Source: Leisingera sp. NJS204 (GTDB lineage: Bacteria > Pseudomonadota > Alphaproteobacteria > Rhodobacterales > Rhodobacteraceae). Taken from it: 64,000 nt of DNA. The stretch spans positions 1 to 64,000 of the forward strand of contig NZ_CP035422.1 of assembly GCF_004123675.1 (NCBI RefSeq). The letters run 5' to 3'. Below, piece after piece: positions 1 through 64,000 of the stretch; position 1 is the stretch's first letter; every line of letters starts with the position of its first letter. Position numbers and translations under genes: made by a program. The notes under the pieces were generated by a model. That model was not told the DNA's origin and ran no database searches. It saw only the letters and a program-made list of their open reading frames with translations.

Positions 1-1
1 G

Positions 2-919
2 GTCCGCGCCAATGGCGGGCGTTACGCGTCCCTGAACGCCGGTCAGCCTACGGGTCTCAACCCGCTCTGGACCGAAACCGATGCACGCGGCACCGCCTGG
101 CTCTCGGACTGGCTCACCACGCTGCTCTACCGCGCCGACAAGCCCCTGACCCCGGCACAGACCAACCGCATCCAGGAAGTGGTGCGCCAGAACGCGCAGG
201 CCTCCAATCCGGCCCTGCGGAACTGGCGGGATTTCGCATCGCTTTTTGTGTCCACCGATGATGGCGGCGATCTGCACCAGCGCCTGTTTGAGTGGACCGA
301 AGACGGCCGCTATGGGTGGATCTTCGGCCAGACGCTGGAAGATACGTTCTCGCTCGAAGGCGAAGTGGTCGGGTTCGATCTCACCGGCATTCTCGACAGC
401 GAGGCCGAGAAAGAACGCATGGCGGTCCTATCCTATCTTTTCCGCCGGGTCGAGCGCGAGATCGAGGATCGTCGCCCCACAATCATCGTGATCGACGAGG
501 CCTGGAAGGCGCTCGACAACGCATATTTCGCCGAACGGTTGTCGAACTGGCTCGTGACTGCGCGCAAGCAGAACACCGTCGCGGTGATGATGACGCAATA
601 CGCAAGCCAGCTCGAGCGCACCCGGACCGGCAAGACCATCGTCGAGGCCGTGCCGACGCAGATCCTGCTGCCCAATATCCGCGCGCAGCCTGCGGACTAC
701 GCCATGCTGAACCTCACGGAGAAGGAGCTCGACGTCCTTCTCAACACGGGCAGCAACAGCCGCTTGGCGCTCATCCGTGACGATCAGGGCTCGATCGTCG
801 TCGATGCCGATCTGAGCGCGCTTGGACCCAATCTCACCATCCTTGGCGGCATGGAAAAGGGCGAAGCGCACGTTGGCGCCGATTATCGCACCCGCCCGGA
901 CTTCTGGAGGCTTTCATGA
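2..919 (+). CDS. virB4: VirB4-type secretion ATPase, C-terminal part
   Basis: The reading frame is open at the left edge of the window, so only the C-terminal 305 residues are present. VirB4 is the conserved inner-membrane-associated ATPase that energises type IV secretion and pilus assembly. The Walker B segment TIIVIDEAWKAL is visible, followed by the typical stretch around VMMTQYASQ and the VPTQILLPN region of the VirB4/TrbE C-terminal NTPase domain. The Walker A must lie upstream of the window. The stop overlaps the start of the next gene (ATGA), so it is the upstream member of the virB operon that runs to 8.5 kb. VirB4 is preferred over VirD4 because the coupling protein is separately present at 13.3-15.3 kb. 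Confidence 0.93.
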   Translation, partial: VRANGGRYASLNAGQPTGLNPLWTETDARGTAWLSDWLTTLLYRADKPLTPAQTNRIQEVVRQNAQASNPALRNWRDFASLFVSTDDGGDLHQRLFEWTEDGRYGWIFGQTLEDTFSLEGEVVGFDLTGILDSEAEKERMAVLSYLFRRVEREIEDRRPTIIVIDEAWKALDNAYFAERLSNWLVTARKQNTVAVMMTQYASQLERTRTGKTIVEAVPTQILLPNIRAQPADYAMLNLTEKELDVLLNTGSNSRLALIRDDQGSIVVDADLSALGPNLTILGGMEKGEAHVGADYRTRPDFWRLS

Positions 920-1083
920 TCCGTATTCTCTTGTCCCTGACAGCACTCGGCCTGCTCGCTTCCTGTGCGCAGTATCGCGAACCGCAGGCAAACTGCTTCA
1001 CCTTCCTGGCCTCGACAGCCCCTGTCGCGCCTGATTGCACCTTCACGCCTCTAGATGCGCCGGAGGGCGACATTGAAGTCTAG
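916..1083 (+). CDS. Small lipoprotein in virB operon (VirB7-like candidate)
   Basis: A 55-codon gene starts at the ATGA overlap with virB4 and ends 29 bases inside virB1. The N-terminus MIRILLSLTALGLLASC is a short signal peptide with a lipobox (LLAS-C, Cys17), followed by about 38 residues with two further cysteines (Cys27, Cys41). VirB7 proteins are tiny outer-membrane lipoproteins that stabilise VirB9, some through a disulfide. Size, lipobox and operon position fit, but the sequence is too short and divergent for a firm VirB7 call. It could instead be an entry-exclusion or other T4SS-associated lipoprotein. Confidence 0.6.
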   Translation: MIRILLSLTALGLLASCAQYREPQANCFTFLASTAPVAPDCTFTPLDAPEGDIEV

Positions 1084-2227
1084 CCTGCCTCATATCCTCG
1101 CGTTTTGCCTGCTGCCTGGTCTCGCCTTGTCTCAAGGTGTGCCGACCAATGACAGTGGGCTGACCTCGCGTGACATCGTCGAGACCGGTGATCGCGAGGC
1201 TGACTTGGCCGTTCAGGCCGACAAGCTCGCCGTGCGCGAACTCATCGCGGAGATCGAGCGCGAACAGCTGGCAACCCTGCAACGCATCCTCGATGCCCAG
1301 ACCAGCTTCGGCGGTCAGGGCTTGCCGGCTATGGTCTCGGGGCTGGAAAGCGGCAGCGGGTATCCGGCCCGGTCAGTCGAGGCGGTCTATGGCAATGCCG
1401 ACATCGACCCCAATCCCGGCGGTGCGCAGATGTTCGGCGACGCCGCCGAGAACATCGAGCAGCTCATCATCCGCGTCGCCCAGGAAACCAGCGACTTTGC
1501 GGGTGTCGGCCGCGCTGGTCTCTCACCCGTCCAATGGCGCGCGTTGCTGCAAGCGCTCATCTGGCAGGAAAGCCGTTTCACCATTGGGGCACGGTCTCCC
1601 GTCGGCGCCTATGGCCTCACCCAGATCATGCCCGGCACCGCCAGCGATCTCGGCATCAACCCGGATTACTATGACAGCCCTTACCTGCAGGTGCATGGCG
1701 GCGCGCGCTATCTCGCGACCCAGCTCAACACATTCGATGGCAACATCATCAACGCGCTCGCGGCCTATAACGCCGGACCCGGCCGGGTGTTCGAGTATGG
1801 CGGCGTGCCGCCCTTTGCCGAAACCCAGCATTACGTTCAGGTCATTCCCGAACGCTACAATCTCTACCTGAGCCGTATCGGCGGGATCGAAGCGCTTGGC
1901 ACGATCGACCCCGCGCTTCTGGCCAATGCCAACCTCTCAATCACCGGGCACGGCGCGGCCTTCTATGGTAACAACTCACCCGCCGCGATCAGGCAAGCCG
2001 CCTTCCGTATTGCGGACATCGTCGAGCGGATTTCCGAGACGGAAGACGTGCAAGAAAGCATCGCGCTCAACACCTATGCCCGCGCCGAACTCGTGCGCCT
2101 CGTCGCTGCACGCATCCGGCTTCAGGCGGCCCGCACCCGAGTCCTCTCTGCCGAGGAGCTGGCCCAGGCCAGCGCCCGCATGGCCGAAGGCGCGTTCATG
2201 GATTTTACGATCAGGGAGATTGAATGA
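1055..2227 (+). CDS. virB1: VirB1 lytic transglycosylase
   Basis: This 390-residue exported protein (signal peptide HILAFCLLPGLALSQG) carries a C-terminal-half SLT goose-lysozyme-like domain. The catalytic glutamate lies in ALIWQESRF (about residue 172), followed by GAYGLTQIMPGTA and NALAAYNAGPGRV, the standard ES / GLMQ-like / AYNAG motifs. VirB1 cuts peptidoglycan locally so the secretion channel can be built. The protein is longer than the compact Agrobacterium VirB1. About 110 residues precede the SLT domain and about 120 follow it, predicted to be helical and unassigned. It overlaps the upstream lipoprotein gene by 29 bases and virB5 by ATGA, so it is translationally coupled in the virB operon. 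Confidence 0.92.
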   Translation: MRRRATLKSSLPHILAFCLLPGLALSQGVPTNDSGLTSRDIVETGDREADLAVQADKLAVRELIAEIEREQLATLQRILDAQTSFGGQGLPAMVSGLESGSGYPARSVEAVYGNADIDPNPGGAQMFGDAAENIEQLIIRVAQETSDFAGVGRAGLSPVQWRALLQALIWQESRFTIGARSPVGAYGLTQIMPGTASDLGINPDYYDSPYLQVHGGARYLATQLNTFDGNIINALAAYNAGPGRVFEYGGVPPFAETQHYVQVIPERYNLYLSRIGGIEALGTIDPALLANANLSITGHGAAFYGNNSPAAIRQAAFRIADIVERISETEDVQESIALNTYARAELVRLVAARIRLQAARTRVLSAEELAQASARMAEGAFMDFTIREIE

Positions 2228-3036
2228 TGGGACGGAAGTTTCTGAGAGCGGCCTTGGCCGCAACGCTTGGGATTGGCCTGCATCTGGGAGCCCTCTCCCC
2301 TGCCGCGGCGCAGGGCGTGCCCGTCGTCGACACCCAGAACATCGCGCAAAACATCCAGCAGCTCCGGCAGATGATCGAAGACGAGATCCTGCAAAACGAG
2401 CAGCTGACGCAGCTCCGCGAACAGCTCGGCCTTCTCACGGATCAACTCGCGGAGCTGCAAAGAACCTATGAAGCGCTCACCCGACTTGCCGAGCTTCCAG
2501 AAATCATCCGCACGGAAATGGAAGACGAGTTGAACGGACTGCTCGACCAGGAGTTCGGAGACATCCTCGCCACCATCGAGGCCATCAAGACGGGTGACTT
2601 CTCAGGTCTGTCGGGCTCCGGTGCAGGCGAGATCGAAACCCAGATGGACCGGGTGCTGGCCGATCTCGGCTTCGATGAAGACACGCTCTCGGAAATGGCC
2701 ACCAGCGGCAATCCCGGGGCCAACCGTGTGGCCACGCAGGCAACAACCGGCGCACTCGTCTCAGCCGCCGCCCAGAACAGCTATGAAGATGCCGGCCAGT
2801 CGCTCGAGCGGGTAGACCGCCTTGTCGGGCTCATCGACGACATGGAAGAGCTCAAGCAAAGCATCGATCTCAACACGCGCGTGACCGCGGAGCTCGCCAT
2901 TGCGCTGGTCGCCATGTGGCAACTCGAAGCCATCCAGACCGTAGGCGATGGCACAGGCGGCGTGATCGATGCCGCCACCATCGCCGAAGAGCAGCGCTTC
3001 ATGGATTTCACGTTACCGGACCTCCGGGCCGAGTGA
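2224..3036 (+). CDS. virB5: VirB5-like T4SS minor pilin
   Basis: A 270-residue protein with a cleavable signal peptide ending near AAAQG and a long, strongly helical mature region rich in Gln, Leu and Glu. The pattern QNIQQLRQMIEDEILQ then LTQLREQLGLLTDQLAEL is typical of VirB5/TrbJ-family pilus-tip proteins. Glycine-rich linkers interrupt the helices in the middle. It starts in the ATGA overlap with virB1. VirB5 members are poorly conserved in sequence, so the call rests on helical pattern, signal peptide and position between virB1 and virB8. Confidence 0.8.
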   Translation: MMGRKFLRAALAATLGIGLHLGALSPAAAQGVPVVDTQNIAQNIQQLRQMIEDEILQNEQLTQLREQLGLLTDQLAELQRTYEALTRLAELPEIIRTEMEDELNGLLDQEFGDILATIEAIKTGDFSGLSGSGAGEIETQMDRVLADLGFDEDTLSEMATSGNPGANRVATQATTGALVSAAAQNSYEDAGQSLERVDRLVGLIDDMEELKQSIDLNTRVTAELAIALVAMWQLEAIQTVGDGTGGVIDAATIAEEQRFMDFTLPDLRAE

Positions 3037-3053
3037 TCGCGAGGGCATGACGG

Positions 3054-3707
3054 GTGGCGACTGAACAAGAAATCATCGAGGAAGAACTGGTCTACGGTGC
3101 CTTGCGCCGCGAACGGCTCTGGCAACGCCTTGGTCTGGCAGGTCTTGTCTTCGGCATCATCGGCTGTCTGAGCGCAGCAGCAGTCGCGATCCTCGATGTC
3201 GATCCGCCCCCCGTCGTTGTCCCCTATGATCCCGCCACCGGCTTTGCACTCCCCGAAGCCTCGGTGGGCGCCTCCTCGGTGACCGCCAACCAGGCGATCA
3301 TCGAGGCGGAGGTGTTCCGCTATGTGGCCGACCGGGAGGTCTATAACCAGCTCGACAACGATCTGCGCATCCGCAGCGTCCTGCGCCGCTCGGACGGAGC
3401 TGCCGAGAGCGGGCTGCGCCAGATCTGGAACAGCGCAAATGAAAACTATCCGCCGACCGTCTATGGCCCCAATGCTCGGCTCGACGTGGAAATCCTCAGC
3501 ATCAACCGGATCGGAACCAACCGCGCGACGGTCCGCCTGCGCAAGCGCCTGACGTCCATTAACGGCACCCAGACCGGCCTCTTCACTGCGACGCTTCTCT
3601 TCGAGTTCCGCCCGGAGACCCGCCGCTCCATCGATGAGGTCTGGACCAATCCATTCGGCTTCACCGTCCTCGAATATTCCATCCGCTCCGACAGATTGGA
3701 GAACTGA
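3054..3707 (+). CDS. virB8: VirB8 inner-membrane T4SS scaffold
   Basis: A 217-residue bitopic membrane protein: about 25 cytoplasmic residues, one transmembrane helix (about residues 25-47, LAGLVFGIIGCLSAAAVAIL), then a periplasmic NTF2-like domain. It includes VEILSINRIG and TATLLFEFRP, resembling the VirB8 beta-sheet. VirB8 nucleates the inner-membrane complex and contacts VirB10 and VirB5. The start is GTG at 3054. The nearby ATG at 3047 is in another frame and stops after five codons. The preceding gene ends 17 bases upstream and virB9 follows immediately. Confidence 0.9.
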   Translation: MATEQEIIEEELVYGALRRERLWQRLGLAGLVFGIIGCLSAAAVAILDVDPPPVVVPYDPATGFALPEASVGASSVTANQAIIEAEVFRYVADREVYNQLDNDLRIRSVLRRSDGAAESGLRQIWNSANENYPPTVYGPNARLDVEILSINRIGTNRATVRLRKRLTSINGTQTGLFTATLLFEFRPETRRSIDEVWTNPFGFTVLEYSIRSDRLEN

Positions 3708-3709
3708 TC

Positions 3710-4408
3710 TTGTTTCCCGTACGAATTGCATTTGTTGTCCTTATCGTTTTGTTGCCGGGGTTGGTCGCCGCCGAAGCCATCCCGCGTGGCGGTCCCAACG
3801 ACAGCCGGGTGCGCTTGGCCACCTACCAGGAGGGTCAGGTCTACCGTCTCAGCGTGTCACTCACCCATGTGACCACCATCGAGTTCGGGATCGGCGAAAG
3901 CATCCGCTCGATCATCGCGGGCGACACCGAGGGCTTCGAGATCGACGGCGTCCCGGGCGGTCAGGCCTTCGCGATCAAGCCCGTCGCGCGCGGGGTGCAT
4001 ACCAATGTGACAGTCTATACGAACCGCCGGAGCTACTACTTCAACGTCGAGGAGGTCCGCAGCCCAACCTTCTACGTGGTGCAGTTCCGCTATCCTGATG
4101 ACGCTGCGCGCCCGACCCGGGCCATCGCCGCCCAAGCACCAAACTACAATTACGGCGCCAGCGCGCGGACCGAGTTCACGCCAACGCGCATCTGGGATGA
4201 CGGGACGTTCACGTATTTCGCGTTTCCGAGAAACGCACCTGTGCCAGCGATCTTCCGCTACGCGGGCGGCCGTGAACGCACGGTCAACACGCAAACCCCT
4301 GAAGACGGCGTGATCCGCGTCAGCGGCGTGAACCGCCAATGGATCCTGCGACTTGGCGAAGAGGTGGTCTGCATCGAGGCGATCGCGCCCGCGGAGGCCA
4401 CCTCATGA
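3710..4408 (+). CDS. virB9: VirB9 outer-membrane core complex protein
   Basis: A 232-residue periplasmic protein with signal peptide (LIVLLPGLVAAE). The N-terminal domain contains RLATYQEGQVYRLSV, and the C-terminal domain contains FTPTRIWDDGTFTYFAFP and GVIRVSGVNRQWILRLG, the conserved VirB9/CagX segments that bind VirB7 and VirB10 in the outer-membrane ring. The start is TTG at 3710, two bases after the virB8 stop; no better in-frame start is available. It overlaps virB10 by ATGA. Confidence 0.92.
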   Translation: MFPVRIAFVVLIVLLPGLVAAEAIPRGGPNDSRVRLATYQEGQVYRLSVSLTHVTTIEFGIGESIRSIIAGDTEGFEIDGVPGGQAFAIKPVARGVHTNVTVYTNRRSYYFNVEEVRSPTFYVVQFRYPDDAARPTRAIAAQAPNYNYGASARTEFTPTRIWDDGTFTYFAFPRNAPVPAIFRYAGGRERTVNTQTPEDGVIRVSGVNRQWILRLGEEVVCIEAIAPAEATS

Positions 4409-5784
4409 GCGATACCGGGAACACCGAGCTGGAAAAACGCCTCGCCGCCCTTGAGAAAGGCAGTGCCCGCGCCCCCACGGCGGCGCAGCGCCGGTCGCCC
4501 CTTCTCGCGCTGATCGTGATCCTCGTCATCGGCGTGGGTGGTGCCCTGCTTTATCTCCTCTCACAGCCCGACGAAGAGGAAGCCTTACCGACGGCCACCC
4601 CGGACGTCTTCCAAAACGAAGGGGACGGCTTTGGCGCTATCGAGACCTTGCCCCCGCCCGAGCCCGAGGTTGTGTTCGTCGGACCAGACCCCGTCGAGCC
4701 CAACGCGGAGCTTCTGGCGCAGATCACCGCCCTGCAGGCCCAGATCGAGGAGTTGCGCAACGCCCCTGAACCAGTTGTCGAGGAAGACACCGCCGCCGCA
4801 GAGGCAATTGACGCGCTGACTGCTCAGATCGCGGCGCTACAAGCCGCCTCGGAAGCAGCACAGCAACGATTTCAGGACGAACTGACGGCGCGGGATCGAA
4901 GTCTTGAACAACTCCGCATGGATCTGGAATTGGCCCAACTCGAGGCCAGCCGACCGCAACCCGCACCAGCGGGCCCCACGGAAGATGAGCTGCGCGCACG
5001 CGAGCAAGAGCGACTGCGCCGCGAGGAAGAAGCCCGGCGCATGGCCGAGCTGGAGCGCCGGGCCGCGGAGGAACGCGCCTTCCAGGAGCGGCGCATCGCC
5101 TCGCCCACCATCGCGTTTGGCGGTGCCTCAGGAGCGAATGAAACGGCTCTGACCGAACGCACCTTCGGCGAGGTGACGGATTTCGTGCTGAACGGTGCGC
5201 TGCCCTCCACCGTGACGCAGGCCGAGGTGATCGCCAATCCTTCCAACACCATCATCCAGGGCACCATGATCCAGGCCGTCATGGAAACCGCCCTCGACAG
5301 CTCACTGCCCGGCCAGACCCGTGCCGTGGTGTCCGAGGATGTCTACAGCGTCGATGGCGCGCGCCTCTTGATCCCCCGCGGATCCCGTCTCGTCGGGCGC
5401 TACCGCGCTGGCGTCGATATTGCGCAGCGCCGCGTCACGATCGCTTGGGACCGGATCATCCTGCCCGCGGGCCAAACCGTCCAGATCAGCTCCTTCGGGG
5501 GCGATGAACTTGGCCGCTCCGGCGTCACGGGTTTCGTGGACACGCGTTTTGCCGAGCGTTTCGGGTCGGCCGCCCTGATCTCGCTGATTTCGGCCGCGCC
5601 AAGTGCCGCCGCCTCCGAGGTCCAGGATGAGACTGCCGCCGACGTTCTCGAAGACGTTGGCGATGATCTGGCAGATGCCACGGACAGCGTCATTGGCGAT
5701 TACCTCTCCATCGGCCCCGTCATCTATGTCGACCAAGGCGCGCGCGTCACCGTCATGGTCGACCGCGATCTGGAGATCTTCTAG
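4405..5784 (+). CDS. virB10: VirB10 energy-sensing channel protein
   Basis: A 459-residue protein starting at ATG 4405, in the ATGA overlap with the virB9 stop; an upstream in-frame ATG at 4339 lies inside virB9 and is rejected. One transmembrane helix (about residues 31-54, LLALIVILVIGVGGALLYLL) is followed by a long charged coiled-coil (residues 95-225, Ala/Glu/Arg-rich) and the C-terminal TrbI/VirB10 barrel domain. The barrel has IIQGTMIQAVMETALDSSLPG, VYSVDGARLLIPRGSRLVGRY and the terminal DRDLEIF. VirB10 spans both membranes and couples ATPase state to channel opening. Confidence 0.93.
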   Translation: MSDTGNTELEKRLAALEKGSARAPTAAQRRSPLLALIVILVIGVGGALLYLLSQPDEEEALPTATPDVFQNEGDGFGAIETLPPPEPEVVFVGPDPVEPNAELLAQITALQAQIEELRNAPEPVVEEDTAAAEAIDALTAQIAALQAASEAAQQRFQDELTARDRSLEQLRMDLELAQLEASRPQPAPAGPTEDELRAREQERLRREEEARRMAELERRAAEERAFQERRIASPTIAFGGASGANETALTERTFGEVTDFVLNGALPSTVTQAEVIANPSNTIIQGTMIQAVMETALDSSLPGQTRAVVSEDVYSVDGARLLIPRGSRLVGRYRAGVDIAQRRVTIAWDRIILPAGQTVQISSFGGDELGRSGVTGFVDTRFAERFGSAALISLISAAPSAAASEVQDETAADVLEDVGDDLADATDSVIGDYLSIGPVIYVDQGARVTVMVDRDLEIF

Positions 5785-5788
5785 CCCG

Positions 5789-6775
5789 ATGTCGCTCAGC
5801 TATCTCGAGACATCCCTTGACCGGATCGACGCCGCCGCCCGCGACGATGTCATCGAGATCTGTATCAACCCCGACGGGACCTGTTGGGGCGAATTCCAGG
5901 GCGATCACTTCATGCGCGCGCTGGATCAAAGGCTGACGGGCGTTCAGGTCAGGGACCTCGGCAACCAGATCGCCTCCTCGGCCAATACCACGATGAGCAA
6001 GGACCGCCCCATCGTCTCGGTCTCGATCACCTACAAGGGGCGCCCGATCCGCGCACAGGTCATCACCCCGCCCGCCGTGCTCTCGGCCTCGTCGATCAGC
6101 CTGCGGTTCTTTTCCAGCCTGCCGCTCAAGGGCATCGAACTCGACTTTCTCTTCGGTAAGGAACGCAAGCTCGAAGAACTGCGCCTCGAGAAAACGCGCG
6201 AGCTGCGCGAGGTCGTGGCCTCCGGTTTGATCGATGACGCCCTCGCCTTCTGTGTCGAGAACAAGCTCAACATGATCGTCTCGGGCGGCACCTCGACCGG
6301 CAAGACCGTCGCTGCGCGAAAGATCCTCTCCCATGTCCCGTCTGAGGAACGCATCGTCACCATCGAAGAAGCCGCCGAGCTTCTACCGACGCAGCCCAAT
6401 GCTGTGACCCTGATCGCCAATCGCGATGCGGAATTCCAGACCGCCGATGTGCTTCTCACCGCCACGCTGCGCATGCGCCCCGACCGGATCATCCTGGGCG
6501 AGGTGCGCGGCAAGGAGGCCATGACCTTTCTGGAAGCCATCAACACCGGCCATGGAGGCTCGATGACCACGCTGCATGCCGAAACCCCGCAATTGGCCGT
6601 GCAGCGGCTCGCGATCGCGGCGCTGAAGACCGAAATCCCGATGACCTATGCCGACATGATCCAGTACATCGAGAACTCCATCGACGTGATCATCCAGGCC
6701 GGCCGCCATGACGGCAAACGCGGCATCACAGAATTCTACCTCCCCGGCGCAACTGAGATTGGAATTTCCCAATGA
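5789..6775 (+). CDS. virB11: VirB11 hexameric traffic ATPase
   Basis: A 328-residue secretion ATPase. The start is ATG 5789, four bases after the virB10 stop; the longer frame beginning at 5603 lies inside virB10. Visible motifs are Walker A GGTSTGKT (about residues 166-173), the Asp box IVTIEEAAEL, Walker B RPDRIILGEVRG, and the His box GHGGSMTTLHA. VirB11 forms a cytoplasmic hexamer that works with VirB4 and VirD4 on substrate loading and pilus biogenesis. It ends in an ATGA overlap with the next small gene. Confidence 0.95.
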   Translation: MSLSYLETSLDRIDAAARDDVIEICINPDGTCWGEFQGDHFMRALDQRLTGVQVRDLGNQIASSANTTMSKDRPIVSVSITYKGRPIRAQVITPPAVLSASSISLRFFSSLPLKGIELDFLFGKERKLEELRLEKTRELREVVASGLIDDALAFCVENKLNMIVSGGTSTGKTVAARKILSHVPSEERIVTIEEAAELLPTQPNAVTLIANRDAEFQTADVLLTATLRMRPDRIILGEVRGKEAMTFLEAINTGHGGSMTTLHAETPQLAVQRLAIAALKTEIPMTYADMIQYIENSIDVIIQAGRHDGKRGITEFYLPGATEIGISQ

Positions 6776-6966
6776 AGACATTTGAATACGATATTCTGTC
6801 CTTTCCCATGACCCGCAAAGCCAGCCTTGCCGACATGCAGGCCAGCCTGAATGCCAAAGGTGCGAAAGGCTGGGAGGTGGTGTCGATCAGCTCCTCGGAA
6901 TTCGCCAATGTGGGACACACGGTCTTCCTGAAGCGTGAAACCACAGCCACCGGATCCACGGCATGA
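6772..6966 (+). CDS. Small DUF4177-like protein
   Basis: A 64-residue protein translationally coupled to virB11 (ATGA). It resembles DUF4177 domains: an N-terminal strand (TFEYDILSFPM), a helix with LNAKGAKGWEVVSIS, and a terminal strand HTVFLKRE. The pattern LN..GA.GWE.V is typical of that small alpha/beta fold. Its function is unknown. It has no signal peptide or membrane segment and is probably cytosolic. Position inside the virB operon suggests co-expression with the secretion system rather than a demonstrated role in it. Confidence 0.7.
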   Translation: MKTFEYDILSFPMTRKASLADMQASLNAKGAKGWEVVSISSSEFANVGHTVFLKRETTATGSTA

Positions 6967-7376
6967 GGCAGGCGAGCTGTACCCTCGTACTGACTGCGCT
7001 GGTCCTGGGCCTGACGTCGGCACCCGGCTTCGCTGAGCGCAATCTCGTGCCGACCCTCGAGCGCAGTTTCGACGTCTGTCCAGACCGGCCCGCTGAACCC
7101 GTGTGGATGCAGGAGATCCCCCTGCGCCAATCTTATCAGCGAGTTCTGGTTCAGGACATCTACCGCGCCCAGAACCTCGAGCGGATTGTCGAGACCGTCA
7201 GCTGCGCCTGCGAAATCCGGTTCCCGTCCTGGGACGCTGCCGAAGCGGTGTTTCGGGAGAGCTACGCGAGCGACGAACGATGGGAAATGCTCGAAGCCTC
7301 CGACGCCTACAACCGCCGCGCCAACGCCGCCCGAACTGCCGCCAAGGCCATCTGCGACGCCGCAGGTAATTGGTAA
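6963..7376 (+). CDS. Exported protein of virB operon, unknown function
   Basis: A 137-residue protein with a clear signal peptide (LVLTALVLGLTSAPGFAE). The mature part has four cysteines (VCPDRP, SCACEI, ICDAAG) and is mostly helical. It overlaps the preceding gene by four bases and precedes virB6 by 12 bases. It is presumably periplasmic; cysteines in SCACEIRFPSWDAAE suggest disulfides. I do not recognise the family. It could be a T4SS-specific periplasmic factor, a VirB7/entry-exclusion analogue, or an accessory conserved only in this plasmid type. Confidence 0.7.
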   Translation: MRQASCTLVLTALVLGLTSAPGFAERNLVPTLERSFDVCPDRPAEPVWMQEIPLRQSYQRVLVQDIYRAQNLERIVETVSCACEIRFPSWDAAEAVFRESYASDERWEMLEASDAYNRRANAARTAAKAICDAAGNW

Positions 7377-7388
7377 GGCAGCCCCGCG

Positions 7389-8465
7389 ATGAGTGTCGTC
7401 ACCTACTTCGTTGAAACCTCCCAGGGCTATCTCGACACCGCCGCAGAAACCCAGTTCGGATCGGTTGCGGCAACGGTTGGCACGCTTCTGGTGCTGGGAA
7501 CAACGCTGGTGGTGGTTCTCGTTTTCCTGAACATGGTCTACCAGTACAAGGCGATGGACGGACGCACGGCATTCTGGCTCGCGGTCAAGATCGGGCTCAT
7601 CGGGATATTTGCAACCAACTGGGTGCAGTTCAACGCCCTCTCCTCCGCCATCCTGGCCGGGATCGACAGCATTGCGGGTGCGCTGGTTGCTTCCGTTGGT
7701 GGTGGAACTCCCGGCCCTTCTGGCACTTTCGCAGAAGAGTTTGACCGGCTAATCGCGGAACTAGGGGACTATCTCAACGCCGCTGGGTCCGAGCTGAACT
7801 GGATGGCAGGGGCCATGCTCGACATTGTCGGGGTCCTCTTGCTCTCGATCCTCGGCGGGCTGGCCGCCTTCATCCTCGTGGCATCCCGCCTGATGATCGC
7901 ACTTCTGATCGGGATCGCACCGGTGATGATTTTCCTGACCCTCTTCGAGGTCACCAAGGACTATTTCGCGCGCTGGCTGTCGGCGCTGGTCTCCTTCGCG
8001 CTCTACCCCATAGTCGTGGCCGGTGTGTTCGCGACAATCACGGGTGTCTCCTCTGCCCTCATCGGCGAACTCGGCGACCCGGAGGGAGCCTCAAACATCG
8101 GCGCGCTCATTCCCTTCTTCATGATGGTGCTCATGGCCAAGGGCTTCATCATTGCCACGCCCTTCATCGTCCGCGCGATCTCCGGAAACATTATGATGCC
8201 CGCCCTCTCCGGTGGTCTCGGCGGCGGCTACAGCTTTGCCCGCGCCGCCATGGGAAGCCAGCAGGCCTACAATCGCTACCTGATCGGAGGCGCAAGTGGC
8301 GCAGAATACGCAGCCCTCAGGGCGCGGCAGTTCTTCGGCGTGCAGCAGATGCCCGTGAGGCAGGGCATGGGGCAGACGGGTTCCGCAGGAGGCGCAGGAT
8401 CCGCAGACTCGGGGTCAAAAATGCTGGCGCAGCTGGCGAGACTGGGTCGACTTGGCCGACGGTGA
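7389..8465 (+). CDS. virB6: VirB6 polytopic inner-membrane channel protein
   Basis: A 358-residue TrbL/VirB6-family protein with about six hydrophobic segments (near residues 27-52, 60-80, 140-162, 165-190, 203-225 and 240-262). The segment LIGIAPVMIFLTLFEVTKDYFARWLS is the conserved VirB6 loop/helix region. The C-terminal tail (about residues 320-358) is Gly/Ser/Gln-rich and hydrophilic. VirB6 forms part of the inner-membrane DNA-transfer path. It is the last gene of the virB operon and is followed by a hairpin and the convergent mercury operon. Confidence 0.92.
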   Translation: MSVVTYFVETSQGYLDTAAETQFGSVAATVGTLLVLGTTLVVVLVFLNMVYQYKAMDGRTAFWLAVKIGLIGIFATNWVQFNALSSAILAGIDSIAGALVASVGGGTPGPSGTFAEEFDRLIAELGDYLNAAGSELNWMAGAMLDIVGVLLLSILGGLAAFILVASRLMIALLIGIAPVMIFLTLFEVTKDYFARWLSALVSFALYPIVVAGVFATITGVSSALIGELGDPEGASNIGALIPFFMMVLMAKGFIIATPFIVRAISGNIMMPALSGGLGGGYSFARAAMGSQQAYNRYLIGGASGAEYAALRARQFFGVQQMPVRQGMGQTGSAGGAGSADSGSKMLAQLARLGRLGRR

Positions 8466-8475
8466 CGGCCCGTAG

Positions 8476-8507
8476 CGGACCTTCACATATCGAGTCGCGA
8501 AGGTCCG
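8476..8507 (+). terminator. Inverted repeat after virB6
   Basis: Nine-base perfect arms CGGACCTTC (8476-8484) and GAAGGTCCG (8499-8507) surround a 14-base loop, 10 bases after the virB6 stop. There is no strong T-run, so it may be a weak or factor-assisted terminator for the virB operon or only a processing hairpin. Confidence 0.45.
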
Positions 8508-8538
8508 GTTCCGGGGTGTTACTAACATGAAGGAGTGC

Positions 8539-8556
8539 GCAACGGAAAGCCGTTGC
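8539..8556 (-). terminator. Hairpin after the mercury operon
   Basis: A perfect hairpin with arms GCAACGG (8539-8545) and CCGTTGC (8550-8556) and a four-base loop lies just past the stop of the minus-strand oxidoreductase gene. Together with the hairpin at 8476-8507 it separates two convergent transcription units. There is no T-tract on the minus strand, so terminator function is inferred from position. Confidence 0.4.
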
Positions 8557-8560
8557 ACCA

Positions 8561-9907
8561 TCAGAACATTGACCCCAAGTCAGAAGCCCCTGTCGGGTAA
8601 GCGGCAGGCATCGCTTTCACCTGCGCCGCCGTCAGCCCCAGCTTGATCGCCAGCGAGAAGACGTTGATCAGCTCGGCATACTCCGGGCCGAACATGTGGG
8701 CTCCGAGGATCTTGCCATCCTTGCCGGTGATAATCTTCGCACCGGCATGTGTTTCACCGATGCGCTTCTGCGAGAACCAGCCCGAGGTGTCGGTGAAGCT
8801 CACCTCCACATCACCCACCTCTCGCGCCTCTTCCTCGAGCAACCCGACCCGCGCCAGCTCGGGTATGGTGAACACCACGCTCGGCACTCCAGTGTAGTCG
8901 GGTTCAGTCCGCTTGCCCTTCAGCATGTTGGAGGCGGCGATCTTACCTTCGAACACAGCTACCGGGGTCAGCGGCTTTCCTGGCGAGGCGGCAGCGTCTC
9001 CGGCCGCATAGATGCGTGGGTTCGACGGAGATTGCAGCCAAGGCATGACCTTCACGCCACCGTGCTCGGTTTCGATATCGGCAGCCGCAAGGTCAAGATG
9101 GTCGATGGCAGGCACCCTACCTGCACCGTGAACGACGAGATCGGCTTCGATGGAATGGCTCTGACCGGCCCTGCGGTAGAGCACCCGGCGCGCCCCATTC
9201 GCGTCCTCGATCCGTTCCATTTCGGCCTCGGCCGCGATCTTAATCCCGGCTTCGCGGCTCCGTTCGAGCAACATCTTTACGAGTTCGGGGTCAAACATCT
9301 TCAACTGGCGTGCGCCGCGGTCGAGGATTGTCACCTCAGCTCCCGCCAGCGCGGCGATATGGGCGAATTCGAAGGAGATGTAGCCGCCACCGACAAAGGC
9401 GATCCGGCGCGGCAGTTCGGCGAGGTTCAGGAAATCGGTGCTGTCGATCAGTCGCTCGGCACCGGGAAATTTCAGCGGCCTCGGCTTTGCGCCCGTAGCA
9501 ATCAGTGCGCGGCGAAAGGCGATCTCGCCGTAGCCGTCGATCTCGATCCGGTCCTCGGCGGTGAAGCGCGCGCGGCCATGTAGCGTTTTCACCCCGGCCT
9601 CTGTCAGCGCACTTTCCATGCTCTCGGGCACCGGGTCGGTGAAGCTCTCCTTGTGCTTCATCAGCGTGGGCCAATCGATCCTGGTCTCTCCTGCGACGCC
9701 CTTGCCTTCGAGCAGCCGCACGGCCTCCACCGCCTCGGCGCCGGCGCGCAGCATCTTCTTCGGGTCGCAGCCCCGGAGTGCGCAGGTGCCGCCATAAGGC
9801 AGCTCGTCGACGATGGCGACGGACCAACCCGCCTGGCTGCATTTTTTCGCGGCGTTGATCCCGGCCATGCCGGCGCCGATGACGATCAGGTCGAGTGTCT
9901 CGGTCAT
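8561..9907 (-). CDS. FAD-dependent pyridine nucleotide-disulfide oxidoreductase
   Basis: A 448-residue enzyme of the glutathione reductase/dihydrolipoyl dehydrogenase/MerA superfamily. The N-terminal FAD-binding motif is VIGAGMAGINAAKKC. The redox-active pair is in GGTCALRGCDPKK (CX4C), the NAD(P)H-binding motif is AFVGGGYISFEFAHIAA, and a second FAD motif is IYAAGDAAAS. It lacks an HMA domain and the C-terminal vicinal cysteines of mercuric reductase, so it is not a second canonical MerA. It has a good Shine-Dalgarno (GAGGAG) before ATG 9907 and ends the mer-side operon. Likely roles are a disulfide or thiol-metal reductase co-expressed with mercury resistance; the substrate is unknown. Confidence 0.85.
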   Translation of the reverse strand: MTETLDLIVIGAGMAGINAAKKCSQAGWSVAIVDELPYGGTCALRGCDPKKMLRAGAEAVEAVRLLEGKGVAGETRIDWPTLMKHKESFTDPVPESMESALTEAGVKTLHGRARFTAEDRIEIDGYGEIAFRRALIATGAKPRPLKFPGAERLIDSTDFLNLAELPRRIAFVGGGYISFEFAHIAALAGAEVTILDRGARQLKMFDPELVKMLLERSREAGIKIAAEAEMERIEDANGARRVLYRRAGQSHSIEADLVVHGAGRVPAIDHLDLAAADIETEHGGVKVMPWLQSPSNPRIYAAGDAAASPGKPLTPVAVFEGKIAASNMLKGKRTEPDYTGVPSVVFTIPELARVGLLEEEAREVGDVEVSFTDTSGWFSQKRIGETHAGAKIITGKDGKILGAHMFGPEYAELINVFSLAIKLGLTAAQVKAMPAAYPTGASDLGSMF

Positions 9908-9952
9908 ATGTGCTCCTCGTTCATGCTTGTCAGTCTGGGGCCGCTTACGCGT

Positions 9953-10315
9953 TCAACGATAGCGACCCATCAATCGTTCACTCAGCCCCCAGATCGCCAT
10001 AGTGCCTCCACCCGTCGCAATGCCGAGCCAACGCCAGCCGTCCTCTCCGAGCGGCACCAGCCCCGTGCCATGGCCCAGCACAGGAAGCGTCATCGCCAGC
10101 AGGAAGGGCCCGGTGTAGCGGCAATGGACCCGGCCACAGCGCCGGGCATTGAACAGGCAGGCACTTCCCATCCACACCAATGCCAGCAACCAGATCCCCA
10201 TCTTGGGTCCATCGGGCAGTGGAATCGCCAGCACCATGGCACCTATCGGCAACCACCAGGCAAGAGCGGCGCCGAGAGTCGAACCGAGGAGGTCGCGCTT
10301 CGATTTTCCGCTCAT
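9953..10315 (-). CDS. Small membrane protein of the mer operon
   Basis: A 120-residue membrane protein beginning at the internal ATG 10315 (MSGKSKRDLL), four bases after the merA stop; the longer upstream frame lies inside merA. Hydrophobic segments are near residues 11-31, 34-53, 65-85 and 96-112. Between the second and third lies ARRCGRVHCRYTG, with a CX4C pair on what would be a loop. It follows merA closely in the same direction, so it probably belongs to the mer transcript. It is not MerT, MerC, MerE or MerF by sequence. A cysteine-bearing mercury transport or accessory role is inference only. Confidence 0.65.
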   Translation of the reverse strand: MSGKSKRDLLGSTLGAALAWWLPIGAMVLAIPLPDGPKMGIWLLALVWMGSACLFNARRCGRVHCRYTGPFLLAMTLPVLGHGTGLVPLGEDGWRWLGIATGGGTMAIWGLSERLMGRYR

Positions 10316-10319
10316 GCCT

Positions 10320-11732
10320 TCACCCAGCGCAGCAACTGAGAGCGGCCACGTCCTTCTCGAAGGTCTGGGCCGCAAGCTTCAGCCCTTCCACTGTCGTGAG
10401 ATAGGGCATGATGGTATCGCCCAACTCCTCGTAGGTGAGCCCGGCTTTCAGCGCCATCGCTGCGGTCTGGATGCTGTCTGCGCCCTCGGGGGCGAGGATC
10501 TGCGCCCCCAGCAGGCGTTTGCTGCCTGCCTCGGCCACCAGCTTGATCAGACCGCGCGTGTCGCGGGCGGCAAGCGCGCGGGGGACTGCGTCGAGCGGCA
10601 GGACCGAGGTGAGGACCTCGTGTCCAGCGGCGCGGGCCTGTGCCTCGCTCAGTCCCACGCCCGCCACCTGCGGATCGGAGAACACGACCCAGGGCATCGT
10701 GCTGTTGTCGTAGCTGCGTGCCTCTCCCGCCACCGCGTTCCGGGCGGCGAGCTTGGCGCCGTAGGCCGCCATATAGACGAACTGGTTGCGCCCTGTGACA
10801 TCGCCAGCGGCCCAGACGTTCGAGTTGGTGGTGCGCATCTGCGCGTCCACCACGATGCCGCCGCGCGCGCCGGTCACGATCCCGGCCGCGCCGAGGTTCA
10901 AGCCATCACTGTTCGGCACCCGCCCGGTGGCAAGCACCAGTCGCTCGGCGATGAAGTTCTCACCCCCGTTACCGGTCAAACGTAGGCCGTCGCCGTCGCG
11001 CACCACGCTCTCGTAGCCGGCGACCCGCGCCAAGCGAATACCCTCGGAAGCGAGGTAGCCCTCCAGTGCTTCGGAAATCTCGGGTTCGGCCTCGGGCAGC
11101 ACACCGCGGCGGCTGACCAGCGTCACCGCGACACCGGCACGGGCGAAGAGCTGCGCAAACTCCACGCCGATATAGCCCGCACCGAGGACCAGCATTGAGG
11201 CGGGTAGAACGGTGAGTTCCAGCGCCGACGTGCTGTCGAGGGCGCCGATATCCTGAATGCCGGGGATCGCGGGCGCGTGGGGACGCGATCCGGTGGCGAT
11301 AACGATCTTCGCTGCCGGGAACGCCGCGTCGTCTACGGTAAGACTGCCTTTGCCGTCGAACCGGGCGCGACCTTCGATGTAGTCCACGTTCTCGTGCCGA
11401 GGCAGCACGTCGGCGTATTTTGCCGCGCGCAACTCCTCAACGAGCGCCTGCTTTTGCGCAACCGTCGCAGTCCAATCAGTCACGCTGGCTTCGGCACTGA
11501 TGCCGTCAAACCGATTGGCGGCGCGGGCGTGGTGAAGGCCCTCCACGGCGCGGATCAGGGCCTTGGAGGGCACGCAGCCCACGTTCACGCAGGTCCCGCC
11601 AATCGTCCCATCGCCGATCAGCGCGACTCGAGCCCCGGCTTCGGCGGCGGTAATGGCGGCCGAAAATCCGGCCGAACCAGCGCCGATCACAGCGAGATCG
11701 TAACCGCCCTTGGGAGTGCAGCAATCTTTCAT
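10320..11732 (-). CDS. merA: Mercuric reductase MerA
   Basis: A 470-residue flavoprotein reducing Hg(II) to volatile Hg(0) with NADPH. It shows the FAD motif VIGAGSAGFSAAITAAEAGA, the redox pair GGTCVNVGCVPSKALIR, the NADPH motif LVLGAGYIGVEFAQLFARAG, VWAAGDVTG, and the diagnostic C-terminal vicinal cysteines (AALSCCAG) that receive Hg(II). It lacks the N-terminal HMA domain of Tn501-type MerA; instead the extreme N-terminus has a vicinal pair (MKDCCTPKGG). It lies downstream of merT-merP-merF in the operon controlled by the divergent merR. Confidence 0.96.
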   Translation of the reverse strand: MKDCCTPKGGYDLAVIGAGSAGFSAAITAAEAGARVALIGDGTIGGTCVNVGCVPSKALIRAVEGLHHARAANRFDGISAEASVTDWTATVAQKQALVEELRAAKYADVLPRHENVDYIEGRARFDGKGSLTVDDAAFPAAKIVIATGSRPHAPAIPGIQDIGALDSTSALELTVLPASMLVLGAGYIGVEFAQLFARAGVAVTLVSRRGVLPEAEPEISEALEGYLASEGIRLARVAGYESVVRDGDGLRLTGNGGENFIAERLVLATGRVPNSDGLNLGAAGIVTGARGGIVVDAQMRTTNSNVWAAGDVTGRNQFVYMAAYGAKLAARNAVAGEARSYDNSTMPWVVFSDPQVAGVGLSEAQARAAGHEVLTSVLPLDAVPRALAARDTRGLIKLVAEAGSKRLLGAQILAPEGADSIQTAAMALKAGLTYEELGDTIMPYLTTVEGLKLAAQTFEKDVAALSCCAG

Positions 11733-11744
11733 ATCATTCTCTCT

Positions 11745-11972
11745 TCAATTCGTGCGTTGGCGCCGCCAGAGCGCAAAAATGGTGATGCCGATGAACACTG
11801 CCAGCGCCGGCAGGAGCACGAAGTCGAGCCAGCCCAGCATGGCCGAGAGCCCGACCGCGCCCAGCAGGACCACAAGGACCGGGGTGAAGCAGCACAGCGC
11901 CACCAGGACGGTGCCGATCAGCCCGTATTTCAGCATGCGGTCGTCCTTGGGGTTTGTCTCGCGCTCGCTCAC
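11745..11972 (-). CDS. merF: MerF mercury uptake protein
   Basis: A 75-residue membrane protein with two transmembrane helices (about residues 17-40 and 45-67). The vicinal cysteine pair sits in the first helix (LVALCCFTPVLVVLLGAVGL), matching MerF, which carries Hg(II) across the inner membrane to MerA. Length is slightly below the usual 81 residues. It overlaps the merP stop by four bases and precedes merA by 12 bases. Confidence 0.92.
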   Translation of the reverse strand: MSERETNPKDDRMLKYGLIGTVLVALCCFTPVLVVLLGAVGLSAMLGWLDFVLLPALAVFIGITIFALWRRQRTN

Positions 11973-12265
11973 GAGACGTCTTCCTGGGCCACTGTTGCTC
12001 CATAGCCCACTCCGGTGACGGCGGCGATCAGCTGGTCCGGGTCGGTGGCGAGATCGTCATAGTGCAGGACGTAAACGCCATCCTCGGCCTCGCCCTCGAG
12101 GAATTCCGCGATCTCCACAGTCTCCACGCGCTTGAGCGCAGTGGCGACGATATAGCTGCACGAGGGGCAGGTCAGACCAGTGACGTGCAGGCGGGTCTCG
12201 GCTTCGGCTGCAAAGATCGCGGTCGGCGAGATCCAGAGGATGGCAGCGAGTAACACTTGTCTCAT
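11969..12265 (-). CDS. merP: MerP periplasmic mercury-binding protein
   Basis: A 98-residue exported HMA-domain protein. The start is ATG 12265 (MRQVLLAAILW); a longer upstream frame overlaps merT and is not used. A signal peptide ends near IFAAEA. The metal site is GLTCPSCSYIV (CX2C), a variant of the usual GMTCxxC. MerP scavenges Hg(II) in the periplasm and passes it to MerT/MerF. The C-terminal half is more acidic than Tn501 MerP. It is 14 bases downstream of merT. Confidence 0.92.
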   Translation of the reverse strand: MRQVLLAAILWISPTAIFAAEAETRLHVTGLTCPSCSYIVATALKRVETVEIAEFLEGEAEDGVYVLHYDDLATDPDQLIAAVTGVGYGATVAQEDVS

Positions 12266-12279
12266 GATGGGCTCCGATA

Positions 12280-12678
12280 TCAGAAGGTTAGGATGCGCGG
12301 CGCGACATAGGGAAAGACCAAGGCCAGCAGCACCACGGCCAGCGCACCCCAAAGCAGTCCGCGCATCAGGCCGCGATCCACCGGGCGCGCGCAGACCCCG
12401 GTGCCACAGTCCTCGGCAGACACAGGTCGGTAAGCCTTCCAGAATCCATAGCCGAGCGCCGCCAAGGCGAAGGAGAGGGTTATCCACTTGTAGGAGTAGA
12501 GCGCTGTAAGTTGGCCGATGAAGACCCCGGTGACGCCAAGGCTAACCAGGACCAGCGGCAGGATGCAGCAGGAGGTCATCGCCAGCGCCCCGAGCACCCC
12601 GGCGCCAGTGGCGGTCCATCCGGTCCTGTCGGGGCTGTCGCCCTCCCAACGTTCGGTATCGTTCGTCTCGATCGTCAT
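12280..12678 (-). CDS. merT: MerT mercury transport protein
   Basis: A 132-residue inner-membrane transporter. The start is taken at ATG 12678 (MTIETND) with RBS GGGTGA; the longer frame from 12753 would run through the mer promoter. Three hydrophobic segments are visible, with vicinal cysteines in the first (AMTSCCILPLVLVSLGVTG) and the cytoplasmic-loop pair ECGxGxC-like DCGTGVCA, the known Hg(II) relay sites of MerT. It is the first gene of the mer operon. Confidence 0.94.
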   Translation of the reverse strand: MTIETNDTERWEGDSPDRTGWTATGAGVLGALAMTSCCILPLVLVSLGVTGVFIGQLTALYSYKWITLSFALAALGYGFWKAYRPVSAEDCGTGVCARPVDRGLMRGLLWGALAVVLLALVFPYVAPRILTF

Positions 12679-12709
12679 CGTGTCACCCTGTTGTCGTTCG
12701 ATGACTGAC

Positions 12710-12740
12710 AAGATAGGGTCTGTAGCAGCTACAGGATCAA
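12710..12740 (-). promoter_or_regulatory. merT promoter with MerR operator (19-bp spacer)
   Basis: On the minus strand a -35 TTGATC (12740-12735) and -10 TATCTT (12715-12710) are separated by 19 bp, the overlong spacer that MerR proteins correct by DNA untwisting. The spacer contains the perfect 7-1-7 dyad CTGTAGC-A-GCTACAG (12720-12734), a mer-type operator. It lies between divergent merR and merT. Confidence 0.88.
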
Positions 12741-12751
12741 GGAGAAATTTC

Positions 12752-13186
12752 ATGTCGGCTGATCACGCCCCCGCGAGCGAGCTCAAACGCTCCGATCTGG
12801 CCAGGCTGACCGGCTGCAACCTCGAGACGATCCGTTATTACGAAAATGTCGGCCTGGTGCCTGATCCGCCACGCACCGCATCGGGCCATCGCCGCTACAG
12901 CACGGCACATGTGGAGCGGCTGAACTTCGTGATGCGCGCGCGGGACCTTGGCTTTACTATGGAAGAGATCCGCGGGCTGCTATCTCTCGTCGATCGCGGC
13001 AGCCACACTTGTGCCGAGGTCGAGCGGATGGGGCGCCACCATCTCGAGGTAGTGCGCGACAAGATCCGCGATCTCCAAGTGATCGAGACCGTGCTCGCTC
13101 AGACAATCGCACGCTGCACCGGCTCGGACACACCAGATTGCCCCCTGCTCGACGTCCTTAGTGCGGGACAGACCAAGTCAGAGTAA
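12752..13186 (+). CDS. merR: MerR mercury-responsive activator/repressor
   Basis: A 144-residue MerR regulator starting at ATG 12752, with RBS AAGGAG immediately upstream. The winged helix-turn-helix includes LARLTGCNLETIRYYENVGL and SGHRRYS. A long dimerisation helix follows. Three cysteines at the Hg(II)-binding positions are present: SHTCAEV before the helix, then ARCTGSDTPDCPLLDV after it. It represses and, with Hg(II), activates the divergent merTPFA promoter at 12710-12740. It ends 93 bases before the convergent virD4 gene. Confidence 0.95.
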   Translation: MSADHAPASELKRSDLARLTGCNLETIRYYENVGLVPDPPRTASGHRRYSTAHVERLNFVMRARDLGFTMEEIRGLLSLVDRGSHTCAEVERMGRHHLEVVRDKIRDLQVIETVLAQTIARCTGSDTPDCPLLDVLSAGQTKSE

Positions 13187-13278
13187 TCAGAAAGCTCGGT
13201 GGAATAGCTGTCATACACGCGAATTGCAGCGAATGGCCGTTGTCCGCCCTCTATGACCGTCAGACCATGCCCACCGCC

Positions 13279-15294
13279 CTACCGGTGAATTGGCTTTTTG
13301 CCACCCTCCTCCTCTCGCAGCATCTCTTCCATTTCATCCAATCCATCGACAGCAGAGCGCATCTGCGCCTCATCATCCACGCCCACTGTCTCGGCATCCG
13401 CAACCTGGCCCCCAAAATCCATTTCCATCTGTCGCTGTTCCTCGGCGATTACGGCTTGAACGACAGGCGCAGTCTTCTTTGGGGTGACATCGGTTTGCCC
13501 TGACGATTGGCCATCAGCAGCGTGGCGTGCGGCCTCAACGTCGGCGTCGGGTCCGCCTGCTCCGTCCGAAGGCGGCGTCATCGGCATGGCGCGCACACTC
13601 AGCGGCAGCGTGCCCTGCGGCCCCCCTCCCCCCGGCTTCGGAAACGGCAACTCCCCCGTCTGCGCCGCGTGGATCGCCTTGAACAGCCGATCGTCAAAAT
13701 ATTGGATCCGCTTCGCGCGGACCGGCATCTGGGCATCGATCACCATGACGATCTCGTCGAGCGGCAGGCGGCGCGCCTCATCCTCGGGCAGGAGAGAGCT
13801 TTCTTCGGTCCGGGTGGACTGGCTGCGTCCTTCAAAGGGGTTCTTGCCGATGGACTGGGAGCGCGTGATGACGGTCTTCGTGGTCTTGCCAACCGCCTTG
13901 CTCAGCTCTTCGACGGTCTTCTCATCAGAAGGCGTCAGGTAGAGCTTCACGCCCGCGTTGCCCTGCAGGGCGCGGCGGGTGTTCTCGCCGTAGATTTCAT
14001 CGAGGGCGGGGATGGTTTGCGTGACCACAGCCAAATGCCCGCGATAGGTGCGCAGGGTCTCGATGCTCTCGACCACGATGGGCATCTTGCCCAAGCGATT
14101 GAACTCGTCGAGCATGATCATCACTGGCCACTGCTCATCCGGCCCGGGGTCCTTTTCCTGCATCGCCGAGAGGAGATCGGAGAAGAAGAGCCGGATCAGC
14201 GGCGCGAGGGGTTTCACCATCAGCGGCTGGACCACGAGATAGACCGAAAAAGGCTTCTTGCGGATCGTGCGGAAATCAAAGTCCGAGACTGCCGTCGCCT
14301 CATCGATGGCCGGGTTCTGCCATTGATCGAGCCCCGAGGTCATCAGGAGCGAGACGTAAGAGGTCAGCGTGTCATTATTGGTCGAGGCCAGCCGGGTGAA
14401 GATCAGCTTGGCGGCCCTGTTGTCGACCTCGTGGCCGCGCGCGAAGTATTCCTTCTGCTTGTTCCCGCCCGAGGCGGCGATCCGATAGATTTCGCCCAAG
14501 GTGGGGCGCTTGCGCTGGAAGGCCAAGAGCCCTGCCGCCACGAAGAGATCGATCCCGCCCTTGAGGAGGCCCTGCACCCGGTCATTGTCGCTCTGCAGGA
14601 ACAGCGTCGCCAGGAGCTGCAGTTCCATCTGCTGGCGCGCGGGATCTTTCAGTTGATGGATGCGCAGGAGCGGGTTGTAGCGATGGGTGCGCTTGCCCTC
14701 CCAATCGGTGGGGGCAAAGCGATAGACCTTGTCGCCTTGGCCTGCGCGGTGCCGGGCCGTTGCCTCGAAACACTCGCCCTTCACATCGAGCGTCACGGCG
14801 GAGCCTTGCCAGGTCAGCAGGTTCGGAATGACGAAGCCCGTAGTCTTGCCGCGACCGGTGGGGGCCACGATCAGCGCATGCGGGAAAACCTTCGAGCAGA
14901 TGTAATTGGCGCGGGAGCCCGGCGGCCCCAGCTTGCCGAGGATGAACCCGGTGCCGGGCGCCCCGAAGAACCCATTGGCCTTCATCTCGCGCGCGGTCTG
15001 CCAATGGGTCTGGCCAAAGCGTGTCAGGGCGGACCCCGAGAGGGCGAGGCTCAGCATCAGGCCGGCGGCAGCGAAGCTGCCGATGATCAGGTGAATAAGT
15101 TGCGCATCCTCCGGGCGGCGGTCCAGGATCGCCAGATAGTTCTGCGCGATATATGCAAAGTCGATCTCGGCCCCGAAGCCGAGATCCTGGTAGGTCAGCA
15201 CCGCCGAGGCGATGGTATAGCCCATGGCCCCGGTCACCAGCGTCACCAGCAGGACGCCTGTGGCGATCCGCGCTTTTCCCATGGAGGCGCTCAA
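13279..15294 (-). CDS. virD4: VirD4/TraG type IV coupling protein
   Basis: A 671-residue coupling protein that docks the relaxosome to the T4SS. Two N-terminal transmembrane helices (about residues 8-32 and 66-90) are followed by the nucleotide-binding domain with Walker A APTGRGKT (144-151), VTLDVKGECFE, Walker B VMIMLDEFNRLGKM and VTQTIPALDEIYG. The last 100 residues are acidic, Pro/Gln-rich and likely the substrate-contacting tail. It starts inside the last codons of the relaxase gene (four-base overlap), giving a relaxase-virD4 operon on the minus strand. Confidence 0.95.
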   Translation of the reverse strand: MSASMGKARIATGVLLVTLVTGAMGYTIASAVLTYQDLGFGAEIDFAYIAQNYLAILDRRPEDAQLIHLIIGSFAAAGLMLSLALSGSALTRFGQTHWQTAREMKANGFFGAPGTGFILGKLGPPGSRANYICSKVFPHALIVAPTGRGKTTGFVIPNLLTWQGSAVTLDVKGECFEATARHRAGQGDKVYRFAPTDWEGKRTHRYNPLLRIHQLKDPARQQMELQLLATLFLQSDNDRVQGLLKGGIDLFVAAGLLAFQRKRPTLGEIYRIAASGGNKQKEYFARGHEVDNRAAKLIFTRLASTNNDTLTSYVSLLMTSGLDQWQNPAIDEATAVSDFDFRTIRKKPFSVYLVVQPLMVKPLAPLIRLFFSDLLSAMQEKDPGPDEQWPVMIMLDEFNRLGKMPIVVESIETLRTYRGHLAVVTQTIPALDEIYGENTRRALQGNAGVKLYLTPSDEKTVEELSKAVGKTTKTVITRSQSIGKNPFEGRSQSTRTEESSLLPEDEARRLPLDEIVMVIDAQMPVRAKRIQYFDDRLFKAIHAAQTGELPFPKPGGGGPQGTLPLSVRAMPMTPPSDGAGGPDADVEAARHAADGQSSGQTDVTPKKTAPVVQAVIAEEQRQMEMDFGGQVADAETVGVDDEAQMRSAVDGLDEMEEMLREEEGGKKPIHR

Positions 15295-17630
15295 TGGACT
15301 TGGCCCCGCTCGGTCTCGCCATCCACGTCTGTCGGGCGGTGCTTTTCATATTCGGTGTCGGCAAGATCATCGACCACCTGGCGCAAGGCCTCCGTGTTGG
15401 CCGTCGCTGCATCCGATTGCAGGTAGACCTTGGCGACATAGAGCCGGTCGAGACGGTCCTCGAGAACCTTTTCCAGCGCATCGGCATCGCCAGATGTGAG
15501 CCGCTCAAGTTGACGGTTATCAAGCACCCGCGCGATCTCGTCGCGGAAGGCGTCCCGCTCCGCCTCGCTCTCGAAGGGCGCGGACAACTCCCCCGCCCGC
15601 TCATGGTCCAGAACACGCGCAATCTCGTCTGCGAGGCGGTCGGCATTGTCAGACCGCGGCGCAGTTTCATCGCGGGTTGCGAGGATGTCGTCGCGCGTGC
15701 CAGACCCGAGCCTGTCGCGCAACTCGTTTTCGCGGCGGACCTGATTGATGACCTCCGTGTCCCGGCTCTCGACGACGGCCGCATAGGTCGCGCCAAGCCC
15801 GCGGGCGAGGTGGGACGGCATGTCCGGATAGCGCGCGCGCAAGTCATCCGTGACAGCATCTGCAACCGGCACGCGGAGGTCGCGTCCCTCCATGATGCGG
15901 TCGACCTCGCGGGTGATCTCGCTGGCGCGGGCCGCATCGGTGATGGTCTCCCTGTAAGGCTCAGACCGGTCGATCACATCGCCGGGACGTGCGAGCAAGT
16001 CCGGGTGTGCCTCGAGATACGCGCGCTGCTCCGTCTCGATCCGACGCTCCGCCCGCGAGACCACTTCCCAGTCCCGGTCCTCCACCTGCTGCGCTGTCAG
16101 GCCCTCTGCGCGCATCTCCTGACGGATTGTCCCTTCCATCGCCCGGACCGCGTCCCGGTGATAATGGAACCGCTCGCTGATCGGTTCCGCTTCCATGACA
16201 CCATCCCGGCGCAGCACCTTCTCCTGTTCCAGCATCGTGCCAAGTTCGACGTGCACATCGTTGAGAATGTCGCGGGCCTGTTCCAGATCGGCGCGGCGTT
16301 CGAGGTTCAGATCGCGCGCCTCGGCCACCTTGGAGAGATCATTGGCGATCCATTGATGCTCAAGCGCTGCATTTGAGGCGCCCGTCTCGATCCGGGCCAC
16401 CACTTCCGATGTGCTGATCCCCGTGCCCCGTAGTGCTACGTCAATGCGCGATCTCAAGTCGGGCTCGGCCAGTCGCTCGCGCTGGCTGGCGTCGATATTG
16501 GCTTCAGAATAGATCCCCCCCTCCGAGGGGGCCTCTGATAGCGAGCCCGAGCGCAGCCCCAAGGGCTGCATGTGCTGGACCTGCGCCTGGATCTCGATGA
16601 GGCGTTTTTCCAGCACGGGACGTTCCGCGTCAGACTTCTCGGCGATCATGCCCTGCACCCGCGCGAGCTTTTCCGCATAGAGGCTTCTGAGATCCTCGAA
16701 GCTTTGATCCTCGGCCATATACACATCTCCTGTTCGGTCCACCTGCCCGCCATGGGCCAACACCTCGCCCGCGCGGAAGAGCGCCGCGGCGATGTCTTCG
16801 CGGGCCTCCCGGGAGGCCTCTGTGGCCAGCGAATGGTAGACGGTTCTGGTGTTGGCGATCTCCGCCAGCGTCCGGGTCAGGTCTGTCCCCACACGCTCGC
16901 GCTCGCGGGGCGCGCGACCCTCTTCTTTCGCCGCATAAACCTCGCTGGTCCGGGCTGGGTAATGCACAACCCCGCGATCCACCCGCCGCGTGGCTTCCAG
17001 CCGCACACCGTACTTCTCGGCCTCCTCGACCATGGCGAGGCGGAAGTCGTCATAGTTGAAGCGATGGTTGCGCCCCAGAAAGAAGAACTCACCTTCCTGC
17101 GAGCGGCGGTTCAGCACCAGATGCGCATGGGGGTGATCTCGGTCCTCATGCACCGCGATGATGTAATCGAAATGCCCCGCGTCGGTCTGGAAGAACCGCT
17201 CGGCCACATCGGTCGCGATGTCGCGCACATCCTCTCCACGCGTGCCGATCGGGAAGGACATGAGCATATGTGTTGTCTGCCCGAGCTTCGGCTTGAAGCC
17301 CGCATCCCACCGCTTGGCAAAGCGCTCTGTGAGGTCCTTGATGTCACCCGCCTCGAGCTTCGCCTTGCCATCCAGAAACCCGCTACTGTCGACGATATGG
17401 GTGGACTTGGTGGTGAGGTAATCGAGCTGGTTTGCGAGCTGCGATTTGGTATGCGTGCCCCCGCCCCGGATCGCCTTGAAGACCGCCGGCCGGTGCCCTG
17501 CTGCCGCGCGCACAAGCTGGGTCTGCTTGGCGACATGCAGCCCCTGCATCGAGCCCCGGATCCGGCTCCAGCCGTCTCGGAAGACCTCGCCCGTGACGGC
17601 GTCGACAGCATCATTCAGCCGCATGGGCAA
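15291..17630 (-). CDS. VirD2-like relaxase (MOBP-type)
   Basis: A 779-residue mobilisation nuclease. The N-terminal relaxase domain shows a candidate catalytic Tyr71 in NQLDYLTTK, a motif around HMLMSFPIGT (about 121-130), and the metal-binding three-His motif HEDRDHPHAHLVLN (His166, His168, His170). The remaining 500 residues are long charged helices with repeated Glu/Arg heptads, probably the region recognised by VirD4. The protein nicks oriT and pilots the strand through the T4SS. The start overlaps the upstream accessory gene by 20 bases; an alternative ATG is two codons further in. Confidence 0.92.
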   Translation of the reverse strand: MPMRLNDAVDAVTGEVFRDGWSRIRGSMQGLHVAKQTQLVRAAAGHRPAVFKAIRGGGTHTKSQLANQLDYLTTKSTHIVDSSGFLDGKAKLEAGDIKDLTERFAKRWDAGFKPKLGQTTHMLMSFPIGTRGEDVRDIATDVAERFFQTDAGHFDYIIAVHEDRDHPHAHLVLNRRSQEGEFFFLGRNHRFNYDDFRLAMVEEAEKYGVRLEATRRVDRGVVHYPARTSEVYAAKEEGRAPRERERVGTDLTRTLAEIANTRTVYHSLATEASREAREDIAAALFRAGEVLAHGGQVDRTGDVYMAEDQSFEDLRSLYAEKLARVQGMIAEKSDAERPVLEKRLIEIQAQVQHMQPLGLRSGSLSEAPSEGGIYSEANIDASQRERLAEPDLRSRIDVALRGTGISTSEVVARIETGASNAALEHQWIANDLSKVAEARDLNLERRADLEQARDILNDVHVELGTMLEQEKVLRRDGVMEAEPISERFHYHRDAVRAMEGTIRQEMRAEGLTAQQVEDRDWEVVSRAERRIETEQRAYLEAHPDLLARPGDVIDRSEPYRETITDAARASEITREVDRIMEGRDLRVPVADAVTDDLRARYPDMPSHLARGLGATYAAVVESRDTEVINQVRRENELRDRLGSGTRDDILATRDETAPRSDNADRLADEIARVLDHERAGELSAPFESEAERDAFRDEIARVLDNRQLERLTSGDADALEKVLEDRLDRLYVAKVYLQSDAATANTEALRQVVDDLADTEYEKHRPTDVDGETERGQVH

Positions 17631-18204
17631 ACTCCCTCAGCGCGGCCGTGGCCTGCAGCTGCATCGCGTCTCGACGGCGGCGCAGAAGCAGATCGATCTC
17701 GTCCGCGGAATCCAGAATGAACCGCGCCAGCCCGCGCATCTGCGCGAGGCGCAATTCGGTGAACTCGGCACTCGTGCCCCCCACGGCCCCCTGCCCCCGC
17801 CGGTTGGCCTGCGTCATCTGCTTGGCAATCTGCGCGACCCCATTGCCGACCTCGTGCAGTGAAGCGCGGTAACGCGCCATCTCGGCTGCCATCTGCGCGT
17901 CCGGAACGAACACCCCGCCTGCCGCCTGAATGAGCCGCCGCAGCCCTTCGGCCCGGCTTTCGATTCCGGCCTCGGCCAGCACCTCGTCGAGCGCCGCAAG
18001 CTCCGCAGCCGTGACCTTCACACTGACCGCTGAGACCGGAATTGCGGCATCCGTCTGGCGCTCGGCATCGGCTTTGAGCGTGTACTGGATCGCCCGCACC
18101 GACACGCCAAACCGTTCTGCCAGCACTGAAGTGGAAACGCCTTCCGCAGCTTCGCGAACGATCTCCATGCGGTCCGCATCTGTGAGACGTTTTGAGCGCG
18201 ACAT
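17611..18204 (-). CDS. Relaxosome accessory protein (MobC-like with HTH)
   Basis: A 197-residue DNA-binding protein. Residues 1-50 form a homeodomain-like helix-turn-helix (RLTDADRMEIVREAAEGVS then LAERFGVSVRAIQYTLK). The middle contains VSVKVTAAELAALDEVLAEAGIESRAEGLRRLI, a ribbon-helix-helix/MobC-like segment, and the C-terminal helix EFTELRLAQMRGLARFI is typical of plasmid MobC proteins. It is the first gene of the relaxase operon and next to inverted-repeat-rich DNA, as expected for a protein that binds oriT. The exact family is uncertain. Confidence 0.8.
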   Translation of the reverse strand: MSRSKRLTDADRMEIVREAAEGVSTSVLAERFGVSVRAIQYTLKADAERQTDAAIPVSAVSVKVTAAELAALDEVLAEAGIESRAEGLRRLIQAAGGVFVPDAQMAAEMARYRASLHEVGNGVAQIAKQMTQANRRGQGAVGGTSAEFTELRLAQMRGLARFILDSADEIDLLLRRRRDAMQLQATAALREFAHAAE

Positions 18205-18244
18205 GCGAAGAAAGACCCCCTATTTCCTGCCACCTTCCACCAAG

Positions 18245-18300
18245 GCTGCCCCTACCTTACGATAATATACCAAGCTGTCAATTATATACTTACGTCGCAT
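18245..18300. other. AT-rich segment upstream of relaxosome operon, oriT candidate
   Basis: A short AT-rich island (about 18257-18294) in very GC-rich DNA, 50-90 bases upstream of the mobC-like gene. It contains two CTTACG repeats flanking ATAATATA / TTATATA runs, and a minus-strand TTGACA next to TATAAT-like bases. A relaxase origin or its promoter is expected here. No nic consensus I recognise is present, so oriT is inferred from position. Confidence 0.35.
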
Positions 18301-18427
18301 TCAGGCTCAGGCAGCCTTGGTGTCCGCTTCACGCCGCGGCCCGCAGGGACGCGGCTCTGCCGCCCTCACCACCGGGCGACCCACCTGTCCTAGGGGTCCC
18401 GTCCGCCAGCCCCGCCCGAGGGTCTGG

Positions 18428-18446
18428 CCGAACGCCAAGTGTTCGG
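18428..18446. repeat. Small inverted repeat
   Basis: CCGAAC (18428-18433) and GTTCGG (18441-18446) form a six-base stem with a seven-base loop in the non-coding GC-rich stretch beyond the relaxosome operon. Confidence 0.4.
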
Positions 18447-18497
18447 ACGGAACCGCGGGCGGGCGCAAACCCCACCGACAGGGCGGACAGGCAGGGT

Positions 18498-18583
18498 CAA
18501 GGAGGGCCAGATTTGGCTTGCCAAATCTCTGCCGCAAAAACCGGGAGGCCCTGGCCGATAGGTTTTTGCGGATGGCCCCCTTG
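18498..18583. repeat. Nested inverted repeats forming a three-way junction
   Basis: An outer stem (18498-18509 with 18573-18583, 11 pairs, one bulged A) encloses two inner hairpins. The first is GATTTGGC/GCCAAATC (18510-18517 and 18520-18527). The second is CCGCAAAAACC/GGTTTTTGCGG (18532-18542 and 18561-18571), which itself contains GGCC-CT-GGCC. The pairing is nearly perfect over 86 bases and lies in non-coding DNA (18301-18766) between the relaxosome operon and a small minus-strand gene. It could be an oriT-associated, single-strand-origin or structured-RNA element. Confidence 0.7.
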
Positions 18584-18766
18584 AGGCTGACTGGCCGGTC
18601 TGTCGCGGCCTGATCATTCCGGGGGGAGTGCGTCCGTTGAACGCGCAGGGACCGGCACCAAGGCGAGGTCGCTGCCGGCGATCACCCGCGCCGGAACCGG
18701 CATCCCTGGAACAGGGATCGGGCCGCCCCAAGATCGTCCTGGGGCGGCCCATCCTCGTCAGAGGAT

Positions 18767-18973
18767 TCAGTCCTGGGGATCTTTCGCGCTCGGCGGGAAC
18801 ATCACCAGCTCCGAGACCGCGACCGGGAAGTCGAGCTTGAGGCTGAAGAACTCCGAGCCGTCCCCGTTGCGGGTGTTGCGGAACATAGCGCCCACGCGCT
18901 GAAAGCGGGTGCGCTCCTGGCCATCGGTATCGGTGAACTTGACGGGGACGGTTGCGACGTAGTGGTTGGTCAT
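18767..18973 (-). CDS. Small conserved plasmid protein, unknown function
   Basis: A 68-residue protein (MTNHYVATVPVKFTDTDGQ) with RBS AAGGAG well placed before ATG 18973. It is predicted to be mostly beta-strand: VPVKFTD, RTRFQRVGAMF and FFSLKLDFPVAV. There is no signal peptide or membrane segment. It has the style of the small DUF736-like proteins carried by alphaproteobacterial conjugative elements (strand pattern with a GDGSEFFSLKLDFPV core), but I cannot place it in a named family. It stands alone between structured non-coding stretches. Confidence 0.7.
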   Translation of the reverse strand: MTNHYVATVPVKFTDTDGQERTRFQRVGAMFRNTRNGDGSEFFSLKLDFPVAVSELVMFPPSAKDPQD

Positions 18974-19030
18974 TTGGGTTACTCCTTGTTGCGATGGGGA
19001 TCACCCGGCACGGGGGCAAGAGGCTCGGTC

Positions 19031-19087
19031 GCAAGCGCAAATGCGGAGGGTCCGCGGCTTTGCCGTGGAAGCCGTATTTGTGCTTGC
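19031..19087 (+). ncRNA. Long hairpin, plus-strand structured RNA or ssDNA element
   Basis: Bases 19031-19057 and 19063-19087 fold into a 16-bp stem, a small internal loop (four against two bases), a 7-bp stem and a five-base loop CTTTG. The only non-Watson-Crick pairs are three G opposite T (37/81, 43/75, 54/66). These pair as G-U in plus-strand RNA but would be C-A mismatches on the other strand. No T-run follows, so it is not a classical terminator. Confidence 0.5.
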
Positions 19088-19512
19088 CGAAGCGTGAGCT
19101 GAGGGCACGGACGGGCCGACCCCGTGCGATCCACATCGATGAGCAAAAAGGAGTGATCCGGATGACCCCTTACATCACGCCGACGCCGTCATCTGCGTCC
19201 TCGTCCCGCCGCTCCTGGCCGGGGTGCTCACGGAGCCCGCCCGCGTGGGTTCGATGTTCCGAAACACGCCCCGAGGGACGTGCAGGGCTTCAGCCTAAAG
19301 TGCGACGGCTCGACCCCTTGCGTCTTGTGCTGCGAACGATGTGCGTGAGGTGCGCACCATCCCCAGCCCGTACCGATGCGGATGGGCCGCACTCTGACGG
19401 ACCGGGTAGAGGGATAACGGTACTGGACGCCACGAGCTGCCGATCACGCGTGACCGACCGCACGCACCATGAGACATGACGAAAGGGCCGCGCCAAGCGC
19501 GACCCCCTCTCT
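19088..19512. other. Non-coding GC-rich stretch
   Basis: I see no convincing gene here. Open frames on both strands overlap one another and have low-complexity Arg/Pro/Ser composition. A Shine-Dalgarno-like AAAAGGAG precedes an ATG at 19162, but the encoded peptide is not protein-like. Confidence 0.5.
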
Positions 19513-20442
19513 TCAATTCTGCGACGCCTTCTTCGCCGGGTCCGCAACCCGCATGACCGTCAGACCTTTCGCTTCCGCCTTCTGCCCGAGGTTCAGCGCG
19601 ACTCCGTTGCCGCCGAAGAGTACAACCCCCGTCGCCGCGAACTTGTCGTCCAGCATTTCGTCGTTGCACTTGAACGGTGCCGCCCGCCCATGCGCGGACC
19701 AGCGCGGATCGAAGCGCGCCTGTGCTATCCCGCGTGCTCGGGCCCACCGGGCCGCAATCATCTCTGCCCCGTGCTTGCCGCCCTTGTGGCAGAGGAAGAT
19801 CTCCTGGTTGCGGTTCTGCTTGATCCGTTCGCGAACCTTGTCGAGCGTGTTGAAGATCACATCGACATCGGTCCAGTCGGTGGCGCCTGAGACGATCAGG
19901 GGCACCCCCGCGACTTTCGACTTCTCGGCGGTTTCACGGTCGTGCTGCTCCAGGAGCTGCCGTGCCTCGAAGACCGCCCCGGTCTCCTGCGCCCGGACGC
20001 TTGCGCGCGACCCGGCTGCCGGGATGAAGGCGTGGCCCGTCTCGATCTCGTAGCATTCCGCCGCCGCCTCGCTCATCACCTCGATAGCGCTGACAATCTC
20101 GCGCAGCTGCAGAAAGCGCGCCTGCGCCTCGTCGAGCGCGGTCTCGGCGATCTCCGATCCGTCGTGGGATTTTGCCAGCGCGCCGATCTTGTCGGCGGTG
20201 CGGTCGACCTCCTTGCCAAGCGCCACCTTGCGGCGCTGCAGGATCGTGGCGAGCCCATGGGCCAGCGGTTCGATCTCTGCTTCAAGCCCGGTCCCGCGCA
20301 GCTGACCGAGCAAAGCCTCGAAGCTCTCGCGGATGATGTGGTCGCTCAGGATGTGATCTTCCGGGATCGGCAGGTGGGCGTCCTTCTCGGTCAGTCCGAA
20401 AAGCTCGATGGTCTCGTAGGTGTTCGCAGTGTCGTAAGCCAT
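19513..20442 (-). CDS. DUF2493 (SLOG-fold) protein
   Basis: A 309-residue protein starting at ATG 20442 (MAYDTANTYETIELFG); a longer frame adds 17 unlikely residues. Residues 1-180 are helical and acidic. Residues 185-309 carry a DUF2493/YspA-like SLOG domain with GVPLIVSGATDWTDVDVI, EIFLCHKGGKHGAEMIAARWARARG and a terminal ATGVVLFGGNGVALNLGQKA. SLOG domains bind nucleotides or nucleotide-derived ligands. This two-part architecture is common on conjugative elements of Rhizobiales and Rhodobacterales, but no function is established. It is transcribed alone; both flanks are non-coding. Confidence 0.85.
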   Translation of the reverse strand: MAYDTANTYETIELFGLTEKDAHLPIPEDHILSDHIIRESFEALLGQLRGTGLEAEIEPLAHGLATILQRRKVALGKEVDRTADKIGALAKSHDGSEIAETALDEAQARFLQLREIVSAIEVMSEAAAECYEIETGHAFIPAAGSRASVRAQETGAVFEARQLLEQHDRETAEKSKVAGVPLIVSGATDWTDVDVIFNTLDKVRERIKQNRNQEIFLCHKGGKHGAEMIAARWARARGIAQARFDPRWSAHGRAAPFKCNDEMLDDKFAATGVVLFGGNGVALNLGQKAEAKGLTVMRVADPAKKASQN

Positions 20443-21358
20443 GTCTGGTCTCCAGTGTTCGGTTGCAAGGCCACCACGTGAGTGTGGGGGCATGGCCGAA
20501 TGTCTGGTTTCCGAATCTGCCCGGGTCAGGGACGGCGCAGCCGCCGGCTTGCCGGGCGCAAAAGTTTTCCGCGTGCAGCAACTGACACATGCGCGCCCTC
20601 ACGCACGGGACCGCCCCAAGCCACAGGCCCCGTCCTCGCCGAAAAGTTTTGCGATCCTTGACGCGGGCTGATTTGGGGGCCATCCGGAGGATATGCTTCC
20701 ACGCTCATGTGTGTGTGTTTTGACGGTAGGTTTGCCCGACACGAGCAGGCAAACGGCCCGACCGGACGCGGGAGACGGATGCAGCGGCGGGATCGTTTTG
20801 CCCCGCAAAACAGACCAGAGCGCAATCCGGCGGAGCGGCCAGGGAGAGACGTGCTCGCGAGGCGGGCAAACCGGGACGCCGGGTGCGACGCCGCGGTGAG
20901 GCCGCATGGCCGAATGCGCGACGGACCGAAGGGCCGTTCTCCCCTGCGACACGCGAAGCCGAGCTGGGGAGGCCGCAAGGCATAAGCCAAGGTTGATGTG
21001 CAGGCGACTACGCTGCAGAATACACGGATTACTTTTCGAAGCACTCCACGTGATGGGCCGGGAACGGACTGGCGGCTTCATGGCAATGAATGCAAATAAG
21101 GGGACATCCCTCGTTGCCATGGTTCGGTCCTCCCGAAATTCTACACCTAGGGAGCGACGCATTGGACTGCCCCTTTCACGGTAGACAAGCCCTGCCTCAT
21201 AAGGTGGGTTTGGATGGGTGACGCAGTTGTCTTGCTTTTGTCAGCTTGGTGACATTCGCGCCGTTGCGAGCATCAGTTTTGTGTCAACCGGCGACGAATT
21301 TACCTTCCCGAACACAACCAATGATTGCTATCATCTTCGCAGCTTACAGGGGGACTGG
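20443..21358. other. Non-coding junction region with hairpins
   Basis: No supported gene was found; overlapping frames on both strands are Arg-rich shadows. Perfect hairpins GTTTGCC/GGCAAAC (20730-20736 and 20748-20754) and GTTTTGC/GCAAAAC (20795-20801 and 20805-20811) are present, as are two similar AAAAGTTTT-centred words near 20557-20580 and 20638-20655. Base composition falls from very GC-rich to near-balanced after about 20990, marking the left edge of the defence cassette. No tRNA or obvious attachment repeat was seen. Confidence 0.5.
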
Positions 21359-23449
21359 ATGCGTCTAGGTAGTATATCCATTCGAAATTTTCGGCGCCTG
21401 AATGATGTGTCCGTTGATTTCGAAAGCAAGGAAACTGTTTTTGTTGGCCCGAACAACAGCGGCAAGACTTCTGCGACGGCTGCCATTCGAAGCTTTCTCG
21501 GGAACCGGGAATTCAAGATTCATGACTTCTCCATTCTCGCAATTGCCTCTATCGACGCATACGCTCCAAGGAACGAATCCAGCCTACCTCAAATAGAACT
21601 TGATCTCTGGTTTCACATCGATCCGGACTCAATTGCGTTCGGTCGGGTCTTTGCCCTGGCAACGAGCCTTTCCGCTGATTTCTCGGAAATCGGGATGCGC
21701 TGCTCGTTCGCTGCGGATGACGCAGCAGAACTCTGGAAGCATTACGATGCAGCTTTCCCGACAAAGGAAGACGGTACCCGCAAGCGCCCTTTGAGCTTCT
21801 TCCTTGGAATGGAAGGCAACTTGAAAAAGTATTTTGGCATCAAGGTGTCCTCGCTGGAAAAGCTGGAAGAGGAATTCGTGGCAACGGCACTCTCCGCGCA
21901 AGAAGGCAAGAAGATTGTCCATTCTCTGCTGCGCGTCGATTTCGTTGATGCCCAGCGAAATATTGACGACGAGAATGCCGCGAGGAGCAACAGACTGTCA
22001 GACGCCTTTGCGACGTATTACCGGAGAAACCTGGAGCAGGCGGAACTGGCCGAAGAAGCTGTAGCGATCATTGAACAGAATAATGAAAATCTGACTAGGC
22101 ACTACGACGAACGCTTCAGACCCCTGATGACAATGATCGGAGGTCTTGGCCTTCCCTCCGACAACGACCGCGCGATGAAGGTCGTTTCGACACTCAGTTC
22201 GGAGGTTGCGTTACGCGGTAACACCGAACTCTTCTACGTCGATGCCAGCACCAGCCATGAGCTACCCGAGGCCTATAACGGACTGGGTTTCAAGAACCTG
22301 GTGTTCATGGCCATTCAGGTCGATCATTTTTATCGGCAATGGCTCGCGACCGAAGACAACCGTCCGCTGTGCCAGATGATCTTTATCGAAGAACCGGAAG
22401 TGCATTTGCACGCTCAGGTCCAACAAACATTCATTCGCCAGATGTGGGACGTGCTCACCGCTGACGCACCAGAAGGCGAAAGCAAGCCCCAGCTCACAAT
22501 CACGACCCACTCGTCGCACATCCTGGATACCGTGGATTTCTCAAAAATCCGCTACTTCCGTCGGTGCCATATCAACGGTGAACAGGATGGAGTGACCTAT
22601 CAGGGAACGACCGTGCACAGCCTTCGCCAATTTCAACCTGAGCCACTTGAATTGGGCGGCGATATGATTGAACCAGAGGAATCACTTTCCTTTCTCAAAA
22701 AATATCTGAGACTTACGCATTGCGACTTGTTCTTCTCCGATGCTGCCATACTCGTTGAGGGGTCTGCGGAAAAACTGCTTTTGCCGCGCATGATTGACAT
22801 ATCGGCGCAGAATCTGAACAAAAAGTATCTGACCATTCTGGAGGTAGGTGGCGCTTATGGGATGCGCTTCGCCGGATTGTTGGAATTCCTCGAAATTCCC
22901 TATTTGGTCATCACCGATATCGACTCCGTTGATCCCGCGAGAAACCGGGCGAGTTGCGTCGCTACCCATCCGGGAGCCGTTTCGTCGAATGCGACTCTGG
23001 GGTATTTCTTTGGAGAGACGAGAGTCGCCGAACTCTCCGGCAACACCTTTGACGATTGTCTGCAAGCTGAAGGGATGCGTTTTGTCGCCTATCAAAAGCC
23101 AGTAGAAGTTAACCGTCAGGACAATGCTCAAACCTTCCACGGGCGAACCCTTGAAGAAGCCTTTGTCTTCGAAAACCTCGACCACTTCCATGCCGATGGA
23201 CTCAGTATCGGCATTGACTTGCCGGATGGTCGAGCCGAATTGCAAGAGGCCGTCTGGCGACGCATTAAAAGCGATACTTTCAAAAAAACAGAATTTGCTA
23301 TGGATGTCCTTGCCTTCGAAATACCGGCAGGCGGGGACGAAGAAGCGAATGCGGGAGAGAACCGGGACTGGAATGTTCCCCACTACATCGACGAAGGCCT
23401 AAAATGGCTGGAGACACGTCTCTCCCAAAACCTGGGAGCCGGCGAATGA
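21359..23449 (+). CDS. OLD-family ATPase/TOPRIM nuclease (GajA-like)
   Basis: A 696-residue protein with an N-terminal ABC-type ATPase and a C-terminal TOPRIM nuclease domain. The start is ATG 21359 with RBS AGGGGGA; an earlier in-frame start at 21218 adds 47 residues that do not fit the family, because RLGSISIRNFRRL is the normal beginning. Walker A is GPNNSGKT (about 30-37). The signature/Walker B region is MIFIEEPEVHLHAQVQ (about 340), then ITTHSSHILD. The TOPRIM acidic motif is AAILVEGSAEKLLLP (about 462-476) with ITDIDSVD downstream. It overlaps the helicase gene by ATGA. This two-gene layout matches Gabija, where GajA nicks phage DNA when nucleotides are depleted. Confidence 0.85.
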   Translation: MRLGSISIRNFRRLNDVSVDFESKETVFVGPNNSGKTSATAAIRSFLGNREFKIHDFSILAIASIDAYAPRNESSLPQIELDLWFHIDPDSIAFGRVFALATSLSADFSEIGMRCSFAADDAAELWKHYDAAFPTKEDGTRKRPLSFFLGMEGNLKKYFGIKVSSLEKLEEEFVATALSAQEGKKIVHSLLRVDFVDAQRNIDDENAARSNRLSDAFATYYRRNLEQAELAEEAVAIIEQNNENLTRHYDERFRPLMTMIGGLGLPSDNDRAMKVVSTLSSEVALRGNTELFYVDASTSHELPEAYNGLGFKNLVFMAIQVDHFYRQWLATEDNRPLCQMIFIEEPEVHLHAQVQQTFIRQMWDVLTADAPEGESKPQLTITTHSSHILDTVDFSKIRYFRRCHINGEQDGVTYQGTTVHSLRQFQPEPLELGGDMIEPEESLSFLKKYLRLTHCDLFFSDAAILVEGSAEKLLLPRMIDISAQNLNKKYLTILEVGGAYGMRFAGLLEFLEIPYLVITDIDSVDPARNRASCVATHPGAVSSNATLGYFFGETRVAELSGNTFDDCLQAEGMRFVAYQKPVEVNRQDNAQTFHGRTLEEAFVFENLDHFHADGLSIGIDLPDGRAELQEAVWRRIKSDTFKKTEFAMDVLAFEIPAGGDEEANAGENRDWNVPHYIDEGLKWLETRLSQNLGAGE

Positions 23450-25290
23450 CGGCAGAACTCAAGCCAACTGAGGCCGATAAGAAAATTGCTGAGTGCATCG
23501 CCAAGGACGTTTCATTTTCGGTTATCGCAGGCGCTGGTTCAGGCAAAACCACATCGCTCGTTGAAGCTCTGAAAGGAATCCAGAGGTCCCGTGGAAACGA
23601 GCTTCGGAAAAACGGTCAGCGCGTGGTGTGTATCACATACACAAACCGTGCCGTTGGAGTGATTTCGTCGCGTCTAGGTTTCGATGACCTCTTTTACGTT
23701 TCCACTCTGCACGGGTTCCTTTGGGCGGAAATCGCGCGCTTCCAGGATGCTATTCGGGAGACCCTTCGTGATGCGATCGTCCCGCAACATATGGAAAAGG
23801 CCCGCGAGAAAGACAACGGGGGGACGTCTCAGGCCGCTCAAAAAGCGAGGAAAGACCTTGAGCGCCTGACTGCCCAACTTGCTGCGCTAAACGCGCATAA
23901 ACCGCCGATATGCTACGAAGAAACCGTTATCAGCGACTATTCCAAATGTGTCCTGAACCATGATGATGTTATTGACGTCGCGGCCTATCTAATCACGAAC
24001 AAACCACTCTTGCGCAAAGGCCTCGGGTTCAAATACCCCTACATCTTTGTCGATGAAGCTCAAGACACCTTCCCGCAGGTCGTCGAGGCGCTCAATGCTG
24101 TGTGCGCGGACGAAGGTTTACCAATCGTCGGATATTTCGGCGATCCGATGCAGCAGATTTACGATAAGCGTGCCGGAGGTTTTGCCGGTCCAAAAGGCTC
24201 CGAAAAGATTCCGAAGGAAGAGAATTTTCGAAGCTCAACCTCGGTGATCGACCTTCTCAACAACTTCAGAACCGATCTGAAGCAGGTTCCGGGTGGGAAG
24301 AACTCCGACGTTAAGGGCAGCGTCTTGATTACGATCGCGCAGGCTCCCGACCCTGCCGGTCCACGGAAAACCTATACCTCTGAACAACTCGATGAGGTAA
24401 CGGCGAAGTTCGAGGAAGCCGTTGAACAATGGGGATGGACCGATATTACTCCTGTAAAGAACCTTTTTCTGGCACGCCAGATGATCGCCCGGAGGCTCGG
24501 ATTCGTTACACTGCACAAGCTCTTTACAGGTGACTATTCGTCGTCCAGATCCCAATCCGACTATGAAGACGGCACGCACTATCTTCTCAAGCCCTTTGTG
24601 GACGGCATTTTTTCTTTGGTCGATGCATCCCGCAACAACTATCCTAAGAAGCTGATTGAAACACTCCGAAGAATAAGCCCTGCTTTTGACGACACTGGAG
24701 CGAACAAGAGCAAAACCCTCAAACAGATGCTCGAGGAAGCCTCAAAACACGCCGCTGCTTTGGCAGAAAAATGGGAAGGCAATACGGTCAAAGAAATTCT
24801 GGAATACTGTAGCGCGAACGCGCTTTATCCAATTTCGGACCGCCTTGCAGGTCAGTTGGCTCGCGCTCCCCGCCAAGCTTATGACTCCGGCAATGAGGAT
24901 CACCAAAGGGAAAAAGGAGATTGGCTGGCTGATGAATTCTTCAAGCTGAAGGCTGACGAACTCGAAAAGTACATCGAATTTCTGGATGAGAATTCTCCTT
25001 TCAGTACGCAGCACGGCTCGAAAGGCGAAGAGTATGAAAACGTGCTGGTCATGATCGACGATATCGAGGCAGCCTGGAATACCTACAGCTTTTCGAAAGT
25101 TCTGACCCCTGGTGTCGCGGGCAATCCGACCGACCGGCAGCAAGAACTTACTCAAAAGCTGGCTTATGTCTGTTTTTCACGGGCGGAAGTGAACCTTAGG
25201 ATTTTGATGTTTTCGAAAGCCGCGGAAGCGGCCAAAAAAGAACTGGTTGAGCGCGGTTTGTTCCAGGACAGCCAGGTTTCAATTTTATAG
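23446..25290 (+). CDS. UvrD-like helicase (GajB-like)
   Basis: A 614-residue superfamily 1 helicase starting at ATG 23446, in the ATGA overlap with the nuclease gene. Motif I is IAGAGSGKTTSL (about 27-38), motif Ia ITYTNRAVGVI, motif II FVDEAQD (about 200), motif III YFGDPMQQIYD, motif V QHGSKGEEYENVLVM (about 522), motif VI YVCFSRAEV (about 573). GajB partners sense DNA ends and stimulate GajA. The protein is longer than Bacillus GajB (494 residues), with additional sequence between motifs IV and V. About 67 bases separate it from the next cassette gene, in the same direction. Confidence 0.85.
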   Translation: MTAELKPTEADKKIAECIAKDVSFSVIAGAGSGKTTSLVEALKGIQRSRGNELRKNGQRVVCITYTNRAVGVISSRLGFDDLFYVSTLHGFLWAEIARFQDAIRETLRDAIVPQHMEKAREKDNGGTSQAAQKARKDLERLTAQLAALNAHKPPICYEETVISDYSKCVLNHDDVIDVAAYLITNKPLLRKGLGFKYPYIFVDEAQDTFPQVVEALNAVCADEGLPIVGYFGDPMQQIYDKRAGGFAGPKGSEKIPKEENFRSSTSVIDLLNNFRTDLKQVPGGKNSDVKGSVLITIAQAPDPAGPRKTYTSEQLDEVTAKFEEAVEQWGWTDITPVKNLFLARQMIARRLGFVTLHKLFTGDYSSSRSQSDYEDGTHYLLKPFVDGIFSLVDASRNNYPKKLIETLRRISPAFDDTGANKSKTLKQMLEEASKHAAALAEKWEGNTVKEILEYCSANALYPISDRLAGQLARAPRQAYDSGNEDHQREKGDWLADEFFKLKADELEKYIEFLDENSPFSTQHGSKGEEYENVLVMIDDIEAAWNTYSFSKVLTPGVAGNPTDRQQELTQKLAYVCFSRAEVNLRILMFSKAAEAAKKELVERGLFQDSQVSIL

Positions 25291-25357
25291 GTACCGGACA
25301 GATCCTTATGCAGATTCATTTTTTCACATCGATCGTTTTCAGGAAGATTTAAAATCT

Positions 25358-26536
25358 ATGCGTGTCCTCGTTTCAGCCGACATTCATCTCGGGTCGCCGA
25401 TTCGCTCGACCGCGATGCGCAATCCGGATCTGGGTGACCATCTGAAACAGGCAAGTCGGGACACGTTCATTCGCATTGTTGATCTGGCAATCTCGGAAAG
25501 TGTCGATGCACTGGTTCTCGCTGGCGACATCTTTGATAATGACCAACCAGACCTGAAGTCCCGGGCATTTCTGATCTCGCAATTGGCACGCGCCGCTGAC
25601 GCGGGTGTTCCCACAGTACTGATCCGTGGCAACCACGATGCCCTTCTCGATCACCGAGCCCACGGTAACCTGGGTCCGAATATTCATTTGCTGCACAAGA
25701 ACGAGCCCAGCGTGGAAATCGGTGGCGTGTGGTTCCACGGACTGTCTTTCGACACGGCGCATGTCTCAAAAAGCTTCCTGCCCGACTACCCGGCGCCGGT
25801 GGCTGGCCGGAAAAACGTCGGACTGATGCATACGTCGCTGGATGGCTCGCCAGGTCACGATCCCTATGCTCCCTGCTCCGAGCAGGATCTGCTGGCACAT
25901 GGCTATGACCTTTGGTGCCTCGGCCACATCCATGCCCCCTTTGAGCGCACATCAGGCCCAGTTCTCGCTGTCATGCCGGGCATTCCGCAACCACGCCACT
26001 TCGGAGAACTTACCGGCGGTACGGTCGCGATTGTCGAGCTTGATGATGACACTCCGAATATCGAACGGCATCGGGTTGGACATCTGAGATTCACCGAATG
26101 CGCTTTGGATCTCAGTAAATCTTCAGATGTTCAGGAAGTTTTGAGCGCGCTTCGGTGTGCACTCCAAGGGGTGCAGCATCCAGAACACCGCATAGCGGTG
26201 CGTCTGCAGGTGGCCACAGGCCACCATACTGCTGAGACACTGACGGCCCTTGCGAACGAATTGTTCGATGACATCGAGCGCGTGTTTATCGACAAAATCA
26301 AAGTGGTTGCCCCCAAACAACTGATCGACGCAAAGGCGGATGACCTAGTGCGCCTGATGCGGGCCGAGCTCACCGAACCGGGCTTCCAGCTGGCCACCAA
26401 AGAGATCCTCGAAGAACTCAGAAACGCAATGCCCCGTGAAATTGCCGACGAATTATCTGAAGACGCCTTGGATGACCTTTTGGAGGAGGCCGTTACTGAA
26501 GTTACGCTGTCTCTGCACTCAGGAGCCGCGGAATGA
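25358..26536 (+). CDS. Mre11/SbcD-like (YhaO-type) DNA exonuclease subunit
   Basis: A 392-residue calcineurin-like phosphoesterase. The start is ATG 25358 with AGGAAG upstream; the longer frame from 25247 overlaps the helicase gene. The metal-binding motifs are in order: LVSADIHLGSP, LAGDIFDND, LIRGNHDAL, LMHTSLDG and CLGHIHAPF. The last 120 residues (capping and C-terminal region) are helical and acidic, as in the YhaO family that partners with a Rad50-like ATPase. It overlaps the next gene by four bases. Known YhaO/SbcD partners process DNA ends; here the setting suggests antiphage defence or DNA repair linked to it. Confidence 0.88.
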   Translation: MRVLVSADIHLGSPIRSTAMRNPDLGDHLKQASRDTFIRIVDLAISESVDALVLAGDIFDNDQPDLKSRAFLISQLARAADAGVPTVLIRGNHDALLDHRAHGNLGPNIHLLHKNEPSVEIGGVWFHGLSFDTAHVSKSFLPDYPAPVAGRKNVGLMHTSLDGSPGHDPYAPCSEQDLLAHGYDLWCLGHIHAPFERTSGPVLAVMPGIPQPRHFGELTGGTVAIVELDDDTPNIERHRVGHLRFTECALDLSKSSDVQEVLSALRCALQGVQHPEHRIAVRLQVATGHHTAETLTALANELFDDIERVFIDKIKVVAPKQLIDAKADDLVRLMRAELTEPGFQLATKEILEELRNAMPREIADELSEDALDDLLEEAVTEVTLSLHSGAAE

Positions 26537-29500
26537 GACTGAACCGGCTTGATCTCATTCGCTATGGCCGTTTTGACGGCGCCGAGATCGTGCTCCCGGC
26601 ACCAGCCGAGGGCAAACCTGATGTCACCGTAATCTATGGACCGAATGAATCGGGAAAATCCACGGCCTTTAACGGGTTTCTGGAACTTCTCTTTGGTATG
26701 AAAGCAGGAACCCACCCGTACGCTTTCAGGTTTGAACGCAATGACCTTTTGGTCGGAGCGGAGCTGGGTATCCCCGGACGCGGGGTGACAGTTTTGCGCC
26801 GAAATGGCAAACGCACCCAGTCCCTGCTTGATCATCAGGACCGCCCGGTCGACGAAGCCATTCTTTCAAGTGCGCTCCATGGCCTTTCCATGGAGGGTTA
26901 TGTCGAAAGGTTCTCACTCAACGACGAAGGACTCCGCAAAGGCGGTGAACGGATTGCCGAGGCAAAAGGCGACCTGGGCCAGCTTCTGCATGCGGGTGTA
27001 TCAGGCCTGACCAGTATGGCGACGACACTGGAAGACATGACAGCCCGCGCCGAAAAGTTTCACAAGAAGAGCGGCCGAGGTACGGCGCTCAAAACCGGCA
27101 AAGACCACTTGAAAGAGATCCATCAGGCACTTCGAACGGAACGTCTCACGCCGGATCGGGAACGCACTCTTCGGAAAGACAGAGAGACCGCGCAAAAGGC
27201 TTTCGAACAGGCGGACACCGACCTCACGCGTGCCCGAAAACGGCAGGCAGCAGGAGCGGCGGCGCAGACCTGGTATGACAAATCGGAGGAAATTCGGAAA
27301 ATCGACGAATTTTCTGCCGATTTTCCGGAAGGTCCGAATTTGAAGAAGGGCACGGATGGGCAAGTCGCCACACTCGTGACAACCCTATCGGAGAAAGCAG
27401 AAAGTATCGCAGGCGCCGATGACAGAATTGCGCGCCATGAAGCGGTCATTTCAGAAAATGAGGCTGACCCGGCTGCCGGACATCTCGAAGCGGAACTCAC
27501 AGAGCTGGATCAAATCAGAATCGATGGGGCGTCCCTCACCTCCCGAGCGGACACGGCCAGATCGGATCTGGAAAAGCGCGCAGGTGAGCGCGATGACGCG
27601 GGCCGCCAGATAAAACAGATTCTGACAGCGTTGGCGGTAAGTGACGAGCCTGTAGAGGCCTTGGTCCTGACGACCGAAGAACTGGAGACACTCGCGGATG
27701 CGGTACAGGCCTGTCAAACCAGCGAGGGCGAGCTGCGAGCGGCTTCAAACGTGTTGAAGACCGCACGCGATCAGCTGGGGGATACTCCAACCGAACCAAA
27801 GGACTTGTCTCACCTGCAGATCGCGTTTGACGCATGGCAGAAAGTTTCGGACGTGTCAGGTCTTGAACATAACCTCGCATCGGAACTCGCCCGGCTAGCC
27901 AAAGCAGTTTCGGGTCTACCTGCTTCTTGGCAGACACTTATCGAGAACGGCCTGCCTGCACGTGAAAGTCTCGATGAAATCCTCAGGGAATGGAACACCC
28001 TGAATGCCAACATCGTTTCCGCCACAGAAGATTTGGAAGGTCGCGAAGCGGACTACAAGGCCGCGCGCGCAAAACGCGAAGCCGACGAAAGCGCGCCGGA
28101 TTCGATTGACGCTGCAGCGACGGAAGAAACCCGTCGTCAGCGTGACACAGCCTGGCAATCCCATCGTGGCAGTCTCTCCGACAAAACCGCGGAGCGTTTT
28201 GAGGAGGCCATGCATGCAGATGATGGCGCCCGAACGAGCTATCTGATGGGCACGGAGGCGCGCAAACAGCTTGCAAACTCGCGCGCACAGGAAAGCACCG
28301 CAAAAGCCGCACGTGACACGGCAAAAGACAAACTCGAAGCACTCACCGGAAAACACGAAGCTTTGACCAAGCGGGGCGGCTCACTCGCGACTGCCCTGGG
28401 CTTTCCCGTCGATACGGGGCCGGCTGCGTTTGCTGCTAGACTTACCAGCCTGACGGCGGCGGCTGAGATCGCAACTGAGGTCACTATTGCGGAGAATGCC
28501 TTTGAGGACCGCGCCAAGCGCCGCAAGGCAGCCTTTGACGAACTGCTGGCAGCAGCCCGCCTAGTCGCCCTTGAAGGTGAAGATAGTGACCTCCCTGAGC
28601 GGGTTGGCAAGGCTCTCACACTTCAGGAAAGTGTCCGTAAGACATGGGAGAACTGGCGTCGCGGGGAACGTAGCATTGCCGACTACCAGAAAGCTGTATC
28701 CCAAGCCGAGACAGATCATAAGGCAGCCTTGAACCGACTGGAAACGCTGACCTCGGCGCGACCTCTTCCTGATCGCTCGGCCACGGGCGTGAAAGCAGCG
28801 CTGCCGCACCTGCGCACGCTGCAACAGGTTCACAGTAATCACAGAAGCCTGGCGGGACGTGTTGAAGCCCTGGAACGCGCCGTTGCCACCCTGGCAAGGA
28901 GTGCCGCACGATTGGCGGAGATCCTGGAGGAGCCTTACAATCCGAAAGACGATCCACTTCCCATCATCAACCGCGCTCGTGCGCGTGTAACCAAAACCGC
29001 TGAGGCGGATCGTGTGAGAAAACGAGAAGAAGACCTTCTCGACAAGGAGGTCAAAGGCCGAAAGCGTGCGATAGTTGCCCGGGACGAAGCGCAAACCCAG
29101 CTGGAAAACTTGTTTGAAGGACAAGGTGGTGAGGATCTTTCGCCGACGGAGCGCGTGGGGATTCTAGCTGAACGCGACGAGTTGCGCGAAGACCGGGCCA
29201 ATGCGGACACGAGCCGCAATAAGGCGCGCGACGGCGTGGATCGTACGCTCTTTGACGAAGAGCTGACGCGATTGCCCGATGTAACGCGAGAAGCGGAACT
29301 GCAGCAAAAACTTGACGATGCGCAAACGGCACGGGATGCCGCTTTGAAGGAAATGAATGAAAAAGAACGCCTTTACGAGGAAGCTTTTCATGCCGCTGAC
29401 AACAGCGATCTGATCACCGAACAGGCCACGATCCTCGAAGAGTTACGAAACGGTGCAAGGCATGCGGCTGTCGCAAGGCTCGGGATATTGGCTGCGCGGG

Positions 29501-29937
29501 GTGCCTTAAAGCGCCTGGCTGCCGAACGAAGCAGCGCAATGCTGAAAGACGTGGAAGAAGCTTTTGTCACCATGACATCTAAGGAATGGGAAAAAGTCGT
29601 TGTCTGGAGTGAATCCGAGGGCGAAAAGCTGGTCGGCATCAAACCCGGCGGCGGCCCCGTGAAGGTCGAAAACATGTCCACTGGAACCATGGGCCAATTA
29701 TATTTTGCCCTGCGCCTGGCCGGTTACCGCAGCTTCGCGCGTGATCCGGGCCCCCTGCCCATGGTTCTCGACGATATTATGGAAACCTTCGACGATACCC
29801 GTGCATCTGCCGCATTGAATCTCTGTGCCGAGATCGGACGGAGCGGTCAGGCAATCATTTTCACGCACCATGCGCACCTGTTGGAGCTTGCACGCAAGAA
29901 CATTCCAGGAGTTTCCGTCGTGGAGATGCCGCATTAG
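26533..29937 (+). CDS. Rad50/SbcC-like (YhaN-type) AAA ATPase
   Basis: A 1134-residue SMC-like protein. The N-terminal lobe has RLDLIRYGRFDG and Walker A GPNESGKST (about 35-43). About 850 residues of coiled-coil rich in Ala, Glu and Arg follow, with a central non-helical break. The C-terminal lobe has the signature MSTGTMGQLYFALRLAGYRS and Walker B LPMVLDDIMETFDDTRA, ending with FTHHAHLLELA. This is the YhaN arrangement (signature STGTxxQ) rather than classical SbcC. It forms a two-subunit nuclease machine with the upstream YhaO-like gene. It is the last gene of the four-gene cassette. Confidence 0.88.
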   Translation: MRLNRLDLIRYGRFDGAEIVLPAPAEGKPDVTVIYGPNESGKSTAFNGFLELLFGMKAGTHPYAFRFERNDLLVGAELGIPGRGVTVLRRNGKRTQSLLDHQDRPVDEAILSSALHGLSMEGYVERFSLNDEGLRKGGERIAEAKGDLGQLLHAGVSGLTSMATTLEDMTARAEKFHKKSGRGTALKTGKDHLKEIHQALRTERLTPDRERTLRKDRETAQKAFEQADTDLTRARKRQAAGAAAQTWYDKSEEIRKIDEFSADFPEGPNLKKGTDGQVATLVTTLSEKAESIAGADDRIARHEAVISENEADPAAGHLEAELTELDQIRIDGASLTSRADTARSDLEKRAGERDDAGRQIKQILTALAVSDEPVEALVLTTEELETLADAVQACQTSEGELRAASNVLKTARDQLGDTPTEPKDLSHLQIAFDAWQKVSDVSGLEHNLASELARLAKAVSGLPASWQTLIENGLPARESLDEILREWNTLNANIVSATEDLEGREADYKAARAKREADESAPDSIDAAATEETRRQRDTAWQSHRGSLSDKTAERFEEAMHADDGARTSYLMGTEARKQLANSRAQESTAKAARDTAKDKLEALTGKHEALTKRGGSLATALGFPVDTGPAAFAARLTSLTAAAEIATEVTIAENAFEDRAKRRKAAFDELLAAARLVALEGEDSDLPERVGKALTLQESVRKTWENWRRGERSIADYQKAVSQAETDHKAALNRLETLTSARPLPDRSATGVKAALPHLRTLQQVHSNHRSLAGRVEALERAVATLARSAARLAEILEEPYNPKDDPLPIINRARARVTKTAEADRVRKREEDLLDKEVKGRKRAIVARDEAQTQLENLFEGQGGEDLSPTERVGILAERDELREDRANADTSRNKARDGVDRTLFDEELTRLPDVTREAELQQKLDDAQTARDAALKEMNEKERLYEEAFHAADNSDLITEQATILEELRNGARHAAVARLGILAARGALKRLAAERSSAMLKDVEEAFVTMTSKEWEKVVVWSESEGEKLVGIKPGGGPVKVENMSTGTMGQLYFALRLAGYRSFARDPGPLPMVLDDIMETFDDTRASAALNLCAEIGRSGQAIIFTHHAHLLELARKNIPGVSVVEMPH

Positions 29938-30096
29938 CATCCCGCTGTTCACTCTTTCACCTGAAGTTTGATGACTATGGAACAGCTCTTCAAAAAATAT
30001 GGACCGCTTTCGCGCGCTACCGGCGATACGCCTAAGGGACCGGTGGCCAAGGCGGCAAATCCGATCACAGCCTGAGCCAGGGGAGCGGCCTCGATT

Positions 30097-30633
30097 TTAC
30101 AGGGTGTTCCCAGGCCGCAGCGGCATGATTTCACGCTCGGGGCGCTTCAGGGCTTCGGCGTATTTGCGGGCGTTGTCGTCAATCGTGCCGTGCCAAAGCT
30201 TCGAGACGAACGCGCGGGCGTCTTGGACTTTCATGTCTTTCAGCGAAGAGGACAGCGCCATGAAAAGCTCATCCTCGCTGATCGCAGCGGCGCTGTGCAT
30301 GGCGCCAGCGTAAAATGACGGGTCGTTGAGAACCTGCTCGCTCAGCGGCATCCGCGCGAGGTTCTCTTCCGGGATCGCCATGAAAATCGTGTCCTGCAGG
30401 TCGGTCAGATACGCACGCCGCGATGTGGACACCGGCTTTCTCGCCGCCTTGTCCTCCAGATGTGCCTGCCTTGTCCTGTCGAGATTTGCCCTTGCATGGG
30501 TCATGATGACTTCACGCTTTCGGGCGGGTAGCGCGAATCCGGTGCAGCGCTCGATATGGGCGAGGAGATCTGCAACCTCTGCCTCAACATCAAAGTTGTC
30601 AAACCATGGAACCGTCCCTGATCTAGCCGCCAC
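30097..30633 (-). CDS. Hypothetical helical protein
   Basis: A 178-residue protein, preferred start GTG 30633 (GAGGGC upstream); a longer frame from 30747 would cross an AT-rich palindromic promoter region and the upstream terminator. The sequence is entirely helical and soluble, with repeated Leu/Ala heptads (FDNFDVEAEVADLLAHIERC, ALPARKREVIMTHARANL) and a conserved-looking TSRRAYLTDLQDTIFMAIPEEN centre. I do not recognise the family. It is a single gene between the defence cassette and the DUF736 block, on the plasmid-backbone strand. Confidence 0.6.
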   Translation of the reverse strand: MAARSGTVPWFDNFDVEAEVADLLAHIERCTGFALPARKREVIMTHARANLDRTRQAHLEDKAARKPVSTSRRAYLTDLQDTIFMAIPEENLARMPLSEQVLNDPSFYAGAMHSAAAISEDELFMALSSSLKDMKVQDARAFVSKLWHGTIDDNARKYAEALKRPEREIMPLRPGNTL

Positions 30634-30654
30634 GTGCCCGCCCTCGATGTATCG

Positions 30655-30666
30655 ATAATATATTAT
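30655..30666. promoter_or_regulatory. AT-rich palindrome upstream of hypothetical gene
   Basis: ATAATATATTAT is a perfect 12-base palindrome about 20 bases upstream of the GTG 30633 start, within an AT-rich block (30651-30672) in GC-rich DNA. It is a candidate -10 region or operator. Confidence 0.4.
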
Positions 30667-30724
30667 TGTATCACATTTGCACCTGATCGCAAGCGGGGGA
30701 CGTCCTTCACGCAAACGGACATGG

Positions 30725-30755
30725 AAAAAGGGGAACCGTGATCCCACGGCTCCCC
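30725..30755 (-). terminator. Intrinsic terminator of the DUF736 gene
   Basis: On the minus strand GGGGAGCCGTG and CACGGTTCCCC pair over 11 positions (30755-30745 and 30740-30730, one G-U pair) with a four-base loop and are followed by TTTTT (30729-30725). It sits 34 bases beyond the stop of the DUF736 gene. Confidence 0.85.
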
Positions 30756-30789
30756 TTTCGGTTCAGATCGTCTCCCCCCCGCGCGCCGA

Positions 30790-31518
30790 TTAGGCGACCA
30801 AGGAGAGCCCCGCGCCCGCGTCCTGCGGCTGCTCACCGCTGTCGATGAACGGGATGATCGAGAAGGTCTTTCCGCCGCGCTGTTCTTCGTTCTGCACGGC
30901 GTTGACGCGCAAGTCGCCATCAGGCGTGTTGATCAGCAGCGACAGGTAGTCATTGCCCGTGCGGCTGCTTTTGGCCATCCACGCCGAGCCGACGCGGATC
31001 GGTTTACCCCGGGGCGAGCTGACCTCGATGCGGTAATCGGGGTGGGTCTCCTCGGATTTGTAGCTGTTCTCGATCAGCATAAACTCCAGATCGAACATCA
31101 TGTTGGCGATGTAGCCCGTGAAGGCGTTGTCAGCGTCCATGGCGGTGAGCTCGCCCGAGATCGAGCCGGATTTCATCAGGCCGTTCGAGACCAGCGGGAT
31201 GATCTCGAATTCGCCGCTCTGGGCCGCGCGCGCCTCTTTCGTCTGCACCGCGTTGACCCGGAACGGGCCGAGGCCGACATCGATCTGCATCGAGATGTAG
31301 GGGTTGCCGCTGGTATTGCCGGTCTCGTTCCAGGCCGTGCCGATACGCACCTTGCGGCCTGATTTGTTGACTGCCGTCACGTCGTAATCCGGGCTGCGAG
31401 CGGACATCTTGGCCCGTGCCTCGATCTGGATGGCGATGTCAAAGCGCGTCGAATGGATCATGCCGGTGTACTCGGCGGCTGCGGTCTCGACATTGCGGGT
31501 GAGGGTTCCTGCGAACAT
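30790..31518 (-). CDS. Tandem DUF736 protein
   Basis: A 242-residue protein from ATG 31518 (MFAGTLTRNVETA; RBS AAGGAA). DUF736 proteins are normally about 100 residues with one domain; here two copies are fused. Copy one (about 60-115) has DYDVTAVNKSGRKVRIGTAW, then GNPYISMQIDVGLGPFRVNAV. Copy two (about 170-225) has DYRIEVSSPRGKPIRVGSAW, then NDYLSLLINTPDGDLRVNAV. The first 60 residues carry additional strands, and a matching YIANMMFDLEFML segment precedes copy two. DUF736 is a hallmark of alphaproteobacterial conjugative elements; function unknown. It has its own leader motif and terminator. Confidence 0.85.
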   Translation of the reverse strand: MFAGTLTRNVETAAAEYTGMIHSTRFDIAIQIEARAKMSARSPDYDVTAVNKSGRKVRIGTAWNETGNTSGNPYISMQIDVGLGPFRVNAVQTKEARAAQSGEFEIIPLVSNGLMKSGSISGELTAMDADNAFTGYIANMMFDLEFMLIENSYKSEETHPDYRIEVSSPRGKPIRVGSAWMAKSSRTGNDYLSLLINTPDGDLRVNAVQNEEQRGGKTFSIIPFIDSGEQPQDAGAGLSLVA

Positions 31519-31608
31519 GGGATGGTTCCTTTTGGATTGGCCGGTGCCTGACGTTTTTGCCAACGCAACCGGGATTGCTTTCTCGACCCCTTGAGGGATC
31601 ACAAACCA

Positions 31609-31630
31609 GAAAGCTCGCTTTCCTTTCTTC
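31609..31630 (-). repeat. Recurring leader motif, copy 1 (upstream of DUF736 gene)
   Basis: On the minus strand GAAAGGAAAGCGAGCTTTC reads into GGTTTGTGATCC about 90 bases before the DUF736 start. It contains the small dyad GAAAGC-GA-GCTTTC. Related copies precede four other minus-strand genes of this block. Confidence 0.55.
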
Positions 31631-31642
31631 CCAACCTTCAGT

Positions 31643-31948
31643 TCAGCGCTGACGCCTGAAAGACTGTGCCACCTTCCCGCCGGGTACGACGCCCCTCCCC
31701 TGTTCGTCTGGCCTCGGATGGCTGTCCTGGGTATTCTCGTCGACCTCCTCCGATCCCGCGATGAAGAACTCTGCTTCCTCCCCGTTCAACCGCTGCCCGC
31801 TCCGGTCGGTCAGCCCGATGGTGCTGCCGTTCGGCTCAAACGTGATCAGGTATTGGCCGAGGCTGTCCTTGTGAACAACGTAGCCGGTATTGGCCCAGTG
31901 CACGGTCTGGCCTGCATCGATGGCGGTTTTGATCTCTCCGAGTGTCAT
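31643..31948 (-). CDS. Small hypothetical protein
   Basis: A 101-residue protein starting at ATG 31948 with RBS GGGGGGAAAG; an ATG five codons upstream has no RBS. The N-terminal 70 residues form a compact fold (MTLGEIKTAIDAGQTVHW, then NTGYVVHKDSLGQYLITFEP) resembling small proteins found next to plasmid methylase/helicase genes. The C-terminal 30 residues are charged and disordered. It lies 18 bases after the downstream fragment of the methylase/helicase gene and probably shares its transcript. Function unknown. Confidence 0.65.
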   Translation of the reverse strand: MTLGEIKTAIDAGQTVHWANTGYVVHKDSLGQYLITFEPNGSTIGLTDRSGQRLNGEEAEFFIAGSEEVDENTQDSHPRPDEQGRGVVPGGKVAQSFRRQR

Positions 31949-31966
31949 GATCTTTCCCCCCATTGC

Positions 31967-32851
31967 CTATTCTGCTGCCACTGAAGCGGCATCTGGTGCA
32001 TGCCCCAAGATCCGAGTCAGAATGCGGCCCGTGTCGATCCCGTCCCCATGCGGCAGAAACACCCGCAACTGAAAGGCGATGATCTCCGTGAAGCAGCCGA
32101 GCGCCTTGAGGCCTTCGATCATGCCCTTGTCCGCACCGCCCAGCTCAAGGCGCATCTCGCCTGCGACCCGGCGACGGGTCAGGGTGAGACCCCGGCCCAG
32201 ATCGACAGGCGCGGTGGTGCCGAGGGCGGCGGTCAGCATCTCCTGTGGCGTTTGCGGGTTGGAGACGAGGAAGCTGGCGCGCAGCGCGGCCGCCCCTTCC
32301 TCGCTCAGCGTGCGCCCGATCATGGCGGTCGCCCCGTCCGGCGTGACGCGGTAGATGCGTTCATTCGTGGTCGGGATGTCCTTCCAGATCGGCAACAGCA
32401 GCCCGGTCAGCAGGTAGAGCTTGGTTGTGGTGGTTTTTGGCAAGGACGCTGCCTCGGCATCCCAAAGCCGTGCAAACTCGGGCCTGTCGATCTCTTCCCA
32501 AGCCGAGGACTCGAAGCGCGTCTCTTCGAGGTAGCTGGAGCCATTGGGCCGCACCGCCTTGCGCATGAGCGTGACGATATCCTCGTCATACATCTGCATG
32601 GGGCGCGCCGAGATGAGCGCCGCGCGACCGGAGGCGCGATTGACCATCGGTAACTTGTCGGGATTGCGCGACATGGCCTCTTCGGCGTCCAGCACATACA
32701 CTGGGTCGGTGACCTCCAGCCCGATAATCCGCGTCACGGCGCCGGATTTCGGGCAGGTCCAGAGATCCTCGGTGGAGACCTGTTCTATCTTGTCGCCGCG
32801 TAGGGTTTCCACGCCGAGATCGAGCGTGCCCGCCGCGCGCGCCCGTTCCGT
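31967..32851 (-). CDS. Downstream fragment of strawberry-notch methylase/helicase after amber stop
   Basis: This frame is in phase with the preceding 1128-codon gene and separated from it only by TAG at 32852-32854. Without the stop the protein would read RRIAD-stop-TERARAAGTLDLGVETLRGDK, matching the continuous helix and GTxDxGVETxRxD segment normally found inside the strawberry-notch C-terminal domain. The fragment is about 295 residues and contains RIYRVTPDGATAMIGRTLSEE and PVDLGRGLTLTRRRVAGEMRLEL. A GTG at 32812 could restart translation, but I see no Shine-Dalgarno before it. The fragment is therefore either untranslated, produced by readthrough, or a relic of a recently broken gene. Confidence 0.8.
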   Translation of the reverse strand, partial: TERARAAGTLDLGVETLRGDKIEQVSTEDLWTCPKSGAVTRIIGLEVTDPVYVLDAEEAMSRNPDKLPMVNRASGRAALISARPMQMYDEDIVTLMRKAVRPNGSSYLEETRFESSAWEEIDRPEFARLWDAEAASLPKTTTTKLYLLTGLLLPIWKDIPTTNERIYRVTPDGATAMIGRTLSEEGAAALRASFLVSNPQTPQEMLTAALGTTAPVDLGRGLTLTRRRVAGEMRLELGGADKGMIEGLKALGCFTEIIAFQLRVFLPHGDGIDTGRILTRILGHAPDAASVAAE

Positions 32852-35800
32852 CTAATCGGCAATCCGGCGCATGAACTCGGCAAAGAGTGCGTTCTGCATG
32901 TGGATGGGAAGGGCAAGCACCCGGTTGAGAAACCGCTGGATCGGGGGAAGCTCCTCAAGGAGCACCCCGTCCTTGTCGATCAGCCGCAGGGCGGTCCAGT
33001 CGGTGAAGCTCTCGTAGCTCATCGCCTCGGCCCGCCCGGCGGCAAGATCGGCGAAATACCCACGTAGTGCGGCCCGCGCGATCGGGCTTTCGAGATTGTC
33101 CTCCTCCCGGAACATGCCTTGCGAGCCGGTCTCGCGCTGACCCTTCGTCAGGGCCCCCAGCTGGTCGAGGCGTTTGGCTATAGTCGAGGTGAAACGCTTT
33201 TCGCCATGCACATCCGAGGTGCAGACCCGGAAGAAGGGCGCGCTGACTTGGGCAGAGCGATGCGTGCGGCCGAGCCCCTGGATGGCCGCATCGGCGCGCC
33301 AGCCGGGCTCCAGCAGGTAGTGCCGCCGCCGTTTCTGGTTCTTCGCCGTTTGCGCCGCATGATACGACCGGCCCGTACCGCCCGCATCGGAGAAGATAAG
33401 GATATCCTTATCACCGTCCATGAAGGCTTGGGTTTCGGATGAATTGCTGCTGGCGGCGCGCTTTTCGATGAAGAGATGACCATCCTCGGCCTTGAGGGGC
33501 CGGATGGACCGCCCCGTGACTTCTGCCACGGCCTCGTCGCCAAAGGCCCAGAGGATCTGATCCAGCGCCGAGGGGATCGGCGCCAGCGTCATCAACTCCA
33601 TCATGGCCGCGTCACGCAGAGCGAGCGCCTCGCGCGAGACGACCAGCGCGCCAGTTTCATCCCGAAGCGGCTCAGCCACCATGTTGCCGTCGATCTCCAC
33701 GAGCTTTTGGGCATGGATCGGAAAAGTCTGTTCGAGGTAGGCGAGAACATAGTCGCGTGGCGTCAAGGCACCCTCGACGAGTTCATCCTCCGGGTCCATC
33801 GTCTCAAGCCGACGCTTCAACAGGCTCTCACCCGTCGAGACCACCTGGATGACGCAAGCCTTGCCTGCCGCCAGATCGTCCGCGATGGCGTGGATGATGG
33901 TCGGGGCCTTCATGCCCATCAGCAGATGATTGAAGAAACGCTGCTTTGTGCTCTCGAAGCGGGACTTGGCCGAGGCGCGTGCTGCCGAGGCATTGGTCTC
34001 GCCCGAGGCACCGTTGACGCCAGTCGCGGTCAGCGCGGCCTCGAGATTGTGGTGGATCGTCCGAAAAGAAGCCGCGTATGCGTCGTAGATCTCGATCTGG
34101 GCCGAAGTGAGCGCGTGTTCGAGCACGTCATACTCCACGCCGTCGAAGCTGAGGGCGCGCGCCGTGTAGAGGCCGAGCGTCTTGAGATCGCGCGCGACCA
34201 CCTCCATGGCGGCGACACCGCCGGCTTCCATCGCCGAGACGAAACTCTCGCGGCTCGGAAAGGGGTATTCGGGGCCCTGCCCCCAGAGCCCCAGCCGCGC
34301 GGCATAGGCCAGGTTGTGCACACTCGTGGCACCCGTGGCCGAGATGTAGAAGACGCGAGCGCGGGGTGCTGCCAGTTGCAGCCGCAGGCCCGCAAGGCCC
34401 TGCTGGGAGGGTTTGACCCCCCTGCCCTGCTCAGACCCGGCCGCGTTCTGCATGGCATGGGCCTCATCGAAGGCAAGAACGCCGTCAAAGTCTGCGCCCA
34501 TCCAGTCGAGGATCTGGCTCAGTCGCGTGGTGCCGCATTTGCCCGCAGACCGCAGCGTGGCGTAGGTGACGAAGAGGATGCCACAGGTCACGGTGATCGG
34601 CTGGTCCGGTTTCCATTTGGAGAGCGGCTGGATGTCGGCGGGCGAGCCGCCGAGATCGGTCCAGTCGCGGATCGCGTCCTCGATAAGCGTGGCGGATTTG
34701 GAGACCCAGATCGCCTTCCTGCGCCCGGAAAGCCAGTTCAAAAGGATCAGCCCCGCGCATTCGCGTCCCTTACCGCAACCGGTGCCGTCGCCGTCGCCGA
34801 GGAAATAGCCGAGGCGATAGGCCCATGCGTCCGGGTCATCATCAGCACGCGTCAGCTTGGTTTGGTCGTCATCGATCATAAACCGCCCCGGCAGATCACG
34901 CCCATGGGCATCATGTGCCATGATGATGGTTTCCAGCTGCGCCTCGGAGACGTGACCCTCCTCGATCAGCTTCGCGGGCAGGCGCAATTCCGCACTGGCC
35001 GCGCCTGAGGGCACCGGCGGCGCGACAGAGGCCATGGCGATGCTCTCGACGAGCGGCGTGGGATGTTCCTGCGCACCCGCGATCTCGATCCGCTGCGGCC
35101 GGTAGCGCGCATAGATGTCAGAGATGGGCGTGTTGTCGCGCGGGGTCTGAAGGCTTGTGAAGCTGAGCGGACGGACGGTATTGGGCCGTGGTTTGGAGGC
35201 GGCGACAGGCGAAGCGGCGGTCTTGCGCGGGGCAGATGATCGAACGGTCGGTCGCGCTTGAGGGATCGCTTCAGCCCGCTGGGCGGGGCGCATCTCGATC
35301 CGGGTTGCGGCCACGGCATCGACATATGCCAAGGCTTCCTCCAGATCCTGAACCGCGGCGCGGATGAGTTCGCCATCGTCCTGCACCTTGTCGAAGACCA
35401 TCAGCTGGGTTTCGACAGAGGTGCCGAGCTTGCGGTAGACCTGCCCCGGCATCGTCAGCGCCAAGCGCGGCGTCAGAAGACCGCAGGCCCGCGACCAATG
35501 CGCGGCATCGCGTTCGGGCGTGAATCCTGGCGGCATGATCGCCACCAGCCGCCCGCCGGGTGCCAGACGCTTCGCAGACGCGATGAGATGCTTGGCGGCG
35601 ATGTGTTTGTCCCGGGAACGATCGACCGAGGAGGCGAAGGGCGGGTTCATCACCACGACGTCGGGTAGAACCGGCGTTTGCAGCAGATCATCGATATGCT
35701 CGCCGTCATGGCCCGTCACCTCGCCGCCGAAAACCGCGCGCAGGAGGCGCTGGCGAAAGGGGTCGATCTCGTTGAGCAAAAGCGTGGCACCGGCCCGGGC

Positions 35801-36235
35801 GGCAAAAGCGGCCAGTGCACCGGTGCCCGCCGAGGGCTCCAGAACGGTCTCGCCCTTGCGGATCGCCGCGGCCCGCACCGCCGTGGTCGCGAATGCCAGC
35901 GGCGTGGAAAACTGCTGCAGACGGATCTGCTGCTCTGACCGGCGGGTTTCCGTAAGGAGACGTGAGGCGAGGAGTTTTGCGTTGGCGATGTCTGCTGTGG
36001 CACCGGCCCCACGCAGAAGCACCTGGATGGCCGCTGCCTGCATCATGTCATAGGCCATGCGCCAGTCCCAGGCGCCACCGGCATCGCTGCCATGAAACGT
36101 CTCGCGCATGATACGCGCGAGCGCTGAACTGCGCAGGGGCTGGTCATCGACCTCCGTGCCGATTTGCGCGAGGGCAGAGGCGAGATCGGCTTCGGAGATT
36201 GCGAGAGCCGGGTTGGCCGTTCTGGGTTTGGACAT
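32852..36235 (-). CDS. Strawberry-notch-like methyltransferase/DEAD helicase, N-terminal 1127 residues
   Basis: The start is ATG 36235 (MSKPRTANPALAI; RBS AAAGGA). Residues about 130-260 are a SAM-dependent methyltransferase fold with VLEPSAGTGALAAFAARAGA and the catalytic-type VVMNPPFASS. After a proline-rich linker come the SF2 helicase motifs: DGTGCGKGRECAGLIL (in place of Walker A GxGKG), VLAFDEAHAMQN, ISATGATS, and FSDAGGTGRSYHA plus GLGRTHRSAQ in the C-terminal lobe. Proteins of this kind are very common on alphaproteobacterial conjugative plasmids, at about 1400 residues. Here the reading frame ends early at an in-frame TAG, and the missing C-terminus continues beyond it. Confidence 0.9.
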   Translation of the reverse strand: MSKPRTANPALAISEADLASALAQIGTEVDDQPLRSSALARIMRETFHGSDAGGAWDWRMAYDMMQAAAIQVLLRGAGATADIANAKLLASRLLTETRRSEQQIRLQQFSTPLAFATTAVRAAAIRKGETVLEPSAGTGALAAFAARAGATLLLNEIDPFRQRLLRAVFGGEVTGHDGEHIDDLLQTPVLPDVVVMNPPFASSVDRSRDKHIAAKHLIASAKRLAPGGRLVAIMPPGFTPERDAAHWSRACGLLTPRLALTMPGQVYRKLGTSVETQLMVFDKVQDDGELIRAAVQDLEEALAYVDAVAATRIEMRPAQRAEAIPQARPTVRSSAPRKTAASPVAASKPRPNTVRPLSFTSLQTPRDNTPISDIYARYRPQRIEIAGAQEHPTPLVESIAMASVAPPVPSGAASAELRLPAKLIEEGHVSEAQLETIIMAHDAHGRDLPGRFMIDDDQTKLTRADDDPDAWAYRLGYFLGDGDGTGCGKGRECAGLILLNWLSGRRKAIWVSKSATLIEDAIRDWTDLGGSPADIQPLSKWKPDQPITVTCGILFVTYATLRSAGKCGTTRLSQILDWMGADFDGVLAFDEAHAMQNAAGSEQGRGVKPSQQGLAGLRLQLAAPRARVFYISATGATSVHNLAYAARLGLWGQGPEYPFPSRESFVSAMEAGGVAAMEVVARDLKTLGLYTARALSFDGVEYDVLEHALTSAQIEIYDAYAASFRTIHHNLEAALTATGVNGASGETNASAARASAKSRFESTKQRFFNHLLMGMKAPTIIHAIADDLAAGKACVIQVVSTGESLLKRRLETMDPEDELVEGALTPRDYVLAYLEQTFPIHAQKLVEIDGNMVAEPLRDETGALVVSREALALRDAAMMELMTLAPIPSALDQILWAFGDEAVAEVTGRSIRPLKAEDGHLFIEKRAASSNSSETQAFMDGDKDILIFSDAGGTGRSYHAAQTAKNQKRRRHYLLEPGWRADAAIQGLGRTHRSAQVSAPFFRVCTSDVHGEKRFTSTIAKRLDQLGALTKGQRETGSQGMFREEDNLESPIARAALRGYFADLAAGRAEAMSYESFTDWTALRLIDKDGVLLEELPPIQRFLNRVLALPIHMQNALFAEFMRRIAD

Positions 36236-36274
36236 GGGGATTTTCCTTTGGATCAGGGTCTGAGTTCCAAAGGA

Positions 36275-36297
36275 CAAAAAGCCCGCTTTCGCTTTTC
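36275..36297 (-). repeat. Recurring leader motif, copy 2 (upstream of methylase/helicase gene)
   Basis: The minus strand reads AAAAGCGAAAGCGGGCTTTT followed by TGTCC, 40-60 bases before ATG 36235. AAAAGC and GCTTTT can pair with an eight-base loop and a following T-run, so it resembles a weak terminator or attenuator. Confidence 0.55.
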
Positions 36298-36337
36298 AGG
36301 GTGACGTAGTCAGACCGCGCTGACCTCCAAGGCTTGG

Positions 36338-36490
36338 TCAGGACTTGGGTTCGACCTGCCGCTTCGCATCAATCAATGCCTGTGCGGCCTGCATCACCTG
36401 AACCTGAGATGTTCCCGAGCGTGCATCCTCCAGCGTGGCCTGCACCTGCGCGCAAAACCACGTGTCATAAGAATTCGCTTCAGCGGCCAC
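36338..36490 (-). CDS. Orphan stability-determinant antitoxin
   Basis: A 50-residue protein starting at GTG 36490, preceded by GAGGAG at the right distance; the longer ATG frame starting at 36562 is rejected. The sequence NSYDTWFCAQVQATLEDA, then VQVMQAAQALIDAKR, follows the YDxWFrxxVxxALxd...VMxxxxxlIxaKR pattern of small RelB/PaaA-type antitoxins that pair with ParE/RelE toxins. Such antitoxins normally precede the toxin gene, but the next gene downstream is the methylase/helicase and no toxin is present. It may be an orphan that counters toxins from other replicons, or the remains of a broken pair. Confidence 0.65.
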   Translation of the reverse strand: MAAEANSYDTWFCAQVQATLEDARSGTSQVQVMQAAQALIDAKRQVEPKS

Positions 36491-36644
36491 GGAAATGCTC
36501 CTCGAGCCCGATATCCAGCAGCTTGCCGAGGTCATCGGGCATGTCTGCAACGCGCACAGCAATTGGGAAACGGTGCCCCGTCAGGTCAGGCGCGCATTGC
36601 TCCTCTAGACCGAGGTGCTGCCTATCCTTTTCCGTCTCATTCAT
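36480..36644 (-). CDS. Small ORF overlapping the antitoxin gene
   Basis: A 54-codon frame from ATG 36644 (GGAGAAAG upstream) ends 11 bases inside the antitoxin gene. The product MNETEKDRQHLGLEEQC... ending MPDDLGKLLDIGLEEHFRGR is acidic and helical. I do not recognise it. Tight overlap with the antitoxin start and a plausible RBS suggest a real, translationally coupled gene, but its small size leaves doubt. The frame stays open for about 20 codons upstream without a standard start. Confidence 0.4.
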   Translation of the reverse strand: MNETEKDRQHLGLEEQCAPDLTGHRFPIAVRVADMPDDLGKLLDIGLEEHFRGR

Positions 36645-36738
36645 TGTGCTTTCTCCGACCGCATTATCAGCCGATGCTACATCTTCGAGCGTGGCGTCGT
36701 AAATGATGTTGCCAAAGGGTCATAGCAAGCTGGCCCAC

Positions 36739-37257
36739 TTACCGATCGGGCACCGCTTCAAGGGATTTCTCGAACCGCTTGCCTGCCGCTGCAGCTTCTT
36801 TCAAGAGCGCGTCGAAATTGTCAGGTGGGTTGCCATCTTCCAGCATCCCTTTGAACGTCGCATAGGCATCCGTCTTGCTGCCATAGGCGCGCAGGGTCTT
36901 GTCGTCGTTCACCCATGCCACCACGATGACCTTCGCATCGCTGTTGAACCGGTAGAACAACCGATACTGCTGGAAGAATTTCGCCCGGAACCAGTGCTTG
37001 CGGTGATCGCCTAGTGTGCCGCCTTGCCGGAAAGCGGCGGCACCCGGATCTGCAGGTATGGCCTCGGTGACCAGCTTGAAGATGGCGGCCAGCCGTTTCG
37101 TTGGGTTTTTCTTGTGCCAGGTCTTGGGATCGCGAGCCTTACGCGCCTCTACCTCCTCGACCAGCCCTTCGAGCTGGTCCAGAAAGAGTGGGTGCGCATA
37201 AATCGACCATCCATTCACGACAAGGGGCGCTTGGGCGGGCACGCTATCGCCGCTCAT
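36739..37257 (-). CDS. yhaV: YhaV-family toxin
   Basis: A 172-residue ribosome-dependent-RNase-type toxin of the YhaV family (E. coli YhaV is 154). The hallmark segments are NGWSIYAHPLFLDQLEGLV, NPTKRLAAIFKLV, HKHWFRAKFF-like HRKHWFRAKFFQQYRLFYRF and VVAWVNDDKTLRAYGSKTDAY. It overlaps the antitoxin gene by ATGA. The last 25 residues (KEAAAAGKRFEKSL) are additional relative to E. coli. It is co-transcribed and neutralised with the upstream PrlF-type antitoxin and stabilises the plasmid by post-segregational killing. Confidence 0.92.
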   Translation of the reverse strand: MSGDSVPAQAPLVVNGWSIYAHPLFLDQLEGLVEEVEARKARDPKTWHKKNPTKRLAAIFKLVTEAIPADPGAAAFRQGGTLGDHRKHWFRAKFFQQYRLFYRFNSDAKVIVVAWVNDDKTLRAYGSKTDAYATFKGMLEDGNPPDNFDALLKEAAAAGKRFEKSLEAVPDR

Positions 37258-37580
37258 TCATCCTCGAGCGATAGCGGCGCATCGAGATCGACATCAACGT
37301 CTCCGACCAGTGCTGCAAGACGGTCATGCAAAGCCCCATCGAAAGCCCGAATGCGGTCCGGATGCGCCTTGATATCGGCCTCGACAAAATCGAGAAAGGC
37401 TCCGAGCACGGGATCTTCCTCGTCGCTGCGCACGGGCTCGATATAGACCCTGCCACTCGGCTCGGTGCAGTAACGAATCTGGTCGCCCTTGCCCAGCTTG
37501 AGCTGTTTGCGCACACCCGCCGGCACGGTCGTCTGATACCGATCCGTGAGTTTCGAGACATCTTGTGCGAGGGCTGTCAT
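37254..37580 (-). CDS. prlF: PrlF-family antitoxin
   Basis: A 108-residue antitoxin with an N-terminal AbrB-type swapped-hairpin DNA-binding domain (SKLTDRYQTTVPAGVRKQLKLGKGDQIRY) and an acidic helical C-terminus that binds the toxin. Length and layout match E. coli PrlF/SohA (111 residues). It precedes yhaV with an ATGA overlap. The domain should bind the near-palindrome between the -35 and -10 elements upstream, giving autoregulation. Confidence 0.92.
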   Translation of the reverse strand: MTALAQDVSKLTDRYQTTVPAGVRKQLKLGKGDQIRYCTEPSGRVYIEPVRSDEEDPVLGAFLDFVEADIKAHPDRIRAFDGALHDRLAALVGDVDVDLDAPLSLEDE

Positions 37581-37618
37581 GGCAGTCTCCTGAAGAAAAG
37601 GGGCTTTGCTGCCCGCGA

Positions 37619-37647
37619 TAGGTAATGCATTTGCATTGCCTTGTCAA
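37619..37647 (-). promoter_or_regulatory. prlF-yhaV promoter and operator
   Basis: On the minus strand -35 TTGACA (37647-37642) and -10 TACCTA (37624-37619) are spaced by 17 bp. The interval is filled by GGTAATGCA-TT-TGCATTGCC (37621-37640), an inverted repeat with one mismatch. Placement of the dyad between the hexamers is a classic autorepression arrangement. Confidence 0.75.
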
Positions 37648-37704
37648 GACAAGCCGCAGCATCTGCTGTCGCCGGGCAGGTCGATGAACCGTCCGGCGCA
37701 GGAC

Positions 37705-38361
37705 CTAATTTCGCCCCGCCAGGAACTCCGCCAGCACCGGGCTAGCCGCACCTTTCGTGGAGCTGAGCAGCTCCGAGCCCGCAAGCGAGGCCTTCGACAG
37801 GCGTACGAGCCCACCAGTTTCCTCGATGCGGTAGCAGCGGCGCTTTTGCCGCCCGCGCCTGTAGTGGGTCGCGGTGACAATCTGGCAGGTACTGCCATCG
37901 GTGAGCGTCACAGGGGTGGCGAGCTTGATCTTGTCGCCTTCCTCGTAGTCCGGGATCGCAGCCCAGTCCTGGCAGCGCTGGCGCCAGGCATGAGCATAGC
38001 TGTCTGGGTCTTTCAGCTCGGACAGCAGGGCCAATAGGCTCAGTGGCGCGCGGGATTCGACCGGTCCCGCGCTTTCCTCCATGTCCTTGTAGCCCCAGCA
38101 GCCGTCATCATATCGGGTAAGGAATACGGCGGCGAAAGTGATGGAGCCATCCGCATCGGTGACATAGGTCGTGTCTTCGACAGGGGTGCCGTCGATATTT
38201 GTGACCTTTGCCGCCGCGTACCAAGTCGAACCCACCTTGCAGGCTTTGACCAGTTCCGTCTTGCGCCTTTCGCCCTCGAAGGTGCACAGCCGAGCAATCT
38301 CCGCTTTCTCATCCGCGTAGGTCTGGACGCGGCCGTCGGTGTAGAAGAGCCAACCCATCAC
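37705..38361 (-). CDS. Conserved plasmid protein (DUF6927-like)
   Basis: A 218-residue protein beginning MMGWLFYTDGRVQTYADEKAEIARLCTFE in an ATGA overlap with the preceding gene. The first 120 residues are strands and helices with AKVTNIDGTPVE and FAAVFLTRYDDGCWGYKDMEESAGP. The rest contains KIKLATPVTLTDGST and a basic RRGRQKRRCYRI stretch. The opening GWLFYTDGR and the WGYKDM segment match a family of unknown function common on alphaproteobacterial conjugative plasmids (my recollection is DUF6927). No catalytic motif is evident. It forms an operon with the upstream gene and ends 57 bases before the prlF promoter. Confidence 0.7.
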   Translation of the reverse strand: MMGWLFYTDGRVQTYADEKAEIARLCTFEGERRKTELVKACKVGSTWYAAAKVTNIDGTPVEDTTYVTDADGSITFAAVFLTRYDDGCWGYKDMEESAGPVESRAPLSLLALLSELKDPDSYAHAWRQRCQDWAAIPDYEEGDKIKLATPVTLTDGSTCQIVTATHYRRGRQKRRCYRIEETGGLVRLSKASLAGSELLSSTKGAASPVLAEFLAGRN

Positions 38362-38951
38362 GCCGCCCTCCGGTCATCGATTTCCATCAGCGCATCGAGC
38401 GGCACGCGGTAGGGCTGCATGGCGTCAAAATCCTCGCAATTGCCGCAGTTCTGTACGATCGCGAAGGTGTCGCAGGCATCCTTGAGGATGACCCGGAAGG
38501 TGCCGCCGAGGCCTGACGGCACCTCGTAGGTCCCGCCGATGAGATAATCCGAGGCCCGGCGCACGAAGACGCGGATGCTGTGGCCATCGGTGGCGAGCCG
38601 GATCGCCCCCCGCCCCCGGTCGATGAGCACCTGCACGTCATCCAGGATGTCGGTATAGAACTGGCCGGTCAGATCGCGAAACGCCATGCGGCGCTGCGCC
38701 ATCCAGTCGGTGTCCCGAAACGGGTTCATGCCGTCGGCGAAAGCGAAGGAGGGATCGGCCTGTTCGGTGGTGACGATACGGGTGGTCGTGCCATCGATGC
38801 CGTTTGAGCGCAGATGCACACCATTGCCGACGATGAGGATCAGGGCGGGCCTGTCCACGGGCCCGTTCCAGTTGGGCAAGAAGGTTTTGCAGGCGCGCGC
38901 ATGGGCGATCTGTTCCGCAACAGCGGACGCAGAGAACTTGAGAATAGCCAT
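38358..38951 (-). CDS. DUF3085-like plasmid protein
   Basis: A 197-residue soluble protein. Residues 1-110 (AILKFSASAVAEQIAHARAC, PALILIVGNGVHLRSNGIDG, DGMNPFRDTDWMAQRRMAF) resemble DUF3085, whose typical line is LvxddGVYLmSNG...GcNPdxdxfdxwW. The C-terminal part has VRRASDYLIGGTYEVPSGLGG, a cysteine pair NCGNCEDF and a terminal PYRVPLDALMEID. Function unknown. It is the first gene of a two-gene unit with the DUF6927-like gene. Confidence 0.6.
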   Translation of the reverse strand: MAILKFSASAVAEQIAHARACKTFLPNWNGPVDRPALILIVGNGVHLRSNGIDGTTTRIVTTEQADPSFAFADGMNPFRDTDWMAQRRMAFRDLTGQFYTDILDDVQVLIDRGRGAIRLATDGHSIRVFVRRASDYLIGGTYEVPSGLGGTFRVILKDACDTFAIVQNCGNCEDFDAMQPYRVPLDALMEIDDRRAA

Positions 38952-39023
38952 GAGGATGTCTTTCGGTTGGGTGTGGGAGGGTCGACCCGCGCGGGGAATG
39001 CCTCGCGCGAGTCGCGTGAGGAC

Positions 39024-41006
39024 TCAGGCCGCTTGCGCGACCTCGCTGTCAGGCTCGGGGGTTTCCGCAGCGGGCTCCGCCTCATCACAGGCGACACCGG
39101 CGGTCTGCATCATGGGCGGGCACCAGGTGGCCACGGCAGCGCGCTGCGCGTCCGTGAGTGTGGCGAAAGGCTCGGCGAAGAGCTTGTCGCAGAAGGCGAC
39201 GATCTCTTTCTTGCTCGACGAGGCGAGCGTCACCGCCTCTTGGGCGAGACCCAGATCCTCGCCGAGAATCTTCAGGAGCCAGGCCTTCTTGAAGCGGTTG
39301 AAGAGCGCCGCATTCGGCGTCCAATATGCGCGAATGTCGGGCATGATCTCGATCTCGAACGCATGCATCAGGCTGTCGCGCCGAGGATCCCGCGCGAAGC
39401 AGGACTGCGTGGTGCTGGCGGTGGCATAGGCCACGAGCTTGGCCTTCTCGCCTGCCTCCAGCGCGCGAAACGCCGCGAACTGATCGGCGGGCGCGCGGGT
39501 GTCATCGAGCCAGGAGAGATCAAGCGCATCATGCGCCGCCGCCACCTGCTCGAGCGAGGTCTCGTCGATCTCGTCCATCTTGGCATGGCTGCGGTATTCC
39601 TTGCGGGCATCGATCTTGATCGCCTGCGTGACACTCATTCCGCTGGCCAGAACGTCACTGACCAGCTTGAAGAGCGTCAGATCGAGCGTGGCTTCCGGAT
39701 GCAGCGCCATCGCGGCGCCAAGGGCCATGGCCCGCTCGGTCTTGAGGTCCTCAGCCAGCGAGGCTGGATAGGTGATTTCGCCGGCGTCCGGTGCCTCCTC
39801 CCCCGTCGGGTTGACCGACGAGCCGCGCGCGCCTTCCACTTTCACGGTGTCCTCGGGGCGGACGAGGCCAACATGGAGCGTGACCTGCCCACCCTGCCAC
39901 GACGCGATCACCCCGGACCGCGCGAGGTCCTCGGCGCTGTAGGCCTCCTGCAGATCGCGCACTTCTTCTTCCAAGGCGTCCACGCGCTCGTAAAGGGCAT
40001 TGTAGGCACCGTCCTCGAGCCCCTCATCCTCCATCTCGAGCTGCAGCTTCTCGAGTTCTGCGGTGATCTCATCGATGCGCTTCTGGGCCGCTTCATCCGG
40101 CTCAATCGGGCCGGGATAGACGCGGCCATAGTCCGCCATGGTCGCGTAATCATAGCGGACCATCGCATCGGCCCAGGCAAAGCCCAGCCTCATACGGGCC
40201 TCTTCGGCGGCGGCACCGAGCTTCTCGAGCAGGATGGTCTCGACCAGTGCTGCATCCTCAAGCACGGAATGCTCTTCCAGAAGGTCAGCCGCGACAGCAC
40301 CGCCCCGCGCCTCGTAGTCCGCGCGCACAAAGGCCCCAATATCATCGCTGACCTGCACGCCGCGGGATTTGAGGGCCTGACGGACGGTGTAGGCCTGCAG
40401 ATAGCCGCCGTCTTTCGTGAGCGCCTCGAAGACCTCGCGCTGCGCCTCCTGGCTCGGGTGCTCGGCGAAGGCCTTCATCGTGTCGAGCGTGATCACCTTG
40501 CCCCGGGCTGCGGCGCGGATGTCGGGGTGGATAAGGCCATAACGCAACCGGCCTTTCACGGCCGCCACCGTGGCGCCGAAGGTCTTTGCGATCGTCTCGG
40601 GCGTCTGGCTGTCGACCTCCATCATCCGGGCGAAAGCCTCGAACTCGTCGATGGCATTCATCGGTGCCTGGGTGATGTTCTCGGCGAGCGACAGCGCCGT
40701 GGTGACGTCGCAGTCGTCTGGGACAAGGCGACAGTCGACCTTGGTTTTCGCCATGAACCCCTTGGTGGCCTTGTCGGCGACCAGCTCCTTCAGCGCAGCA
40801 TGGCGTCGGCCACCGGCGAGGACAGCATATTTGCCGTCAAGCTTCTGGACCAAGAGCGGCTGGAGCAGGCCCAGCACAGCGATGCTGGCCTTCAGATGCG
40901 CGATGTTCTCGGGGTCATAGGTTTCCGGCGCGTTGCTGCGCACATTGGCGGGATGCGGGATCAGATCGCCGATGGCGACGGTAAGGGGAGCAAAGCTTGT
41001 GGTCAT
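39024..41006 (-). CDS. Large ParB/Spo0J-like nuclease-domain protein
   Basis: A 660-residue protein distinct from RepB. The N-terminal ParB/sulfiredoxin-like domain has IPHPANVRSNAP, LGLLQPLLVQK, VLAGGRRHAALKEL and SLAENITQAPMNAIDEFEAFARM. A KorB-type helix-turn-helix follows (PETIAKTFGATVAAVKGRLRYG). The remaining 450 residues are mostly helical, with an acidic coiled-coil (about 320-390). Such long ParB-like proteins accompany the methylase/helicase and ArdC genes on conjugative plasmids and are not the partition ParB. A nuclease or DNA-protection role is suspected, not shown. It has its own leader motif. Confidence 0.85.
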   Translation of the reverse strand: MTTSFAPLTVAIGDLIPHPANVRSNAPETYDPENIAHLKASIAVLGLLQPLLVQKLDGKYAVLAGGRRHAALKELVADKATKGFMAKTKVDCRLVPDDCDVTTALSLAENITQAPMNAIDEFEAFARMMEVDSQTPETIAKTFGATVAAVKGRLRYGLIHPDIRAAARGKVITLDTMKAFAEHPSQEAQREVFEALTKDGGYLQAYTVRQALKSRGVQVSDDIGAFVRADYEARGGAVAADLLEEHSVLEDAALVETILLEKLGAAAEEARMRLGFAWADAMVRYDYATMADYGRVYPGPIEPDEAAQKRIDEITAELEKLQLEMEDEGLEDGAYNALYERVDALEEEVRDLQEAYSAEDLARSGVIASWQGGQVTLHVGLVRPEDTVKVEGARGSSVNPTGEEAPDAGEITYPASLAEDLKTERAMALGAAMALHPEATLDLTLFKLVSDVLASGMSVTQAIKIDARKEYRSHAKMDEIDETSLEQVAAAHDALDLSWLDDTRAPADQFAAFRALEAGEKAKLVAYATASTTQSCFARDPRRDSLMHAFEIEIMPDIRAYWTPNAALFNRFKKAWLLKILGEDLGLAQEAVTLASSSKKEIVAFCDKLFAEPFATLTDAQRAAVATWCPPMMQTAGVACDEAEPAAETPEPDSEVAQAA

Positions 41007-41084
41007 GGGATATCCTTCCAGGAGGGTGAGGTGTGGCCCGCGCGCTCACGCGCGTGACCAATCCCCGGCTTCAGGGATCACCAA

Positions 41085-41107
41085 GACAAAAGGCCCACTT
41101 TCCCTTT
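41085..41107 (-). repeat. Recurring leader motif, copy 3 (upstream of ParB-like gene)
   Basis: The minus strand reads AAAGGGAAAGTGGGCCTTTT followed by GTCTTGGTGATCC, about 80-100 bases before ATG 41006. It overlaps the right arm of the terminator at 41090-41125. The GTGATCC ending is shared with copy 1. Confidence 0.55.
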
Positions 41108-41125
41108 GAGGGGTCAGTGGGCCTT
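41090..41125 (-). terminator. Intrinsic terminator after DUF3768 gene
   Basis: Perfect 10-base arms AAGGCCCACT and AGTGGGCCTT (41090-41099 and 41116-41125) with a 16-base loop, then TTG on the minus strand, 38 bases past the DUF3768 stop. The plus strand also shows GAGTTTTC after the stem, so it may work in both directions. Confidence 0.75.
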
Positions 41126-41162
41126 GAGTTTTCAGATCGACACTTTGGGAAGCCCTCCTACC

Positions 41163-41552
41163 CTACCAGTCACGCGCCAGCATGATGGTCAGCACGCGCA
41201 TGGTTGTGGCAGGATTGTCCGGGGTCTCGGCCCCGTAGCGGAAATCCGAATCTGCCTCATAGAGATCGATTTTCCAGAACACGGTCTCGCCCCGGATCTC
41301 GACCGCGCCAAAATCGTGCCATCCCTCGGGATCATTCTCAGGCTCGAATGTATCGAACGCACCGGTGGCCTTCACCGCCTCGGCCATGAAGCCGTCACCG
41401 GCCTCCATAAGCGAGCGGGTGACATGCATTCGGCCCTGGGTGGGCTGCGCGGGCGCCACTCCAAGGCACGCGAGCTTGCGAAACGCGTCGTTTTGCGCCG
41501 CGATCACGGTCGGATCCGGACGGTCTGGCTGGGATTGAACGGTCATGGACAT
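41163..41552 (-). CDS. DUF3768 protein
   Basis: A 129-residue protein from ATG 41552 (RBS AAAGGAG). DUF3768 features are visible: AAQNDAFRKLACLG, GRMHVTRSL, FEPENDPEGWHDFGAVEIRGETVFWKIDLYE (written here in pieces) and the terminal TMRVLTIMLARDW. The conserved NDPxGxHDFG and FWKIDxYd positions are kept. DUF3768 genes are almost restricted to conjugative plasmids and islands of alphaproteobacteria; function unknown, probably soluble and cytosolic. It is followed by an intrinsic terminator. Confidence 0.88.
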   Translation of the reverse strand: MSMTVQSQPDRPDPTVIAAQNDAFRKLACLGVAPAQPTQGRMHVTRSLMEAGDGFMAEAVKATGAFDTFEPENDPEGWHDFGAVEIRGETVFWKIDLYEADSDFRYGAETPDNPATTMRVLTIMLARDW

Positions 41553-41585
41553 GGGATCTCCTTTGAGAAGTTGAAACACCCTTCC

Positions 41586-41606
41586 CAAAGCCCGCTTTCA
41601 CTTTTC
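41586..41606 (-). repeat. Recurring leader motif, copy 4 (upstream of DUF3768 gene)
   Basis: The minus strand reads AGAAAAGTGAAAGCGGGCTT then TGGGAAGGG, about 35-55 bases before ATG 41552. Flanking CCTTCCGCCAAGC and GCTTTGGGAAGG can pair, enclosing the motif in a larger hairpin. Confidence 0.55.
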
Positions 41607-41638
41607 TGCTTGGCGGAAGGACCGAAGCAGAAGGCGCC

Positions 41639-41848
41639 TTACCCGAACAGCCCTCTGGCTCTGTAGTTCGGGTTGGGGATGGTTTCGATCCAGCCGCCCT
41701 GTTCCTTGATGCTCTCGAGTGCCGCCGAGAGCGGGTAAGCGCCCTCGGACGGGCTCCACCAATAGGCACCGCGTTTGAAGGTGATGATCTTGCGGCGGCC
41801 GTCTTCGAAGCAGGCCACCCGCAGCGTCTTGGGTTCCTTGCGTGACAT
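41639..41848 (-). CDS. Small hypothetical protein
   Basis: A 69-residue soluble protein (MSRKEPKTLRVACFEDGRRK) with RBS CGGAGA before ATG 41848. Its short strands (IITFKRGAYWWSPSEG) and a helix (LSAALESIKEQGGWIE) suggest a compact fold. It follows ardC by 23 bases and likely shares its transcript. The family is not recognised; it looks like one of the many small accessory proteins of conjugation blocks. Confidence 0.65.
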   Translation of the reverse strand: MSRKEPKTLRVACFEDGRRKIITFKRGAYWWSPSEGAYPLSAALESIKEQGGWIETIPNPNYRARGLFG

Positions 41849-41871
41849 GCGAGTCTCCGTTCTCCGTGTGG

Positions 41872-42813
41872 TCAGGCGGCCTCGGCACTGCGCCCTGCCC
41901 TACCCGCCTCAGATTGTGCGATCAGATAGTCACAGGCGCGCTGCGCATCCGCGGCGTGCTTGAAGATCGCACCCTTGTCCGACCGAAGAACGCGCAACCA
42001 GTTGTGGAGGTAGGCGGCATTCATCTCGAGCGTATGCGCCGTGAAGCCGAGCGTCTGACCCAGGAACACCGAGGTCAATTCCGCGACGATCTCCTCGCGC
42101 GCATAGGACGTGTTGCCAAACTTCGAGAACCCGAAATCACGGTTCAGCCGATGCGGGGCTTTCGTGGCATGGGCCAGCTCATGGGCCCAGACCCCGTAGA
42201 AATTGCGCGGGTCCTGGAACCGCGTGATGGACGGCATGTAGACCTTGTCCACGGGCGGCAAATAGTACGCCTCCGTGCCCGTGAAGACGGTTGTGATGTC
42301 GATCGCATCAAAGAAGGTCTGCATGTGCGGGATGGGCTCGGACGGCGCATGCTCGGGCACGGGCTCCGGGTCGGGGAAGAAACTGTCGGGCAGGCCATCG
42401 ATTTGGCAGGCATTGAACACGCGGTAGGATTTCTGGAAGCGGAAGATGCGGGCTTCCTCGGAGTGATCATCCCCGTCGCTGCGGTCATGCTCATCTGCGC
42501 CCGCATCTTTCCGGCTTTGACCGTAATAAACGACGACAGAGGATTTTTCGCCCTTGCGGACCTTTGCGTCCAAGGCATTGGCTTGCGGCAGCGTCATCCA
42601 GAAAGGTGAGCTGTGGCCCGCCATCACGGTCCGCATCGTCAGCAGGAAGTTGTTCACTCCCTGGTAGGGTTCTCCGCCCACGCGCAGGGGACGAGAGCTG
42701 CCACCTGCGGTCCATGGCTTGCGCCACGGCAGGACGCCGCGCTCGATGATGCGGATGATTTCGTTTGTGATGACCTCGGAGGCATCGAATTTGGGCGTGC
42801 GGGATCGGGCCAT
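41872..42813 (-). CDS. ardC: ArdC-type antirestriction protein with zincin-like domain
   Basis: A 313-residue protein with RBS AAGGAGG. The N-terminal ssDNA-binding domain (DUF1738/ArdC-N) includes IIRIIERGVLPWRKPW and YQGVNNFLLTM, and TLPQANALDAKVRKGEKSSVVVYY-type residues. The C-terminal metallopeptidase-like domain has HELAH (in VWAHELAHATK, about residue 215) and EEIVAELTSVFLGQ providing the third ligand. ArdC protects incoming single-stranded plasmid DNA from restriction. An acidic insertion (DEHDRSDGDDHSEE) lies between the domains. Confidence 0.9.
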   Translation of the reverse strand: MARSRTPKFDASEVITNEIIRIIERGVLPWRKPWTAGGSSRPLRVGGEPYQGVNNFLLTMRTVMAGHSSPFWMTLPQANALDAKVRKGEKSSVVVYYGQSRKDAGADEHDRSDGDDHSEEARIFRFQKSYRVFNACQIDGLPDSFFPDPEPVPEHAPSEPIPHMQTFFDAIDITTVFTGTEAYYLPPVDKVYMPSITRFQDPRNFYGVWAHELAHATKAPHRLNRDFGFSKFGNTSYAREEIVAELTSVFLGQTLGFTAHTLEMNAAYLHNWLRVLRSDKGAIFKHAADAQRACDYLIAQSEAGRAGRSAEAA

Positions 42814-42853
42814 GGCTGGCCTCCTTTCGAGTTTTGGTGAGAGTAAGTGGTGA

Positions 42854-43324
42854 TCAGGCTGACTGATGGGACCGCGGATCGTTGAGGATCCTCGCGCCGA
42901 GCCCTTCGACCATGTCGATGTAGGTGGTCAGCGAGACGGACTTGCCGGAACCCGAAGGTTCAGGGTCAACCGATCCGTCCCGCGCCACGCACGGCAAGTT
43001 CGCGAAGGCGATGACGTCACTGATGGGTCGGATATCGATGAACGGGGTTCCTCGTGCGACCGCAAGAGTGGCCAAGGGAAAGCGCTCGATCAGCGCGAAG
43101 GTCGAAACGGTGGTCCAGCCGAGATGGATGAATGTCCCGCCCTCTCCGCAGATCACATGCGCGTTTGGTAATGACGCGGCCTGCTTCAGATAGCCGAGAT
43201 CACGCAGGACGGTCTGGCGTTCGAGCCGCTGTGCCAGCAACGTCTGGCCAGTTCGGCGCAACTCTCTATGCCGCCACCACGAGGCAGCGGTTGCGCGGAG
43301 CACGCGCAAGACACCTGTTTGCAT
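42854..43324 (-). CDS. Hypothetical protein upstream of ardC
   Basis: A 156-residue protein, start chosen at ATG 43324 with AAGGGC upstream; ATG 43339 has no clear RBS. The N-terminus has a basic helical segment (ATAASWWRHRELRRTGQTLL). The centre contains HVICGEGGTFIHLGW and FALIERFPLATLAVARGTPFID. No signal peptide or metal motif is convincing, and the family is not recognised. It lies 40 bases before ardC in the same direction and carries its own leader motif, so it may head the ardC operon. Confidence 0.6.
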   Translation of the reverse strand: MQTGVLRVLRATAASWWRHRELRRTGQTLLAQRLERQTVLRDLGYLKQAASLPNAHVICGEGGTFIHLGWTTVSTFALIERFPLATLAVARGTPFIDIRPISDVIAFANLPCVARDGSVDPEPSGSGKSVSLTTYIDMVEGLGARILNDPRSHQSA

Positions 43325-43409
43325 GGGAATGCCCTTCATCAGGAAAGACAGACCGGAATCCGGCCCGGACCCATCTGAGGGACCCCAAAGGTCCTCATCC
43401 GTCAGTCAC

Positions 43410-43440
43410 AAAACCCGAAGAACACTTTCTCTTTTTTCGG
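43410..43440 (-). repeat. Recurring leader motif, copy 5 (upstream of the 43324 gene)
   Basis: The minus strand reads CCGAAAAAAGAGAAAGTGTT then CTTCGGGTTTTGTG about 90-115 bases before the gene. CCGAA and TTCGG pair, followed by GTTTTG. It is the most divergent copy. Confidence 0.45.
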
Positions 43441-43513
43441 CCCCTTTGGGCACACAACAAAACCGAAAAGCCCGGCACATCTGCCGAAGCCATTGATTTC
43501 ATGCAGCAATTCT

Positions 43514-43629
43514 AGATCGGCAACCAAGATCGGCAACCAAGATCGGCAACGCATATCGGCAAAACCTTGCTTAAAAGTACAAAATGTGTTTATTTTTCAA
43601 TTACTTTGCAAACATGGAAGATCGGCAAA
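43514..43629 (+). repeat. Iterated ATCGGCAA repeats upstream of fic
   Basis: Three consecutive 13-base units AGATCGGCAACCA begin at 43514, 43527 and 43540 (the last incomplete). A fourth core copy ATCGGCAA lies at 43555-43562 and a fifth at 43621-43628, directly in front of the fic ATG at 43630. The 13-base period and the fifth copy at the start codon suggest operator sites for a DNA-binding protein. Confidence 0.75.
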
Positions 43630-44832
43630 ATGCTGGAAACACCCGCCAGGATCGAACCCTGCTTCTTCGAGGAGCATATTCCGACAGAACTGGCAGACCT
43701 TTCGGTCGACATCCAGAGGGAAGCCACCGGGCTGGGACAAGGGTTGCATCCTGACAGCGCAGCCGAACTTGCCGATCTCGTCCGTGTGATGAACTGCTAC
43801 TACTCCAACCTGATCGAAGGACACAACACGCGCCCCCGCGACATCGAAAGGGCGCTGGCTGGCGCCGAGCTTGAGGAAGAAACCCGTCCCCTCGCCCTTG
43901 AGGCCCGGGCGCACGTCATCGTTCAACGGGCCATCGACGAGATGCATCGCAAGGGCACCCTGCCCCGCCCCACATCCGTCGAATTCCTGACTTGGGTCCA
44001 TAAGAGCTTCTACGACGAGATGCCGGATGAGTTTCGGGTCATCGAACATCCCGACGGCACACAAGAGCCCATCGTTCCGGGACGCATGCGCCAGGATGAT
44101 GATCGGGAAGTTGCGGTCGGGCGCCACCTACCTCCTTCATCGTCGCGCGTCGCGGCATTCATGGACCATTTCGACAAACGATTTCAGATTGCGGCGCGGT
44201 CTTCGAGCGGACGGATCATCGCGATCGCCTCTGCGCATCACCGGCTCAACTACATCCACCCTTTCCCGGATGGTAACGGCCGTGTCAGCAGACTGATGTC
44301 TCATGCCATGGCCCTCACAGCGGGGATTGGTGGCCAAGGGCTCTGGTCCGTATCACGTGGGCTGGCCCGCGGGCTAACCGATCGGGGCGAGTACAAACGG
44401 ATGATGGATCTGGCCGACAGTCCACGCCGCGGAGACCGCGACGGACGGGGGAACCTGTCAGAAGCGGCACTGAAGACGTTTAGTGAATGGTTCCTAAAGG
44501 TGACGCTCGACCAGATCACCTTCTCAGCAAGATTGTTCGATCTCGGCGGACTAGACCAACGGTATCGTCGTCTTGTTGCAGATACCATCGATGACAAGCG
44601 AGCGCCGGAACTAATCTCGGCGGTTCTTCGGCATGGGGCACTGGAACGAGGCGATGCGCAGATTGTGCTCAAGACGTCCGAGCGTACTGCTCGCAACACG
44701 CTGAGTAAACTGACCGCCGCCGGATACCTGAGGTCCGCCTCGCCGAAGACGCCGGTTCGGTTGGCGTTTCCGTTGGATTATCGAGAGCGGCTCTTTCCAA
44801 ACCTCTTTGGAGACGGTGACCTCCCACAATAA
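43630..44832 (+). CDS. Fic-domain AMP-transferase-type protein with C-terminal winged helix
   Basis: A 400-residue Fic protein starting at ATG 43630 (GGAAG upstream); a TTG start at 43567 is less likely. The N-terminal helix carries the class II inhibitory motif SNLIEG (S/TxxxEG). The catalytic core is HPFPDGNGRVSR, intact, with the upstream flap PDEFRVIEHPDGTQEPIVPG. The C-terminal 80 residues form a winged helix-turn-helix (IVLKTSERTARNTLSKLTAAGYL). Fic enzymes modify target proteins, usually by AMPylation. It is divergent from the ardC-side block and next to repC; repeats at 43514-43629 may bind its own wHTH domain. Confidence 0.9.
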   Translation: MLETPARIEPCFFEEHIPTELADLSVDIQREATGLGQGLHPDSAAELADLVRVMNCYYSNLIEGHNTRPRDIERALAGAELEEETRPLALEARAHVIVQRAIDEMHRKGTLPRPTSVEFLTWVHKSFYDEMPDEFRVIEHPDGTQEPIVPGRMRQDDDREVAVGRHLPPSSSRVAAFMDHFDKRFQIAARSSSGRIIAIASAHHRLNYIHPFPDGNGRVSRLMSHAMALTAGIGGQGLWSVSRGLARGLTDRGEYKRMMDLADSPRRGDRDGRGNLSEAALKTFSEWFLKVTLDQITFSARLFDLGGLDQRYRRLVADTIDDKRAPELISAVLRHGALERGDAQIVLKTSERTARNTLSKLTAAGYLRSASPKTPVRLAFPLDYRERLFPNLFGDGDLPQ

Positions 44833-44918
44833 CTTTAGGCATTTAGGGTGTAATGCCTGGCCGCCGATTTCTTCCATGGGCGGCCAGATTTTCATCAAGG
44901 CTTGCTCATGTGTCACTT

Positions 44919-44934
44919 GTCCACCGCGGTGGAC
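44919..44934. promoter_or_regulatory. parS-like palindrome 1
   Basis: GTCCACCGCGGTGGAC is a perfect 16-base palindrome in the fic-repC intergenic region (44833-45044). An identical copy lies 109 bases away next to the repC stop. In repABC plasmids the RepB centromere sites are 16-base palindromes near the rep genes. Confidence 0.7.
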
Positions 44935-45027
44935 ATCTGCTGGTCTGAGATAAACTGAAGAACCACCACGCGCCGCTATGTGCGTTTGGACAGTTTTGGT
45001 TGCCACAAGCGCCGATTCTCGTTCGAA

Positions 45028-45043
45028 GTCCACCGCGGTGGAC
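45028..45043. promoter_or_regulatory. parS-like palindrome 2
   Basis: A second identical copy of GTCCACCGCGGTGGAC ends one base before the repC stop codon on the minus strand. Both copies are followed by AT, so 18 bases are shared. Confidence 0.7.
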
Positions 45044-45044
45044 A

Positions 45045-46100
45045 TTAGACAGTTCGCTCATTGTTTTCGGACAGTCGCTTGATCAAAGCTAATGGATCAA
45101 ATTGGTTTTGCCTTTGACCCAGGGTGATACTGTGAAAATACGCTGCAAAATCCCTGATGCGTTTTCCAAGCTGTAGCATGATGAAGATCGCGCATGACGC
45201 TTTCTGAGCTCCTACAGCATTCTTGGCTTTCTCGAAAGTCTCTGGGTGAATGCCCATCATGGGTGCAAGTGTTCGAGCATGGTTTTCAATGTCCAACCAG
45301 TTTCTAAGTCTCTCTGTGGAGAACGATGTCGCCTGATCGCAGACTGAGGTCAGCAAGTCTGGTTTCAGGGCCTCAAGGCCTATGTTGCTATCTAAATCTT
45401 TTTTTTCTTCTTCAGACTTAGATTGATGCCGGACAGTTTGTCCGTCATTGGCGGGCAATTCCATAGTTTCAGGCGGGTCATCCGGGGTAGACAAACTCTG
45501 GCATTCTGCATCTGTATTGGCGAGCAGAGCGTGGTATTCGGGGAGGCTCAGCTTCCTGCGTAGAGCTTTCCGTGCGTGGTTGATGAATGCGTTGCTAGGA
45601 TCGTGCTCTTCCAAATGGGCGAGCTTTGTAAGGATCTGTTTGCGGACAAATATCCGATCTCGCCGGTTATTCTCCATCTCTTGCGCGATGGCTATAAGCT
45701 CGCTCGCACGTTGGAGCAGGGGGGTGAGAGACAATCCATAACTGATGCACTCCCCGCCGGATGAGCGAACGCGGTAGCGCTTTCGGTTCGAGCTGTCATT
45801 GCGCTTGATGAATCCGAGTTCAACGAAGCGGTTGATGTGCCTCCGGAGTGTCCGTTCGTCGATTCCGCCAACGCGCTGGCAAAGTGAATCGTTAGACGCA
45901 AAAACCGTTTCGCCATGGCCAGGTTTCAGAAAACTGAGCATTGCTTGAAGTGTCTGTATGTGGCCAGGACGTAGACCAAACACGCTGCGTGCATCTCTCA
46001 GGGCTCTGAAGATGGTCCAGACGTCGGTTTCAGATGGGGGAAATGAGCCGCGGGTTGCATCAGCACCTGCGGCTTCGATCGAGAGTTTTGTAAATGCCAT
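45045..46100 (-). CDS. repC: RepC replication initiator
   Basis: A 351-residue repABC-type initiator from ATG 46100 (MAFTKLSIEAAG); an upstream in-frame ATG at 46172 lies in the leader and is not used. The N-terminal DNA-binding half shows RALRDARSVFGLRPGHIQTLQAML, FASNDSLCQRVGGIDERTLRRHINRFVELGFIKRNDSSNRKR and CISYGLSLTPLL, typical RepC. The C-terminal domain ends with KNAVGAQKASCAIFIMLQLGKRI. RepC is needed for replication and the oriV of repABC plasmids usually lies within repC. Its expression is limited by the counter-transcribed RNA in the repB-repC gap. Confidence 0.93.
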   Translation of the reverse strand: MAFTKLSIEAAGADATRGSFPPSETDVWTIFRALRDARSVFGLRPGHIQTLQAMLSFLKPGHGETVFASNDSLCQRVGGIDERTLRRHINRFVELGFIKRNDSSNRKRYRVRSSGGECISYGLSLTPLLQRASELIAIAQEMENNRRDRIFVRKQILTKLAHLEEHDPSNAFINHARKALRRKLSLPEYHALLANTDAECQSLSTPDDPPETMELPANDGQTVRHQSKSEEEKKDLDSNIGLEALKPDLLTSVCDQATSFSTERLRNWLDIENHARTLAPMMGIHPETFEKAKNAVGAQKASCAIFIMLQLGKRIRDFAAYFHSITLGQRQNQFDPLALIKRLSENNERTV

Positions 46101-46201
46101 GGCTTGTTCACGACGACCGTTCGGCCCACAACTTCCCCGTCTCTTTCCTCGAATTTTCGCGGAAAAAGGCAAAAAATATCAGTCCACCGAATCGGTGACT
46201 C

Positions 46202-46290
46202 TTGACCGGTATGCTGGAGGTTGCTACATCAAAGATGCTAATCAGATGATGAGGGCTCTCCAGGGGAAACTTTGGGGGGCTCTTTTCTTT
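46202..46290 (+). ncRNA. repABC counter-transcribed RNA with promoter and terminator
   Basis: In the repB-repC gap, opposite the rep genes, a promoter with -35 TTGACC (46202-46207), 17-bp spacer and -10 TACATC (46225-46230) predicts a start near 46237. An intrinsic terminator follows: AGGGCTCTCCA (46252-46262) and TGGGGGGCTCT (46273-46283) pair over 11 positions, three of them G-U, with a 10-base loop, then TTTCTTT (46284-46290). The predicted RNA is about 54 nt. repABC plasmids encode an antisense RNA of about this size here, which represses repC and sets incompatibility. Confidence 0.8.
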
Positions 46291-46338
46291 CGGGTCTTCG
46301 CTTTTCTCCTCTGCTCGTGTTGCTCTGTGTGGCCTGGG

Positions 46339-47307
46339 TTAGGACCCAGAGCCTCTCTCATTCCGCCACTGTACGAAGAGTTGCAAAAGCGTAGCTTCCG
46401 CGTGCTCTTCGAGCCATTGGCCGAATTCTGGATTGTCCTTCTTGGTGACCTTGAGCGCGATCGCCTTCTCATCGATTGTCAGCGTGCCCAATGAACTGCC
46501 GTTCTCATCATTGATGACCGAAGTCAGCCCACGATTGGGCGGCTTCTTGTCGCTACGTGCTTTGCTCGAGCAAGCCGAATAGACCGCTTGGAACTTTTCG
46601 GAACTAGGAGTGTCGTCGGGCAGGGCGGCGAGCGCCTCTTTGGCGATGTCCACCAAATCTACCTTCACCGACAAGGCAGCTAGATCACCCCACTGCCGTC
46701 GTCCGATCCCATGTGCTGGCCCGATGAGTTGAACAAGACCGTCTGGCAGTTGTTCTATGACGACCCTGTGGTTGGATACGCCTTGCCGGGTCAGACCTAG
46801 AGCATCTTGAATGACACCGGGTTTGTACCCGGATTCTTGCATCTCTTTGATAAAAAGAGACTTTTCTATAAAAGACGGATCAAGCCTGAGGTTGTTCTCC
46901 TGGCCTTGAGCGATCAGAGATGCGTCATCGTCCAAGGTTCGAACAATTGCCTTGACCGTTCCACCGACCTTACGGATCGCCGCAAGCCTGCGGCGGCCGT
47001 AGATGATGCGGTATCTGTCCGGTTGGGCTGATGGACGGACCATGATGGGCACTTGTTGGCCATGCTTGCGAATGCTCTCGGCCAACTCATCGATACTGGA
47101 ATCTTCCAGCACCAACCGATCGCGCAGCCCATCCATGTCAATCTGATCGGGTTCGATATCGCGAATCGAGTTTGCTGTGATCTCGCGCAAAGAGTCGCGC
47201 AATCCTCCAACAGATCCCGGCAGCTTTGCCGCTTTTGGCGGGGTAGGGGAGGGGGCTCCGCTCTCCGTCTCATTCCTTGGAGGCTGGTTGAAGATGTTTC
47301 GGGCCAT
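46339..47307 (-). CDS. repB: RepB partition protein
   Basis: A 322-residue ParB-type centromere-binding protein. It starts at ATG 47307, sharing one base with the repA stop (TGATG). The ParB domain has DSSIDELAESIRKHGQQVPIMVRP, YRIIYGRRRLAAIRKVG and AQGQENNLRLDPSFIEKSLFI. A helix-turn-helix follows (IQDALGLTRQGVSNHRVVIEQLP). The C-terminal third is for dimerisation. With RepA it segregates the plasmid by binding parS; the perfect 16-base palindromes near repC are the best candidates in the window. Confidence 0.93.
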   Translation of the reverse strand: MARNIFNQPPRNETESGAPSPTPPKAAKLPGSVGGLRDSLREITANSIRDIEPDQIDMDGLRDRLVLEDSSIDELAESIRKHGQQVPIMVRPSAQPDRYRIIYGRRRLAAIRKVGGTVKAIVRTLDDDASLIAQGQENNLRLDPSFIEKSLFIKEMQESGYKPGVIQDALGLTRQGVSNHRVVIEQLPDGLVQLIGPAHGIGRRQWGDLAALSVKVDLVDIAKEALAALPDDTPSSEKFQAVYSACSSKARSDKKPPNRGLTSVINDENGSSLGTLTIDEKAIALKVTKKDNPEFGQWLEEHAEATLLQLFVQWRNERGSGS

Positions 47308-48506
47308 CAGCGACGCCCCCATGCCATTTGGATCGTCTGCTCTAGCTCATCGCCAACGCCATTCACGCTGGTCAGGGCGCGATCAATTGTCTTTCTGATG
47401 AATTGGCTTGGATCGACTTCGTAGACGGTCTGCTGGGTCATCCCCGCGTCGGAGATCGCCGTAGACTTCAGCATTGGCTCTGTCATGACCTGACCTGCCA
47501 GAATTGATCTCAGGTAGCCTGCCATTTGGGTCTGCGGACCGTCCGACGGTTCATATCTGGTAATCAGGAACTTGACAAAATCCCATGTGACACGCCGACC
47601 GATGGCTTCCTCCACGGCCTTGACCGTTTCTGAAGCAAGCTTCAGGAATTGGCTCATGGATGCGATGTCAAGCATGCCAGGTACCACGGTAACCAAAAGC
47701 CCCGTCGACGCTGCCAGCGCAGTCAGGGTTAGAAACCCAAGCTGAGGCGGGCAGTCGATCAGGACGATGTCGTAGTTTGCCTCAACCTCTTCAAGCGCCA
47801 AGGCGAGGCGCTCTGCAAAGATGGGCTGTACGCGACGGGCGAGAGCGTTTGCGGTCTCGGTTTCGTACTCCGAGAGCATCAAACCGGCGGGCACCATGTC
47901 GAGCTTATGGAAGTAGGTCTTTTGGATGACGTTCGAGAGAGGAACTTGGTCCTCATATCTCAAAGCATCATAGATTGTGCCGCCATCGGCGAACTCAAGC
48001 TCGGGCCGAAAGCCGAAAAACGTGGTCAAACTTGCTTGCGGATCGAGGTCTAGGACCAGCACGCGGTAACCGCGCAAGGCATACCTTTGCGCAAGATGAA
48101 TCGTTGTAGTAGTCTTTGATGAGCCGCCTTTGAAGTTGACGACGGATATCACCTGGAGACGATCGCCATCACGTCGACCTGGGCGGTAGCTTTCTGCGTT
48201 CTTTCCAGTGCGTCCAAGAACATCGCGCAACTCATCAATCTCTTGGGCTGTGTAGAACCGGTGTCCGCGGTTGTCTGTATGCACTTCCGGGAAGCTGCCG
48301 TCCTTGTGCCGGTTGCGCAGGTTAGATGTGCTTACGCGCAGGAGGCCGGCGACTTCGGTGGAACTGAAGCGACGTAGGGACTTTCGTTCTTCGGGTTCGA
48401 AAGCGATCTTCATCTGGCGATCCAAAGACTCAGCCAGATTGTTGGCAAATGCTCCGATATCGGAAGAGCCTATGCCTTGCGTGTATCCAATGTTACGATC
48501 ATCCAT
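47307..48506 (-). CDS. repA: RepA partition ATPase (ParA)
   Basis: A 399-residue ParA-type ATPase and operon repressor. The N-terminal 110 residues carry a helix-turn-helix (FSSTEVAGLLRVSTSNLRNRHK). The deviant Walker A is NFKGGSSKTTTTIHLAQ, then LDLDPQASLTTFFG, Walker B IVLIDCPPQLGFLTL and the terminal VYEVDPSQFIRKT. RepA moves RepB-bound DNA and represses the rep operon through a site upstream. Its start at 48506 is followed on the minus strand by repB and repC. Confidence 0.95.
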   Translation of the reverse strand: MDDRNIGYTQGIGSSDIGAFANNLAESLDRQMKIAFEPEERKSLRRFSSTEVAGLLRVSTSNLRNRHKDGSFPEVHTDNRGHRFYTAQEIDELRDVLGRTGKNAESYRPGRRDGDRLQVISVVNFKGGSSKTTTTIHLAQRYALRGYRVLVLDLDPQASLTTFFGFRPELEFADGGTIYDALRYEDQVPLSNVIQKTYFHKLDMVPAGLMLSEYETETANALARRVQPIFAERLALALEEVEANYDIVLIDCPPQLGFLTLTALAASTGLLVTVVPGMLDIASMSQFLKLASETVKAVEEAIGRRVTWDFVKFLITRYEPSDGPQTQMAGYLRSILAGQVMTEPMLKSTAISDAGMTQQTVYEVDPSQFIRKTIDRALTSVNGVGDELEQTIQMAWGRR

Positions 48507-48546
48507 GTCCTGCCGCCCACTCTCGGCCTCTGTTGAGGCTCTTAGT

Positions 48547-48593
48547 CATTCTGACGGTGTACAGCGTGTCTGACGCGTTTTGCCGTCAGAATG
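48547..48593. promoter_or_regulatory. Inverted-repeat operator upstream of repA
   Basis: Perfect 11-base arms CATTCTGACGG (48547-48557) and CCGTCAGAATG (48583-48593) flank a 25-base spacer that contains another TCTGACG word. It lies 41-87 bases before the repA start, where RepA/RepB autorepression sites are usually found. Confidence 0.65.
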
Positions 48594-48647
48594 GGAATGC
48601 CACGATCCAGTGAGTCCGGCAAGAAGAATCTAAATGTAGTGTGAAAG

Positions 48648-48673
48648 TTATCCACAACACCTATAGGTGTTGT
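48648..48673. promoter_or_regulatory. DnaA box adjoining 20-base palindrome
   Basis: TTATCCACA (48648-48656) matches the strict DnaA box consensus. It overlaps by three bases the perfect palindrome ACAACACCTATAGGTGTTGT (48654-48673), followed by an AT-rich stretch to about 48720. The element is about 140 bases upstream of repA; no gene lies between 48507 and 48847. Confidence 0.6.
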
Positions 48674-48847
48674 CGTGTAAAAAACTCAGCAAGTCATTGA
48701 TATAGATATATTAAATGCAGATCTAACCAAATCGAGCCGCTACTCTGTTGAGTTGGCATATTAGCAGCTAACCCCAAGCAACTAATGGCACTTTCTGCCT
48801 CCTGCGGAGTTTTCTCCCGGTGAAATTTTTTGGATTCGGGTCAGAAG

Positions 48848-49756
48848 CTACATCTGATTTTGGCTCGATTCGTACGGCATGAGGCCAAGTCGTTCCGCCC
48901 GCTCCAACAGCATTTTCACCGAAGACGGCTGCCATCTTGTTCGGCCACGAGGCGTGCGTTCGCGCATCGCTTCCAGCCGGGTGCAGATCGCCTGAAGCGT
49001 GATGTCGGGGTCCGCGCCCTTGATGCCGGCGACGATGGCGGGCAGACGGTCGTCGGTTTCGCGGCGCCCGGCGCGGGCTAGCACCTCGGCCGGCAGGAAG
49101 CCGTCGCCGACATAGGCCTTCACAGCGCGCAAGAGACGGCTTTGGGTCCAGCGACGCGCCTCGGGCAAGGGGCCGTTGATGATGCGCACCACGTCTTCCC
49201 AGGCCAAGTCGGGTCGCAACCGGCGCACATGGGGCACCCAATCTTGTGCCGTCTCGTTCAGACGCTCCATGTAGCCGTCTTGTCGCGCCAGCCGTACTTT
49301 GCGAAGAGCAGCAGGGTCTTTGGCCCGCAGTCCAGGGTTCCCGCCGACCCGGCCCTTGGTACGGGCGCTCGCCAGCCCTGCTTTGGTACGTTCCCGGATC
49401 AGCGCCCGCTCGAACTCGGCCGCGGCGCCCAGAACCTGCAGCGTGAACTTGCCTTGCGGGGATCCGGTGTCGATCGGGTCCTGAATGGAACGAAAGAACG
49501 CCCCCTTGGCCTCCAACCGTTCGATCACCTCGAGAAGGTGCGACAGAGACCGTGCGAGCCGGTCGATCCGTACGACAACCAGCGTGTCGCCCTTGCTAAT
49601 GCGCTCCAGCAAGCGGGCAAGCACCGGCCGGGCACGATTGCCGCCTGAGGCGTGCTCTTCGAAGATCTCGACGCATCCCGCAGTTTGCAGGGCCTCAGAC
49701 TGGGGCAGGGGGGTCTGATCCTCTGTGGATACGCGCGCATAGCCTATCAGGGGCAT
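48848..49756 (-). CDS. Serine recombinase/resolvase with extended C-terminus
   Basis: A 302-residue serine recombinase. The catalytic domain starts MPLIGYARVSTEDQ (Ser10), with VVRIDRLARSLSHLL and the helix IQDPIDTGSPQGKFTLQVLGAAAEFERALI; cofactor arginines in RLARS are in place. Ordinary resolvases end near 190 residues with a helix-turn-helix; here about 110 additional residues follow, including two Trp/Arg-rich repeats (LRPDLAWEDVVRIINGPLPEARRWTQSRLLRAVKAY and a similar downstream stretch, given in part). It likely resolves plasmid multimers or belongs to a degraded transposon. Short repeats upstream at 49764-49808 resemble binding sites. Confidence 0.9.
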   Translation of the reverse strand: MPLIGYARVSTEDQTPLPQSEALQTAGCVEIFEEHASGGNRARPVLARLLERISKGDTLVVVRIDRLARSLSHLLEVIERLEAKGAFFRSIQDPIDTGSPQGKFTLQVLGAAAEFERALIRERTKAGLASARTKGRVGGNPGLRAKDPAALRKVRLARQDGYMERLNETAQDWVPHVRRLRPDLAWEDVVRIINGPLPEARRWTQSRLLRAVKAYVGDGFLPAEVLARAGRRETDDRLPAIVAGIKGADPDITLQAICTRLEAMRERTPRGRTRWQPSSVKMLLERAERLGLMPYESSQNQM

Positions 49757-49763
49757 GAAAATC

Positions 49764-49808
49764 GGCCGTTTGCAATTTCATATACCGTTACTAAACGACC
49801 GTTTGTAA
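49764..49808 (+). repeat. Resolvase-associated repeats (res-like)
   Basis: Three related words GGCCGTTTGCAA (49764-49775), TACCGTTACTAA (49783-49794) and GACCGTTTGTAA (49797-49808) lie just upstream of the resolvase start. They may be subsites of a res region or the resolvase operator. Confidence 0.45.
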
Positions 49809-49957
49809 ACGAATGCAACCGCTCTCTCTGTGGTGCTGCTCATCAAAAACCCCTTGGATTCCATACGCTGAGCGTGATCAGAGAGATCTCGCAGACCACC
49901 GCGCGCACGTGCTATATAAGGTGTGTGGGCGCACCCTGACAAAACACTTGGGTAAAA

Positions 49958-49979
49958 TGCAAAAGTGCCGTATTTTGCA
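49958..49979. promoter_or_regulatory. Inverted repeat at the start of the RHE_PE00001-type gene
   Basis: TGCAAAA (49958-49964) and TTTTGCA (49973-49979) with an eight-base centre lie three bases before ATG 49983. A TATATAAG -10-like box occurs about 40 bases upstream (49913-49920). The dyad would overlap the ribosome landing area and is a candidate autorepressor site. Confidence 0.45.
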
Positions 49980-49982
49980 CAT

Positions 49983-51062
49983 ATGAAGCCTCAAGTATCT
50001 ACACATTATGATAGTTTTGACGATCCTCTAGTGGATTCGGAGGGGCTTGAAGAGACGTCTGAGGACGACCTGTGGTTCCTGCCCGGTCCGATGGAAGTGG
50101 AGCCGGATTATCTGCTGCCCGGACCGAGAGCAGAGCTGCGTGAAACCGCAGTCCTCGACGATTGGCGGAAGGCAGAGGCGGTTAATGCCGCGCGTCTCGC
50201 CCGTGTGGCTGGTCGGATCGGCGCGTTGGATGACCGGCTGCGCCGTGGCCCGAAAGGCTGGCGGCACAGGCTCGCGCTGATGGAGGCGGCAGACCTCAGC
50301 TGGTTTGTGGGTGACCGTATTGGCCCGGATCGGCTGGCGCTCTGGATATCCATGCGCCTGTCCGGCGTGCAGGACAACACTGCAGCGCTCGCGCGTGTCG
50401 GATGGGCAGTGCGGCGTCTAACAGGCGGTCCCGGCCCAGAGGTGGACCTGTCCGCCTTCCTCGATCGCCGTGACCCCGAAAACATAGCAGGTGAAGCCGA
50501 AACCTTTGCGGATCGCGCGGGCGGTTGGCTTGACCTGATGGCGCAAGCCGTCGACCTGCACCCGATCACACGCGCCTGCATGGGGCTTCACCTCTGGAGC
50601 CTTGCGGGCCTCGGGCAACAGGGCGACCGGATGGAAGCGGCGGTTACCGCCGCACGCATTGCCGCCAGCGAAGGCCCGAATTCGAATGGAGGGGCCATCT
50701 TTGCGCCTCTGGCTATGCGCGGGGCAGGGGGGCTGCGCGCCAGTGGCCCACCAGCTGAGCGCTTGGAGCGTTGGCTCGAGGGAATGGAAACAGCATGCCT
50801 GACCGCGATGCGGCACCTCGACGATATCCAGGCATGGTCAGCGCGGGCGGAAACCATGATGGCCCCGCTCTCTGGCAAGACACCACCAGCATTGCGCGCC
50901 GTGCTGGCCGAATGGCCCCTCGTCTCCGCCCCAATGGCCGAGACCCTGACCGGTGCCAGCCGCGCCGCCGTCCAGCGCAACCTCGTCTGGATGGAAGCGC
51001 GGGGTTTGATCTGCGAAGTGACCGGGCAGGGCCGGTTCCGGATGTGGCGCACCACGACCTAA
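49983..51062 (+). CDS. RHE_PE00001-family protein (DUF1612 plus HTH)
   Basis: A 359-residue protein, start at ATG 49983; a GTG at 49965 inside the dyad is the alternative. The N-terminal half (WRKAEAVNAARLARVAGRIGALDDRLRRG, RLALMEAADLSWFVGDRIG, RLALWISMRLSG) matches the DUF1612-type protein usually annotated as RHE_PE00001. The C-terminal 60 residues form a helix-turn-helix (APMAETLTGASRAAVQRNLVWMEARGL). This family is widespread on rhizobial and rhodobacteral plasmids and is distantly related to Fic-like all-helical proteins. Function is not established; a DNA-binding regulator is likely. Confidence 0.82.
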   Translation: MKPQVSTHYDSFDDPLVDSEGLEETSEDDLWFLPGPMEVEPDYLLPGPRAELRETAVLDDWRKAEAVNAARLARVAGRIGALDDRLRRGPKGWRHRLALMEAADLSWFVGDRIGPDRLALWISMRLSGVQDNTAALARVGWAVRRLTGGPGPEVDLSAFLDRRDPENIAGEAETFADRAGGWLDLMAQAVDLHPITRACMGLHLWSLAGLGQQGDRMEAAVTAARIAASEGPNSNGGAIFAPLAMRGAGGLRASGPPAERLERWLEGMETACLTAMRHLDDIQAWSARAETMMAPLSGKTPPALRAVLAEWPLVSAPMAETLTGASRAAVQRNLVWMEARGLICEVTGQGRFRMWRTTT

Positions 51063-51342
51063 GAGATGAGCGTCATCGCTCGGTATCCTGACGGGTGCGT
51101 GCCAGTCGGCCAAAGTTCCGGTAGGAGGAGGCAAAGCCCGCCGGAACCTTGGCAATCAAGGTGCTCGAATTTGGAGATACTCCTCGCCAGTGCGCAAGGC
51201 CGCTGTGGCCGGCGCTTCCGTGCGGTTGTGCCTTCACCATCTATGATGACTGGTGAAGGCGGCGAGCAAGACGCCCGGTATTTTGGACACTGCGCGGCCC
51301 TGTTTGTCGTTGCTGCTTTGCCTGCCCCCGTCACCGTGCAAG
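51063..51342. other. Intergenic stretch without a supported gene
   Basis: No gene-like frame can be supported. Minus-strand frames show short protein-like pieces without a common start, consistent with decayed coding sequence next to the MerR remnant. Confidence 0.4.
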
Positions 51343-51537
51343 TCAAAGTTCACCACACTGCCGTTCGCTGCTCAGGCGAAGCGGGCGATATGGCCTTCCT
51401 CCATAGCCAGCTTCGACAGGATCTGACTCTGCAGCAACCGTGGTCTCGGGAACAGGCCGGGTCAGGCTGGGCGGCGCGCCGATCTTTTCGTAGTAGCGGA
51501 TGGTAAATTGCGGATCACAAGGATCGTGTGTTTTCAC
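51343..51537 (-). pseudogene. Remnant of a MerR-family regulator
   Basis: The minus-strand frame contains FTIRYYEKIG, the unmistakable recognition-helix/wing start of MerR proteins. After IG the sequence diverges immediately (APPSLTRPVPETTVAAE) and no dimerisation helix or metal-binding cysteines follow. It lies directly beside the MerR-type promoter at 51550-51580, exactly where a divergent regulator gene would have been. It is read as a truncated, non-functional copy. Confidence 0.55.
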
Positions 51538-51549
51538 GAAAATATGTCC

Positions 51550-51580
51550 TTGAACCTCTAGCCACTAGAAGTCCTATCTA
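51550..51580 (+). promoter_or_regulatory. MerR-family promoter driving L,D-transpeptidase gene
   Basis: -35 TTGAAC (51550-51555), 19-bp spacer CTCTAGCCACTAGAAGTCC, -10 TATCTA (51575-51580). The dyad CTCTAG.CACTAGA closely resembles those at 52756-52786 and 63255-63285. A 19-bp spacer is diagnostic for MerR-family activation. Confidence 0.8.
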
Positions 51581-51640
51581 ATCAAAGTGAACAGATACCG
51601 TTCTTGCCATAGATTCTGGTGGGAACCGAAAGGGTACGAC

Positions 51641-52303
51641 ATGCTGACAAGACGACACTTCATTCAAACAACAACGGCGCTATTCTCCGCGTCTGTTTCC
51701 AGCCCCCTGTTGGCCGATACCTGGCCCACCGAGGCACAGAAGGCTGAATGGGACGCGCAAGTCACGCCGCCCGGATTCGATCCGGCCGCGTCAAACCCTT
51801 GGGGCCTACACCCGCGCTTTTTGCCCCAACGCGTGATTGCGAAACCCGGGCTCGTGCCAGGAGACATCCATGTCGATGCGGTCGCGCGGTATCTCTATCA
51901 TATCGAGGAGAGCGGGACCGCAATGCGCTACGGTGTGGCCATTGCCCGGGGCAACCTATACGAGCCTGGGGTCTACACGATCAAACGCAAGGTGAGGTGG
52001 CCGCATTGGACACCGACCCAGAACATGATCGAGCGGGATCCGGAAAACGCACGATGGGCCGACGGGATGGAACCCGGCCCCGAAAACGCTTTGGGATCAC
52101 GAGCCATCTATCTGTACGTCGGAGGCCGCGACACTTATCTTCGAATACACGGCACGCCCTATCCGAGAAGTATCGGCGGTCGAGCCAGTTCGGGTTGCGT
52201 GCGGATGGTCATGGCTCACATTAACGAACTTTATCCCAACGTTGAGATCGAATCGACGGCACATTTGTACTCAGCGGAGGACAGTGTCACCGCGCGAAGT
52301 TGA
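51641..52303 (+). CDS. Exported L,D-transpeptidase (YkuD family)
   Basis: A 220-residue protein starting at ATG 51641 (AAAGGG upstream; a GTG at 51587 is rejected). The N-terminus MLTRRHFIQTTTALFSASVS has a twin-arginine-like RRHF and a signal peptide ending at LLA. The YkuD active site is in YLRIHGTPYPRSIGGRASSG followed by CVRM (His about 181, Cys about 199). L,D-transpeptidases form 3-3 peptidoglycan crosslinks or attach lipoproteins. It is the first gene of the metal/envelope island, under a MerR-type promoter. Confidence 0.88.
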   Translation: MLTRRHFIQTTTALFSASVSSPLLADTWPTEAQKAEWDAQVTPPGFDPAASNPWGLHPRFLPQRVIAKPGLVPGDIHVDAVARYLYHIEESGTAMRYGVAIARGNLYEPGVYTIKRKVRWPHWTPTQNMIERDPENARWADGMEPGPENALGSRAIYLYVGGRDTYLRIHGTPYPRSIGGRASSGCVRMVMAHINELYPNVEIESTAHLYSAEDSVTARS

Positions 52304-52351
52304 GTGTGGTGCGTAGGTCTGAGGCGCGTTGATGCAACGTCTGACGCGTCC

Positions 52352-52636
52352 TCAAGCTTCGCGTGCCACGCAGATCGGATTACCGTTCGCCGTGCGCAAC
52401 GGCAGCAGCGTCGTTTCGACCGGCCCGCTGTGTTCGTACCAATAGCAGCCGTCTTCCGGCACGAGGCGCGCGGTTGCAACATCCTGATCCGGAGCAGCCA
52501 TCGCAACCACGGCTTCGGGAACGTTGCCCGTCTGGTCTGCCGTGTCGTCCGGCCCTGTCGGCTGGATGGCGCATCCTGTCGTGAGCAAAAGCGCCACCGC
52601 AACCATCATTTTTTGCTTCAGCATCAAAACCTGCAT
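52352..52636 (-). CDS. Small lipoprotein
   Basis: A 94-residue lipoprotein starting at ATG 52636 (AAAGGAAA upstream). The signal MMVAVALLLTTGC has a lipobox ending at Cys22. The mature part is acidic and proline-containing, with two cysteines (DGCYWYEHSGPVETTLLPLR and NPICVA) that could form a disulfide. The family is not recognised. It is convergent with the first L,D-transpeptidase gene and divergent from the P-type ATPase gene; it may be a substrate of the LspA/Lnt pair encoded in the same island. Confidence 0.7.
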   Translation of the reverse strand: MQVLMLKQKMMVAVALLLTTGCAIQPTGPDDTADQTGNVPEAVVAMAAPDQDVATARLVPEDGCYWYEHSGPVETTLLPLRTANGNPICVAREA

Positions 52637-52755
52637 CGAGTTTCCTTTCTTTTCTGTTTTTCTTCGTATCGGCTTTTTATGCCTCACGCCGTGATTGAGG
52701 CTGTCGTCGGACCGTCTAGCAAGAAAACAAACGGAAATACCACCGAACTTTTCTC

Positions 52756-52786
52756 TTGAAGCTCTAGCTACTGTAGGGGCTATGTC
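52756..52786 (+). promoter_or_regulatory. MerR-family promoter driving P-type ATPase gene
   Basis: -35 TTGAAG (52756-52761), 19-bp spacer CTCTAGCTACTGTAGGGGC, -10 TATGTC (52781-52786), 33 bases before the ATPase ATG. The dyad CTCTAGCTACTGTAG is similar to the other two island promoters. Confidence 0.82.
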
Positions 52787-52818
52787 ATGACAAAGCACCC
52801 GAATCCAGAGGTCCGTTC

Positions 52819-55173
52819 ATGCCGTCCGACACCCACCGCCACGATCACGATCACGCCGAAGACGCCCAGGCAAGCGGCGGCAGTTGCTGTGGTAGCGCCG
52901 GAAAGTGCGGCGACATCGCACCGACGACTCCCGCGCCAACCGGCGGGCGCAGTTTTCAGGTGTCTGGCCTCGATTGCGCCGAGGAGGTCGCGATCTTGAA
53001 TAAGGTAATCGGCCCGCAGATCGGCGGGGCCGAGCATCTCGCGTTCGATGTAATCAACGGGAGGATGACCATTCTCGACAGCGCAAAGAGTGTATCGGAC
53101 GACGAAGTTGCGGAACTTGTCGCGAGCACCGGCATGACGGCGAAGCCGTGGAATGCCGAGAACGCGTCGGTCGACCAAGCGGCCCATCTTGCACGACAGC
53201 GGCTGTTTACGGCTCTCAGCGGCGGCTTCTGGGCGGCGGGTTTTCTCTGGCACATCGTCGAGACCGGTATGGGGGGGGCGCTCGGCCTCTTCGCGGGGCA
53301 CGGCGAAGCGCCGATGCCGCTGGCCGAGGCAGGGCTTTTTGCAGTTGCTATCCTATTCGGCGTTTGGCTTGTGGCACCGAAGGCATGGTCGTCCGCACGT
53401 CGGCTGTCGCCCGACATGAACCTGCTGATGGTTGTCGCAGTCGCCGGAGCCATCGGGCTCGGTGAATTCTTCGAGGCAGCGACAGTGGCTTTTTTCTTTT
53501 CGCTGTCCCTCTTTCTCGAAAGCTGGAGCGTTGGGCGCGCGCGGAACGCTGTGTCGGCGCTCCTGGATCTTGCGCCACCTACGGCGCGCGTGATCCACGA
53601 TGACGGAAGCGAGACCGACATGCCGGCGGTGCAAGTCGCCGTAGGCTCAAGCTTTATTGTACGCGGTGGCGACCGTATCCCGCTCGACGGCGAGGTGACG
53701 GGTGGCGCGGGCGCGGTCGACCAGGCGCCGATCACCGGCGAAAGTGCCTTGATACCCAAAGAGGCCGGAGACGAGGTCTATGCGGGCACGATCAACGGCG
53801 AAGGTACACTAACTGTGCGCGCCACGAAGGTCGCCTCGGATACCGTCTTGGCCAAGATCATCCGCATGGTCGGCGACGCCCATGCCCGCCGCGCGCCGGT
53901 GGAACAGTGGGTGGCAAAGTTCGCCCGCATCTACACGCCTATCGTCATGGCTCTCGCCGTCGCAATTGCGCTACTGCCGCCGCTTATCTTCGGCGGAGCC
54001 TGGGATTACTGGTTCTACAATGCCCTCGTGCTGCTGGTGATCGCTTGCCCATGCGCTCTGGTCATCTCGACCCCTGTCTCCATCGTCGCAGCGCTCACCG
54101 CTTCGGCGCGGGCGGGCGTCCTCATCAAGGGCGGTGCCTATGTAGAGGCGCCGGGCAGGACCACGGCGCTGGCCATGGACAAGACCGGCACAATCACCAT
54201 GGGTCAGCCGGAAGTGGCGGCGGTGCACCCGCTGGGCGGGGCTTCAGCACAAGATCTGATGACCCTCGCCGCAGGGCTGGAGGCACGTTCGTCGCACCCT
54301 TTGGCGCGTGCCATTCTCGCGCGGGCGGAGGCCGACGGCGTCAAGGTGTCCGCCGCAGAGGATACCCGCACCATTCCCGGCAGGGGACTTGAAGGACGCA
54401 CCGACGGACGGTCCATCTGGCTGGGGTCGGACCGGTTTGCCGAGGAGAAGGGTTTCGGCGACGCCATTCCGAAGGATCTGCGGGAGCGGATCGAAGGCGC
54501 CGGCAGCACCCTTGTCGCTGTCGGCGATGAATCCGGCGTGACGGGCATTCTTGAACTGCGCGATCGCATCCGCCCTGATGCCAAGGGCATCGTGGCGCAA
54601 CTTCACGCGCAAGGCGTGAAAACCATCGTTATGCTGACCGGTGACAACGAGCGAACAGCGCGCGCCGTTGCCGCCGAGGTCGGTATCGACGAGGTGCGCG
54701 CTGAGCTTCTGCCCGAAGACAAGGTGACAGCCATCGAAGAACTGGTCAAAACTCATGACATGGTTGCCATGATCGGCGACGGGGTGAACGATGCACCCGC
54801 AATGGCGCGCGCGCATTATGCCATCGCGATGGGTGCGGTTGGTTCTGACGCGGCAATCGAGACGGCGGACATTGCCCTTATGACCGACGACCTCGGCAAG
54901 GTGCCTTGGCTGATCGGTCATTCGCGCCGGACAATGTCGATTATCCATCAGAACATCGGTATTTCCTTGGCGACCAAGGGAGTTTTCGTTGTCGCTACCG
55001 CGTTCGGAATGGCATCGATGTGGGGCGCTATTGCAGCCGACGTGGGTGTGTCATTGCTGGTGGTGGCGAACGCCCTGCGCCTGCTCAACAGCCAAGAGGC
55101 CAAGGCACCGCCGTCCGGTGGCGAGCAGGTTGGGCCACAGATCGCAAAGGCCGCGCTTGCCCACGGACATTGA
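52819..55173 (+). CDS. zntA: P1B-type heavy-metal ATPase (Zn/Cd/Pb class)
   Basis: A 784-residue metal-exporting ATPase. The N-terminus is His- and Cys-rich (HRHDHDH, GGSCCGSAGKCG), followed by an HMA-like domain with GLDCAEE instead of GMxCxxC. Eight transmembrane helices carry the CPC motif in IACPCALVISTP (about 410). The phosphorylation site is DKTGTIT (Asp about 454), then SSHPLA (about 491) and MIGDGVNDAPAM (about 652). The CPC with the DCxEE domain fits the Zn/Cd/Pb (P1B-2) class rather than CopA. It is flanked by two L,D-transpeptidase genes and preceded by a MerR-type promoter. Confidence 0.92.
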   Translation: MPSDTHRHDHDHAEDAQASGGSCCGSAGKCGDIAPTTPAPTGGRSFQVSGLDCAEEVAILNKVIGPQIGGAEHLAFDVINGRMTILDSAKSVSDDEVAELVASTGMTAKPWNAENASVDQAAHLARQRLFTALSGGFWAAGFLWHIVETGMGGALGLFAGHGEAPMPLAEAGLFAVAILFGVWLVAPKAWSSARRLSPDMNLLMVVAVAGAIGLGEFFEAATVAFFFSLSLFLESWSVGRARNAVSALLDLAPPTARVIHDDGSETDMPAVQVAVGSSFIVRGGDRIPLDGEVTGGAGAVDQAPITGESALIPKEAGDEVYAGTINGEGTLTVRATKVASDTVLAKIIRMVGDAHARRAPVEQWVAKFARIYTPIVMALAVAIALLPPLIFGGAWDYWFYNALVLLVIACPCALVISTPVSIVAALTASARAGVLIKGGAYVEAPGRTTALAMDKTGTITMGQPEVAAVHPLGGASAQDLMTLAAGLEARSSHPLARAILARAEADGVKVSAAEDTRTIPGRGLEGRTDGRSIWLGSDRFAEEKGFGDAIPKDLRERIEGAGSTLVAVGDESGVTGILELRDRIRPDAKGIVAQLHAQGVKTIVMLTGDNERTARAVAAEVGIDEVRAELLPEDKVTAIEELVKTHDMVAMIGDGVNDAPAMARAHYAIAMGAVGSDAAIETADIALMTDDLGKVPWLIGHSRRTMSIIHQNIGISLATKGVFVVATAFGMASMWGAIAADVGVSLLVVANALRLLNSQEAKAPPSGGEQVGPQIAKAALAHGH

Positions 55174-55236
55174 TCACGCGGCATTTGCAAGGTAACATTA
55201 TTTCCATATCAGACCTCACGAAAGAGGCATCGAGCA

Positions 55237-55749
55237 GTGAAAACCATCCGATTTCCCCGCCGCGCCGTCCTGTTGGGTGGCTTAGCGGCCTTTTTGTCGG
55301 GCTGTGCCGGCAAGTTCCGCAGCTATGACGGACCCGAAGTGACGCGACTTCGGCTCTACAAGGGACAGCGTTTGCTTGTTCTCGACGGATCCGATCGCGT
55401 GCTGCAAACCTATCCGATCGGGCTGGGCTTCGCTCCTCAGGGTCACAAGCAATTCGAGGGAGACGGTCGGACCCCGGAGGGCACCTACATAGTCGATAAG
55501 CGCAACCCTGAAAGTACGTATCATCTTTCAGTTGGCATCTCTTATCCAAATGAGGCCGACATCGCCTTTGCCGCAGCGCAGGGCCTTTCCCCCGGCGGCG
55601 ACATCTTCATCCATGGTGGTCCACGCCCCGGCATCGACCCGACGGACATCCGCGACTGGACAGCTGGCTGCATCGCAGTCACAGATCGGCAGATCGAGGA
55701 CATCTATGCAATGGTGAAGGACGGAACGCCTATCCACATCTTTGCATGA
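55237..55749 (+). CDS. Lipoprotein L,D-transpeptidase (YkuD family)
   Basis: A 170-residue lipoprotein: signal RRAVLLGGLAAFLSGC with lipobox (Cys23 near). The YkuD domain has LRLYKGQRLLVLDG, GRTPEGTYIVDKRN, the catalytic IFIHGGP (His) and DWTAGCIAVTD (Cys about 148). The start is GTG 55237. It follows the ATPase gene by 63 bases and probably shares its transcript. Its 3' end overlaps the convergent lnt gene by 20 bases. It is distinct from the first L,D-transpeptidase in being membrane-anchored. Confidence 0.88.
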   Translation: MKTIRFPRRAVLLGGLAAFLSGCAGKFRSYDGPEVTRLRLYKGQRLLVLDGSDRVLQTYPIGLGFAPQGHKQFEGDGRTPEGTYIVDKRNPESTYHLSVGISYPNEADIAFAAAQGLSPGGDIFIHGGPRPGIDPTDIRDWTAGCIAVTDRQIEDIYAMVKDGTPIHIFA

Positions 55750-57307
55750 CGGTCTTTCTCATGCGGCGGTAGTTAGCCGTCGCATTGGCCGCCAGAGCCC
55801 AGCTCCACGAAGCCAAGATGAGCGCCAGCAACATCCAGTCCCCGAAAAGCGCATATGGCGTAGGCGGCTGCGCTGAGGGAAGATCAGCGTCGATGATGCC
55901 CCTTTCCCCTGTATCGAGCCGCGCAATGATCTCTCCGTTCGCGTCGATGACCGCAGAGATGCCCGTATTCGCGGCTCGGATGACAGGAAGGCCTTCCTCT
56001 ACGGCGCGCATACGTGCGGAAGCCAGATGCTGCTCGGGTCCGATGCTGGTTCCAAACCAGGAATCGTTCGTCGCGTTAAAAATCCAGTCGGGTCGGAACA
56101 TGTCGTCGACCACATGGCCCGGGAAAATGATCTCATAGCAGATCGCCACGGCGACCAGCGGCATACCCGGAAGCGCAAGGGTGCGCGGACCCGGTCCGGG
56201 CGTAAAATCGCCCAGCCCCGCCGTCAGCCGCTCGATCGGCAACCAGCCGCGGAATGGCACGTATTCGCCAAAGGGCACGAGATGGTGTTTCGCGTATCCG
56301 GTCAGGATCTCATTGGTATCGTCAAAAGCCTGGACGGTGTTGAAATATCGGGTGCCATCCTCGCTCAGTACACGGTCCGGCACTCCGGTTAGCAGCACGC
56401 TGCCGTCCGGTAGCGCAGCGGCAATGCGGGCCCGCGCCTGGGCATCCTCATCGAGGAACCCGGGAAAGGCGGTTTCCGGCCAGAGAAGAACGTCGAAATC
56501 GCCGGGCTGGGTTGAAAGCTCGAGATAGAGCGCGAAGGTCGCCTCGCGGTTCTCGGGCGCCCATTTCTCCTCTTGGGGAACGTTGCCCTGAACGATGCGC
56601 AGGTCGACATCCGGTGGCTGTGGTGCATCCGACTGGAGGCGAAGCGTGCCGACGGCCCACATCGTCACGATGCCGGCCAGCGGCATTAGCGAGATGATCA
56701 ATCGTTGTCGCCCGACCGCCATGAGAGCCGCGCCGGGGAGTGCCGCTACGAACACGGTGAGAAAGCTTAGCCCATAACTTCCCACCCAGGCGGCGGGCTG
56801 GCGAAGGGCGGCGTAATCGACCAGAGCGTAGCCGGCGAGGTTCCACGGAAAACCTGTCAGAACGTGACCGCGCAACCACTCGGCCGCGGTCCAGGAGGTC
56901 GCGAACAGGAGGCAGGCCAGGAGACTGCCCATGGCTCCGCGCCGCGCGATTTCGACGAAGAGCACGGCGGCAATGGCCGGGAAAATCGCGAGACCTGCGG
57001 ACAATCCCGCGACGGCCGGGGTCGCCAGCGCCCCGAAACGCTCGGGTTCGACGTAGAAACTTTCCGCGATCCACGAAATCCCGAAACCGAACTGGCCGAG
57101 ACCAAACGCCCAGCCGACGAGAAAAGCACGCCCGAAGGAGAGGTCGCGAAGACCGACAAACAACGCAGAATAGGCAACGGGAACAAGAAGGAGAATCGAG
57201 AAAGGCGGGAAGGTTAGAACGGTCAGCGGCCCGGCGGCGAAACCAAGCGTCATCCGCGAGAGCAGACGTTTGCGCAGAGCGAAGCAGTTCAGAATTGCCG
57301 GCTTCAC
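55730..57307 (-). CDS. lnt: Apolipoprotein N-acyltransferase
   Basis: A 525-residue enzyme starting at GTG 57307, in a GTGA overlap with the lspA stop. Six or seven N-terminal membrane helices precede the nitrilase-like periplasmic domain. The catalytic triad is visible: Glu in LLWPETAFPG, Lys in GYAKHHLVPFGEYVP, Cys in VAICYEIIFPG. Lnt adds the third acyl chain to lipoproteins. A plasmid-borne extra lnt is unusual; it ends the minus-strand ten-gene operon. Confidence 0.93.
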   Translation of the reverse strand: MKPAILNCFALRKRLLSRMTLGFAAGPLTVLTFPPFSILLLVPVAYSALFVGLRDLSFGRAFLVGWAFGLGQFGFGISWIAESFYVEPERFGALATPAVAGLSAGLAIFPAIAAVLFVEIARRGAMGSLLACLLFATSWTAAEWLRGHVLTGFPWNLAGYALVDYAALRQPAAWVGSYGLSFLTVFVAALPGAALMAVGRQRLIISLMPLAGIVTMWAVGTLRLQSDAPQPPDVDLRIVQGNVPQEEKWAPENREATFALYLELSTQPGDFDVLLWPETAFPGFLDEDAQARARIAAALPDGSVLLTGVPDRVLSEDGTRYFNTVQAFDDTNEILTGYAKHHLVPFGEYVPFRGWLPIERLTAGLGDFTPGPGPRTLALPGMPLVAVAICYEIIFPGHVVDDMFRPDWIFNATNDSWFGTSIGPEQHLASARMRAVEEGLPVIRAANTGISAVIDANGEIIARLDTGERGIIDADLPSAQPPTPYALFGDWMLLALILASWSWALAANATANYRRMRKTVMQRCG

Positions 57308-57786
57308 GACTTGATCGGACGCCGCGCACTGATCCAGGGTGCGGCGAGCAAGAGCCCCACGCCACTGACGACAAACACATCGGCCATGTTGAAGGCAGGC
57401 CAATGCGTTGAGTTGATGTAGAAATCCAGGAAGTCCGTTACAGCCCGATACCGCACACGATCAATGACATTGCCCGAGGCTCCACCGATGATCGCTCCGT
57501 AAGCGAGCGTTTCAACCGCATTTTCGGCGCGAAACAGCATAACCCCCAGCCAGCCGCAGATGGCAAGAGCGAGAGCTATGAGGCTCCACCATGGTGCGCC
57601 GCCAAGTAATCCGAAAGTGACGCCATCATTGCGATAAAAGACAAGGTTAAAACCTGGAAACACGGCGATTCCAGTGCTTAAAGAGGCCGCATTCGCCACA
57701 ACAATGGCTTTTGTGATCTGATCGATTACGAAAGCGGCAAGCGCCGCAAAAATGCCGATCACCGGAGATAGTTTATGCACTGGCAT
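57304..57786 (-). CDS. lspA: Lipoprotein signal peptidase
   Basis: A 160-residue signal peptidase II, start at ATG 57786 with GGGGTGA upstream (alternative ATG 57807). Four membrane helices are predicted, and the aspartate protease pair lies in GGASGNVIDRVRYRAVTDFLDF and WPAFNMADVFVVSG. LspA cleaves prolipoproteins before the lipobox Cys. Additional lspA copies are known beside cadmium/lead ATPase genes. It overlaps lnt by GTGA and follows the ZIP gene closely. Confidence 0.94.
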   Translation of the reverse strand: MPVHKLSPVIGIFAALAAFVIDQITKAIVVANAASLSTGIAVFPGFNLVFYRNDGVTFGLLGGAPWWSLIALALAICGWLGVMLFRAENAVETLAYGAIIGGASGNVIDRVRYRAVTDFLDFYINSTHWPAFNMADVFVVSGVGLLLAAPWISARRPIKS

Positions 57787-57790
57787 TGCG

Positions 57791-58573
57791 TCACCCCAAC
57801 CAAACATCGAGAAAAAGCATCAAAACGAGCCCGACGGCCAAGCCGAGCGTTGCCTTGTTCTGATGGCCGCTGCGATGGGTTTCGGGGATGATTTCGTGGC
57901 TGATGACATAAAGCATGGCGCCTGCGGCAAAGGCCAAGCCCCATGGCAGCAGCGGTTCCGACAGTGTGATGATGCCGGCCCCGAGCAAACCGCCAATCGG
58001 CTCGACCATTCCCGTTAGCGCGGCGATGCCCCAGGCGCGCAGCTTCGGATATCCTTCGCCCAACAGGGATACCGCAACGGCCAGCCCTTCAGGCGCATTC
58101 TGAAGCCCGATGCCGATGGCGAGTGGCAGACCGCCTTCCATACCTCCGGAACCGAAGCCAACTCCGACCGCGAGGCCTTCCGGGAAGTTGTGGATCGTGA
58201 TTGCGATGATGAACAGCCAGACCCGCCGTAAGGACGCCGCTTCGGGCCCTTCGCGTCCCGTTCTGAAATGCTCGTGCGGCAGCCTTTCATTCATCAATGC
58301 AACGGCCCCCATGCCCAAAAGGATCGAGACGCAAACGATGGCCGCAGGCATCGCGCCGTTCTCGAACATCGGCTCCGCCGCATCCAACGCCGGGATGATC
58401 AGAGAAAAGAACGAGGCTGAGAGCATGACGCCGGCAGCGAAGCCGAGCGACAGATCGCGCGTCGCCCGCGACGGGATGCGCCCGAACAGCACGGGAATTG
58501 CTCCGACTGCCGTGAGCGATCCGGCGGCAAGGCTTCCGAGAAAGCCGAGCATTATCGGAGACAGGTTTTCCAT
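57791..58573 (-). CDS. ZIP-family metal transporter
   Basis: A 260-residue membrane protein with eight helices. ZIP hallmarks are HNFPEGLAVGVGFGSG in helix IV and the QNAPEGLAVAVSLL helix V, with a further ISHEIIPETHRSGH metal-binding stretch. ZIP proteins move Zn(II), Fe(II) or other divalent cations inward to the cytosol. It lies between DUF411 and lspA in the operon and shares the metal theme of the island. Combination with an exporting P-type ATPase suggests it may feed or balance periplasmic metal. Confidence 0.9.
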   Translation of the reverse strand: MENLSPIMLGFLGSLAAGSLTAVGAIPVLFGRIPSRATRDLSLGFAAGVMLSASFFSLIIPALDAAEPMFENGAMPAAIVCVSILLGMGAVALMNERLPHEHFRTGREGPEAASLRRVWLFIIAITIHNFPEGLAVGVGFGSGGMEGGLPLAIGIGLQNAPEGLAVAVSLLGEGYPKLRAWGIAALTGMVEPIGGLLGAGIITLSEPLLPWGLAFAAGAMLYVISHEIIPETHRSGHQNKATLGLAVGLVLMLFLDVWLG

Positions 58574-58585
58574 AAGCGGGCCAGA

Positions 58586-59041
58586 TTATCCTTCGGCGTA
58601 GCTTGAAAAGACTTCGGTCGACCCGTCCTCGCGGATGAGGAAGACATCATAAGCTTCACGGTTTTCTTCCGGCCCCATGCCGGGCGAGCCATAGGGCATT
58701 CCCGGAACGGCGAGGCCGACGGCGTCCGGGCGTTCCTCAAGAAGGCGGCGGATATCAGCGGCCGGGACATGGCCTTCAATCACGTAGCCCTCTATGAGCG
58801 CGGTATGGCAGGAGACCATGCGCTGCGGCACGCCGTTGTCGAGCTTGAAACGAACCAGCGACCCGCCAAACATGTTCTCGCCCGTCGGCGCGAATCCGTT
58901 TTCCTCGAGATGGTTCATCCAGGACAGGCAGCAGCCGCATCCGTTGGTCTTGCGGACGTCTATCGCTGTTGCCTCTGCGAGGGCCTGGGCCGCCGGGAAC
59001 AGGGCGAGCGCGATGGTCAGAGCTTGGGTCATGCGTTTCAT
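58586..59041 (-). CDS. DUF411 metal-binding exported protein
   Basis: A 151-residue exported protein (signal peptide ending QALAEA) of the DUF411/CopG family. The motif TNGCGCCLSWMNHL is followed by VSCHTALIEGYVIEGHVPA and GLAVPGMPYGSPGM, with the metal-binding Cys, His and Met positions intact. These proteins are often found in copper-resistance operons; the exact role is unproved. It lies between the M23 peptidase and ZIP genes with 3-12 base gaps. Confidence 0.9.
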   Translation of the reverse strand: MKRMTQALTIALALFPAAQALAEATAIDVRKTNGCGCCLSWMNHLEENGFAPTGENMFGGSLVRFKLDNGVPQRMVSCHTALIEGYVIEGHVPAADIRRLLEERPDAVGLAVPGMPYGSPGMGPEENREAYDVFLIREDGSTEVFSSYAEG

Positions 59042-59044
59042 GGG

Positions 59045-60418
59045 TCAGAGCCTTTCGGTTGTCGTCTGGGCAATTTCGCTGTCAAGGTTTTCAGTCAGAA
59101 GCGCGCGCGCCTCGGTCAGACGCAACAGCGCGGCGGTATCATCCACCTCGTTCTCTGCGGCTTCGGCGAGCCTGTCGTCAGAGAGAGGGTCAGTCGGACG
59201 CCCATCTACGAGGACTTCGTAGTGCAGGTTGGGACCTGTCGCTGTGCCGGTTGCGCCAACGCGGCCGATCACATCTCCCGCCGCCACGCGTTGGCCCTGT
59301 GTTAGGCCCTCCGACACGGCGCTGAGATGCGCGTAGCGCGTCATGGTCTCGGAGCCATGGGAGATTTCGACCACGCGTCCATAACCGCCTCGCCAGCCGA
59401 TGAAGCTGACCCGGCCCGGTGCCGTCGTCCGTACCGGCGTCCCGCTTGCCGCGGCAAAATCGACGCCGGTGTGCATCCGGACGTTTCCGTAGACAGGATG
59501 TGTGCGGCGCCCGAACACCGAGCTGAGGCGCGCGCCCTCGACTGGCTGTGCAAAGACGCGAAGCACCTCGCCATCGACGTAGATCGTCGCCTGACCGCTG
59601 CCGTCGTCCGGCCAAACGATCTCGTAAAGCGAATCGCCGATTTCCAGTGCGGCGAAGGCGAGGTCCGGCTGTCCGATCTTGTCATCGCCGACGCGCGTCT
59701 CGCGCCAGAGAAGCCTTAGTGTCTCGCCTCCAGCCATCTCACGGCGGAAATCCACGGTTCCACCCAGCATTTGCGCAAGGTCCACGGCAAATCGGGCGGG
59801 GATGCCGGCATTGTCGAGTGCCGCGAAGATCGAGGTGTCGATCACGGCCTCCCCAGCAAGGGTTACGATCTCCGGATCCGGCGCCACGACCTGCGTGGAC
59901 ACCTGCTCGCCAAAAAGCACCTCGATCCGCACCCCGTCCTCGACGGCGAGCGAGACGGTGCGGGGGCTGCCATCCATAGTCGAAACAACAGTGACCGAAT
60001 TCCCCGGCCGCAACCGTCGCAGATCGTATTCCGCGCCAAGTGCAAGGGCGACTTCCGCCCTGTCGGCTCCCGCAAGACCGGCTTCGGAAAGCAAGGAGTC
60101 GAGCGTTTCACCAGAAGAGATGTCGCGAGACCAAGTCAACAGGGGCGGTTCGATGGCCTGCATCGGCCTGTCAACAACAGCGGCCTGCAGCAGGGGCAAG
60201 GGGCCGAAGCCGGGTGTATCTTCCACCCACGCCGTAGCTGGCAGCGACAACGGAATATCCAGGCTCCGGGGAGCTTCAGGACGCTGGGGCATCCAGCTAC
60301 CTGCCTGGGCAAGTTCTGGCGGCACGGGTTCTTTCGACAGAACATCGAAGAATGCGATAGCCGCCCCCGAAACGGTCCCCGCAAGCGCGACACCTGCCGC
60401 AAAAGTTCTGAGCCTCAT
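59045..60418 (-). CDS. M23-family peptidoglycan endopeptidase
   Basis: A 457-residue exported or membrane-anchored protein (N-terminal hydrophobic segment AAGVALAGTVSGAAIAFF). The middle has an OapA/LysM-like region (LRPGNSVTVVSTMDG). The C-terminal lysostaphin-type domain has MHTGVDFAAASG (His and Asp ligands), TRYAHLS and NLHYEVLVDG (HxH). Such enzymes cleave peptidoglycan crosslinks. It overlaps the SCO1 gene by ATGA and sits three bases before DUF411. With the two L,D-transpeptidases it adds cell-wall remodelling to the island. Confidence 0.9.
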   Translation of the reverse strand: MRLRTFAAGVALAGTVSGAAIAFFDVLSKEPVPPELAQAGSWMPQRPEAPRSLDIPLSLPATAWVEDTPGFGPLPLLQAAVVDRPMQAIEPPLLTWSRDISSGETLDSLLSEAGLAGADRAEVALALGAEYDLRRLRPGNSVTVVSTMDGSPRTVSLAVEDGVRIEVLFGEQVSTQVVAPDPEIVTLAGEAVIDTSIFAALDNAGIPARFAVDLAQMLGGTVDFRREMAGGETLRLLWRETRVGDDKIGQPDLAFAALEIGDSLYEIVWPDDGSGQATIYVDGEVLRVFAQPVEGARLSSVFGRRTHPVYGNVRMHTGVDFAAASGTPVRTTAPGRVSFIGWRGGYGRVVEISHGSETMTRYAHLSAVSEGLTQGQRVAAGDVIGRVGATGTATGPNLHYEVLVDGRPTDPLSDDRLAEAAENEVDDTAALLRLTEARALLTENLDSEIAQTTTERL

Positions 60419-61041
60419 GTCGCTCCCTCCGTTTCTTCTTCCAACGCGCGGCGGATCTTCGGTACCGCGAATTCCCTCGGTTCATGATAGTCAATCATGG
60501 TGACGAACCGTCCAGCGGCACCGAACAGGAAGACGCTGGCCGTGTGGTTCATCGTGTAGTCGCCGCCTTCCGTGGGCACCCGCTCGTAGGCAGCGCGGAA
60601 GCCGTCCGCGATGCGCGCAATCTGCCCCTCCGGTCCCGTCCAGCCGCGGATCGCTGGGTGGAAATAACTGACATATTCTGCCATCGCCTCGACGGTATCG
60701 CGCTCGGGATCGACCGTGATGAAAACCACGTTCAACTGTTTGGCTTCGTCTCCTAAATCGTCGAGCCAACCTGAAATGTCCGAGAGCGTGGTCGGGCAGA
60801 CATCGGGGCAGTAAGTGAAACCGAAGAACGCCATCGTCGGTCGCCCGATCAGGGTTTCCGGCCCGACCTCGTTGCCTTCATGGTCAGTCAGGCGGAAATC
60901 CATCTCGGTCAGAGCCATAGGCCGCTGCTCGATAGGTTCGGGCGCACCGGGTCCGTCGACCCGCCACCAACCGACGAAGAGCGTCAAGGCAATTGCACCG
61001 GCACCGGCCGCGCCGTATCCTGCGATCGTCCTTCGTCGCAT
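60415..61041 (-). CDS. SCO1/SenC copper chaperone (copy A)
   Basis: A 208-residue thioredoxin-fold protein anchored by one N-terminal helix. The copper site is FTYCPDVCPTTLSD (CX3C) with the distal His in YTMNHTASVFLFG. SCO1 proteins deliver copper to the CuA site of cytochrome oxidase or act as thiol reductants. It shares one base with the PCuAC stop (TAATG) and is the second SCO1 in the operon. Confidence 0.93.
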   Translation of the reverse strand: MRRRTIAGYGAAGAGAIALTLFVGWWRVDGPGAPEPIEQRPMALTEMDFRLTDHEGNEVGPETLIGRPTMAFFGFTYCPDVCPTTLSDISGWLDDLGDEAKQLNVVFITVDPERDTVEAMAEYVSYFHPAIRGWTGPEGQIARIADGFRAAYERVPTEGGDYTMNHTASVFLFGAAGRFVTMIDYHEPREFAVPKIRRALEEETEGAT

Positions 61042-61508
61042 TAGTCTTCCGGTCCGCGTGCGGCGATGCCAAGGATCGGCACCTCGACTGTCACCTCGCC
61101 CCCGTCGACAAAAAGTAGGGTCAGCGGAAAGGTTTCCCCTTCCGTCATGGGTTGTTGTAGCCGCATCAACATCGCGTGGAGGCCGCCCGGCTCAAGCGCG
61201 ACGCTCTCGCCCGGGGCGATCGCGATCTCACCTGCCGCGCTCATGGAACTCACACCTTCGGCATTGGTCTTCGTCTCGTGGATCTCGGGCATCATCGCGA
61301 GGGGTGTTGAAAGACCAATCAGCGTCACCGGCTCGTCGCCAGTGTTGCGGATCGTCATGTAGGCGGCCCCGGGGCGGTTCATCCCTATGGAGGCGCGGGA
61401 CCAGGCGCTTTCGACGACGACATCCACGGGTCCGGCCAGTGCGGGTACTGAGAGCCCTCCAAAGGTCAAGAGCGCGGCCAGTGTGCCCGTCATAATAATC
61501 TTTTTCAT
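61041..61508 (-). CDS. PCuAC periplasmic copper chaperone
   Basis: A 155-residue exported protein (signal peptide GGLSVPALA) of the PCuAC/DUF461 family. The copper-binding H(M)X10MX21HXM pattern is seen as MMPEIHETKTNAEGVSSM and GGLHAMLMRL. PCuAC hands Cu(I) to SCO1 or directly to oxidase. It overlaps SCO1-A by one base, supporting a joint copper-delivery step. Confidence 0.93.
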   Translation of the reverse strand: MKKIIMTGTLAALLTFGGLSVPALAGPVDVVVESAWSRASIGMNRPGAAYMTIRNTGDEPVTLIGLSTPLAMMPEIHETKTNAEGVSSMSAAGEIAIAPGESVALEPGGLHAMLMRLQQPMTEGETFPLTLLFVDGGEVTVEVPILGIAARGPED

Positions 61509-61531
61509 CGTTTTGGTCCTGCCTTTTCCAT

Positions 61532-62191
61532 TCAGCTTTGCACGGCAGCAACTTCCGCGGCCACTAATCGACGCAGTTCTGCCTCCCCGAATGGATCGAG
61601 CGACTTGCCGTTTACAAAGAAAGTAGGAGTCTGGCGAACTCCCACGGTTTCGACGTCCGCACGATCCTGATTCAGGATCGCAACGACATCCGGTGCCAGC
61701 ATTTGCGTGCGCGCGGCCTCTGCATCGAGTCCGGCAGTGGCGGCGATCTGGAGGATCAGACCGGGCTCAGGCGCGCCGTGCGACGCCCATCTCGGCTGAT
61801 CCCGCAGAACGGCTTCGAGCACCGGCTCGTAAACGCCTTGCATGCGTGCTGCCTCGAGCACGCGGATCGCTTCCTCGGATGCCTCGCCATGAAACGCGGT
61901 GTAGCGGATAACGACGCGGACGGCATCTCCATGCTGTGCCATGATGTCCTTCACGATCGGATGGAAGGCGCGGCAAGCCTCGCAGGCCGGGTCAAAGAAT
62001 TCGACAATCGTGACGGGCGCGTCGGCAGGTCCGAGGATGGGCGAGTAAGAGCGGATCATCGCGTCCGCGAGTTCCGGCGCAACGGTTTTTGCTTCGGCCG
62101 CGGGGCCGGGGCGAGTCGCGTACCAAGTGGCTCCGCCGAAACCGGCAACGCCGAGGGCGAGAACGGACAGGATTAAGCCGCGTCGATTCAT
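61532..62191 (-). CDS. DsbA-like thiol-disulfide oxidoreductase
   Basis: A 219-residue exported thioredoxin-fold protein with signal anchor. The redox site is EFFDPACEACRAFHP (CEAC) and the cis-Pro loop is VRQTPTFFVNG. It resembles the DsbA/Com1-like group (DsbG/thioredoxin-4 type). It overlaps the dsbB-like gene by four bases and is probably re-oxidised by it. It may keep PCuAC/SCO1 or envelope enzymes in the right redox state. Confidence 0.9.
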   Translation of the reverse strand: MNRRGLILSVLALGVAGFGGATWYATRPGPAAEAKTVAPELADAMIRSYSPILGPADAPVTIVEFFDPACEACRAFHPIVKDIMAQHGDAVRVVIRYTAFHGEASEEAIRVLEAARMQGVYEPVLEAVLRDQPRWASHGAPEPGLILQIAATAGLDAEAARTQMLAPDVVAILNQDRADVETVGVRQTPTFFVNGKSLDPFGEAELRRLVAAEVAAVQS

Positions 62192-62610
62192 GTTTGTGTT
62201 TCCTTCAATGAAAGTGCCGACAGGAACCCGATCAGTGCGAAGGCGACCAGCGCCATCAGCGGGATCGGAATGCCGAAGACCAATTGGTTATCATCGGTGC
62301 AAGAGGGGCCGGTGGCCGTGCAGGGCTGGATGCGTTCGGGGATCAGGCCCGCGTAGAGGCCCATGTGCCACAGGGCGACCACGCCACCACCAAGCGCCAG
62401 AGCGATGCCATAGCGCCCGACGCTGCCGTCTCGCCACCAAAGGCCGAGGCCGAGAATGATCGCGAGCGGGAACATGAAGGCGCGCTGGAACCAGCACAGC
62501 ACGCAGGGTGTCTGCCCCATCACTTCGCCGATGAAAAGTACAGCAAGCGAGGCGACGAGGGCAACGATCCATGCCAGCCCGAGGGCGGTTTCTGCGGGTA
62601 CGCGGTTCAT
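62188..62610 (-). CDS. DsbB-family disulfide oxidoreductase
   Basis: A 140-residue four-helix membrane protein of the BdbC/DsbB type. The first periplasmic pair is in GQTPCVLCWFQRAFMFPL (CX2C) and the second is QPCTATGPSC in the large loop. It oxidises the neighbouring DsbA-like protein and passes electrons to quinone. It lies five bases after SCO1-B. Confidence 0.92.
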   Translation of the reverse strand: MNRVPAETALGLAWIVALVASLAVLFIGEVMGQTPCVLCWFQRAFMFPLAIILGLGLWWRDGSVGRYGIALALGGGVVALWHMGLYAGLIPERIQPCTATGPSCTDDNQLVFGIPIPLMALVAFALIGFLSALSLKETQT

Positions 62611-62615
62611 GTCGG

Positions 62616-63218
62616 TCAGATCCTCTCTTCCAGATCGGCGAGAATCTCTTCAGCGGACGTGCCATAGGGCCATGAGTCTGCAAAGCCTGCCTCGGGGTCG
62701 AATAGAAACAGATGTGACGTGTGGCCCATTGTGTAGCCATCCGGAGCTGTAGCCTCTTCGATGCGTTCAAAGAAGATCGGAAACGTTTCGGATGTAGCGG
62801 CGATCTGTTCGGGCGTACCTGTCAGCCCGATGATGTTCGCATCGAACAGCGGAACGAATTCGGCGAGTGCCATGGGCGTGTCCCGTTCGGGGTCGATGGT
62901 TATGAAAATCGGCTGGACCCTCGCGGCATTGTCGCCCAGACCGTCCATCACCGCCGCGACCTCAGACAGTGTCGTCGGGCAGACATCGGGGCAGTTGCTG
63001 AAGCCGAAAAATACCAACATCCAACGCCCCGAAAAGTCTTCTTCCGTGCGAACCACACCTTGGTGGTCCGTCAATTCGAATGCAGCGACAAACGCTGGAT
63101 CGTTGTCGGTTCGGGCGCGGTCAGCGCGATAGTCCGACCAGAGCAAAAGCCATACGAAGGCAAGCGACGCGACGCCTGCCAAAACCCAAAGAAATTTCTG
63201 TGCCGATGTAAGGGACAA
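62616..63218 (-). CDS. SCO1/SenC copper chaperone (copy B)
   Basis: A 200-residue membrane-anchored thioredoxin-fold protein with FSNCPDVCPTTLSEV (CX3C) and YTMGHTSHLFLF. It differs from copy A over most of its length. The likely start is TTG 63218; the frame has no ATG upstream before a stop. It is the promoter-proximal gene of the ten-gene operon, 37 bases downstream of the MerR-type -10. Confidence 0.9.
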   Translation of the reverse strand: MSLTSAQKFLWVLAGVASLAFVWLLLWSDYRADRARTDNDPAFVAAFELTDHQGVVRTEEDFSGRWMLVFFGFSNCPDVCPTTLSEVAAVMDGLGDNAARVQPIFITIDPERDTPMALAEFVPLFDANIIGLTGTPEQIAATSETFPIFFERIEEATAPDGYTMGHTSHLFLFDPEAGFADSWPYGTSAEEILADLEERI

Positions 63219-63254
63219 ACCTGCGCGCCTGATTTTGGTTCTTGATTATTGTCG

Positions 63255-63285
63255 CGTTTACATCCTCTAGCTACTAGAGGTTCAA
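63255..63285 (-). promoter_or_regulatory. MerR-family promoter of the ten-gene envelope/metal operon
   Basis: On the minus strand -35 TTGAAC (63285-63280), 19-bp spacer CTCTAGTAGCTAGAGGATG, -10 TAAACG (63260-63255). The dyad CCTCTAG-TAG-CTAGAGG is almost perfect. The promoter is divergent from the MerR gene at 63391. Confidence 0.82.
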
Positions 63286-63390
63286 GCGCGAAATCACGTT
63301 GTGGCTTAAACTCACGCGTCTGTGAATCCGGCACTTGTCTATTGGGGCGGCAAAACCTACAAAGACTGTAACTTTTTCATGGAGGCGAAG

Positions 63391-63819
63391 ATGCTCACGA
63401 TCGGCACTCTGTCAAAGAAGACCGGCACAAAGGTGCAGACCATTCGGTACTACGAGCAGATCGGGCTCATGCCCGAACCTGGCCGGACTGAAGGCGGACA
63501 GAGGCGCTATGACAACGCACAGCTCGACCGACTGTCCTTCATCCGCCATTCGCGACAACTCGGCTTCTCGCTTGATGCGATCCGCGAGCTGCTCGACCTC
63601 AGCGACCAGCCCAATCGGCCCTGCGAAGAAGCCGACGCGATTGCGCGTCGCCAGCTAAAGCAGGTGGAGCAGCGCATGGCCCGTCTGAAGGCGCTGCGCA
63701 CCGAACTGAAACGCATGGTTCACGAATGCAGCGGTGGACGTACTGCCGATTGCAAGGTGCTTGAGGTGTTGCGGGATCATTCCGAATGTTTGACCGAACA
63801 TGACGAGATCGGCGCCTGA
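63391..63819 (+). CDS. MerR-family metal-responsive regulator
   Basis: A 142-residue regulator. The start is ATG 63391 with a GGAGG Shine-Dalgarno; upstream in-frame ATGs are less likely. The N-terminal winged helix is [28 protein letters not shown]. The long helix carries [13 protein letters not shown]. Cysteines fit a three-Cys metal site: RPCEEADA before the helix, then [16 protein letters not shown]. This matches CadR/PbrR/ZntR-like or MerR classes. It sits divergent from the ten-gene operon and likely controls all three CTCTAG-type promoters. Confidence 0.9.
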
Positions 63820-63820
63820 G

Positions 63821-64000
63821 ATGCCTGCCGCGCTTGCATACCCGCTTGCGGCCTTGGCCGAGATCGCCGGGTGTTTCGCGATCTGGAGCTGGTGGCGCCT
63901 CGGCGCATCCGCGGCTTGGCTCGTACCCGGTATTGTAGCCTTGGTGGTATTCGGGTGGCTTCTGGCGCAAGTCGAAACGGTTGCTGCGGGCCGCGCCTTT
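63821..64000 (+). CDS. YnfA-family (UPF0060) membrane protein, N-terminal part
   Basis: The gene starts at ATG 63821, one base after the regulator stop, and is cut by the right edge (60 codons visible). The sequence [20 protein letters not shown], then [20 protein letters not shown] and AAGRAF, is the conserved start of UPF0060/YnfA, a small four-helix membrane protein sometimes linked to multidrug or metal efflux. It is probably co-transcribed with the MerR gene. Confidence 0.88.

What the first reader, a model, noticed from the sequence alone, without database searches (positions are those of the whole stretch)
21359..29937. Gabija-like nuclease/helicase pair fused in one operon-like unit with a Mre11/Rad50-like (YhaO/YhaN) pair
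Four plus-strand genes lie in a row with overlaps (ATGA at 23446, ATGA at 26533) and one 67-base gap. OLD/TOPRIM nuclease plus UvrD helicase is the Gabija layout, and YhaO/YhaN is a DNA-end processing pair. I do not know the four-gene arrangement as a described defence system. The segment has lower GC and longer A-rich runs than its flanks and is bounded by non-coding stretches, which suggests a cassette inserted into the plasmid backbone. It may be a compound antiphage system in which end-resection by the Mre11/Rad50-like pair feeds or limits the nuclease/helicase, or two independent systems parked together.
Basis: partly seen in the sequence, partly recalled or inferred. Interest (0 to 1): 0.82.

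Follow-up and report, generated by a model that had tools for sequence, protein, structure and literature searches.

The report
Gabija beside portable Mre11/Rad50-like nuclease pair
A marine bacterial plasmid carries a standard Gabija antivirus system followed directly by a DNA-end-cutting enzyme pair that, in related bacteria, often sits behind other antivirus systems, so it looks like a reusable plug-in rather than part of one four-gene machine.

Summary
The four genes are real and in the stated order. Genes 1-2 are an ordinary Gabija pair (670 and 544 bits). Genes 3-4 are a YhaO/YhaN-type Mre11/Rad50-like pair; the eight checked nuclease residues are invariant in 35 aligned rows and no YhaN has a CxxC hook. 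They lie in an 8.95-kb cassette (21065-30010) that a Stappia genome shares whole at 91% DNA identity in other surroundings. Here it fills a variable cargo slot of Roseobacter conjugative plasmids.

It is not an obligate four-gene system: of 18 strong GajA matches of this subfamily in 394 genomes, two (the same cassette) have YhaON beside them. YhaON also stands behind PDC-S06, PDC-S46, HerA-DUF4297 with Shango, an OLD-type ATPase, PD-T4-3, AbiE and other Gabija subfamilies: a defence gene is among the two nearest upstream ORFs in at least 19 of 31 close loci. In 11 of 14 compared pairs of islands the upstream DNA differs and homology restarts 0-110 bp before yhaO.

Best reading: YhaON is a portable end-processing nuclease module of defence islands beside a self-sufficient Gabija. 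Whether it defends, cleans up or protects self is untested.

The parts
21065..30010 (+). mobile cassette carrying gajA-gajB-yhaO-yhaN
   Evidence: 91.0% DNA identity over 8946 bp to Stappia L011, no match to the window flanks there; Ochrobactrum L009 homology also begins at 21065; backbone homology of other plasmids stops at about 21058-21078 and resumes at about 30003-30104 in the rows listed
21359..23449 (+). gajA, OLD ABC-ATPase + TOPRIM nuclease (696 aa; alternative start 21218)
   Evidence: PADLOC GajA PDLC00093 E 1.9e-201; Pfam AAA_15 and OLD-like_TOPRIM
23446..25290 (+). gajB, UvrD-like helicase (614 aa)
   Evidence: PADLOC GajB PDLC00143 E 1.6e-163
25291..25357 (+). 67-bp junction between the two pairs; in related islands with different upstream DNA, homology restarts in the corresponding place just before yhaO
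25358..26536 (+). yhaO, Mre11/SbcD-like metallophosphoesterase nuclease (392 aa)
   Evidence: Pfam Metallophos; TIGR00619 62 bits (below cut-off 77.65); the 50 listed Foldseek PDB matches of the model are Mre11, Mre11-Rad50(-Nbs1) or SbcCD entries
26533..29937 (+). yhaN, Rad50-like ABC ATPase with long helical insert, no CxxC hook (1134 aa)
   Evidence: Pfam AAA_27 172 bits; checked ABC positions invariant or nearly so in 35 rows
29971..30010 (+). remnant start of a fifth small gene that is open over 202 aa in Stappia L011
   Evidence: sequence comparison

Best explanation
A self-sufficient Gabija pair followed by a YhaO/YhaN Mre11-Rad50-like pair, carried as one cassette in a plasmid cargo slot. 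Shown: gene identities, cassette limits, intact motifs, purifying selection, and that YhaON-type pairs recur directly downstream of several unrelated defence modules that differ between highly similar islands while YhaON stays. Inferred: GajA/GajB act on invading DNA as in studied Gabija systems; YhaN clamps DNA ends and YhaO cuts near them, acting on free, hairpin or protein-capped ends as SbcCD does. Because a preprint finds that Gabija attacks ends from which phage end-binding proteins have excluded RecBCD, I expect YhaON to work on the same class of ends, either degrading protein-capped invader DNA in parallel with Gabija and its other partners or processing the cell's own broken ends so that the partner nuclease spares them. 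It is a generic end-processing module, not a dedicated Gabija subunit.
For: Gabija identity. Mre11 fold and invariant residues. Upstream slot: at least 28 of 61 ORFs, in at least 19 of 31 close loci, match PADLOC at E<=1e-30, against about 6 of 57 downstream ORFs and about 9 of 60 upstream ORFs of the comparison set; Fisher p 3e-5 and 3e-4, 4e-5 and 7e-4 after moving a misplaced close locus, L129. Differing recognised modules at the yhaO border: PDC-S06 subtypes (L036|L023, L036|L018), PDC-S06 or Gabija (L036|L021, L021|L018), HerA-DUF4297 or OLD (L002|L019), PDC-S46 or other genes (L017|L003, L017|L002), AbiE or RmrA/Gabija island (L028|L007). L023 and L036 are sisters in the YhaON tree (0.994) with different PDC-S06 subtypes, Gabija-bearing L021 next to them. 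This GajA subfamily usually without YhaON. No sbcD match over the cut-off in the host (best is the plasmid YhaO, 62.5 bits, next 22 bits), addA present. Gabija and DNA ends: PMC12407980, abstract and passages.
Against: No experiment. In 12 of 31 loci I saw no PADLOC match in the two nearest upstream ORFs (not all of these were scanned one by one), several in apparently chromosomal surroundings, so YhaON can live without a defence neighbour; L030 and L031, which take part in three of the junction comparisons, are among them. Living in a defence island does not prove a defence role. ORF counts are not phylogenetically independent. The comparison set of distant YhaON also holds defence genes, while deep Rhodobacteraceae copies mostly sit among ORFs that look metabolic (L137-L149, judged by eye; L144 is an exception with HsdR/HsdM-like ORFs upstream), which fits an ordinary repair role. 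The preprint on Gabija and DNA ends mentions neither SbcCD nor Mre11 in its main text; that link is mine.
Confidence: 0.6

Rival explanations
1. One compound four-gene antiphage system in which YhaON resection feeds or limits GajAB.
For: Same strand, 67-bp gap, shared with Stappia as one 8.95-kb unit; a second Gabija subfamily is co-directional with YhaON in Roseibium L012; Gabija genes of further subfamilies lie near YhaON (L003, L015, L021, L028).
Against: 16 of 18 strong GajA matches of this subfamily have no YhaO (E<=1e-60) on their contig; YhaON has other partners; in L021 and L028 Gabija is on the opposite strand; GC differs between the pairs.
Confidence: 0.13
2. Plasmid-borne ordinary DNA repair: YhaON is a housekeeping-type MR complex supplying end processing to hosts without SbcCD; the defence neighbours reflect a shared cargo slot.
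For: No sbcD match over the cut-off in the host (SbcC itself was not searched); deep Rhodobacteraceae YhaON lies mostly among metabolic-looking ORFs; the cargo slot also holds mercury resistance and respiration genes.
Against: Defence genes are concentrated 5' of yhaO and not 3' of yhaN; the same link appears on unrelated backbones and in distant YhaON (BilD in L044, PDC-S37/Hhe in L134).
Confidence: 0.18
3. YhaON is a stand-alone anti-phage or anti-plasmid system (MR-type), with no functional tie to the neighbours.
For: Upstream neighbour differs in sister islands; patchy: close homologues (63% identity or more) in 11 of 394 family genomes, about one genome per genus; Lamassu shows that Rad50-like ATPases can be immune sensors (PMC10586767, passages).
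Against: No effector beyond the MR nuclease; 4-bp overlaps with PDC-S06 in L024, L026, L036 suggest coupling.
Confidence: 0.3

Closest known systems
Gabija (GajA/GajB)
   Same: Both genes, order and domains; nearly full-length matches to PADLOC GajA and GajB models
   Different: Only remotely like the solved GajA/GajB chains (GajA best stretch 413-523, E 1e-10; GajB E 1e-6); followed by YhaON
SbcCD / Mre11-Rad50
   Same: Mre11 fold with invariant metal-site residues; split ABC head with long helical insert
   Different: YhaO scores below the SbcD cut-off (62 against 77.65 bits); no CxxC hook in 35 of 35 YhaN rows
YhaO/YhaN of Bacillus and relatives
   Same: Gene order nuclease then AAA_27 ATPase (family naming recalled)
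   Different: Here on plasmids and in defence islands; one search found 7 papers with both words, by title and abstract start none a defence study
Lamassu (LmuA/B/C)
   Same: Rad50/SMC-like ATPase in immunity; P0004 matches LmuB weakly (55 bits)
   Different: No LmuA hit in the lists shown for the four proteins; a Mre11-type nuclease instead

Membership tests
Gabija | GajA: OLD ABC-ATPase plus TOPRIM | tested here: met
   Pfam AAA_15 and OLD-like_TOPRIM; PADLOC 670 bits over 1-691
Gabija | GajB UvrD-like helicase directly 3' | tested here: met
   PADLOC GajB 544 bits, 4-bp overlap
Gabija | Antiphage activity | not testable with these tools
   needs plaque assays
Mre11/SbcD | Mre11 fold with conserved metal-binding residues | tested here: met
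   D8, H10, D57, N92, H93, H158, H190, H192 invariant in 35 of 35 rows, near-duplicates included (choice of residues recalled); 50 of 50 listed PDB matches are Mre11/MR(N)/SbcCD entries
Mre11/SbcD | NCBIfam SbcD subfamily cut-off | tested here: not met
   62.2 against 77.65 bits
Rad50/SbcC | Walker A, signature, Walker B of a split ABC head | tested here: met
   GPNESGKST at 36-44, MSTGTMGQ from 1048, LDD at 1079-1081; 14 checked positions invariant in 35 of 35 except T44, 33 of 35
Rad50/SbcC | CxxC zinc hook | tested here: not met
   0 of 35 rows
Four-gene compound system | Conserved co-occurrence of the four families | tested here: not met
   2 of 18 strong GajA matches adjacent to YhaON, both the same cassette; YhaON has other partners
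Lamassu | LmuA effector and LmuB | tested here: not met
   no LmuA hit in the lists shown; LmuB 55 bits only

The most novel reading that the evidence does not exclude
YhaON is the constant core of a modular immune platform: a shared DNA-end sensor and nuclease coupled to exchangeable upstream effectors (Gabija, PrrC-like AAA_13 proteins, PDC-S46, HerA-DUF4297, OLD, PD-T4-3, Bil), many of them ABC-ATPases, which it activates or restrains at protein-capped invader ends.
Probability: 0.2. Interest if true: 0.87.

Novelty: new variant of a known kind. Interest (0 to 1): 0.58.

Why it matters
If YhaON is a general partner of defence modules, a little-studied Mre11/Rad50-like family becomes part of bacterial immunity, and the question of how Gabija-type nucleases tell self ends from foreign ends gets a genetic handle: sister islands that differ in the upstream module beside one constant pair form a ready-made comparison set.

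Tried and rejected
Fixed four-gene system: rejected as obligate and the partner list. Four of the 18 GajA places carry in-frame stops (G029, G241, G171, G279), so not all 18 are intact. Lamassu: rejected. Promoter/terminator scan: uninformative, 3 promoter-like sites against 3.8 expected and 8 terminator-like against 12.1. Viral contigs: 10 relatives; three over nearly the whole protein at 33-35% identity, best local match 43%; not pursued. Literature: searches showed, in the rows listed (lists were capped, e.g. 25 of 126, 15 of 42, 10 of 451, 8 of 36), no paper describing YhaON as a defence module; the library lacks most subscription journals. Papers opened: PMC12839542, PMC10586767 and PMC13386836 (passages by term search) and PMC12407980 (abstract, outline, passages); the rest were seen as listings. 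The comparison set did not give a clean negative, so the association is wider than the close clade. Low-identity junctions (window against L012-L014, 72-81%) were not counted, because non-coding DNA would hardly align at that distance. In one search, 3 of 14 pairs (L036|L024, L018|L023, L002|L005) share the same upstream module; 11 differ.

Counting rules and dropped rows: the slot is the two nearest ORFs of 150 aa or more on the 5' side, either strand (L033: one ORF). Left out as near-duplicates: L004, L006, L010, L016, L042. Left out for contig ends, gene-call trouble or decay: L034, L038, L039, L057; L041 as the 45% outgroup. Counted as negatives these last five would make 19 of 36. Of the 28 upstream ORFs, 19 were scanned one by one; 9 (L005, L011, L023, L026, L035, L036 and SngC of L019) rest on cluster membership and the pooled scan. 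One search lists only 25 of its 76 families, so 28 is a lower bound. About 6 of 57 and about 9 of 60 assume that same-named models hit the same protein, since searches give totals per model. The comparison set of 60 ORFs from 30 loci wrongly included one close locus, L129 (62% identity, no match for the one of its two ORFs reported singly); correcting this changes p little. Viral loci L090-L093 were left out of it.

A first idea that the three recombinases of pP13_c lie in the window was wrong and is corrected in Noticed in passing.

Full report
What is there. The four plus-strand genes are confirmed at the stated coordinates. GajA and GajB match PADLOC models over nearly their full length at 670 and 544 bits, so this is an ordinary Gabija pair of a subfamily far from the solved proteins. 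Gene 3 has the nuclease fold of Mre11: its AlphaFold model (mean pLDDT 81) finds Mre11, MR(N) or SbcCD entries in all 50 listed PDB matches. Gene 4 is a Rad50-like ABC ATPase of the AAA_27 family with a long helical insert; its model has pTM 0.29 and supports only the general layout. In a 35-row alignment (near-duplicates included) the eight checked YhaO residues are invariant, 13 of 14 checked YhaN positions invariant and T44 kept in 33, and no YhaN has a CxxC.

Cassette and site. DNA homology to a Stappia genome spans 21065-30010 at 91.0% and covers all four genes, with no match of the window flanks; an Ochrobactrum plasmid shares 21065-22153, giving the same left limit. In other Roseobacter conjugative plasmids the backbone stops and resumes about these limits. 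Seven records were looked at. Six show both sides of the slot with other cargo: an AAA ATPase, S8 peptidase with ATPase, TIR genes, a DEAD helicase, Abi with ATPase plus mercury resistance, and respiration genes; the seventh shows the left side with a methyltransferase. The 8.8 kb lies in 13 Phaeobacter/Leisingera plasmids at 99% or more. dN/dS against Stappia is 0.14, 0.13, 0.20 and 0.15 for the four genes.

Is it a four-gene system? In 394 genomes of the family, strong matches to this GajA subfamily (E below 1e-190) occur at 18 places, four of them with in-frame stops; only G000 and G231, which carry the same cassette, have YhaO next to them. YhaO homologues of 63% identity or more occur in 11 of 394. 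G063 (= L028) has another Gabija about 5 kb from YhaO. G241 and G318 have both genes on different contigs, and there YhaO has PDC-S06 (L024) or PDC-S37/Hhe (L134) in front of it.

Partners of YhaON. Within the two ORFs 5' of yhaO: Gabija of three subfamilies (window and L011; L012; L021), PDC-S06 AAA_13 proteins (L014, L018, L023, L024, L026, L035, L036), PDC-S46 (L017, L040), DUF4297-HerA behind Shango (L002, L005), an OLD/AriA-type ATPase behind Shango (L019), PD-T4-3 (L015), AbiE (L007), and RmrA with PDC-S24 and Gabija beyond it on the opposite strand (L028). That is at least 19 of 31 loci. In 12 loci none was seen (L003, L013, L020, L022, L025, L027, L029-L033, L037); of these L003 and L031 were scanned fully and L013, L020, L030 for one ORF, the rest only in the pool. 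Upstream ORFs: at least 28 of 61; downstream about 6 of 57; comparison set about 9 of 60; p 3e-5 and 3e-4, 4e-5 and 7e-4 with L129 moved to the close set. Distant pairs with defence neighbours: L044 (BilD) and L134 (PDC-S37/Hhe) by individual scan, and probably L131 (GajA/GajB, by gene appearance and the pooled hit).

Changed neighbours. Of 14 pairs of islands compared, three share the upstream module and eleven do not. In those eleven (88% identity or more 3' of yhaO) homology restarts at 0 bp (L036|L023, L036|L018), about 8 (L036|L021), 35 (L021|L018), 36 (L002|L019), 17 (L017|L003, L017|L002), 110 (L007|L031), 73 (L028|L031), 71 (L028|L007) and 3 bp (L030|L007) before yhaO. L030 and L031 have no recognised defence gene in the scanned neighbours. 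The FastTree tree places L023 and L036 as sisters (0.994) with different PDC-S06 subtypes (assigned by DNA homology to L018 and L024), and Gabija-bearing L021 next to them. The simplest history is recombination between islands that share YhaON but carry different upstream modules; no single partner is needed. Pairs within one group are not independent events.

Mechanism. A 2025 preprint (PMC12407980; abstract and passages) reports that Gabija targets DNA ends from which phage end-binding proteins exclude RecBCD, and that RecBCD protects self DNA; it does not mention SbcCD or Mre11. A Mre11-Rad50 complex acts on blocked ends and hairpins (Gut et al. 2022, seen only as a title in a reference list). 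Hence my inference that YhaON and Gabija meet at DNA ends. The host has AddA and no SbcD match over the cut-off; SbcC was not searched as such. Nothing here distinguishes defence, clean-up and self-protection.

Limits. PADLOC 2023 may miss or overcall systems; ORFs were called by a longest-ORF script; locus counts are biased by the pattern search that found them (80 kept of 96).

Noticed in passing
window about 42169-42175: Site where the near-identical plasmid pP13_c (NZ_CP010770.1) carries about 3.5 kb more, holding three tandem tyrosine recombinases (record 6408-9558); the window lacks it, and the 7 bp shared by both alignment ends could be a target duplication. Resembles a recombinase-in-trio element (name recalled).
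   Followed up: partly
window about 43600-48500: Fic-family gene and repABC replication genes by alignment to NZ_CP010770.1; GC falls to 0.51-0.56 at 45-49 kb.
   Followed up: no
window about 10320-13186: Mercury resistance genes (merA, merF, merT-like, regulator) in the conjugative backbone, by alignment to NZ_CP010770.1.
   Followed up: no
L011:14614-15222: A 202-aa putative membrane protein directly 3' of yhaN in Stappia, of which the window keeps only the first codons; possibly a lost fifth cassette gene.
   Followed up: partly
L039:738-1904: In-frame remnant joining the first half of YhaO to the end of YhaN: a decayed YhaON by internal deletion in Celeribacter.
   Followed up: no
L051:4012-10001: Two large genes (933 and 1064 aa), the first overlapping the second and the second overlapping yhaO by 4 bp, in a Planctomycetales contig, without PADLOC match at 1e-30: a possible unknown partner module.
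   Followed up: no
L002:13654-14316 and homologues in L005, L006, L016, L019: A conserved 220-221-aa protein lies 67-70 bp 3' of yhaN on the opposite strand; the L002 copy has no Pfam or PADLOC match.
   Followed up: no
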